DNA from: a virus | IMG/VR virus record: IMGVR_UViG_3300011116_000950 | Span: 1 to 25,711 of that record | DNA length: 25,711 bases | Direction: 5' to 3' (one strand) | Shown: in pieces, positions 1-25,711 of the stretch | How positions within the stretch are numbered: position 1 is the stretch's first letter | Layout: each line of letters opens with the position of its first letter | Made by a program: the position numbers and the translations under genes | The notes under the pieces: generated by a model | Told to the model about the DNA's origin: nothing | Databases searched by the model: none | The model's input: only the letters and a program-made list of their open reading frames with translations

Positions 1-1380
1 GATCATTTAATTGATAAAATAAAAAATGGTCAACCATTAGAAATTACTGGAGAATATGTTAGTAAATTTGGTGAATCGGTTGTCATAGATCCAAAGGAAA
101 TTCCAAGATTACTTAAGGCATTCTATCCTAATGGTGATAAATCTAAGGCCATCACAAATGATAGAAATCAAATTACAAATTTGGTTGATAAGGCATCATT
201 AGGAACTTTATTATTATCAGATGGCACAACAATACCAATTGGTGCATTATATAAAAGTGCAGATTTTAAATCAGGATCATCCTATAACAAAGGTGCAGTA
301 GCCGAAGGTGTATTAGGAGCGGCAGTAACTGCAAAATTTATAGCCAAAGATAAAAAGGTTGATTTATCTGCCTTATGTGATGTATTGCGAAAACTGGAAA
401 CCAAAGAAGTGGGTGGTAAGGGAGCAAATGCAGTAGAAGGCAATTTTGAGGCGTCTATCATGTATGGTAAGAATCATGATAAAATTAAATTTAAACTTAA
501 ATTAGCCAAAAATGAATATAGCCCATTAGTGGGTGCCGCTCGAGATAAAGAACGTATGGATCCAGAAATATTAAATCTTATACGAAGTAGTCTTATCTTC
601 GTTAATGAAAATAAAACATCTTTACCAGATGCCATGGACAAACTAACAAAAAATAAAAAATCTAGTGTGATTGTAGTAACCAGTGATGGATTATCCAATA
701 ATACTTCTACCAAAGCGGATCTTCATATTACCATTGATGGTGAAATTGTCAATCTAATTAGCCTAAAAACTAAAACGAAACAATTTGGTCAAATTAGTGG
801 TAGTTCATATGAAGTATTCAGTAAATTCTGTAAGGAAGTTTTCTTAATGGATATATCGCCATGGAAATCAAAATTTAAAGCAGGAAAACTTGATACTGAT
901 AAAGCACACAATAATCAAGTTATTTTAAAGTTATACGAAAAAGTAATTGGTCCGTATATGGAATCATTTTTTGAAAGCATAAGTGGAAAGCCTAAAAAGG
1001 AGGAAGAATATATTCATCATATGCATGGATTAGTTGTAAAACATGCTCGTGGTGATGAAAATATTGATCTTGTTAAATTGAATGTTACATCAAATTCAGG
1101 ATATAGCCTACACAGGTTTGATCATAAATTATTGGATTTGATGAAAAAGATTAAATTCACATCAACTCAAGATGGCGGCGCCGGAAACAGAAAAATTATA
1201 ATTCGAGTACATGCAATTCATGATAAAAAACTCGAAAAAGAATTGGAAGGAATTAATAATATATTTTTAATAGCAAGATCTAGAATGGATTCTGGTTATA
1301 TGAGAAATATTTTAGAAATGGGACAAATGCTTGAACATCTAAGTCGAATTGAAAGTTCACACTTCGAATCACGAAAATAA
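1..1380 (+). CDS. Unknown protein, 5' end missing; possible PD-(D/E)xK-like core
   Basis: The frame is open from the first base of the window to a TAA at 1378-1380, so the gene starts outside and 459 residues are visible. No ATG start is seen near the left edge; the TTG at 181 is internal. I do not recognise the family. One stretch (about residues 239-258) has an Asp followed by two beta-strand-like segments and Ser-Leu-Lys-Thr-Lys, the spacing seen in PD-(D/E)xK nuclease folds, but the acidic residue before the Lys is replaced by Ser, so this is weak. The rest is rich in Lys and mixed alpha/beta with no membrane segment. The next gene begins 3 bases later, so the two are probably cotranscribed. 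A virion or nuclease role is possible but unproven. Confidence 0.8.
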   Translation, partial: DHLIDKIKNGQPLEITGEYVSKFGESVVIDPKEIPRLLKAFYPNGDKSKAITNDRNQITNLVDKASLGTLLLSDGTTIPIGALYKSADFKSGSSYNKGAVAEGVLGAAVTAKFIAKDKKVDLSALCDVLRKLETKEVGGKGANAVEGNFEASIMYGKNHDKIKFKLKLAKNEYSPLVGAARDKERMDPEILNLIRSSLIFVNENKTSLPDAMDKLTKNKKSSVIVVTSDGLSNNTSTKADLHITIDGEIVNLISLKTKTKQFGQISGSSYEVFSKFCKEVFLMDISPWKSKFKAGKLDTDKAHNNQVILKLYEKVIGPYMESFFESISGKPKKEEEYIHHMHGLVVKHARGDENIDLVKLNVTSNSGYSLHRFDHKLLDLMKKIKFTSTQDGGAGNRKIIIRVHAIHDKKLEKELEGINNIFLIARSRMDSGYMRNILEMGQMLEHLSRIESSHFESRK

Positions 1381-1383
1381 ATT

Positions 1384-1896
1384 ATGTTAGTAAATTTCAG
1401 TTTCTACATTCAAAGAATATTTGATCTTGATGCTGAGTACAGAATGATATTGACCAGATATTCAGATCTAACCTATGATCGAACCATAATTAAAGAAGGA
1501 TTTTTATCATCAACCGGGCCAGCATTGAATAATGATCAAGTGGTATTGGATTTACCTGTAAATGATAGTTCGCCAATCAAAAATTATTTTAATTTATGTG
1601 TTGTTCCAGTAGCAACATCTAGAACCCAATTAAAAAATAAAGGAATTCAGATATCTATTCCAATGATTAAAATTAATAATCTATTAATTCAAGGATATCA
1701 AAAATATTTAAAGGTTAGTAATACAAAAATATTTGAACACATGGATTCGTTCAAAATTGGCGATAATGCCCATATTTCTGTTGAATTGTCAGCAGCAGTT
1801 ATCAAAAATGATGATTTTTACACAATAATGAATTACCATCCAGATAATAACATATTTACTAATTGGACTCACAATAAAGATTCGATCAAACTATAA
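1384..1896 (+). CDS. Unknown 170-residue phage protein
   Basis: The ORF begins at an ATG 3 bases after the preceding stop codon and encodes 170 residues; there is no clear Shine-Dalgarno sequence, so translation may depend on coupling to the upstream gene. I see no membrane segment, signal peptide or catalytic motif. The protein looks globular and beta-rich, with alternating hydrophobic residues around 90-110. It is followed by a TATAAATA box that overlaps its stop codon region, which suggests a new late transcript starts here. Its function is unknown. Confidence 0.75.
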   Translation: MLVNFSFYIQRIFDLDAEYRMILTRYSDLTYDRTIIKEGFLSSTGPALNNDQVVLDLPVNDSSPIKNYFNLCVVPVATSRTQLKNKGIQISIPMIKINNLLIQGYQKYLKVSNTKIFEHMDSFKIGDNAHISVELSAAVIKNDDFYTIMNYHPDNNIFTNWTHNKDSIKL

Positions 1897-1899
1897 ATA
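1892..1899 (+). promoter_or_regulatory. T4-type late promoter box TATAAATA
   Basis: There is an exact match to the T4 late -10 octamer TATAAATA, overlapping the stop codon of the 170-residue gene and 15 bases before the ATG of the 44-residue gene. Late promoters of T4-like phages need only this box plus a gp55-type sigma factor. The leader would be short, because an AAGAAGG Shine-Dalgarno sequence lies at 1903-1909. Confidence 0.4.
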
Positions 1900-1914
1900 T
1901 TAAAGAAGGTATCA

Positions 1915-2049
1915 ATGGTTAAAATTGTCGAAATATTTCCTAAGGTCTTAAAAGAAATGGCATCAGCTGGAGCAACATCTACCGGAGGCGTTGCAGGAGT
2001 TGGATCTATGATATTTAAAAAGAAGAAAAAGAAAGTAATTAAACGATAA
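1915..2049 (+). CDS. Small basic protein, 44 residues
   Basis: ATG at 1915 is preceded by a good Shine-Dalgarno sequence (AAGAAGG, 1903-1909), and the frame closes at TAA 2047-2049, 2 bases before the next ATG. The product has a short amphipathic N terminus, a Gly/Ala/Ser/Thr-rich middle (about residues 18-31) and a strongly basic C terminus with six consecutive lysines (35-40). The Gly-rich segment could associate with a membrane or be flexible; the basic tail could bind DNA. The family is not recognised. Its location between two other rightward genes and behind a late-type box suggests a late product. The gene is inferred from ribosome binding site, spacing and packing. Confidence 0.65.
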   Translation: MVKIVEIFPKVLKEMASAGATSTGGVAGVGSMIFKKKKKKVIKR

Positions 2050-2051
2050 TT

Positions 2052-2444
2052 ATGAAACTTTTAGAATTCTTAGATACAGAACATATAAAAAATAGAAATA
2101 TTCAGGCCGAAAAATTCATAGAATTTGTTTTAGATCGATTAAAATGTGATCTGAAACCAGATATAAAATTGGTTGATAACAAGAAACAAGCTGAGCATTA
2201 CAAAAGTTTCGGTGGTACTGATATTGAAAATGGTAAAATATGGGTTTATATTGGTAGACGTAATTTAGCTGATATATTAAGAACAATTGCCCATGAAATA
2301 GTACATTTCGTTCAATTAAAAAATGGTGATATCCATGGTCCGGATGATGGTCTAACTGGTAGTGATATCGAAAATCAAGCAAATGTCATTGCAGCGGCTC
2401 TTATGAGAGTATATGGAAGATTGCATCCAAATATATTTGAATAA
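2052..2444 (+). CDS. HExxH zinc metallopeptidase-like protein
   Basis: This 130-residue protein carries HEIVH (His82-Glu83...His86) within a helix, followed about 22 residues later by DIENQAN, where the Glu could be the third zinc ligand as in gluzincins and IrrE/SprT-like minimal peptidases. The preceding strand-like segment (about residues 62-68) resembles the edge strand of this fold. It has no signal peptide, so it would act in the cytoplasm or in the virion. The ATG is 2 bases after the preceding stop codon. T4-like phages carry small proteins of this kind with no assigned substrate. The metal site is visible; protease activity and target are inferred. The neighbouring 536-residue protein is itself a candidate for proteolytic processing, but at sites typical of a different protease. 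Confidence 0.7.
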   Translation: MKLLEFLDTEHIKNRNIQAEKFIEFVLDRLKCDLKPDIKLVDNKKQAEHYKSFGGTDIENGKIWVYIGRRNLADILRTIAHEIVHFVQLKNGDIHGPDDGLTGSDIENQANVIAAALMRVYGRLHPNIFE

Positions 2445-2464
2445 CGATAAATATAAAATATAAT
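2437..2464 (+). promoter_or_regulatory. Promoter region upstream of the 536-residue gene
   Basis: TTGAAT (2437-2442), a 16-base spacer and TATAAT (2459-2464) form a sigma70-like promoter. Within the same stretch GATAAATA (2446-2453) fits the NATAAATA late box of T4-like phages. Either would start a transcript leading to the ATG at 2482, which has an AAGGA ribosome binding site at 2470-2474. The region is very AT-rich, so chance matches are likely and the late box is the better fit if the gene is a virion gene. Confidence 0.35.
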
Positions 2465-2481
2465 ATAATAAAGGATTAATA

Positions 2482-4092
2482 ATGAGTCGTATTGCTGCTG
2501 GTGTAACATTGGCCACTGATCTAACAAAGGAAGATATGCAACAAGTTTTACCTTTGGAAAAAAAGAATATCAACAAAGAATTGACTATTGAAGAAACTAT
2601 TAATCAAATCAATGATAATCTAAATCGAGAGATAGAAAAATTTATATCTGAATATAAATCGTTTGATAAGGATCCAACCGATGCAGATGGTAAACTTGAT
2701 GTTGACGCATATTTAAAAAAATTAACACCAAAAAAGATGCGAAAGGAATATCAAAGAAATTTACCAAAAGGGCATAAAAGTTTGGTAAAGAAATATAATC
2801 TTGAGGAGGAAGAAACAGAATTATTTGATTTCAGAGTCTTATGTACAGTTGTAGACAGAAATTCTTCTATGGTATCTAAACGAAATGATGAAATAATGAA
2901 AACCGTGAGAATTGCCGCTCCTTCATCAAAACAGGCAATTCAAATGGCCAAATCTTATTATAAGAAAAGAGGATATTCTGTAAAAAATGCTGAAGTTATA
3001 ATGAATGAAATTTCAGATGATTTAGCAACTACTTATCTTGATAAATCAAACAAACAATCTGCAGAATTAATTCAAACTCCAAAGCCATATTCCGATAGTG
3101 TTAAAAATGTATATAAAAGAAGAAATCATGGCCAACAATTATTAAGAAATCGAGATACCCGTTTAGGTAAGTTAGATGAAGGTTATGAAGATCGCGTTGC
3201 ACAGGTAGCAAATTCTATTGGTAATAGAACGTTTGATTCAAAAGAACAATTATTAAGAAGTATTTTAAATACTGCATTGGGGTTAGAAATTCCAGATGTG
3301 CGAACTATAAAATCATCTGGCACAAATAAATTTGAACCTGGAACTAAAGCACGAAATGATTTCGTGAGTGATGTATTAAAGGCACTAAAAGGAAAGGTAA
3401 AAATATCTAGAAAACCATCAAGAAATACTAAGCCAAAAATTGACATTCAAAAAATTGCTTACGTGATCCAGGATGCGGCAGGAAATGCCTTTCCAGATGG
3501 TGATCCATTAGATATAATTATTCCAAAATTAATTAAAATGGGTATTTCTAGAGATCAGATTACTACGCAATTACTTGATAGGGCTACAAAAAAACTTGGT
3601 GGCTATAAGAGCTATGATGACATGTTAGCGAACATGTGGGACGAACAAAAAGCTCAACAAGATTTTGATAATGCAAATTATGATAAGTCAATACCAGGAA
3701 CTATGACAAGGCCGTATTCAATGAATCTAGGAGATAGAAATCCTTGGAAAGGATCTATTCGAGAAGATGAAATTGATGAGGGCTATAAAATTGGAGACAT
3801 GGTATGCGTTACCAATCACAAGGCAACGCCCAAATATAAGATTGTTGGTAAGACCAAAACACATTATCAACTGCAATTCAAGGGAGATCAGATACAATCA
3901 TTACCTAAAGATCGAATCGCTAGAGTTAATAAACAGGCATGGGCTTATAGAAATAAGAAAAAAGATGAAGAAACAAATAATATTGTCGAAGCTAAAAAGA
4001 CAAACAATGCTCTCAAAATGGCTAAATCAATAGGCAAAGTATTAAAGCCAATTACAAAGAAAACCAAATCAAATAATAATCAGAGCAAATAA
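2482..4092 (+). CDS. Large protein with three prohead-protease-type cleavage motifs (candidate head/core protein)
   Basis: This 536-residue Lys-rich protein has no recognised enzyme motif. Three sites fit the T4 gp21 prohead protease consensus (Leu/Ile-X-Glu, then Gly or Ala): LDE/GY at 233/234, IDE/GY at 433/434 and IVE/AK at 503/504. Cutting there would give pieces of about 233, 200, 70 and 33 residues, the last very basic. Residues about 434-485 look like a small SH3/KOW-like beta barrel (GDMVCVTNH...YKIVGK...YQLQ). The N-terminal third is helical and charged, and a compact segment at about 110-170 precedes a low-complexity linker. A bidirectional terminator follows. It could be a head-internal or prohead-core protein processed during assembly; this is inferred from the motifs and the late-type promoter context. 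The alternative is an unrelated structural protein. Confidence 0.8.
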   Translation: MSRIAAGVTLATDLTKEDMQQVLPLEKKNINKELTIEETINQINDNLNREIEKFISEYKSFDKDPTDADGKLDVDAYLKKLTPKKMRKEYQRNLPKGHKSLVKKYNLEEEETELFDFRVLCTVVDRNSSMVSKRNDEIMKTVRIAAPSSKQAIQMAKSYYKKRGYSVKNAEVIMNEISDDLATTYLDKSNKQSAELIQTPKPYSDSVKNVYKRRNHGQQLLRNRDTRLGKLDEGYEDRVAQVANSIGNRTFDSKEQLLRSILNTALGLEIPDVRTIKSSGTNKFEPGTKARNDFVSDVLKALKGKVKISRKPSRNTKPKIDIQKIAYVIQDAAGNAFPDGDPLDIIIPKLIKMGISRDQITTQLLDRATKKLGGYKSYDDMLANMWDEQKAQQDFDNANYDKSIPGTMTRPYSMNLGDRNPWKGSIREDEIDEGYKIGDMVCVTNHKATPKYKIVGKTKTHYQLQFKGDQIQSLPKDRIARVNKQAWAYRNKKKDEETNNIVEAKKTNNALKMAKSIGKVLKPITKKTKSNNNQSK

Positions 4093-4122
4093 CGCATTGA
4101 CAGAATTGAATATGTAGTATAT

Positions 4123-4157
4123 AAATAGCAGCATGATGATGAAGCTGCTATTTTTCT
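4123..4157. terminator. Bidirectional terminator hairpin between convergent genes
   Basis: A perfect 10-bp stem (AAATAGCAGC at 4123-4132 with GCTGCTATTT at 4144-4153) closes an 11-base loop and is followed on the plus strand by a T-rich tract. It lies between the rightward 536-residue gene and the leftward gene ending at 4266, so it can serve both directions. Its left arm overlaps a TATAAATA match (4120-4127), which I think is incidental. Confidence 0.65.
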
Positions 4158-4297
4158 TTGTTCCTAAGAAGGAAATTGTGAAACCTAAGGTTCAATCCTT
4201 AACGATTCATGATTTGTCATTGAAACAAAGAAACTTCATTCATATACGTCGAAAGAATAAGAAACTTAACTCCAGGGATGTGAAATTACAGGACTAA
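4133..4297 (+). CDS. Doubtful small basic ORF, 54 residues
   Basis: Three tandem ATG codons inside the terminator loop open a 54-residue frame with a hydrophobic N terminus (LLFFFV) and a Lys/Arg-rich C-terminal half. It has no Shine-Dalgarno sequence, begins within a hairpin and overlaps the end of the convergent gene by 32 bases. It is reported because two other small proteins nearby have the same hydrophobic-then-basic layout and because a TATAAATA box ends 5 bases before the first ATG. It may well not be expressed. Confidence 0.2.
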   Translation: MMMKLLFFFVPKKEIVKPKVQSLTIHDLSLKQRNFIHIRRKNKKLNSRDVKLQD

Positions 4298-4511
4298 CTG
4301 TTCCTGGTGTATCATAAGTATGTTTTGATCTATAATAGATTTTTGTCGAATCAGAACCAGCAGCACGATCTATTGAAGCAATAGATCCAAGTTTAATATC
4401 TCTTTTAATTAATCTAGTTACAGCAATACTCTGATCTTCACTATTGGCAACCTGTTCAGCAATATAGGTATTCCAATTGGAATACCCATCTGGTGGTGCT
4501 ACTCTAGCCAT
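4266..4511 (-). CDS. Unknown 81-residue protein, leftward island
   Basis: This leftward ORF starts at ATG 4511-4509 with an AGGA ribosome binding site 8 bases upstream and overlaps the end of the preceding leftward gene by 8 bases, so the two form a small operon. The product is 81 residues, polar, with no membrane segment or cysteines. The N terminus (PPDGYSNWNTYIAEQVAN) looks like a helical interaction segment. I do not recognise the family. Because its partner encodes a coiled-coil membrane protein, it might act in lysis or in the virion; this is inference from the neighbour only. Confidence 0.6.
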   Translation of the reverse strand: MARVAPPDGYSNWNTYIAEQVANSEDQSIAVTRLIKRDIKLGSIASIDRAAGSDSTKIYYRSKHTYDTPGTVSPVISHPWS

Positions 4512-4857
4512 TTATTTTTCCTATATTAATTAATTTCAATACCGCATATAATACGCCAACCAAAATAGTTCCAGCCAATCCATACACGATTGATTTAACT
4601 GGTTGAAATACATCTTTACTTACTAATTTAGATTCTAACCTATGTACATCATCATCTAATTTTTTTCTGCTTTTTTCATGTTCACTTTGCATATCTTTGG
4701 CAAGAGTATCCATTCGATATATCATATCATCATGATCAGTCTTGTATTCAAAGCGAATCCCTTCGACCAACGATTCAATTAGATCAAGTTTGGTCTGAAG
4801 CATGATTAATAAATCTCTGTTGCCACGTGCGGTATCTAATGCTGCTTTTTCGATCAT
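4504..4857 (-). CDS. Coiled-coil protein with C-terminal membrane segment (holin/XhlA-like candidate)
   Basis: I place the start at ATG 4857-4855, because GGAGAGG (complement of 4861-4867) sits at the right distance upstream; the in-frame TTG at 4869 is 5' of or inside that site. The 117-residue product has a long charged helical region with heptad-like spacing (about residues 15-80) and one C-terminal membrane segment (about 88-112, IVYGLAGTILVGVLYAVL). Coiled coil plus C-terminal anchor is the layout of XhlA-type haemolysin/holin accessory proteins and some spanin-like proteins. It is the first gene of a two-gene leftward unit inside an otherwise rightward genome. The lysis role is inferred from topology; a virion membrane protein is an alternative. 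Confidence 0.65.
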   Translation of the reverse strand: MIEKAALDTARGNRDLLIMLQTKLDLIESLVEGIRFEYKTDHDDMIYRMDTLAKDMQSEHEKSRKKLDDDVHRLESKLVSKDVFQPVKSIVYGLAGTILVGVLYAVLKLINIGKING

Positions 4858-4872
4858 GATCCTCTCCAAATG

Positions 4873-4896
4873 TATTTATCATAGATTGAATAAATA
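4873..4896. promoter_or_regulatory. Divergent NATAAATA boxes
   Basis: Two late-promoter-like octamers lie back to back in a short divergent gap: GATAAATA on the minus strand (4880-4873), facing the leftward coiled-coil gene, and AATAAATA on the plus strand (4889-4896), facing the 49-residue ORF at 4905. Leaders would be very short on both sides, so one or both may be chance matches in AT-rich DNA. Confidence 0.3.
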
Positions 4897-4904
4897 ATTA
4901 TAGT

Positions 4905-5054
4905 ATGTTAACTCCAATTATAAATTTTTTTAAAAAAATATTGAACAAAGAACCAGAAAAGACCGTGATCACTGTGACTGAAGTAGTGACACCATTGGTA
5001 ACCGTCAAATCAAAGAAACCTCGTAAACCTAGAATCAAGAAGGCTACTAAGTAA
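4905..5054 (+). CDS. Small Pro/Lys-rich basic protein, 49 residues
   Basis: ATG 4905 opens a 49-residue frame ending at TAA 5052-5054. The first 15 residues form an amphipathic hydrophobic segment (MLTPIINFFKKIL), the middle is rich in Thr and Val, and the last 18 residues are almost all Lys, Arg, Pro and Thr, resembling a histone-tail-like DNA-binding end. There is no obvious Shine-Dalgarno sequence. The composition is unlike a random frame and the ORF fills an otherwise empty 250-base gap. The role is unknown; a small DNA- or membrane-associated protein is plausible. Confidence 0.45.
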   Translation: MLTPIINFFKKILNKEPEKTVITVTEVVTPLVTVKSKKPRKPRIKKATK

Positions 5055-5055
5055 A

Positions 5056-5084
5056 TTGACTTAATTACTAGATACATATAAATT
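5056..5084 (+). promoter_or_regulatory. Probable sigma70-like promoter for the dsbA-dCMP deaminase-polymerase genes
   Basis: TTGACT (5056-5061) is followed by TATAAA (5077-5082, 15-base spacer) or TAAATT (5079-5084, 17-base spacer). It sits between the small basic gene and the DsbA-like gene, ahead of the replication block, where a new transcript is expected. Confidence 0.4.
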
Positions 5085-5108
5085 ACATATTAAGGAGCAT
5101 GTAAATAT

Positions 5109-5366
5109 ATGACTAAAATTTTCAACCCAGAAGAAAAAGCCAAACTTATTAATTTGATCAAAGAAGGATCACAAGTTTATCAAGAAATGGATGATCTCAA
5201 GGCAAGCCTAAAGGATACTATTGATCATCTTTCAGAAGAGATGGAGATTAAACCTAGTATTTTGACAAAAGCAATCAAAATTGCTTATAAAGAAAACTTC
5301 CAAGAAGAACGTGATTCTTTCGAAGACCTAGAAAATATATTAGTTACCGTAGGCAAGGATAAATGA
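5109..5366 (+). CDS. dsbA: DsbA-like small double-stranded DNA-binding protein
   Basis: This 85-residue acidic, all-helical protein has the size and layout of T4 DsbA, a small double-stranded DNA-binding protein reported to influence late transcription: an N-terminal helical pair, then a segment ending in KPSILTKAIKIAYKENF and an acidic C-terminal helix (about 66-80). An AAGGAG ribosome binding site (5092-5097) precedes it, but an ATG-TAA start-stop pair (5099-5104) lies between that site and the true ATG at 5109. It overlaps the dCMP deaminase gene as TGATG, so the two are translationally coupled. The assignment rests on remembered family resemblance, without a database comparison. Confidence 0.55.
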   Translation: MTKIFNPEEKAKLINLIKEGSQVYQEMDDLKASLKDTIDHLSEEMEIKPSILTKAIKIAYKENFQEERDSFEDLENILVTVGKDK

Positions 5367-5812
5367 TGTTAAATGATGGCTGGAGTTTTCGTTTTTTAAA
5401 ATTAGCAAAACATATATCCTCATGGAGTAAAGATCCAAGTACAAAAGTTGGATCTATAATAGTGGATAATAATCACAGAATTATTAGTATGGGATATAAT
5501 GGATTTCCCACTGGAATTCCAGATACTGAAAAAGAATACAACAATCGAGATATCAAATTAAAAAAGGTGGTTCATGCCGAAGCAAATGCCATTATTTTTG
5601 CTAAACAAGATTTGTCACATTGTACCTTATATGTATGGCCTTTCATGCCATGTAGCAATTGTGCTGGGTTGGTAATTCAGAGTGGAATTAAGAAAATTAT
5701 AAGTGTTACGAATGATGAGGCAAGATGGCAAGAAAGCTTTAAATTCACCAAAGATATGTGTGAACGGGCTAATGTAACCTTATTCTTATATGATTCATCT
5801 TTAATAGATTAG
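5363..5812 (+). CDS. cd: Deoxycytidylate (dCMP) deaminase
   Basis: The enzyme deaminates dCMP to dUMP, feeding thymidylate synthesis during phage replication. In the 149 residues, the zinc site is complete: HAE (His71, catalytic Glu73) and PCSNC (Cys97, Cys100). The N-terminal DPSTKVGSII and GYNGFPTGIPDT (about 45-55) are typical of dCMP deaminases as opposed to cytidine or tRNA deaminases. The length fits single-domain phage enzymes (T4 Cd is about 190). ATG 5363 overlaps the upstream stop codon; a second ATG at 5366 is equally possible. The gene ends in a TAG that overlaps the Shine-Dalgarno sequence of the polymerase gene, consistent with a dsbA-cd-pol operon. Confidence 0.93.
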   Translation: MMLNDGWSFRFLKLAKHISSWSKDPSTKVGSIIVDNNHRIISMGYNGFPTGIPDTEKEYNNRDIKLKKVVHAEANAIIFAKQDLSHCTLYVWPFMPCSNCAGLVIQSGIKKIISVTNDEARWQESFKFTKDMCERANVTLFLYDSSLID

Positions 5813-5824
5813 GAGACAAATAAA

Positions 5825-8647
5825 TTGTCATATATTGATGCATTTTTAGATAAAAATACAGATCAAGTTAAAGTCGTTGAACGCATTAATGGTCAAAGAA
5901 TTTTTAATGAATATGCAGCCCAATATGTTTTTTATTATGATGACATAAAGGGAAAACATCGTTCAATATATAATACTCCACTAGGAAGGTTCAATACCAG
6001 AAGTCATAAACTTTTTCAAAAGGAAATTAAAACACATCGAGGAACGAAACTTTATGAAAGTGATATTAACCCAGTATTTCGATGTCTTGAAGAAAATTAC
6101 CAAGGAAAAAATGCGCCAGAACTACATATAGGATTTTTTGATATTGAGGTGGATTTCAATCCAAAAAGAGGATTTGCTCCACCTGAAGATCCTTTTAGTA
6201 GAGTTACAGCTATCAGCATATATCTGAATTGGTTGGATCAAGTAATAACATTAGCAATTCCACCCAGGGATCTATCTCTAGATCAAGCACGTTCATATGC
6301 AGATAAATTTGATAATTGTTTTATTTTTACTGATGAAATTGAATTATTAAAAACATTTCTTGATCTTATTGAAGATGTAGATATTCTTAGTGGTTGGAGT
6401 AGTGAAGGATTTGATATTCCATATCTTGTGAATAGAATTGCACAAGAAATGAACAAAGAAGAAGTATCAAGATTTTGTTTATGGAATCAAATGCCAAAAT
6501 CTAGAGAATATGAAAAATTTGGTCAGACACGAAAAACATATGATTTAATAGGTCGTGTTCATCTTGATTACCTCGAATTATATCGGAAATACACTTACCA
6601 TGAAATGCATAGCTATAGATTAGATGCTATTGGTGAATATGAAGTGGGTGAAAATAAAATTCCATATGAAGGAAGTTTAGATCAATTATATAACCAAGAT
6701 TTTGAAAAGTTCATAGCATATAATCGTCAAGATACAATGCTTTTAAAGAAAATAGATGACAAACTTAAATTTATTGACCTAAGCAGTGAATTGGCTCATG
6801 ACAATACTGTGCTATTACCAACTACACTAGGAGCAGTGGCAGTTACTGAACAAGCAATTATTAATCTAGCACACAAAAAGGGATTAATTGTTCCTGATAG
6901 AAAAGTAAGTAGTGAAGACCGACATGGTCACATTTGGCTAGCATATTATTCAGGAATCCCAATTTTTGAAAAGGATATTGAAACATTAGTTGGTCGAGGA
7001 GCAGAAACAGATCCAAGTGGTAGAGTATTTGTTACGAAACAAATATATTCGAAAGATAGAGAATTCTGGAGCCAACATATTCCCAATGTTGCGGCTGCTG
7101 GTGCCTATGTTGCAAATCCAAAAAGAGGTCTGCATGATTGGATAGGTGCTATTGACATTAACAGTCTATATCCAAGTGTTATTAGAGCCCTTAATATGAG
7201 TCCTGAGACAATAGTTGGACAATTGAGACCACATAATACTGATCAATATATTCGAGAACGAATGAAAAAGGAAAAAATTAGTTATTCTCAGGCATGGGAA
7301 GGATTGTTTGGAACCTTAGAATATTCTGCCGTGTTAAAACAAGATCAAAATATGGAAATCATCATAGATTGGGAAGATGGTCGTACCGAAATACATAACG
7401 GAGCACAAATATTCAAAATGATATTTGATAGTTATAAACCATGGACCTTGAGTGCTAATGGAACAATTTTTAATATAAGTCAATCAGGAATTGTTCCTGA
7501 ATTATTATCTACTTGGTTTGCAGAACGAATAGAAATGCAAGCCAAGAAAAAAAATGCAACTGATCCGAAAGAAATTGCATTCTGGGATAAGAGACAACAT
7601 ACTAAAAAGATCAATCTCAATAGTTTATATGGTGCAATTTTGAATGCTGGCTGTAGATTTAATGACATGCGAATTGGCCAAAGTACAACATTAACAGGTC
7701 GTTGTATTACCAAACATATGGGAAGTAGAATTAATCAGACATTAACAAGTGAATATGATCACATTGGAAAAGGTATAATATATGGTGATACTGATTCTAT
7801 ATATTTTTCTGCATGGCCAATGGTCAAAGATCAAGTTTCAAAAGGTGAATTAGAATGGACCAAGGAAAATGTAATAACCTTTTATGATGCAATCGCAGAT
7901 GATGTTAATGCTAGTTTCTCAGAATTCATGCAACAAGCATTTCATTGTACCCCATTATTGGGTAACATAATTCGAGGTGGTCGAGAATTGGTCGCCACTA
8001 AAGGATTGTTTATTACTAAGAAGCGATATGCGGTTCTTTGTTATGATATTGATAATAAAAGAATGGATGTTGATGGTAAACCTGGTAAGGCAAAAATACT
8101 AGGATTGGATCTTAAGCGTGCAGATACACCTAAAATAATGCAAGAATTTTTAGAAAAAATTCTTATTCAAACATTGTGTGGTGCTTCTAGAGATGACATT
8201 GCCAAGGAAATATCAATATTTAGAGAACAATTTAAATCTAGACCTGGATGGGAAAAAGGAACACCAAAAAGAGTCAATAATCTAACTAAATTTACAAAGA
8301 TGTTTGAATCTGGAGAAAAAGGAACAATTCCAGGTCATGTCAGAGCTGCAATTAATTGGAATATACTTCGTAGATTAAACAATGATAATTATAGTCAACC
8401 TGTAATGGATGGCTTTAAAACTATCGTGTGTAAGTTAAAACCCAATCCAATAGGATATGATAGTATAGGATATCCTATTGACGAACTTAATCTTCCATCT
8501 TGGTTCAAAACATTACCTTTTGATCATCCATTAATGGAGGAAAAAATTATTGATAAAAAAGTTGACAATCTATTAGGAATTCTTGAATGGAATTTACGAT
8601 GTGCGGCGAAAGAAGTTCAATTGGATCAATTTTTTAAATTCAATTAA
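5825..8647 (+). CDS. 43: Family B DNA polymerase (T4 gp43-like) with 3'-5' exonuclease
   Basis: This is the replicative polymerase, 940 residues (T4 gp43 is 898). The exonuclease motifs are present: FDIEVDF (Asp106, Glu108), a SGWSSEGFDIPYLV ExoII-like segment (about 190-205) and YNRQD (ExoIII, about 299-303). Polymerase motifs follow in order: A, DINSLYPS (about 443-450); B, KKINLNSLYG (about 595-604); C, YGDTDS (about 653-658); and the KKRY element (about 735). The start is a TTG with an AGGAG site 9 bases upstream (5811-5815); no ATG is available before the exonuclease domain, so TTG is well supported. No intein or intron interrupts it. It is preceded by dCMP deaminase, and the clamp gene follows one gene later. 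Confidence 0.97.
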   Translation: MSYIDAFLDKNTDQVKVVERINGQRIFNEYAAQYVFYYDDIKGKHRSIYNTPLGRFNTRSHKLFQKEIKTHRGTKLYESDINPVFRCLEENYQGKNAPELHIGFFDIEVDFNPKRGFAPPEDPFSRVTAISIYLNWLDQVITLAIPPRDLSLDQARSYADKFDNCFIFTDEIELLKTFLDLIEDVDILSGWSSEGFDIPYLVNRIAQEMNKEEVSRFCLWNQMPKSREYEKFGQTRKTYDLIGRVHLDYLELYRKYTYHEMHSYRLDAIGEYEVGENKIPYEGSLDQLYNQDFEKFIAYNRQDTMLLKKIDDKLKFIDLSSELAHDNTVLLPTTLGAVAVTEQAIINLAHKKGLIVPDRKVSSEDRHGHIWLAYYSGIPIFEKDIETLVGRGAETDPSGRVFVTKQIYSKDREFWSQHIPNVAAAGAYVANPKRGLHDWIGAIDINSLYPSVIRALNMSPETIVGQLRPHNTDQYIRERMKKEKISYSQAWEGLFGTLEYSAVLKQDQNMEIIIDWEDGRTEIHNGAQIFKMIFDSYKPWTLSANGTIFNISQSGIVPELLSTWFAERIEMQAKKKNATDPKEIAFWDKRQHTKKINLNSLYGAILNAGCRFNDMRIGQSTTLTGRCITKHMGSRINQTLTSEYDHIGKGIIYGDTDSIYFSAWPMVKDQVSKGELEWTKENVITFYDAIADDVNASFSEFMQQAFHCTPLLGNIIRGGRELVATKGLFITKKRYAVLCYDIDNKRMDVDGKPGKAKILGLDLKRADTPKIMQEFLEKILIQTLCGASRDDIAKEISIFREQFKSRPGWEKGTPKRVNNLTKFTKMFESGEKGTIPGHVRAAINWNILRRLNNDNYSQPVMDGFKTIVCKLKPNPIGYDSIGYPIDELNLPSWFKTLPFDHPLMEEKIIDKKVDNLLGILEWNLRCAAKEVQLDQFFKFN

Positions 8648-8649
8648 AA

Positions 8650-9561
8650 ATGAATGAACTAGACAAAGAACATCTACGGATTTTATTAAATAAAATTTCT
8701 GTAATACGATCAAGTATTACAGAAATTACTGAAATAAATTCTAATCTTTTATCCAAAATATCATATATTTTAAAATCTATAGATGTTCAATTTGATCAAA
8801 TTTCATTCAATACAATTTATCAAAATAATGTTGATCACCAAATTGAAATCTTAAATAGTTATGAACAATCATTAACAAAACAACTTGATGCATATATTTC
8901 AATATTGCGGAAAAAATCAATTAATGGAACTTGGAATAATGATTGGATTAAAATACCTAAAACAAATGAATTCATATTAGATTCAATTTTAAATAAGATT
9001 AGAAATCTATGTAATTTCAATATTAGTAGTTTATATATAGGATATGAACCAGATATCTTTATAGATGCTATTAAATCTTCAGAACCAATATATACATTTT
9101 TTGAACCAACTGATGAATCTAAAATAACATCATTTTTAGAAAAATATAATATCTTATTTCAAAACAAAATTAGAACATATGATAAAATTATTGATTTACC
9201 TAAAAATGCCATGGGATTAATCATTTTATGGAATTATGTCCATCTACGTGATACGAATCAATTCAAAGAATGGATCAGTCCAAATTTATATGGAATATTA
9301 AAACCAGGCGGTGTTCTGATCATAAATTATCCAGATCTTTACAATTCTGAAAATTATGATTATATATCAAATTCGATTTTTGGTGCATATGATTCATTAT
9401 ATATGGAATCACAATTATATAATATTGGATTTGAAATAATAGAACATGATAAGATCAATCAAATCATAATTGTTAAAAAACCTGGGTTTTTAACCACTGG
9501 AAAATCAAGTCCTACAATATCTACTATCGTAAATATTGACTCCATTTTCACAATCAAGTAA
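8650..9561 (+). CDS. Methyltransferase-like protein with N-terminal coiled coil
   Basis: This 303-residue protein starts at ATG 8650, 2 bases after the polymerase stop codon. The first 90 residues are helical with repeated Ile/Leu/Asn heptad-like spacing and probably form a coiled coil. The C-terminal half resembles a class I SAM-dependent methyltransferase: a strand with an acidic end (about 135-155, YTFFEPTDES), ILWNYVHLRD, and a clear LKPGGVLIINY segment (about 217-227) typical of the post-motif region. Motif I is degenerate (SLYIGYEPD) compared with the usual DxGxGxG, so SAM binding is uncertain. It has very low GC content. The substrate is unknown; DNA, sugar or small-molecule modification are all possible. 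The clamp promoter lies at its 3' end. Confidence 0.6.
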   Translation: MNELDKEHLRILLNKISVIRSSITEITEINSNLLSKISYILKSIDVQFDQISFNTIYQNNVDHQIEILNSYEQSLTKQLDAYISILRKKSINGTWNNDWIKIPKTNEFILDSILNKIRNLCNFNISSLYIGYEPDIFIDAIKSSEPIYTFFEPTDESKITSFLEKYNILFQNKIRTYDKIIDLPKNAMGLIILWNYVHLRDTNQFKEWISPNLYGILKPGGVLIINYPDLYNSENYDYISNSIFGAYDSLYMESQLYNIGFEIIEHDKINQIIIVKKPGFLTTGKSSPTISTIVNIDSIFTIK

Positions 9562-9564
9562 TAT
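9536..9564 (+). promoter_or_regulatory. Sigma70-like promoter before the sliding clamp
   Basis: TTGACT (9536-9541), a 17-base spacer and TAATAT (9559-9564) overlap the end of the preceding gene; a TATACT (9562-9567) at 20 bases is an alternative. The AAGGA ribosome binding site at 9576-9580 serves ATG 9589. The long overlapping run clamp-dpdA-oxidoreductases could begin here. Confidence 0.45.
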
Positions 9565-9588
9565 ACTACATAATAAGGAAAAATATTA

Positions 9589-10329
9589 ATGAAAGATTAT
9601 TTACAAGATATATTGAAACATACTCATAATTTGGGTTTGTTTGAATTTATCAAAATTTCAGGAACCACTGAATCAACTAAAATTGATGGTTTAAGTGAAG
9701 ATAAAAATGCAATTTTGATGGCTACCACGCATACGCCTGTTGTTGAATTTGAAGGTATCTTTGGCATGCCTAATTTAGGCAAACTGGATATGTTGGTCAA
9801 ATGCAAAGAATATCAAGAAAATGCAGATATTCATTTGCAACGAGAATCACGCAATGGAGTTGATGTTCCAGTAAGTATTCATTTTATCAATGAAGCAAAA
9901 GATTTCAAAAATGAATATCGTTTAATGAATCATTCTGTGATTGAAGAAAAACTTAAAGCCATTAGTTTTAATGCTCCAAAATGGAACATAGAATTTAGTC
10001 CATCAATATCTGGCATTCAAAGAATGAATTTCCAAAGTAGTTTATTGAGTGAAGAAACAAATTTCACTTTAGAAATAGATAAGGGAAATCTAATCTGTAA
10101 ATTGGGCGACGCTGCAAATCATGCAGGACAATTTATCTTTGCTTCCAATGTTGCAGGAAAATTAGAATCTTCCATAGCATGGCCAATTAAGTATTTTTTA
10201 CCAATATTGAAACTCAATGATAATAGTAACGGTTTTAAAATTAAAATTAGTTCTGCTGGATTAATGGAATTAAGTGTTGATAGTGGATTAGCCGATTATA
10301 GTTATTATATTTTATCAGCGGCTAGATAA
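9589..10329 (+). CDS. 45: DNA polymerase sliding clamp (T4 gp45-like)
   Basis: The 246-residue protein has the size of T4 gp45 (228) and similar local patterns: an EFEGIFGMPNLGKLDMLV segment (about 51-68) matching the gp45 stretch after the first beta sheet, an interdomain region near 125-150, and a C terminus ending DYSYYILSAA, similar to the gp45 end. Clamps encircle DNA and tether the polymerase; T4 gp45 also activates late transcription. Composition is beta-rich without cysteine-rich motifs. It follows the polymerase region and overlaps dpdA as TAATG, so the clamp and the DNA modification enzyme are translationally coupled. The assignment rests on pattern resemblance plus context. Confidence 0.75.
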   Translation: MKDYLQDILKHTHNLGLFEFIKISGTTESTKIDGLSEDKNAILMATTHTPVVEFEGIFGMPNLGKLDMLVKCKEYQENADIHLQRESRNGVDVPVSIHFINEAKDFKNEYRLMNHSVIEEKLKAISFNAPKWNIEFSPSISGIQRMNFQSSLLSEETNFTLEIDKGNLICKLGDAANHAGQFIFASNVAGKLESSIAWPIKYFLPILKLNDNSNGFKIKISSAGLMELSVDSGLADYSYYILSAAR

Positions 10330-11843
10330 TGACTGAAGATCTAAGTAAAAAATTTGATGAACAAGGCTATGCTATATTTTTGCCGGCCATTTCAACATTT
10401 TACAATAATTATATTGCTAGACAGCGAGTAGGGCCATATGTAGAACAATCTAGATTTCCAAAAAGTTTCAATGGAGACATGGAAGCATTAAATTTTCTAG
10501 ATCCTATTAAAAGTAAATTTCATTACAAATACGGATTATATTCTGCAGGTCATGCTCAATTAAATATGGCAAGAACTAATGTTGAAGATGCTATGATTCA
10601 ACAGAGAGATCGAAAGAATACCGTAATTCTAGGTGATAGTGGTGGTTTCCAAATTGGTAAAGGCATTTTGAAATTTGATTGGAAGAAGTTTAAGACTCCA
10701 TCAACTGATAAAGTAATCTTAAATATTCTTGATTGGCTAGAAGAAACTGCCGATTGGAGTATGATTTTAGATGTTCCGGCCTGGGCTTCTAATCCATCGA
10801 ATAGTCCACGAACTGGATTGAAAAGTTTTCAAGATTGCTTAGATGCAACAGTTTATAATAATAATCTTTTTATCAAAAATCGAAAAGGTAAAACAAAATT
10901 TCTAAATGTTCTACAGGGAGATGATTGGGAAAAAGCAACGGCATGGTATGATGCAGTTAAATCAATGCCTTTTGAAGGCTGGGCAATGGGCAGTAAAAAT
11001 GCTAGTGATATGTATATCGCTTTGAAACGCATTATTATTTTACGAGATGAAAAATTATTAGACGAACGTAATTGGATGCATTTCTTAGGAACAGCACAAT
11101 TAGATTGGAGTGTCTATTTAACGGCCATTCAACGACAATTAAGAAAAACTGTAAATCCCAATATCAATTTAAGTTTTGATTGTGCAAGTCCTTTTATCGC
11201 AACGGCTAATGGTAGGATTTATACCGACACTGTTTTTAGTAAAAAGAAATTAACCATAAGAATGGATTTTGCTCCAGATAATAAATTATTGAAAAATAGT
11301 CAAATTCCTTTTCCTTGGGAAAGCGCAATTACAAAAGATATGACAATGGGAGATGTTTGTTATTATGGACCAACAGACATGAATAAAATTGGAAAAATTG
11401 GTAAGACTAGTTGGGATAGTTTTTCTTATGCATTGATGATGGGCCATAATGTTTATACTCATATTAAATCAGTTGAGAAGGCAAATCAACTTGCTGACAT
11501 TGAATATGTTACACATAAACCAGAATGGAAGCATTGGAGGAAACTAAAGGATAGTGATCGAAGTGATGACTATAGTGATTGGATACCTAGAAATTTATTA
11601 TATTTTAATGGGTTTGTTAAAGATTTATTCGAATCTGAGACTCCTATGGATATGCTAGATGAAGCCAGAGCATTTCTTGATAGTTGTGCCAATACTCGAT
11701 GGAGGAAAAGCAGTCATTTTGATAAATTCTTTGATACTGGTGAAACATCGGTAATCAATGATCCAGCAGAACTAGAACATAATGAAGATGCAATAGCTAA
11801 ATTGGAAGAATTGGAAAATTCAATAAAGGCAAAAAATGTCTAA
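10329..11843 (+). CDS. dpdA: DpdA-like DNA guanine transglycosylase (TGT family)
   Basis: This 504-residue protein has the tRNA-guanine transglycosylase active-site order: DSGGFQ (103-108, first catalytic Asp region), LDVP with Asp148, an LQGD loop (195-198, equivalent to VQGG), WAMGS (218-222), HFLG (251-254) and FDCASP with Asp284 at the position of the TGT nucleophile. It lacks the CxCxxC zinc cluster of bacterial Tgt and is longer, as in phage DpdA proteins that exchange guanine in DNA for a 7-deazaguanine. The window also contains folE, queE and a QueD-like gene, supporting a DNA role over a tRNA role. The ATG overlaps the clamp stop codon; the next gene overlaps its end by 8 bases. The exact base inserted cannot be told. 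Confidence 0.85.
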   Translation: MTEDLSKKFDEQGYAIFLPAISTFYNNYIARQRVGPYVEQSRFPKSFNGDMEALNFLDPIKSKFHYKYGLYSAGHAQLNMARTNVEDAMIQQRDRKNTVILGDSGGFQIGKGILKFDWKKFKTPSTDKVILNILDWLEETADWSMILDVPAWASNPSNSPRTGLKSFQDCLDATVYNNNLFIKNRKGKTKFLNVLQGDDWEKATAWYDAVKSMPFEGWAMGSKNASDMYIALKRIIILRDEKLLDERNWMHFLGTAQLDWSVYLTAIQRQLRKTVNPNINLSFDCASPFIATANGRIYTDTVFSKKKLTIRMDFAPDNKLLKNSQIPFPWESAITKDMTMGDVCYYGPTDMNKIGKIGKTSWDSFSYALMMGHNVYTHIKSVEKANQLADIEYVTHKPEWKHWRKLKDSDRSDDYSDWIPRNLLYFNGFVKDLFESETPMDMLDEARAFLDSCANTRWRKSSHFDKFFDTGETSVINDPAELEHNEDAIAKLEELENSIKAKNV

Positions 11844-12714
11844 AATTCTTATCGTTGGATTGGGTATTGGAAAATTATATTATGATATTCTTTCTAAAGA
11901 TCATGATATTATCACTGTAGATATTGATCCAAATAAAAATGCGGATTATCAAACCGTTGATTTATTAGATCAACGGTTTGATCTATCAATAATCTGTACT
12001 CCAAATTTTACCCATAAGGAATTGGCTTATAAATTAGCATTAATTAGTGACATGATTTTAATTGAAAAACCAGGATTAGAAACATCATCTGAATGGAAAA
12101 CATTGTTGGATACATTTCGAGATGTCAGGTTTATGATGTCCAAAAATAATCAATATCGTGATGAAATTGAACAAATGAAAATTTTATCAGCAACAGCACA
12201 AAAAATCGAAATTAATTGGAATAATTATGATAGGATACCATATCCTGGTAGTTGGTTCACGAATAAAAAATTGTCATGGGGTGGAGTTAGTCGAGATCTT
12301 ATACCACATCTTTTGAGCATATATATTAAATTATTCAAATATGATTTTCCATATGACCATGATCTTTTTAAAAAATGGTCATTATCTGATTTAAAGAACA
12401 CATCATATGGATCAATAAAAATAGATGGAATTTATGATGTTGATGATCATGCATATTTAAGTTTCAAACATAATGACAAAACCATATTTTTATCTGCAGA
12501 TTGGAAATCTAATGAATCTAATGACATTGCGATACATTTCTATAACGACCTAGGACATTTTGAAATCTCATTAGGATTGTGTCCTGAATATGCATATGAA
12601 AATATGATTAAAACCATGTTTCTAAATCAATATAATGATAATTTTTGGAACGAACAGAAACAAATTGATATATGGATACATGAAATTATCGAAAGATTAA
12701 TTTCATGGAAGTAA
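11836..12714 (+). CDS. Gfo/Idh/MocA-family NAD(P)-dependent oxidoreductase
   Basis: This 292-residue protein begins with a Rossmann motif (GLGIGK, residues 8-13), has an acidic end to strand 2 (VDID, 28-31), a CTPNFTH segment (54-60) and the family signature EKPG (77-80), followed by GGVSRDLIPHLLS (about 149-161), where the Asp and His match the active-site area of Gfo/Idh/MocA enzymes. These enzymes oxidise or reduce sugars, inositols and related polyols. It is slightly shorter than usual (330-360). It overlaps dpdA by 8 bases and the next dehydrogenase by 10 bases, so it is part of the same translation unit. A sugar or modified-base precursor is a reasonable but unproven substrate. Confidence 0.8.
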   Translation: MSKILIVGLGIGKLYYDILSKDHDIITVDIDPNKNADYQTVDLLDQRFDLSIICTPNFTHKELAYKLALISDMILIEKPGLETSSEWKTLLDTFRDVRFMMSKNNQYRDEIEQMKILSATAQKIEINWNNYDRIPYPGSWFTNKKLSWGGVSRDLIPHLLSIYIKLFKYDFPYDHDLFKKWSLSDLKNTSYGSIKIDGIYDVDDHAYLSFKHNDKTIFLSADWKSNESNDIAIHFYNDLGHFEISLGLCPEYAYENMIKTMFLNQYNDNFWNEQKQIDIWIHEIIERLISWK

Positions 12715-13616
12715 GAATATTACGAACTGACGGTACTGGTTCATTCATAGAAGATATTTGGAAAAAGCCAGATCATAATGATGATCAAATAGTTGTAAAA
12801 ACTATTATGACTGGTGTTTGTAGAAGTGATATTGATATGATGAATGGATCGTTCAAGAAATTACCAACACATATGATGGGACATGAAGGATTAGGCATAG
12901 TTCATAACATTGGTAAAAATATATTTGATGTTAAAATTGGTGATTATGTGGCGACACGTGGAGAACCAGCCTATGCAGATTTCTATAATTCAGGAAAAAA
13001 ACAATATATCAAAATAGACTATCCTGATCCAAAATTTATTATAGAACCAGTTGCATGTGGTATGAACATTTATCAACGTGTAAAATTAAATTCTAGATTC
13101 AATAAAAATACAATACGAGTGTTGGTATTGGGCAGTGGATTCATGTCATATATCATTAATTCTATATTTTTAAATGAATCTAAATATATAGGATATCAAG
13201 TATTTAATATTGGAAATCATAATAAAGATTTATTTCCCAACAGAATAGAAAACACAGATGGAAAATATGACATCGTAATTGATATAACATCAGATCCCAA
13301 ATGGATTGATTTGCCAATATATGAAGAAAATGCTATAATAGTAATTGCCTGTGAAAAACATCCATCAATAAAAACAGATTTCAGTAATCTATTATGGAAT
13401 AATTCACAAATCATATTACCAAGTCCTAGAGATGATAGGTTTCATGAATCTATGATATTATCAAAATTATTAATAGATAAGAATGTATTTGATAAATTAG
13501 ATCATTTTTGGTCTAAAGGATATAAACGAAACACTGAATGGAAGAAAGCATTCAATGATGCTAAAAATAGACCACAAGGATATAATCGTGGATATATAGA
13601 TTGGAGAGAAATATAA
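12705..13616 (+). CDS. Zinc-dependent alcohol dehydrogenase-like (MDR) protein
   Basis: This 303-residue medium-chain dehydrogenase-like protein keeps the catalytic zinc site (GVCRSDID with Cys39; GHEGLG with His60-Glu61), GDYVA (79-83) and EPVACGMN at the start of the cofactor domain. A Rossmann-like VLVLGSGFMSYI follows near 140-152. It lacks the four-Cys structural zinc lobe and is about 40 residues shorter than standard MDR enzymes, with a reduced nucleotide-binding half. It probably oxidises an alcohol or reduces an aldehyde. It overlaps the Gfo/Idh/MocA gene by 10 bases, and the next ATG overlaps its stop codon. Two consecutive oxidoreductases after dpdA suggest a joint pathway; that is inference. 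Confidence 0.75.
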   Translation: MEVRILRTDGTGSFIEDIWKKPDHNDDQIVVKTIMTGVCRSDIDMMNGSFKKLPTHMMGHEGLGIVHNIGKNIFDVKIGDYVATRGEPAYADFYNSGKKQYIKIDYPDPKFIIEPVACGMNIYQRVKLNSRFNKNTIRVLVLGSGFMSYIINSIFLNESKYIGYQVFNIGNHNKDLFPNRIENTDGKYDIVIDITSDPKWIDLPIYEENAIIVIACEKHPSIKTDFSNLLWNNSQIILPSPRDDRFHESMILSKLLIDKNVFDKLDHFWSKGYKRNTEWKKAFNDAKNRPQGYNRGYIDWREI

Positions 13617-13984
13617 TGAGAAAATTCTTAGAAACTATTGCCGTTGATACATCAGGATTTGATCCATATCTGATTATCACAATGAAAGATGAATCTGGAT
13701 CAAATACGGTCCTATTAAAAACCAAAATGGAACCAGATAATTCAGTTAAATCTAAATATTCATTAACTGAGCAAAAAAGAATAGATAGGATAAATCAACT
13801 ATTAATGGAACGCGGATTCGCAACAATGACAGAACCAGAATCTGATTTCTTAATTGATCCTAATGGTCTACGTTGGAATAAAATTGATACAAATACCGAG
13901 GATCTACAACGATTGGCTGGTTTTACTGTTGAAAAGAAAATAACATATTATGATGATTTAAAGGAAGAAAAGATTAATGACTAA
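13616..13984 (+). CDS. Unknown 122-residue protein in the dpdA operon
   Basis: I place the start at ATG 13616, overlapping the previous stop codon as TAATG with GGAGAG (13603-13608) at proper spacing; an in-frame TTG at 13601 overlaps that ribosome binding site. The 122-residue product has no recognised domain. Its N-terminal part is beta-rich (FDPYLIITMKDE...TVLLKTKM); a helical segment follows (about 45-65), then FLIDPNGLRWNKIDT and a C-terminal charged tail. It overlaps the QueD-like gene by 8 bases. The location suggests a part in the same pathway or simply cotranscription. Confidence 0.65.
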   Translation: MRKFLETIAVDTSGFDPYLIITMKDESGSNTVLLKTKMEPDNSVKSKYSLTEQKRIDRINQLLMERGFATMTEPESDFLIDPNGLRWNKIDTNTEDLQRLAGFTVEKKITYYDDLKEEKIND

Positions 13985-14351
13985 TTACATATGGGTTAAA
14001 TTTCAAAAAGAAGGAATTCATTGTTATCCCGCGGCTGCAATTGATCCTAATCTAGCAACTGGTGATTGGGATGATGTTAGTTTTTTGGCTAATAAACATC
14101 GACATATTTTTCATTTTAAGGTATATATTTCAATAGAACATTCTGATCGAAACATTGAATTCATACAATTCAAACGTTGGCTAGAACGGTTGTATGATAA
14201 TAAAACATTACAACTTGATCATAAGAGTTGTGAGATGATTGCAGAAGAACTGTATATACAAATCAATAAAAAATATCCAAATCGAATTATTAAAATTGAT
14301 GTGAGTGAAGACAATGAAAATGGATGTTTAATGGAATTTGGAATAAATTAA
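13977..14351 (+). CDS. QueD/PTPS-like T-fold protein
   Basis: This 124-residue protein aligns by eye with 6-carboxytetrahydropterin synthase (QueD): His15 in GIHCYPAA (first zinc His), HRH (41-43, zinc pair, equivalent to LHGH), EFIQFKRWLE (61-70, equivalent to IDFAELK), LDH (80-82, Asp/His of the active site), SCEMIAEELY (84-93) and SEDNENG with Glu111 (substrate-binding Glu). QueD turns dihydroneopterin triphosphate into CPH4, the step between FolE and QueE, both encoded in this window. The catalytic Cys that precedes the HGH motif in QueD is absent (Ala-Asn-Lys instead), so activity may differ. The start ATG overlaps the preceding gene by 8 bases. Other T-fold or unrelated phage proteins remain possible. 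Confidence 0.5.
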   Translation: MTNYIWVKFQKEGIHCYPAAAIDPNLATGDWDDVSFLANKHRHIFHFKVYISIEHSDRNIEFIQFKRWLERLYDNKTLQLDHKSCEMIAEELYIQINKKYPNRIIKIDVSEDNENGCLMEFGIN

Positions 14352-14399
14352 CCCAAAATTATACTAGATTTATATCCAAAATATGCTAAATTAATAATT

Positions 14400-14501
14400 G
14401 GAAGACCACACGGTAGCTTAACTGGATAAAGCCGTTACAACGAGTTATCAGTTCGAATCTGATTCGTGGAAGAGGGTCGACACTTTTCAAAGGTCTTCCA
14501 C
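14400..14501 (+). ncRNA. tRNA-like element without anticodon arm; alternative stems
   Basis: A canonical D arm (TAGC at 14414-14417; stem GCTT 14416-14419 with AAGC 14429-14432) and a canonical T arm (stem ATCAG/CTGAT with loop TTCGAAT, 14447-14463) are joined by only 14 bases that cannot form an anticodon arm. CCAC (14406-14409) can pair with GTGG (14466-14469) as a short acceptor-like stem. An outer stem GGAAGACC (14400-14407) with GGTCTTCC (14492-14499) competes with GTGGAAGA (14466-14473) pairing TCTTCCAC (14494-14501). It may be a decayed tRNA, a tRNA mimic or a structured regulatory RNA. No complete tRNA can be drawn. Confidence 0.45.
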
Positions 14502-14512
14502 CCAATTTAATA

Positions 14513-14542
14513 TGTTGACTTTGTAGAGTTAACATATATACT
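14513..14542 (+). promoter_or_regulatory. Sigma70-like promoter with overlapping dyad
   Basis: TTGACT (14515-14520), a 16-base spacer and TATACT (14537-14542) give a strong promoter reading into the ORF at 14592. A near-perfect inverted repeat, TGTTGAC (14513-14519) with GTTAACA (14528-14534), covers the -35 box and spacer and could be an operator. Confidence 0.5.
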
Positions 14543-14591
14543 GATAAAGTTAGTGATGCGTTAACAACCCTTAAACAAGGAAACGAAGCAA

Positions 14592-14798
14592 GTGAAGAGT
14601 GTAGTGAATAAGGTATTCGATGATCTTGATGAATACCGAAATTATTGTCGATTCGCGTATTTGAATGGACAAGATGGATTTACGTTCAATGAACGGGATC
14701 TATATCGGACTGATAGTCCGTGGGGAGTGATGAAGGGCCTAGTAGAAGTCACTCGACCCAAGTATCGGACGAATAAGAACTTTAATCGAAGGCGATAA
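14592..14798 (+). CDS. Unknown small protein, 68 residues, GTG start
   Basis: A GTG at 14592, with AAGGA about 11 bases upstream, opens a 68-residue frame; a second in-frame GTG at 14604 is an alternative. The product is acidic at the N terminus (VFDDLDEYRNYCRFAYLNG), aromatic in the middle and very basic at the end (RPKYRTNKNFNRRR). Its codons are less AT-rich than those of its neighbours, similar to the genes after 24800. It lies about 50 bases behind a strong sigma70-like promoter, so it is probably an early host-directed protein. The family is not recognised. Confidence 0.6.
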   Translation: MKSVVNKVFDDLDEYRNYCRFAYLNGQDGFTFNERDLYRTDSPWGVMKGLVEVTRPKYRTNKNFNRRR

Positions 14799-15133
14799 TA
14801 TGAAGACCTAAATTAAACTTTTAGAACATTTAAGATTTTGTTTTGGTTGTAATTTTATTAGGTACAGAATAATGCTCAAGGAATCGTAGCTAAGCTAATT
14901 AAAATTAATTAGTATATTATTTGGTTTTTGGTTTAATGATCTTAATGTTTGTAGAAATTATCCTCAATGAGGTATATGTGTTATGGTTTAGGTAATTAAA
15001 TTTTTTTAATTGTGTAATTTAAATTTTGGAAATTTGTTAAACCGTTAGTTGAAACTTGAGGTATATGTGTTATGGTTTAGGTAATTAAATTTTAATAATT
15101 ACTCATATTTTTGATAGAACCGTTGTTTAGCGT
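14799..15133 (+). other. AT-rich noncoding block between the small ORF and the 16-bp hairpin
   Basis: No convincing gene is present. The block holds an AT-rich hairpin (CTAATTA, loop AAAT, TAATTAG at 14895-14912) and a tandem repeat described separately. Short frames across it lack ribosome binding sites. Confidence 0.6.
14968..15128 (+). repeat. Tandem direct repeat, two units of about 75-90 bases
   Basis: A 37-base identical segment occurs at 14968-15004 and 15057-15093 (core TATGTGTTATGGTTTAGG). In each unit it leads into an AT-rich hairpin beginning GTAATTA: in copy 2 GTAATTA (15081-15087) pairs with TAATTAC (15096-15102); in copy 1 a similar stem forms with different bases. Both units then contain AACCGTT (about 15039-15046 and 15118-15124). 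This could be a duplicated small RNA or regulatory element. A weak TTGAAA-16-TATGGT promoter match lies at the start of copy 2. Confidence 0.6.
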
Positions 15134-15168
15134 GAAAGAGCTTAGATCTTTAAGATCTAAGCTCTTTC
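15134..15168. terminator. 16-bp perfect hairpin
   Basis: GAAAGAGCTTAGATCT (15134-15149) and its exact complement (15153-15168) are separated by three bases. There is no U-tract after it, so it may stop transcription weakly, protect RNA ends or be an RNase III site. A sigma70-like promoter starts 23 bases downstream. Confidence 0.5.
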
Positions 15169-15191
15169 CAGTTCAAACTCATGACCATTTA

Positions 15192-15220
15192 TTGCATCTG
15201 TCTAATTAGATTAGTATAAT
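15192..15220 (+). promoter_or_regulatory. Strong sigma70-like promoter for the glycosyltransferase-folE-queE run
   Basis: TTGCAT (15192-15197), a 17-base spacer and consensus TATAAT (15215-15220) lie 18 bases before ATG 15239, with an AAAGGAAA ribosome binding site between (about 15226-15233). The match and spacing are good enough for host RNA polymerase, suggesting early expression of the downstream genes. Confidence 0.65.
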
Positions 15221-15238
15221 ATTTGAAAGGAAAAATAT

Positions 15239-16360
15239 ATGAAAATTTGGATAGTTGATTTGGAAAGTGTATCAACACGATATACATGTGAATGGAAAAA
15301 TCATATTCCATCATTAATTACAGAATTTTTAAAAAATAGTGGCGAATACAACAGTACGGTCGAAATAATTGATGGCCCATCTGATATTCCAAAATCTACG
15401 ACTCCTGGTGCATTTTTAAATTTTGGTGGAACCAATATCTATAAAAGTGCTCAAATGGAAAAATTAAGCCGAGCCTTCACTCTCGGTGAAATTAAAAATG
15501 GTGATCATATTCTGTTCACCGATGCCTGGCATCCTGGCGTGATTCAGGTCAAATATATGTCAGAACTATTAAATATTCGAATCAAATTACATGGCATTTG
15601 GCATGCAGGTAGTTATGATCCACAGGATTTCTTAGGACGTTTGATAGGAGATAAACCATGGGTACGACATGCTGAAAAAAGTTTTTACGAATGTTATGAT
15701 CATAATTATTATGCAACATATTTTCATAAAAAACTTTTTGCCGAAACCTTATTAGATTTCACTCCCTCGAAACAAACATTTGATTTAAAAATGATTCAAA
15801 CCGGATTACCATTTGAATATTTGAAACCATTGTTATCACCACTTGGAGAGTCTACCAAGAAAAAGAACTTGGTACTTTTCCCACATCGTATAGCTCCAGA
15901 AAAACAAATAGATATTTTCAATGATTTATCTAAAGAAATTCCTGAATTGGAATGGGTGGTATGTCAATCTAATGCCTTATCAAAAAATGAATATCATCAG
16001 ATGTTATCTGAAGCAAAAATTATATTCAGTGCCAATCTTCAGGAAACATTAGGAATTAGTATGATGGAAGGAATGTTAGTTGGAGCTCATCCTATGGTTC
16101 CAGATCGACTGAGCTATCATGAAATGTATCCAGATACATACAAATATCCATCGATTTGGACTGAAAACTTTGAATTGTATCAAAAACATAAAATCAAACT
16201 CATAACTCATATTAGAAATGTAATCCATCATTATAAATTTGATACCATAATTGATGACTCATCTGCAATATTTTCTAAATATTTTACTAGCAATAATCTA
16301 TTATTCAATCTAAAGAAACAAGTAATTCATATTGAAACTAACAAGGAAATCAATGAATAA
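15239..16360 (+). CDS. GT-B glycosyltransferase (GT4/GT1-like)
   Basis: This 373-residue protein has the GT-B layout: an N-terminal Rossmann-like half with GDHILFTDAWHPG (about 88-100) and HGIWHAGSYDP, then a C-terminal half starting LVLFPHRIAPEKQ (about 219-231) with the typical AKIIFSANLQETLGISMMEGMLVG segment containing the E-x7-E motif that binds the nucleotide sugar. It has no membrane segment, so it acts in the cytoplasm. Phage glycosyltransferases often decorate DNA bases or virion and host polysaccharides. It starts a run that includes folE and queE and overlaps folE by 8 bases, which makes a link to base modification plausible but unproven. Confidence 0.75.
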   Translation: MKIWIVDLESVSTRYTCEWKNHIPSLITEFLKNSGEYNSTVEIIDGPSDIPKSTTPGAFLNFGGTNIYKSAQMEKLSRAFTLGEIKNGDHILFTDAWHPGVIQVKYMSELLNIRIKLHGIWHAGSYDPQDFLGRLIGDKPWVRHAEKSFYECYDHNYYATYFHKKLFAETLLDFTPSKQTFDLKMIQTGLPFEYLKPLLSPLGESTKKKNLVLFPHRIAPEKQIDIFNDLSKEIPELEWVVCQSNALSKNEYHQMLSEAKIIFSANLQETLGISMMEGMLVGAHPMVPDRLSYHEMYPDTYKYPSIWTENFELYQKHKIKLITHIRNVIHHYKFDTIIDDSSAIFSKYFTSNNLLFNLKKQVIHIETNKEINE

Positions 16361-17048
16361 AATTTCAACAACAATTAAAGAACGGTTAAAATCAAAGGGA
16401 TTAAAATATTATGCTAACAGCAATATTAGCAATTGTATTAAAAAGGGAGAGTTAACAAAATTAGAAAAGGAAGTTACTGAAGCATTTTATGGTGTATTGG
16501 ATAGCTTGGTTATTGATCAAAAGAATGATCCAAATAGCAAGGATACCGCTAGGAGATTAGCTAAAATGTATATTCATGAAACTATGAAAGGACGTTACTA
16601 CCCTGGTCCAGAAATAACAAGTTTTCCTAATGATGATAAACATCGAGATCATCCATATGATCAATTATTAGTTGTCAGATCGGAAATTAAGAGCATGTGT
16701 AGCCATCATCATCAACCAGTAATTGGAGTTGCCTATATTGGAATTATACCTGGTGATACAGTATTAGGATTAAGCAAATATATTAGAATTGCTCAACATC
16801 ATTCACGACGAGGTACACTACAAGAAGAATTATGTGAAGATATCGCCGCATCCGTGGAGAATTTAACTAAGGCACGTGGGGTTGGAGTCTATATTGAAGC
16901 AGAACATGGTTGTTGCACAAATCGTGGTATAAATGCTCATTCAAGTTTGACTCAAACGACAGTTTTAAAGGGTTGTATGAAGGATGATCCTACATGTAAA
17001 ACTGAATTTATGGGCAATATCCATTTGCAAAAGCTGAGAAGTATTTGA
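16353..17048 (+). CDS. folE: GTP cyclohydrolase I
   Basis: The enzyme converts GTP to 7,8-dihydroneopterin triphosphate, the first step of both folate and 7-deazaguanine synthesis. I chose ATG 16353, preceded by AAGGA (16343-16347), over the in-frame TTG at 16332; the product is then 231 residues (E. coli FolE 222). The zinc and active-site residues are visible: MCSHHHQ (Cys116, His119 region), GLSKYIRI (139-146), the QEEL helix and EHGCCTNRG (Cys187/188). The gene overlaps the glycosyltransferase by 8 bases and the next gene as TGATG. In a phage with dpdA and queE this supports 7-deazaguanine supply. Confidence 0.94.
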   Translation: MNKISTTIKERLKSKGLKYYANSNISNCIKKGELTKLEKEVTEAFYGVLDSLVIDQKNDPNSKDTARRLAKMYIHETMKGRYYPGPEITSFPNDDKHRDHPYDQLLVVRSEIKSMCSHHHQPVIGVAYIGIIPGDTVLGLSKYIRIAQHHSRRGTLQEELCEDIAASVENLTKARGVGVYIEAEHGCCTNRGINAHSSLTQTTVLKGCMKDDPTCKTEFMGNIHLQKLRSI

Positions 17049-17371
17049 TGCCAGACTATTATATCACACAATCTACCTTGCCTATATCAAATATGTCTAT
17101 AGGACCAATCGTAAATACTCCAACTGGTATATATATTACTAGTTCGGGAGGTCCAGGAGGAATTGGAGTTATTGGAAGCAGTGGTGGTTCTGGTTGGCAT
17201 GATCCTGTTCAAGAACAATTACATAATTTAACCAACAGAATCCTTGAATTAGAATATGAAATTAGATTACATGACAAATATCCAGCATTAAAAGAAGCAT
17301 GGGAACAATACCAGGTGTTGAAAATATTATGTTTGTCTGATGAACAAACTGAAGGAAATTCAGGTGTCTAA
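17048..17371 (+). CDS. Unknown Gly-rich/coiled-coil protein, 107 residues
   Basis: ATG 17048 overlaps the folE stop codon (TGATG); an in-frame TTG just before is less likely. The first half is Gly/Ser/Ile-rich and low in complexity (about residues 28-54), and the second half is a helical segment (EQLHNLTNRILELEYEIRL) followed by KYPALKEAWEQYQVLKIL. I recall proteins with this ending in marine T4-like phages without known function. The layout suggests a flexible linker plus oligomerising helix, perhaps virion- or complex-associated. It overlaps the phosphoribosyltransferase gene by about 8 bases. Confidence 0.65.
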   Translation: MPDYYITQSTLPISNMSIGPIVNTPTGIYITSSGGPGGIGVIGSSGGSGWHDPVQEQLHNLTNRILELEYEIRLHDKYPALKEAWEQYQVLKILCLSDEQTEGNSGV

Positions 17372-17813
17372 TATCAAATATACTTGGATAGATTTTGATA
17401 AGGACTGTGATTCATTGGAAAAACAAATCAAAAAAAGTTTATTTGTTCCATCTATAATATGTGGATTAATATCTGGAGGATTACCACTTGCAACAAAATT
17501 AAGCAATACATTAAAAAAGCCGTTGAATACCACATTGATAGATATTAAACATGGTATCGCTCGTCGCGACTTTTGGATATTAGATGCATTGGATGATGAT
17601 AAAAATATTCTATTTGTGAACGATGTTTCTGTACACGGATCAACAATAAAATGGATACTTGGACAATATACTATTAAAAAAAGAAATAAAATTAGTCAGG
17701 TTAGATTTACTTCATTATTTCAATTGCCCAACGAAACTTATAAAAGTGATTTCTATGCTCGAGAAAAAAAGGAGAACGAATGTATTCTATTTCCATGGGA
17801 AGTAAAACAATGA
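17364..17813 (+). CDS. Phosphoribosyltransferase-like protein
   Basis: The likely start is GTG 17364, with AAGGA (17352-17356) 7 bases upstream; an ATG at 17340 in the same frame lies 5' of that site. The 149-residue product has a type I phosphoribosyltransferase core: IICGLISGG (31-39, PPi loop area) and ILFVNDVSVHGSTI (82-95), which matches the PRPP-binding motif (hydrophobic stretch, two acidic or Asn-Asp residues, then Gly-Ser-Thr). A flexible lid probably covers 62-72 (KHGIARRD). It would join a base to PRPP or run in reverse. It sits between folE and queE, so a role in salvage or in a modified nucleotide is attractive but unproven. Confidence 0.7.
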   Translation: MSNIKYTWIDFDKDCDSLEKQIKKSLFVPSIICGLISGGLPLATKLSNTLKKPLNTTLIDIKHGIARRDFWILDALDDDKNILFVNDVSVHGSTIKWILGQYTIKKRNKISQVRFTSLFQLPNETYKSDFYAREKKENECILFPWEVKQ

Positions 17814-18145
17814 ATTCAGATCATACTATAACAGTAATGAATACTATGAACGAACCAGTTTTAATTATTGAAAAAAATGGAAGAATAAAATTTAATGGGC
17901 CACCAGATGAAGCATCTAGAATATTTTTAAATTGTTTTCAAAATATTATTGATACCGAAATGTGTGCTACACGTAAATTGTATGACCTAATAAATGTTGA
18001 ATTATCTAAAATTCTAATGTTGATTGAAGGCATGTCAAAAGAACAAATAATTCAACATATCCAAAATCTGCGCGATCAATCTACCAAACATCTAACCTGG
18101 TATATTCTACAGGAGAATATTGACCAACCACTATCAACAATATAA
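17780..18145 (+). CDS. Unknown 121-residue protein
   Basis: ATG 17780 has a strong site AAAGGAGA just upstream and overlaps the phosphoribosyltransferase gene by 34 bases; an alternative ATG at 17810 overlaps that gene's stop codon as ATGA and would remove 10 residues. The protein has a small beta segment (PVLIIEKNGRIKFNG) followed by a helical C-terminal two-thirds (about 60-105). I recall short phage proteins with a similar 'NGRI-FNGPPDEA' segment, unnamed. There are no membrane segments or catalytic motifs. The next gene's ribosome binding site lies within its 3' end. Confidence 0.6.
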   Translation: MYSISMGSKTMNSDHTITVMNTMNEPVLIIEKNGRIKFNGPPDEASRIFLNCFQNIIDTEMCATRKLYDLINVELSKILMLIEGMSKEQIIQHIQNLRDQSTKHLTWYILQENIDQPLSTI

Positions 18146-18587
18146 TATAAATTATATGTTAGATTGTTTAATTTTAGGTGATTCAATTGCGATTGGAACT
18201 CATGTTCTATTTAAAGAATGTGAATTATATGCAAAAACTAGCATCACATCATCACAATGGAACCAACGATGGACCGTTCAGAAACTAGATGCTAAGACAG
18301 TAATCATAAGTTTAGGCACAAATGATCATAGGAATATTAAATCTAGAGATGAATTAATAACTATGAGATCACGTGTTAATGCAGAACGAGTATTTTGGAT
18401 TTTGCCAGCTGCAACTGCTCGAGGAAGTGGGCTATCTGTTGTTGAAATTCAAGAAATAATTAAAGATATTGCAGATACAAATGACGATTATATTATAGAA
18501 ATAAAAAGTTTAGATATAGATAAAACTCATCCAAGCTGGACTGGATATCATATGATTGCCGATGAAATTAAGGAAAAACTAAATTAA
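18120..18587 (+). CDS. SGNH/GDSL-family hydrolase
   Basis: The family hydrolyses esters or removes acyl groups using a Ser-His-Asp triad. In the 155 residues, block I is LILGDSIAIG (nucleophile Ser22), block III is ISLGTND (oxyanion Asn68) and block V is DKTHPSWTG (Asp134, His137). No signal peptide is present, so it is cytoplasmic or in the virion. The start is TTG 18120 with AGGAG (18111-18115) 4 bases upstream; ATG 18156 lacks a ribosome binding site and would sit just before block I. It overlaps the preceding gene by 26 bases and touches queE (TAATG). The substrate is unknown; a deacylase acting on a modified base or on host polysaccharide is possible. Confidence 0.75.
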   Translation: MTNHYQQYNINYMLDCLILGDSIAIGTHVLFKECELYAKTSITSSQWNQRWTVQKLDAKTVIISLGTNDHRNIKSRDELITMRSRVNAERVFWILPAATARGSGLSVVEIQEIIKDIADTNDDYIIEIKSLDIDKTHPSWTGYHMIADEIKEKLN

Positions 18588-19447
18588 TGTTCGGAAAAAA
18601 TGAAGTGGTCGGAAAAAAATATTTTGAAAATGCTGGTGACAAATTATTTGTTACTTCAGTATTCATGACACTCCAAGGAGAAGGCCCATATCGTGGAGAG
18701 CCAGCAGTATTCGTTAGATTAACGAAATGCAATTTATCTTGTTATTTCTGTGATACCTGGTTTGATTCAGGTGATTGGTTATCATATGATCAACTTATCG
18801 AAAAAATTCATAATGCAATTATGATTGCATATCCTAAAGGAATTCCAACTTGGTTAATTAACTCTAATGATAAAAAAATTCATTGTGGTCTAGTAATCAC
18901 TGGTGGTGAGCCAATGTTACAAAAGAATTTGACCACATTTTTATATAAGGCAGACGAAACATTCAATTGGGTTCAAATTGAATCTAATGGAACCATAATG
19001 CAGGATATTCCATCAACAACAACATTAGTTTGTAGTCCTAAATGTAGTGAAAAATTAGGAAAACCTATTAAATATTTACAACCAAATGAACAAGTTTTAC
19101 AAAGAGCATCATGTTTAAAATTCGTAATGTCTGCTGATCAAAATAGTCCATATAGTCAAATCCCACAATGGGCATTAGATTGGAAAGAATCAACTGGGAA
19201 ACAAATATTCATAAGTCCTATGAACATTTATAATAAAGAACCAGAACGAAATAAGACCATTAAATCTAATTCAAATGCAACTACATTAGAACAACGAAGT
19301 ATTGATGATGAAGTTATAAGCTTTTGGACTCCTGGATTACTTAATATGGATCAAAATCAAATAAATCATACATATGCTGCAAAATATTGTTTAGAAAATG
19401 GATGCATTTATAACTTACAAGTTCATCTATATGCTGGGCTAGCTTAA
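18587..19447 (+). CDS. queE: 7-carboxy-7-deazaguanine synthase (radical SAM)
   Basis: QueE converts 6-carboxytetrahydropterin to 7-carboxy-7-deazaguanine. The 286-residue protein shows the substrate loop QGEGPYRGEPAVFVRL (30-45), the radical-SAM cluster CNLSCYFC (Cys48, Cys52, Cys55; CxxxCxxC) followed by DTWFD as in QueE, and TGGEP (105-109) for SAM binding. A VQIESNG strand and a KFVMS segment follow. It is longer than E. coli QueE (223), mainly through inserts after 70 and near 215-235. ATG 18587 overlaps the SGNH stop codon. With folE and dpdA it provides strong evidence for 7-deazaguanine chemistry. Confidence 0.93.
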   Translation: MFGKNEVVGKKYFENAGDKLFVTSVFMTLQGEGPYRGEPAVFVRLTKCNLSCYFCDTWFDSGDWLSYDQLIEKIHNAIMIAYPKGIPTWLINSNDKKIHCGLVITGGEPMLQKNLTTFLYKADETFNWVQIESNGTIMQDIPSTTTLVCSPKCSEKLGKPIKYLQPNEQVLQRASCLKFVMSADQNSPYSQIPQWALDWKESTGKQIFISPMNIYNKEPERNKTIKSNSNATTLEQRSIDDEVISFWTPGLLNMDQNQINHTYAAKYCLENGCIYNLQVHLYAGLA

Positions 19448-19457
19448 AGGAAAAATT

Positions 19458-19844
19458 ATGGCTATTCGCAAAAAGAAAACATCAATTAAAAAACCTAGAA
19501 GAACAAAACAACAGCCAACAAAAGATGTTGTCAGAGAATCCATATTGAAACAAAAGGAATTGGCCACACAAAAAAATGAGCCGTGGGTTGGTGTTTTAGA
19601 AACACATTTTGATCCAGAAAATCCAAGTGATGGATATTTTGAATTAGATTGGAATTCGTCATTTATTGCAAAATTGATTAAGGCAGGATACACTGGTAAA
19701 AAGGAAGAAGATATTGTAAACCAATGGTTTGAAACCTTATGTAAGGGAGTTCTAGCTGAAACATATGAAGAAGTCACTCAAATGCAGGGCACAACATTTA
19801 TTCAACGACGAAAAACTGATGATGGGAAAACAGAAATTAGTTAA
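19458..19844 (+). CDS. Unknown conserved T4-like phage protein, 128 residues
   Basis: ATG 19458 follows an AAAGGAAA ribosome binding site (19446-19453), 10 bases after queE. The first 30 residues are highly basic (KKKTSIKKPRRTKQQ), and the rest is a compact acidic domain (PWVGVLETHFDPENPSDGYFELDWNSSFIAKLIKAGYTG). I recall similar proteins next to the RNase H gene in marine T4-like phages without assigned function. The basic tail suggests nucleic acid contact. It is followed 1 base later by the 5' nuclease gene. Confidence 0.7.
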   Translation: MAIRKKKTSIKKPRRTKQQPTKDVVRESILKQKELATQKNEPWVGVLETHFDPENPSDGYFELDWNSSFIAKLIKAGYTGKKEEDIVNQWFETLCKGVLAETYEEVTQMQGTTFIQRRKTDDGKTEIS

Positions 19845-19845
19845 T

Positions 19846-20829
19846 ATGACTCAAACTTATATAATATTAGATAGTTCAAATCTATTCTTTAGAGCACGTC
19901 ATTTAATGAAAGGTGCTGATTTAGACAGTAAGATTGGACTTGGTTTTCATATCATTTTTAATAGTATTAAAAAAGTCTGGCAAAATAATCATGGAACTCA
20001 TGTTGTTTTTGCTTTTGAAGGCAGAAGTTGGAGGAAGGATTATTATCTTCCATATAAAAGAAATAGAACAGAAATTAAGGCAAAATTTACTGAATCCCAG
20101 AAGGAAGAAGAGCAAATATTTTGGGAAGCATATGATACTTTTTGTACCTTTATTCAAGATAAAACAAATTGTACAACTCTGCAACATCCTTCTCTTGAAG
20201 CAGATGATTTAATGGCTGGTTGGGTACAATCTCATCCAAATGATAATCATATCATAGTATCAACTGACAGTGATATGCATCAACTTATAGCAAGTAATGT
20301 TAGTCAATATAATGGAGTCGAAGAATATTTAATTACACCAGATGGATATTTCAATGACCTTGGAAAAGCAATCAATGATAAAAAAACAGGATTACCGAAA
20401 AAAATACCAACTTCTGATTGGTTAATATTTGAAAAAAGCATAAGAGGTGATGCAACTGACAATATTTTTAGTGCATATCCTAGGGTTAGAAAAACAGTTT
20501 TAGAAGAAGCTTATTTGGATCGAGATAAAAAAGGATTTAAATGGAATAATCTAATGTTACAGAAATGGTTGGATCATGATGGTAAAGAACATCAGGTCAG
20601 AGAAGATTATGAACGAAATAAAATATTAATTGATTTGACATCACAACCAGATGACATTAAGATAAAAATTTATACATGTATTAAAGATGCAATTGATAGA
20701 AAAAAGGATATACCTCAGGTCGGATCACATTTATTGAAATTTTGTGGTAAATGGAATTTACAAAAAATGAGTGATCAAATCACATTTTATAGTCCATTCT
20801 TAACATCAAAATATGAACAGGTACAATAA
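19846..20829 (+). CDS. rnh: FEN-family 5' nuclease (T4 RNase H-like)
   Basis: The enzyme removes RNA primers and flaps from lagging-strand DNA. I use ATG 19846, 1 base after the preceding stop codon, since the protein then begins directly with the first catalytic strand (YIILDSSNLFFRA; Asp9); an upstream in-frame extension to 19765 overlaps the previous gene. The 327 residues (T4 RNase H is 305) carry AFEGRSWRKDYYLPYKRNR (56-74), EADD (118-121), TDSD (140-143) and RGDATDN (200-206), the acidic metal sites of the family. The arch region is short. The next gene starts at the stop codon (TAATG). Confidence 0.9.
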   Translation: MTQTYIILDSSNLFFRARHLMKGADLDSKIGLGFHIIFNSIKKVWQNNHGTHVVFAFEGRSWRKDYYLPYKRNRTEIKAKFTESQKEEEQIFWEAYDTFCTFIQDKTNCTTLQHPSLEADDLMAGWVQSHPNDNHIIVSTDSDMHQLIASNVSQYNGVEEYLITPDGYFNDLGKAINDKKTGLPKKIPTSDWLIFEKSIRGDATDNIFSAYPRVRKTVLEEAYLDRDKKGFKWNNLMLQKWLDHDGKEHQVREDYERNKILIDLTSQPDDIKIKIYTCIKDAIDRKKDIPQVGSHLLKFCGKWNLQKMSDQITFYSPFLTSKYEQVQ

Positions 20830-21296
20830 TGATAAATGCTAAGCCAATGATGTCAGATAAATTCTGGATATTAGAAGATGATGGTAATGGTCAAAAAGTG
20901 GGAACTCTTCAAGCCCTTGATTCTGGCTATATTTTAATTATGAATGGAACAAAAAGTCATATTCAAGACGATGAACTATTACAAACATACAAAATCAAAC
21001 TTAATAAAAAATCTATAATTTCTACACCTACGAAACTAGATAATGTAGCATTTGAATATCCTACTGCTGGGCCTCCTCATAATGCAATATGGAATTGCAA
21101 GGAAAACTTACCTCTATATACAAAGAAATCAGATAGTAAAAGTTTACATTGTGCTGGATATTATATAGTCAAATTTGATAAGGGTTGGGTTGAAACCTTT
21201 TGTCCAAAATTAGTCACATTAAACAAATATGAATTTAAGGGGCCATTCAAAACTCAAATTGAAGCAAGAGCAATATTAATTAAGGAGAGAATATGA
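20829..21296 (+). CDS. Unknown conserved T4-like phage protein, 155 residues
   Basis: ATG 20829 overlaps the stop codon of the 5' nuclease gene. The protein begins KFWILEDDGNGQKVGTLQ and has a well-structured C-terminal half with AIWNCKENLPLYTKKSDSKSLHCAGYYIVKFDKGWVETFCPKL segments, which I recall from unnamed marine T4-like phage proteins. Cys/His residues (about 97, 115-116, 131) could bind metal but are not spaced as a known finger. There is no membrane segment. It overlaps the next, membrane, protein gene by 4 bases. Confidence 0.7.
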   Translation: MINAKPMMSDKFWILEDDGNGQKVGTLQALDSGYILIMNGTKSHIQDDELLQTYKIKLNKKSIISTPTKLDNVAFEYPTAGPPHNAIWNCKENLPLYTKKSDSKSLHCAGYYIVKFDKGWVETFCPKLVTLNKYEFKGPFKTQIEARAILIKERI

Positions 21297-21505
21297 TAAA
21301 TTCTATACTCAGATCTAAAGGATCTAGACAAAAATTCGTAGCAATTGTTGCATCTGGAGTATATATGACATTGATTTGTCTTATGACTTTAAATAGTATA
21401 TTGTCAGCAATCCTTGTTGGCTTAATTACCAGTGCAATTATTGGTGTGCTAGTTTTTTTCATACCACTATTATTAAATTGGATTAATGCAGGAGAATCTG
21501 AATGA
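21293..21505 (+). CDS. Small two-helix membrane protein, 70 residues
   Basis: ATG 21293 overlaps the previous stop codon and is preceded by AAGGAGAG (21283-21290), a strong ribosome binding site. After a basic start (RSKGSRQK) two hydrophobic helices follow (about 15-36 and 40-62), with a short turn between and an acidic C terminus. It probably sits in the host inner membrane. Together with the next tiny membrane protein it forms a coupled pair. A holin, antiholin or superinfection function is possible, but nothing in the sequence decides it. Confidence 0.65.
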   Translation: MINSILRSKGSRQKFVAIVASGVYMTLICLMTLNSILSAILVGLITSAIIGVLVFFIPLLLNWINAGESE

Positions 21506-21645
21506 AAATTTCATATTTTATAGGACCAATATTAATAGGATTTGGAATTTTTCTAATTATGATTGGGGCCACTCAAGATATGATAATATCGTTGATGTCA
21601 GGAATATTAGCAATTATTGCTACTCTATATCTTATAGGACAATAG
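21502..21645 (+). CDS. Tiny membrane protein, 47 residues
   Basis: ATG 21502 overlaps the preceding gene by 4 bases (ATGA) and has AGGAG (21490-21494) upstream; the frame ends at TAG 21643-21645. The 47 residues contain two hydrophobic stretches (about 5-22 and 28-46) with a short polar turn ATQD. It is almost entirely hydrophobic, so it is a membrane protein. Its coupling to the preceding gene suggests the two act together. Confidence 0.6.
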   Translation: MKISYFIGPILIGFGIFLIMIGATQDMIISLMSGILAIIATLYLIGQ

Positions 21646-21646
21646 A

Positions 21647-21880
21647 TTGTCAGACAACTTGAATCTAGCACCACTTAAAATATTGATTGATACTATCTCA
21701 CAAAGTAGATCATCAGGACAAAAAGAAATACGAATTAGTATGGAAAAAGCAATACAGATTGAAAAATCGTTAACGCATTTATTAATTCGATTAACAGAAT
21801 CACAAGATAAAATAATTAAACTGCAAGACAATGGAATTGTGAATTCATTAAATATTGAATTGCAAGGAGAGAAATTTTGA
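21647..21880 (+). CDS. Unknown small helical protein, 77 residues, TTG start
   Basis: A TTG at 21647, 1 base after the previous stop codon, opens 77 residues; AGGA (21636-21639) lies 7 bases upstream. The product is mainly helical, with a Lys/Glu/Ile pattern in 25-55 (KEIRISMEKAIQIEKSLTHLLIRLTE) suggesting a coiled coil. It overlaps the glutaredoxin gene by 4 bases. I recall similar short proteins in marine T4-like phages, but no function is known. Confidence 0.6.
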   Translation: MSDNLNLAPLKILIDTISQSRSSGQKEIRISMEKAIQIEKSLTHLLIRLTESQDKIIKLQDNGIVNSLNIELQGEKF

Positions 21881-22131
21881 TTGAGATATATACAAAAAAT
21901 GGATGTCCATATTGCGTATTAGCTAAAGATTGGTTACTTGCTAACAATTATTCTTACAAAGAATATCTTTTAGATGATATGAATGATAGAACATCATTCT
22001 ATGATAAATTTAATATAAAATCTAGAACAGTTCCACAAATATTCAATAATAATATACTCATAGGTGGTTATTCAGATTTAATAGCTAGTGAACTTGCAAT
22101 TCAATTAAGATTTAACAATGGTGACTTCTAG
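21877..22131 (+). CDS. grx: Glutaredoxin
   Basis: This 84-residue redox protein has the CPYC active site at Cys10-Cys13 (KNGCPYC), the conserved TVPQIF cis-Pro segment (about 50-55) and the GGYSDL glutathione-binding end (about 62-67). It supplies electrons to ribonucleotide reductase, which many T4-like phages encode. The start is TTG 21877 with AAGGAG (21864-21869) 7 bases upstream, overlapping the previous stop codon; no ATG is available before the active site. Confidence 0.9.
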   Translation: MIEIYTKNGCPYCVLAKDWLLANNYSYKEYLLDDMNDRTSFYDKFNIKSRTVPQIFNNNILIGGYSDLIASELAIQLRFNNGDF

Positions 22132-22142
22132 ATAAATATACT
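22131..22142 (+). promoter_or_regulatory. Possible promoter box upstream of the 97-residue gene
   Basis: GATAAATA (22131-22138) fits the late-type NATAAATA pattern and overlaps TATACT (22137-22142), which could be a -10 with TTAACA (22112-22117) at 19 bases. It is the only intergenic gap in this stretch. Confidence 0.3.
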
Positions 22143-22174
22143 ACGTTAATAAAAAGAAGAGAGCGTAATATATA

Positions 22175-22468
22175 ATGTCACGACCAAAACCTAAAATTCT
22201 AGCAGAAATCATTAACAAATCAACATATAAGAGTGATCAGGTATTAGCATCTGATGGTATATGGGCGGTATTCTTTAACAATGAACCAATTAATCTTAAG
22301 ATAGTAAATGCAGTGAGTAATTTTCCAGGACCTAAATATAAAAAGGTAAGTTTTAGTAATAAAGGACATGCTATAAATTTATGTAAGAAACTTAATCTTC
22401 AATTTAGAACAGATAAATTTACTGTCGTATTACTAACAGAAGGTCAAACGGTTTATATTGATGAATAA
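22175..22468 (+). CDS. Unknown conserved phage protein, 97 residues
   Basis: ATG 22175 follows a purine-rich GAAGAGAG region about 12 bases upstream. The protein begins MSRPKPKIL and contains QVLASDGIWAVFF, FPGPKYKKVSFSNKGHAINLCKKLN and a C-terminal strand VVLLTEGQTVYIDE. I recall this pattern (PGPKYKK-SFS--GHA-NL) from unnamed T4-like phage proteins. It looks like a small alpha/beta fold without catalytic motifs. It overlaps the next gene by 8 bases. Confidence 0.65.
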   Translation: MSRPKPKILAEIINKSTYKSDQVLASDGIWAVFFNNEPINLKIVNAVSNFPGPKYKKVSFSNKGHAINLCKKLNLQFRTDKFTVVLLTEGQTVYIDE

Positions 22469-22835
22469 CATAGAATTACGAAAAGTTTGGGGTACCAAAC
22501 TTCTTTCATATGGCAAACATAAAGACCATGATGTTTTCAACCAATCTGAAAGTTATAATACTATATTCAAAACAAATCATAGTCTGCAGTTAAATCGTAT
22601 GGGATTTTCCTTATTACACAAAAGTAAAATTCCTATACAGACCATAGCCATAAAAACGAATAAAAGTGTGCATCATTTATTATCAATTTCAAAAATAATG
22701 GATGCCCCATATTATTTTCAAGAACATCATATTAGCTCTGAATTAAAATTATTCACTATAGAAAGTGACAAAACAACCATGCTAATTATGATGGAGGGAA
22801 ATATTGAATCTTGGACAAAGATGTATATTGATTAA
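22461..22835 (+). CDS. Unknown 124-residue protein
   Basis: I use ATG 22461 (an in-frame TTG sits directly before it). It overlaps the end of the previous gene by 8 bases, so translation is probably coupled, since no clear ribosome binding site is seen. The protein is basic, with several histidines (about residues 20, 39, 53, 71-72, 88-89) but no recognisable motif. A 43-base AT-rich gap follows. Confidence 0.55.
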   Translation: MNNIELRKVWGTKLLSYGKHKDHDVFNQSESYNTIFKTNHSLQLNRMGFSLLHKSKIPIQTIAIKTNKSVHHLLSISKIMDAPYYFQEHHISSELKLFTIESDKTTMLIMMEGNIESWTKMYID

Positions 22836-22878
22836 ATCAATAATTTTTATTACAATTAAAAAAATAGGAAATAATTAA

Positions 22879-23679
22879 ATGCTACCAATGAATCATCTTG
22901 ACGATAATGCAAATCATATCTTTATTGATACTCCATATGGTCCAGGATATTGGGTACCTAAGGGAGATTATGTCGTCAATACCGTGAGCAGAGGTGCAAA
23001 GAATACGGGATATAATAATTTTCTTAAATTTATGAAACCTAAAGCTCGAACAGTATGTGATATTGGTGCAAACATAGGTGAAATAACCTGGGCGTTGTCA
23101 CAATTTTCACAACAGGTTCATGCATTTGAACCCACAGTAAATACCTTCCAATTACTAAAGAAAAATGTAGAACAAAATAATTTAAAAAATGTTTCTATAT
23201 ATGACAAGGGCGTTGGAGCAAAACATGAGATTGCCCATATAGCATTGAATGGAAATACCTGTGGCGCCAATGCTCGAATACAAGATGTCACAAAGACAAA
23301 ACACCAAACAGAGATAATGACCATTATTCCATTAGATTCATTAAATTTATCTGATGTTGATATTATTAAAATAGATGTTGAAGGATATGAATTGGATGTA
23401 TTGCAAGGTGCAGAACAAACCATATTAAAAGATAAACCAATAATTCAATTGGAAGTTTATGAACCAGCATTAAAACGAGCAAAACGTGATATTGCAGATG
23501 TATATTCATGGATGTTGGCCAGAGATTTTATTCCATATTATGTGAAATTTCGTAAAATTGTTCCAGAGTCCAATGAATATATAAAGGTACCAAAATGTAT
23601 AGAACGATTCTTTATACATAAATCAATTTTGGTACCAACTGAAGTGCCCAAAAATATTAGAATTATATCCAAAATATAG
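22879..23679 (+). CDS. FkbM-family SAM-dependent methyltransferase
   Basis: This 266-residue protein has the class I motif I DIGANIGE (61-68), HAFEP (81-85, acidic end of strand 2), QNNLKNVSIY and the FkbM signature DIIKIDVEGYELDVLQGAE (about 161-179). FkbM enzymes methylate hydroxyl groups, often on sugars. The start ATG 22879 has AGGA (22866-22869) 9 bases upstream. It stands alone between a 43-base gap and the promoter at 23690. With a glycosyltransferase in the same window, a methylated sugar on phage DNA, virion or host glycan is possible; the target is unknown. Confidence 0.85.
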   Translation: MLPMNHLDDNANHIFIDTPYGPGYWVPKGDYVVNTVSRGAKNTGYNNFLKFMKPKARTVCDIGANIGEITWALSQFSQQVHAFEPTVNTFQLLKKNVEQNNLKNVSIYDKGVGAKHEIAHIALNGNTCGANARIQDVTKTKHQTEIMTIIPLDSLNLSDVDIIKIDVEGYELDVLQGAEQTILKDKPIIQLEVYEPALKRAKRDIADVYSWMLARDFIPYYVKFRKIVPESNEYIKVPKCIERFFIHKSILVPTEVPKNIRIISKI

Positions 23680-23689
23680 TATCTTATAA

Positions 23690-23717
23690 TTGACAATTGG
23701 GAATAAGTTGTTAATAT
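23690..23717 (+). promoter_or_regulatory. Sigma70-like promoter, leaderless geometry (1 of 3)
   Basis: Consensus TTGACA (23690-23695), a 16-base spacer and TAATAT (23712-23717) end 6 bases before ATG 23724. The usual start distance would place +1 at the A of the ATG. Confidence 0.6.
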
Positions 23718-23723
23718 GAATAT

Positions 23724-24044
23724 ATGGGAAATACAATTTTCTTCATTGCATGGGATGATGTTGGAATAGAATGCATCATCAACATGAATGATTATATTGA
23801 AAATAATAATCTTCTAACAGATATTCGCGATAGTGGCTCAACTGAACACAATCACAAAAGAGGTCGTAATCCCATTGAATTCATGAAACTTCGTGCCCGA
23901 TATAATGGACAACGAAATTATGAATTGTGGCTGATTCCTGTGGAAAATTCTATCACTGAATCTGATCTTATGACCGTATATAATAACGGTTCTGAAATTT
24001 TTAAATCTATGATTCGAACAAAGGGAACGCAGGTTCGTTATTAA
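23724..24044 (+). CDS. Unknown early-type protein, 106 residues
   Basis: ATG 23724 has no Shine-Dalgarno sequence and stands 6 bases after a -10 box, so it may be translated from a leaderless mRNA. The product begins with a beta strand (IFFIAWDDVGIECII), continues with a helical acidic segment and a basic RGRNPIEFMKLRARYNGQRNYELWLIPVE region. The family is not recognised. It overlaps the next gene by 1 base (TAATG), so the two are coupled. Context suggests an early host-interaction gene. Confidence 0.65.
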   Translation: MGNTIFFIAWDDVGIECIINMNDYIENNNLLTDIRDSGSTEHNHKRGRNPIEFMKLRARYNGQRNYELWLIPVENSITESDLMTVYNNGSEIFKSMIRTKGTQVRY

Positions 24045-24736
24045 TGCCCAAAATTAACATTGCCAAAATTAACAATATCGTTGTTCCAATTGAAGATGTT
24101 CATTATGGACATGGTTGGCGATATCCAACAGATCGCCGAATTTTCCAAAGCAAGGAAAAATATATTGAATATCTCAAAAATCGACGCGGAATCAATCATT
24201 TCAATTTTAACATGAAGAAGCGACTCAATGAAATCCATTCTCTTACAGATTTTGATTCTGTAATCAATTGGATTGAAAAAAATGGTTCTTTTCTCTATAA
24301 TTGTTCTCGAAATGACGACAATGGATATGATAAGAAAACAATGAATTTTAATGACTGGGAAAAGATTCCACCTAATGATTTTTCAGTAAAAATCCAACAT
24401 CTATATGTCAAGCATGGTAAGGTGAGTAATTCTCATTCTTGCCCAGTTGGTGGTATCACTAACTGGGGTGGCAAAGATGATCTTCCTAGATTTTATATGG
24501 GTTGGCGAGGAAGAATTAAATTTGTTACGAGCCATTATCTCCCTGGACATGCTTCCAATTATTTTAAAATTATGGGAATTCACACCGGATCAGGTGGTGG
24601 CGGAAGAAATTATTATGAATACGATGTTTCCTTTTTTGATGACGATTGGTCTGGTATTGCTTCTACATTAACTATGCAATATCTTAAGAATCCAAATGCA
24701 CAGCCATTTTATGAACATGGTATTGGACGTAGATAA
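24044..24736 (+). CDS. Unknown 230-residue protein
   Basis: It starts at ATG 24044 on the stop codon of the previous gene. The protein is rich in aromatic residues, Gly, His and Asn, with a HGHGWRYPTDRRIF-like N-terminal region (about 21-34), a helix with an Asn-rich turn and a C-terminal half of beta character (RFYMGWRGRIKFVTSHYLPG, then HTGSGGGGRNYYEYDVSFFDDDW at about 182-204). I see no nucleotide-binding loop or catalytic triad that I can name. It probably forms one transcription unit with the preceding gene. A hairpin follows 9 bases after the stop codon. Confidence 0.65.
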   Translation: MPKINIAKINNIVVPIEDVHYGHGWRYPTDRRIFQSKEKYIEYLKNRRGINHFNFNMKKRLNEIHSLTDFDSVINWIEKNGSFLYNCSRNDDNGYDKKTMNFNDWEKIPPNDFSVKIQHLYVKHGKVSNSHSCPVGGITNWGGKDDLPRFYMGWRGRIKFVTSHYLPGHASNYFKIMGIHTGSGGGGRNYYEYDVSFFDDDWSGIASTLTMQYLKNPNAQPFYEHGIGRR

Positions 24737-24744
24737 TTGCTATA

Positions 24745-24763
24745 ATTGCTAAAAATTAGCAAT
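24745..24763. terminator. Short hairpin after the 230-residue gene
   Basis: A perfect 7-bp stem (ATTGCTA with TAGCAAT) encloses a 5-base loop. No U-tract follows. It sits between a stop codon (24736) and the next promoter (24784), so it is a possible weak terminator. Confidence 0.35.
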
Positions 24764-24783
24764 CAAATTAGTTATTGATTCGC

Positions 24784-24811
24784 TTGTGATTCTGGAGTTT
24801 TCAGTTATTAT
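24784..24811 (+). promoter_or_regulatory. Sigma70-like promoter, leaderless geometry (2 of 3)
   Basis: TTGTGA (24784-24789), a 16-base spacer and TATTAT (24806-24811) end 6 bases before ATG 24818, the same spacing as the promoters at 23690 and 25186. Confidence 0.5.
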
Positions 24812-24817
24812 GGTGAT

Positions 24818-25114
24818 ATGAATAATTTGTTGCAGATGCCGGTAGTTGATTATTCCATGTTTTCGTATGAAAACGGTGTTTTCACTGCTGAGGCCAGTGA
24901 TTTTGGCAAGAGTCCATTTATGCATCGGGTCTACAATGATTCGTTGGATATGGGTATCAGAGTGCAAGGAAAGGTACATCAAGTGCTTTTTTTGCTCGAT
25001 GAAGAGTGTCGAGATACGGATGGGGACATTACTAAATGGATTTTCAAACCACGTATGGTGGACCAACTCAAGCTCAATACGCTTGATGTTAAGCTCTTGA
25101 TTTTCAACGATTAA
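24818..25114 (+). CDS. Unknown early-type protein, 98 residues
   Basis: ATG 24818 opens a 98-residue frame with less AT-rich codons than the central genes. I prefer it to the longer frame on the opposite strand, which has unnatural composition and no ribosome binding site. The protein is acidic and beta-rich (NGVFTAEASDFG, MGIRVQGKVHQVLFLLDEE, DITKWIFKPRM) with no known motif. There is no Shine-Dalgarno sequence, and the -10 box ends 6 bases before the ATG, consistent with leaderless translation. A 16-bp hairpin lies 15 bases after the stop codon. Confidence 0.65.
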   Translation: MNNLLQMPVVDYSMFSYENGVFTAEASDFGKSPFMHRVYNDSLDMGIRVQGKVHQVLFLLDEECRDTDGDITKWIFKPRMVDQLKLNTLDVKLLIFND

Positions 25115-25129
25115 AAGCATCAATTCCAG

Positions 25130-25175
25130 TGTAATTTTATTGCGTGTACTTAAAAACATACGCAATAAAATTACA
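25130..25175. terminator. 16-bp perfect hairpin, probable terminator
   Basis: TGTAATTTTATTGCGT (25130-25145) pairs perfectly with 25160-25175 across a 14-base loop. It separates the 98-residue gene from the promoter at 25186. The 3' arm is A-rich on the plus strand, so it is not a classical U-tract terminator. Confidence 0.5.
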
Positions 25176-25185
25176 TTCCAAATGC

Positions 25186-25213
25186 TTGCAAAAGAACCCA
25201 ATTCTGCTATACT
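25186..25213 (+). promoter_or_regulatory. Sigma70-like promoter, leaderless geometry (3 of 3)
   Basis: TTGCAA (25186-25191), a 16-base spacer and TATACT (25208-25213) end 6 bases before ATG 25220. Confidence 0.6.
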
Positions 25214-25219
25214 ACTAAC

Positions 25220-25639
25220 ATGATGAACACGACGAATTCGAGCACTAGGGAGAGTTTGCTCTCCATGTATTCAGACGTCCATAAGGACGCTTACAATTTC
25301 CGGCCTCGTGGTTGGGATCAGATCCGAAATCTTTCGGATACGGAGCTCTCCAAACAGATCGATCAAATGATTGAAATGGCCCAAGATTCCGAAACTCGTG
25401 AATCTAAGATCGAAGCTACCAATGAGCTCAAACTTCAGAATTTGGTTGCAGAACTCAAATCTTCACAATCTGTGACTGCAGGCACTGCATTTCGATGGCT
25501 CATGCAGGCCGAAGGCTGTCAACATGAAGATTTCTATGACATTGAACATTTTCTGTGGTCAATGGGCGTTGGTTGTGGCTCTCGTGCATATAACCTTCGT
25601 CTAGAAATCGAATCTATGCTCCGAATGGACGGTGAATAA
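25220..25639 (+). CDS. Unknown early-type protein, 139 residues
   Basis: ATG 25220 lies 6 bases after a -10 box and lacks a ribosome binding site. An in-frame ATG at 25265 (Met16) follows a small hairpin GGAGAG-TTTG-CTCTCC (25249-25264) that could hide a Shine-Dalgarno-like GGGAG. The protein starts its conserved-looking part at MYSDVHKDAYNFRPRGWD, a pattern I recall from unnamed phage proteins, followed by acidic helices (about 40-85) and a C-terminal helical domain. The codons are noticeably less AT-rich than those of the central genes. It is followed 2 bases later by the next gene. Confidence 0.7.
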   Translation: MMNTTNSSTRESLLSMYSDVHKDAYNFRPRGWDQIRNLSDTELSKQIDQMIEMAQDSETRESKIEATNELKLQNLVAELKSSQSVTAGTAFRWLMQAEGCQHEDFYDIEHFLWSMGVGCGSRAYNLRLEIESMLRMDGE

Positions 25640-25641
25640 AA

Positions 25642-25711
25642 ATGCCTACCAAAGATAGTATTACTCAATTGCTCACAACCAATGATAAGGCCGTGGGTCG
25701 CGCTTTGCCCG
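25642..25711 (+). CDS. Unknown protein, 3' end outside the window
   Basis: ATG 25642 lies 2 bases after the preceding stop codon and stays open for 23 codons to the window edge. The visible start (MPTKDSITQLLTTNDKAVGRAL) resembles the N terminus of small unnamed phage proteins that continue with a repeated 'RQT-DE' type segment. It is probably cotranscribed with the upstream gene. Confidence 0.55.
   Translation, partial: MPTKDSITQLLTTNDKAVGRALP

Follow-up and report, generated by a model that had tools for sequence, protein, structure and literature searches.

A viral locus encoding a candidate QueC-independent 7-deazaguanine DNA-modification module with a linked glycosyltransferase

Results

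The window, by which we mean the whole stretch of DNA analysed, is a viral genome fragment of 25,711 nt (IMG/VR record IMGVR_UViG_3300011116_000950, positions 1–25,711). All the genes described here are on the plus strand. The first (9589–10329) encodes a sliding-clamp-like protein of phrog_12062 (PHROG, E 1.2e-35), whose relative in Phosso is annotated as ‘DNA polymerase III sliding clamp beta’ and which is the usual upstream neighbour of dpdA. It is followed by dpdA itself, two oxidoreductase genes, a gene for a QueD-fold protein (QD), a small gene, a glycosyltransferase gene (GT), folE, a phosphoribosyltransferase gene and queE. A sequence-only reading had taken the locus for a queC-less phage 7-deazaguanine DNA-modification module made up of dpdA, folE, queE and a QueD-like gene. 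All four lie where it placed them, and its view of the module stands, except that the QueD-like gene was treated as QueD. It made no mention of GT, the phosphoribosyltransferase or the oxidoreductase pair, which are parts of the same module.

The protein encoded at 10329–11843 gave nothing of note in Pfam, PHROG or NCBIfam and no match to PDB sequences, and a scan of viral contigs with this single window sequence found no match; an alignment used as the query succeeded. Comparison with a single E. coli tRNA-guanine transglycosylase (TGT) gave a probability of 21% (E 0.001), which rose with broader profiles on both sides to 91% (hhalign, E 1.2e-6 over 260 columns, bacterial TGT against the relatives of the window protein), the two control profiles giving E 0.14 and 0.52. 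In this alignment DSGGFQ lines up, as do the regions of the FDC nucleophile and the HN zinc ligand. The residues of interest are D103 in DSGGFQ, D148, the nucleophile-type D284 in FDC, H251 and H373, and the three catalytic aspartates (D103, D148 and D284) are invariant in 22 relatives. The gene is also linked in the genome to 7-deazaguanine synthesis, with folE and queE both within the window. The protein is a divergent DpdA of the TGT superfamily, and its sequence predicts that it inserts a 7-deazaguanine into DNA. A second type of DpdA accompanies the same GT and QD in ACP17, X1 and BUCT-ZZ01.

FolE, the GTP cyclohydrolase I (16332–17048), is identified by Pfam (E 2.5e-39) and carries the zinc motifs CSHH and CCTNRG, while QueE, the radical-SAM 7-carboxy-7-deazaguanine synthase (18587–19447), matches the QueE models of NCBIfam (E 2e-18) and PHROG (E 3.8e-52) and has the CX3CX2C cluster in CNLSCYFC. 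QueC (PF06508) has no match within the 25.7 kb, which says little alone for a fragment, and was not found in the complete relatives PA5oct, ACP17, Phosso, phiST and RHph_I1_18. Vibrio phage D479 and some contigs gave weak QueC matches that span only part of the model. The TGT/DpdA active-site series, the FolE zinc site and the QueE cluster, all picked out in the sequence-only reading, are borne out by the profile match with its invariant aspartates, by the Pfam match with both zinc motifs and by the QueE models. No queC is visible, as had also been said, either in the window or in the complete relatives, and these relatives make it unlikely that queC merely lies elsewhere in the genome, outside the fragment. 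It is highly unlikely that the genes serve to raise queuosine in host tRNA and leave the DNA unmodified. This role has been proposed for phages that have the pathway and no DpdA (PMC6884629); here, however, there is no QueC to supply preQ0, and the transglycosylase, which lies beside replication genes, is only distantly related to tRNA TGT.

QD (13977–14351, phrog_17812) matches PTPS by sequence only at E 0.038 (Pfam), and its profile found only chance matches of bacterioferritin type among PDB sequences. Its AlphaFold2 model (pLDDT 95) is a T-fold whose best PDB matches are QueD. Alignment with true QueD shows that QD keeps the three-His metal site and the base-binding Glu and has neither the catalytic Cys nor the Asp-His segment. 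H15, H41, H43, E111 and the S84-C85-E86 stretch are invariant, and Leu37 is found in 46 of 46 relatives, with the Asp-His segment missing. True QueD is encoded separately in 16 of the 20 records tested. We therefore reject the earlier assignment of this gene as an ordinary QueD, both from the missing catalytic residues and from the presence of true QueD elsewhere in the relatives. Among isolates the two proteins rarely occur together: a QueC match is missing from 10 of the 12 phages with QD, and all three phages with QueC lack QD. We infer that QD takes the place of QueC. A fusion of MazG to QD was suspected in two phages, but the portions joined to QD gave no Pfam domain.

GT (15239–16360) is modelled with a GT-B fold (pLDDT 93) and gives Z scores of 20–26 to GT4 structures. 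The active-site residues, the donor-phosphate Arg/Lys and the E-x7-E, are intact: R217, K222 and E277 are invariant in 46 relatives, and position 269 is Glu or Asp in all of them (46/46). A search of PDB sequences with the GT profile found only WlaC (E 0.24). The C-terminal donor domain matches the family of the tRNA-queuosine mannosyltransferase (QTMAN) in hhalign (E 1.5e-12), where a small control set of six other GT4 enzymes gave no match (E 0.0075 to 0.66). This similarity is limited to the donor-binding C-terminal domain, and the N-terminal acceptor domain differs; a search of nine records for QTMAN_N gave nothing up to E 10, which rules out GT as QTMAN proper. QTMAN is not among the structural matches listed, which says nothing either way. 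GT is thus a GT4-type enzyme with a donor domain related to that of QTMAN and, among the families compared, is nearest to a 7-deazaguanine glycosyltransferase family.

The structural matches of GT include tetrahydrobiopterin glucosyltransferases (Z about 21), and a pterin acceptor is therefore possible. In that case the target of GT could be a pathway metabolite, for instance a pterin or the free base, and not DNA, with the sugar serving as a carrier, export or protection group; the products of FolE and QueD are indeed pterins. We consider this improbable because many GT4 enzymes match GT as well or better, and because islands in Alphaproteobacteria that carry GT, DpdA and a Vut_1-type transporter show no pterin-pathway genes in view.

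Viral loci found by a scan anchored on GT alone contain DpdA in 67 of 77 cases, QD in 74/77 and FolE in 58/77, and a scan of bacterial genomes anchored on GT has DpdA nearby in 24 of 27 loci. GT is conserved to roughly the same degree as DpdA, and the two stand together in hundreds of related phages. In a census of related phages that pools loci retrieved by DpdA, QD and GT queries, FolE lies within 6 kb of GT in 77/85 relatives, the phrog_12062 protein within 8 kb upstream of GT in 120/123 loci and the phosphoribosyltransferase downstream of GT in 61/85 loci. In the window, this last gene (17340–17813) is weakly of the xanthine/hypoxanthine-guanine type (PHROG, E 1.1e-8; NCBIfam xanthine phosphoribosyltransferase, E 7e-5). 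The small protein encoded at 14592–14798 resembles, on a reading of its sequence, cluster c10, which occurs 95 times at a median of 230 bases upstream of GT and directly upstream of it in many relatives.

The oxidoreductase genes are optional accessories. The first (11836–12714) encodes a Gfo/Idh/MocA-type NAD-binding oxidoreductase (Pfam, E 9.9e-6, above the cut-off) and the second (12705–13616) a zinc alcohol-dehydrogenase-like protein of the MDR type (Pfam ADH_N, E 7.6e-12). A Gfo/Idh/MocA gene occurs in 23 of 104 loci, each time with the ADH-like gene, and this pair and an epimerase come close to mutual exclusion (p 0.006, in the pooled census of related phages). The accessory oxidoreductase and sugar genes thus vary, the pair being present here and the epimerase elsewhere.

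T4-like gene content surrounds the module and 9 of 19 relatives have a gene of the thymidylate-synthase family, as might be expected had GT acted in the manner of T4 on another modified base, hydroxymethylcytosine or hydroxymethyluracil. The complete ACP17, X1 and BUCT-ZZ01 keep GT, however, and have no thymidylate-synthase-family enzymes, which argues against a hydroxymethylpyrimidine acceptor there. The linkage of GT is instead to DpdA and QD, and we regard such an acceptor as very improbable.

Discussion

We suggest, with middling confidence, that most of a QueC-independent module lies in the window and that it exchanges guanine in DNA for a 7-deazaguanine, probably decorated with sugar; the chemistry is what we infer from the genes. 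7-Carboxy-7-deazaguanine (CDG) would be made by FolE and QueE together with a true QueD, whose gene may lie in another part of the phage genome or in the host. In QueC's stead, QD may hold CDG with the conserved Glu and the metal site formed by its three His and alter the 7-carboxylate, most likely by decarboxylation. DpdA would then swap guanine in the phage DNA for the processed base, with the phosphoribosyltransferase perhaps recycling the guanine so freed. The QTMAN-related GT is predicted to move a sugar from a nucleotide-sugar onto the inserted base, and the accessory enzymes, which in the window are the Gfo/Idh/MocA and ADH-like pair, could tailor the sugar itself or the position to which it is joined. 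The phage would be expected to gain protection from restriction and from other defences that cut DNA. Plain 7-deazaguanine, should that be what QD leaves, would offer no obvious point of attachment for an O-linked sugar, which counts against this scheme.

The base had earlier been given as CDG or as preQ0 or a derivative of it. CDG in the DNA is still possible, but the choice was too narrow, as QD and GT widen the options. Since QD appears to replace QueC and GT is conserved like DpdA, a processed, glycosylated derivative is more likely to be the final base. The main alternative is that the DNA carries unglycosylated CDG, or plain 7-deazaguanine after the action of QD, with GT and the sugar genes acting on another target, for example the host surface. 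In support, FolE, QueE and DpdA are present without QueC, and some QD phages, phiST and RHph_I1_18 for example, have no GT match. Both dCDG and plain dDG were reportedly found in phage DNA in 2023, which also counts in its favour. We nevertheless think it rather unlikely, as GT keeps company with DpdA in phages that are not related to one another and in bacterial islands where no other glycan genes are in view, and as a 7-deazaguanine glycosyltransferase family is its nearest among those compared.

More generally, we propose tentatively that glycosylated 7-deazaguanine is common in the DNA of aquatic tailed phages and in mobile islands of Alphaproteobacteria, formed by a QueC-free route through QD and a GT that shares ancestry with QTMAN, with exchangeable sugar-tailoring genes producing chemical variants. 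If so, base exchange by DpdA and T4-like DNA glycosylation are joined in one widespread module, and phages gain a sugar-coated guanine. The orphan T-fold family phrog_17812 would acquire a possible role, and chromosomal DpdA–GT islands in Alphaproteobacteria may be undescribed DNA-modification systems. The proposal predicts a sugar adduct on 7-deazaguanine in the DNA of PA5oct, Paride, ACP17 and BUCT-ZZ01, which can be tested in cultured phages.

Phage DNA modification with 7-deazaguanine by DpdA is known from phages 9g, CAjan and nt-1, and a few phages missing only QueC have already been listed (PMC6884629). Like these systems, the module has a transglycosylase of the DpdA type and the synthesis genes for FolE and QueE. 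It differs from them in that complete relatives have no QueC and possess the QueD paralogue QD instead, in the linked QTMAN-related GT and in a DpdA missed by family libraries. QD has in common with QueD the T-fold, three His and the substrate Glu, but has neither the catalytic Cys nor Asp-His and occurs besides true QueD. It occurs in phages without QueC, phiST and ACP17 among them, and this distribution is what would be expected of DpdL, which is said to be a predicted CDG decarboxylase. The donor domain of GT is related to that of QTMAN (PF12038), and both enzymes are associated with 7-deazaguanine nucleosides; GT, unlike QTMAN, has no QTMAN_N and shows linkage to DpdA and to genes of DNA replication rather than to tRNA. 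The likeness to T4-type glucosylation is one of idea, a sugar placed at the DNA level on a modified base, whereas here the base would be a guanine analogue introduced by base exchange, the enzyme is of the GT4 type and several relatives need no hydroxymethylase.

The reported region

In this 25,711-base virus fragment, the region is flanked by a dCMP-deaminase-type gene (5363-5812), a family B DNA polymerase (5825-8647) and a 5'-3' exonuclease (19765-20829). The sequence-only reading had placed dpdA, folE and queE here with a QueD-like gene; family models and metal motifs leave FolE and QueE unambiguous. The product of 10329-11843 has no match in any family library. A profile of its relatives, however, matches bacterial tRNA-guanine transglycosylases (E 1.2e-6, 260 columns), and the alignment pairs up DSGGFQ, the nucleophile region around FDC and the zinc-ligand region around HN; two unrelated control profiles give no such match. 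None of the key residues varies among 22 diverse relatives. These observations bear out the dpdA assignment and identify the protein, at the sequence level, as a divergent DpdA (DNA guanine transglycosylase). We are confident that this gene set is a 7-deazaguanine DNA module.

The QueD-like protein

The QueD-like protein (QD, 13977-14351) adopts a T-fold in its AlphaFold2 model (pLDDT 95), and QueD structures are its best PDB matches (TM about 0.7). The likeness noted earlier thus extends to the fold, but not to identity as QueD: QD lacks the catalytic Cys of true phage QueD (Leu37 takes its place in 46/46 relatives) and the segment bearing the catalytic Asp-His. Three His are still there, as are Glu111, which anchors the base, and a conserved S-C-E. 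True QueD is separately found by Pfam PTPS in 16 of the 20 records tested, with two copies in PA5oct, and the same model does not detect QD. The gene is not queD. QD is present in twelve isolate genomes, ten of which have no QueC match at all (the match is below cut-off in X1 and partial in D479), and is missing from all three QueC-bearing genomes tested. From this alternation, QD seems to substitute for QueC downstream of 7-carboxy-7-deazaguanine (CDG), and it probably acts on CDG or its product. A 2023 study reportedly predicted a CDG decarboxylase, named DpdL, in such phages, a candidate identity for QD. In Vibrio phage Bakedbeans (L313 5212-6363) and Chryseobacterium phage MA9V-3 (L316 5398-6279), QD forms the C-terminal end of a longer protein, the N-terminal part of which matches no Pfam family.

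A glycosyltransferase in the module

The gene at 15239-16360 encodes a GT4-type glycosyltransferase (GT), 44% identical to the PA5oct gene adjoining dpdA. DpdA lies within 6 kb upstream of GT in 124/135 loci with enough flank and QD within 3 kb in 129/135, fractions partly inflated because the loci were pooled from DpdA, QD and GT queries; with the same flank requirement, FolE lies within 6 kb downstream in 77/85, a phosphoribosyltransferase downstream in 61/85 and QueE within 8 kb in 37/50. A viral search with GT only gave 77 new loci, with DpdA in 67, QD in 74 and FolE in 58 despite incomplete flanks, and a GT-only scan of bacterial genomes, free of the pooling bias, gave 27 loci, of which 24 have DpdA no more than about 5 kb away. 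In ACP17, X1 and BUCT-ZZ01, GT and QD adjoin a different DpdA type with DSGGLQ, and the QueE proteins of the window and PA5oct share only 20% identity. Thus GT and QD stay with DpdA even where other components of the module have been swapped. GT is part of the module.

The GT model is a GT-B enzyme (pLDDT 93) that aligns with numerous GT4 enzymes, among them sucrose-phosphate synthase, BshA and MshA (Z 20 to 26). R217 and K222 are invariant and the E269-x7-E277 pair is present, which is compatible with a working retaining enzyme. The GT family profile matches, with an E-value of 1.5e-12, proteins bearing the QTMAN_N domain, the family to which the tRNA-queuosine mannosyltransferase (QTMAN) belongs. 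Against eight QTMAN proteins taken singly the scores run from 3e-11 to 5e-7, compared with 0.0075 to 0.66 for the controls, which were five GT4 enzymes of E. coli and another phage glycosyltransferase. We considered whether GT is itself a QTMAN and rejected this, since the match is limited to the C-terminal donor domain and QTMAN_N was not found in GT. The QTMAN-type family attaches a sugar to a nucleoside of 7-deazaguanine, and by profile comparison GT is nearest, among the families compared, to one with this activity. This nearness and the linkage point to the inserted 7-deazaguanine in DNA as the acceptor, a proposal we regard as evenly balanced. Thymidylate-synthase-family enzymes are the usual source of hydroxymethyl handles, and their absence from the complete genomes of ACP17, X1 and BUCT-ZZ01 argues against a hydroxymethylpyrimidine as acceptor in these phages.

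Accessory genes

Directly 3' of dpdA in the window lies a Gfo/Idh/MocA and ADH-like pair. The two co-occur (both in 23 loci; Gfo total 23, ADH total 25), and the pair and a downstream NAD-dependent epimerase are nearly mutually exclusive (both in 1 locus, the pair alone in 22, the epimerase alone in 26; Fisher p 0.006). Elsewhere there are genes for UDP-glucose-dehydrogenase-like proteins, DegT-type aminotransferases or cytidylyltransferases, and at least one such accessory is found in 74/104 loci. Exchangeable sugar tailoring would explain this variation, although some of the genes may serve other glycans. The phosphoribosyltransferase is weakly of xanthine/guanine type by model, as it is named in the BUCT-ZZ01 annotation, and would recycle the guanine released by DpdA.

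The window also has an SGNH/GDSL-type hydrolase gene directly 5' of queE (18120-18587, Pfam E 7.5e-6) and, 3' of the module, an FkbM-type methyltransferase gene (22879-23679, Pfam E 4.5e-20); sugar methylation is common among FkbM-type enzymes. Small genes encoding HIT-domain (c16), unassigned 156-aa (c15) and MazG-like (c27) proteins recur between GT and QueE in relatives (L083, L100, L189, L250 and others).

Other contexts and known systems

In Xanthomonas phage PhiXhv-15 (L257 8659-11893), a distant GT homologue adjoins a PIG-L deacetylase (GlcNAc deacetylase-type) and a Gat-QueC fusion annotated as fructose-6-phosphate aminotransferase; this locus may represent a second, QueC-based pathway to a glycosylated deazaguanine. 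Alphaproteobacterial chromosomes (L304-L309: Shimia, Aurantimonas, Rhizobiales, Pseudooctadecabacter, Sulfitobacter, Devosia) carry DpdA with a GT close to that of the window. Most of these loci also have a transporter of Vut_1/YhhQ type, a small tyrosine recombinase and a two-component system, and a MASE1 histidine kinase is among the neighbours; an unknown protein of 585 aa is common to the Roseobacter-group copies. Synthesis genes are not in view at these loci, so the base may be imported, and they are possibly an undescribed bacterial DNA-modification island. On large Magnetospirillum contigs (L302 8359-12438, L303 5375-9097), GT, QD, DpdA and true QueD stand side by side, with a CoiA-nuclease-domain protein upstream. 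What these contexts share is the combination of DpdA and GT, wherever the base comes from.

A literature search, with the most relevant 2023 work outside its reach, returned no description of glycosylated 7-deazaguanine in DNA or of a link between this glycosyltransferase and DpdA. Phage 7-deazaguanine DNA, DpdA and phages lacking QueC alone are already published (PMC6884629), and the PA5oct deazaguanine system was remarked on in 2021 (PMC7824862).

Follow-up and report, generated by a model that had tools for sequence, protein, structure and literature searches.

What could two oxidoreductase genes be doing next to a gene for a DNA guanine transglycosylase in a viral genome? The window, the whole stretch of DNA analyzed, is a 25.7-kb virus record with a GC content of 31%; ARAGORN run on these 25.7 kb found no tRNA. 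The two genes, gfo and mdr (further called 'the pair'), follow the transglycosylase gene dpdA in this order of genes:

9589..10329, plus strand: sliding-clamp-like gene upstream of dpdA, given for context (phrog_12062, E=1e-35; its positional counterpart in phage Phosso carries a sliding-clamp annotation)
10329..11843, plus strand: putative DpdA-type DNA guanine transglycosylase, dpdA (DSGGFQ motif; hhalign to DpdA2 of Vibrio phage nt-1)
11836..12714, plus strand: predicted Gfo/Idh/MocA oxidoreductase, gfo, first gene of the pair (PF01408, E=1e-5, above cut-off)
12705..13616, plus strand: predicted zinc medium-chain dehydrogenase (MDR), shortened, mdr, second gene of the pair (PF08240, E=8e-12)
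13616..13984, plus strand: ORF at the position where relatives have the family fam4, unrelated to fam4 (hhalign to fam4, probability 0.1)
13977..14351, plus strand: QueD-like paralogue with a three-histidine site (PTPS, E=0.038, weak; phrog_17812, E=4e-33)
15239..16360, plus strand: predicted GT4-type glycosyltransferase, GT (Glycos_transf_1, E=0.013, weak; GT-B/GT4 fold in a confident model)
16353..17048, plus strand: GTP cyclohydrolase I, FolE (PF01227, E=3e-39)
17340..17813, plus strand: phosphoribosyltransferase-like gene, a common neighbour in the module (Pribosyltran, E=8e-5, below cut-off)
18587..19447, plus strand: QueE-like radical SAM enzyme, putative 7-carboxy-7-deazaguanine synthase (phrog_2076, E=4e-52; TIGR04322, E=2e-18, below model cut-off)

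The neighbourhood also holds a DNA polymerase gene and an exonuclease gene. A re-check of ORFs and families reproduced the ORFs, coordinates and 8–10-base overlaps that the first-pass annotation had given for dpdA, gfo and mdr: dpdA and gfo share 8 bp, gfo and mdr share 10 bp. The ORF at 13616–13984 had no homologue in the first 121 loci; its hhalign probability ruled it out as a diverged fam4, and fam4 is missing at its usual place in the window.

Are the two proteins likely to be enzymes? The Gfo protein has, besides the Rossmann-domain match to PF01408, the GLGIG (GxGxG) and EKP motifs of its family. Lysine K78 of EKP is kept in 135 of 137 homologues, while D154 and H158 of the Asp-x3-His motif are kept in 136, the remaining one being a truncated contig end. 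Among solved structures the Gfo profile had its best match in DgpA (7xr9, E=4e-11), an enzyme described in PMC11239390 as oxidizing glycosides at C3. In the MDR, zinc-site residues C39, H60, E61 and E114 are kept in nearly all homologues; its C-terminal half keeps a GSGF motif, with no Pfam match there and with PDB matches confined to the N-terminal part. These residues stay conserved in nearly all homologues across 30–50% identity, Wroclawvirus excepted. Judging by its near-invariant active-site residues, the pair outside Wroclawvirus is predicted to be catalytic.

Wroclawvirus phages are Pseudomonas jumbo phages. In one of them, Cassandra, the MDR has substitutions C39S and H60C, and the Gfo has neither the glycine motif nor the EKP lysine; thus, by these residues, both enzymes look dead in Wroclawvirus, which retains the two genes in spite of the loss. 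Retention of a Gfo and of an MDR so altered would suit a non-catalytic pair with a binding or scaffolding role in a modification complex. We consider this very improbable, given that the residues persist in nearly all other homologues at the same 30–50% identity.

We then ask whether the pair belongs to the genes around it. Single-protein IMG/VR scans with the window's Gfo or MDR returned no matches; profile scans with MDR and Gfo, using two-row alignments as queries, returned 119 loci. Among annotated phages good homologues of both enzymes were seen in Wroclawvirus only (11 records, PA5oct, MIJ3, Paride and Cassandra among them). In 122 sequences, HMMs seeded with the window genes detected Gfo in 120, MDR in 119, dpdA in 111, the QueD-like gene in 104 and GT in 100; since the match lists cover the best matches and are redundant, such frequencies describe the sampled loci rather than nature. 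The commonest order was pol-clamp-dpdA-gfo-mdr-(fam4)-queD2-GT-folE-queE, and the same genes were grouped in several alternative arrangements. The order dpdA-gfo-mdr, which the first-pass annotation proposed to look for in related phages, was repeated, sometimes rearranged, in >100 contigs; conservation on this scale excludes chance linkage.

In a larger final set gfo and mdr occurred together in 135 loci versus five loci with one of them alone. Thirteen loci of this set had gfo or mdr with no local dpdA; among the ones that were checked, dpdA lies elsewhere in the record in Cassandra and L058, and the remainder are 5–49-kb contigs. The case that would have spoken against the earlier proposal, a phage with the oxidoreductase pair and no dpdA, was thus looked for, and no such record was found among the loci checked. 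In Wroclawvirus gfo and mdr are adjacent to each other ∼26 kb from dpdA; its dpdA, GT, QueD-like and QueE genes form a block like that of the window. The proposed tie of the pair to a 7-deazaguanine module built on dpdA, as well as to a glycosyltransferase, holds up in these counts, and the pair very probably belongs to the module.

Does the module need the pair? Its core, DpdA, the QueD-like protein, GT4, FolE, QueE and usually fam4, was found without the pair as well. The module is common, as an IMG/VR scan anchored on GT gave at least 600 rows; among the 80 top-ranking loci, which were examined, all 59 with >6 kb upstream had dpdA, and 17 of the 59 with context had the pair. Among 80 loci anchored on dpdA, none had the pair within the sequence examined, and those with enough downstream sequence showed the same gene order minus the pair. 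The core is also carried by cultured phages: Wroclawvirus and four phages without the pair (ACP17, BUCT-ZZ01, X1 and Phosso), of which ACP17 alone had an identified fam4. On the polymerase tree presence of the pair switches at least 12 times; on trees built for the same 89 lineages, it changes 10 times along dpdA, 16 times along the polymerase and 19 times along GT, and the pair is regained repeatedly at the same place. The last tree led us to reject the idea of a GT restricted to pair-carrying phages.

The pair is therefore an optional add-on to the core module. As it is absent from most module copies, the modification should be independent of it; with the module lacking the pair both common and present in cultured phages, it is GT, not the pair, that marks the modification. 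UGD-, DegT- and epimerase-type sugar enzymes are recurrent members of the module; the pair had no significant association, either way, with UGD, DegT, epimerase or SDR genes. For lack of association with SDR, DegT and UGD, we dropped the idea that the pair substitutes for other sugar enzymes.

One more gene follows the pair closely. Clustering of neighbours revealed fam4, a new conserved family of ∼174 aa whose gene usually overlaps the end of mdr. A known fold could not be assigned to it: the best Foldseek hit (E=0.02), the best Z, 7.0 to STAS proteins, and a Z of 5.9 to QueE all lie in the chance range. On a fam4 tree of 85 sequences presence of the pair changes twice; for 117 sequences it again changes twice, versus 38.8 times upon shuffling. 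Of 115 loci with the pair in which one motif or more was readable (13 were unreadable), 112 have W together with GTS or GTT in fam4; in loci without the pair, fam4 has GAN with F. Independent contrasts of fam4 subtype with the pair agreed in ∼13 of 13 cases (p ∼2e-4).

Exceptions to local co-occurrence are informative here. Four loci (L268, L242, L221 and L253) have fam4 of the pair subtype and no local pair. The L268 contig, the same as that of L058, holds the pair ∼105 kb away; in L242 a distant Gfo was predicted from the fam4 subtype and then found, so that in two such contigs Gfo lies ∼100 kb off. No Gfo was found in L221 and L253 (contigs of 26 and 46 kb), nor in eight contigs of 80–197 kb chosen from pairless loci. 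In Wroclawvirus, where the pair appears dead, fam4 is of the GAN/F subtype. Adjacency alone does not account for the L268/L242 and Wroclawvirus cases; L268 and L242 may be one lineage, and a part of the fam4 signal could reflect simple co-transfer of neighbours. Through this covariation, the sequence of fam4 offers a way to predict the variant made by a given phage.

These data bear on whether the pair could have come into the module by accident, as an auxiliary metabolic or surface-sugar function acting on host polysaccharide or on a nucleotide sugar for virion or envelope. Patterns of Gfo searched over 84,980 species, one genome each, had two relatives only: one on a phage-like contig assigned to an archaeal MAG, the other in a Bacteroidetes MAG, which has a related pair beside glycosyltransferase and amylase genes and no dpdA of this type. 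With just two relatives, one of them phage-like, a cellular origin of the pair was set aside; so was a general phage metabolic gene, as the MDR matches in cyanophages and a Listeria phage were weak and partial. The Bacteroidetes neighbours and the 26-kb distance in Wroclawvirus are what one would expect from a surface-sugar function; nevertheless, we regard it as improbable, since no pair-bearing phage record was shown to be without dpdA, the pair was regained many times in one place, and fam4 covaries with it.

What base would the module make? The putative DpdA gave no usable match in Pfam, PHROG or PDB sequence searches. Its assignment follows from the DSGGFQ motif, which like D103, D148 and D284 does not vary across an alignment of 38 homologues, and from profile similarity to the DpdA2 of nt-1: hhalign to DpdA2 of Vibrio phage nt-1, ACP17, BUCT-ZZ01 and X1 gave E=3.5e-7 and probability 93 over 191 columns. 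DpdA2 of the nt-1 type was named in the study linking DpdA to DNA modification (Hutinet et al. 2019, PMC6884629). The annotated phage ACP17 carries a DpdA2-type protein instead of the window-type DpdA. Precursor genes accompany dpdA in most of 87 distinct lineages (folE in 75, queE in 63), and the window has both; the phosphoribosyltransferase-like gene was seen in 60 of the 87.

The QueD-like gene, in the first-pass annotation coupled with an ORF of unknown function, is indeed present and so coupled; as to its product, it is a divergent paralogue with no recognizable QueD catalytic residues. Histidines H15, H41 and H43 are invariant in 39 homologues; a Cys ahead of H41 and an Asp-His pair, catalytic in E. 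coli QueD, are not conserved among them. A true QueD is present additionally in ACP17 and in some contigs. QueC is missing from the whole records of 40 of 41 relatives, including the complete Cassandra genome, while the same search found it in the positive control, Vibrio phage nt-1; the window itself is a genome fragment. Without QueC, phage-encoded synthesis would end at 7-carboxy-7-deazaguanine, unless the QueC of a host is used.

The pair could then be thought to modify not a sugar but the 7-substituent of the base, making a carbonyl, alcohol or amine from the carboxylate, with GT as a separate step. The tight linkage and adjacency to dpdA fit this reading, as do the many aldehydes that MDR enzymes reduce and the fact that the pair tracks the dpdA tree (10 changes) better than the GT tree (19). 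We hold it to be unlikely, given that the best matches of Gfo are sugar and glycoside dehydrogenases and that the module has neither a carboxylate-activating enzyme nor QueC.

The glycosyltransferase is confidently predicted to be of GT4 type with a GT-B fold: the model has pLDDT 91.9, the match to BshA has E=4e-10, GT4 enzymes align structurally to residues 1–366 with Z of up to 25, and E269 and E277 of the EX7E motif are invariant. A pterin acceptor, suggested by a structural match to biopterin glucosyltransferase, was not adopted, as GT4 enzymes generally score alike. We infer that GT glycosylates the DpdA-linked base or its precursor; it could act on another target. Indeed, the 7-deazaguanine module may be real with GT and the pair modifying another DNA base or a protein: acceptors of GT4 enzymes are numerous, and several genomes encode a thymidylate-synthase-family protein, a family that could include a pyrimidine hydroxymethylase. 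Such an acceptor has little probability in our estimate, because dpdA accompanies GT in every locus with context, and the two also occur together in ACP17, BUCT-ZZ01 and X1, which have no thymidylate-synthase-family gene.

Returning to a sugar on a 7-deazaguanine, we propose the following. From FolE and QueE of the phage, together with a QueD of either phage or host, 7-carboxy-7-deazaguanine would arise, and DpdA would swap DNA guanine for this base or a derivative. GT4 would provide a sugar, linked to the base itself, to its side chain or to one of its precursors. Gfo with NAD would oxidize a sugar hydroxyl, probably at C3 as in DgpA; the zinc MDR would reduce or re-oxidize the intermediate to yield an epimerized or keto sugar. 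Two dehydrogenases acting in turn could epimerize a sugar with no net redox change. The protein fam4 might then work on the Gfo-MDR product; a shift of its best-conserved motif with the pair would be understandable in that case. The sugar on the DNA base, the carbon oxidized, the order of steps and the roles of fam4 and the QueD-like protein are all conjectural.

We slightly favour a sugar as what the pair acts on, and think it an even call that gfo and mdr act as a single unit for optional tailoring, which remodels the sugar that a glycosylated 7-deazaguanine carries or is to receive. The sugar-tailoring idea of the first-pass annotation gains from the nearness of Gfo to glycoside C3-oxidoreductases; being optional, the pair is not a base-making step. 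One could also speculate, with less confidence, on a widespread phage hypermodification in which a 7-deazaguanine derived from CDG, independently of QueC, receives a sugar from a dedicated GT4, a swappable Gfo-MDR pair changes this sugar, and a co-adapted fam4 acts on the product. In the literature searched, which includes a minority of subscription papers, no account of a glycosylated 7-deazaguanine from phage DNA was met; the passages found of Wroclawvirus papers (MIJ3, Callisto, PA5oct, Paride) held no nucleoside data. To our knowledge, the 7-deazaguanines reported in phage DNA carry small substituents.

Several known systems resemble parts of this module. By profile, the closest solved relative of the phage Gfo is DgpA, a gut-bacterial Gfo/Idh/MocA glycoside 3-oxidoreductase whose substrate is a sugar joined to an aglycone; sequence similarity of the two is low, and DgpA is partnered by DgpB and DgpC, which cleave the glycoside, the phage Gfo by a zinc MDR. 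The phage MDR shares the GroES-like domain and catalytic zinc residues with zinc MDR alcohol and polyol dehydrogenases (threonine, benzyl-alcohol, xylitol), but has ∼300 aa versus ∼350 aa.

The DpdA2 system of nt-1 (PMC6884629) has in common with the module a DpdA-type transglycosylase, FolE, QueE, a QueD paralogue and a DNA-modifying context; the module differs in having no QueC and in adding GT4, fam4 and the optional Gfo-MDR pair. A QueC-less route to 7-carboxy-7-deazaguanine would fit the dCDG or dDG of DpdL/DpdM/DpdN systems. Cui et al. 2023 reportedly added four further 7-deazaguanines, with CDG-, DG- and preQ1-derived phage bases made via DpdL (a CDG decarboxylase), DpdM and DpdN; we know of no glycosyltransferase or oxidoreductase pair in these routes.

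The phage GT has the full-length GT-B fold and EX7E motif of BshA and other retaining GT4 enzymes, from which it differs by its ∼10% identity and strict tie to dpdA. T4 glucosyltransferases are absent among the structural matches listed for it; in the T4 system, different in base and route, a phage glycosyltransferase likewise adds sugar to a modified DNA base, if our model is right. A sugar-bearing 7-deazaguanine, if true, would join the deazaguanine system to the bulky DNA camouflage of T4 style.

Two further occurrences of the gene pair, a Gfo/Idh/MocA gene with a zinc MDR gene, were considered among the homologous loci used for comparison:

L001:13099-14867, Gfo and MDR genes of Wroclawvirus
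L284:397-2264, Gfo-MDR pair on a contig of a Bacteroidetes metagenome-assembled genome (MAG)

We saw that catalytic residues were gone from both Wroclawvirus proteins; outside these residues the sequence was well preserved, especially at the MDR C-terminus. The Bacteroidetes pair adjoins an amylase-like gene and glycosyltransferases, and dpdA of the module type was not found in this MAG.

The module itself commonly includes fam4, a conserved family of ∼174 aa:

L001:14870-15376 and L010:9643-10167, fam4 members

No Pfam match to fam4 was found, and structure comparison gave no clear fold match; a weak structural resemblance to QueE (Z 5.9) may be due to chance.

Two other genes were recorded:

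L292:3197-3730, PAPS-reductase-family gene (by annotation) of Xanthomonas phage X1, adjoining FolE within the module
window 22879-23679, gene for a methyltransferase of the FkbM family (E=2e-29), with homologues absent from the first 121 loci

Between the QueD-like gene and the GT4-type glycosyltransferase gene of the window we observed several smaller features, the direct repeats lying in the non-coding gap that precedes the latter gene:

window 14407-14471, tRNA-like stretch (Rfam tRNA match)
window 14592-14798, 68-aa ORF with GTG start
window 14968-15011 and 15057-15100, two direct repeats of 44 nt each
window 15134-15168, inverted repeat whose 17-nt arms match perfectly around a 1-nt loop, immediately upstream of the glycosyltransferase gene

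The tRNA-like stretch scored 26.7 bits against the Rfam model, below the gathering score of 29, and ARAGORN called no tRNA there; it is possibly a decayed or unusual tRNA. Homologues of the 68-aa ORF were present in 24 of 69 representative loci. The direct repeats are 95% identical, with a spacing of 89 bases. The inverted repeat could be a terminator or a regulatory element.
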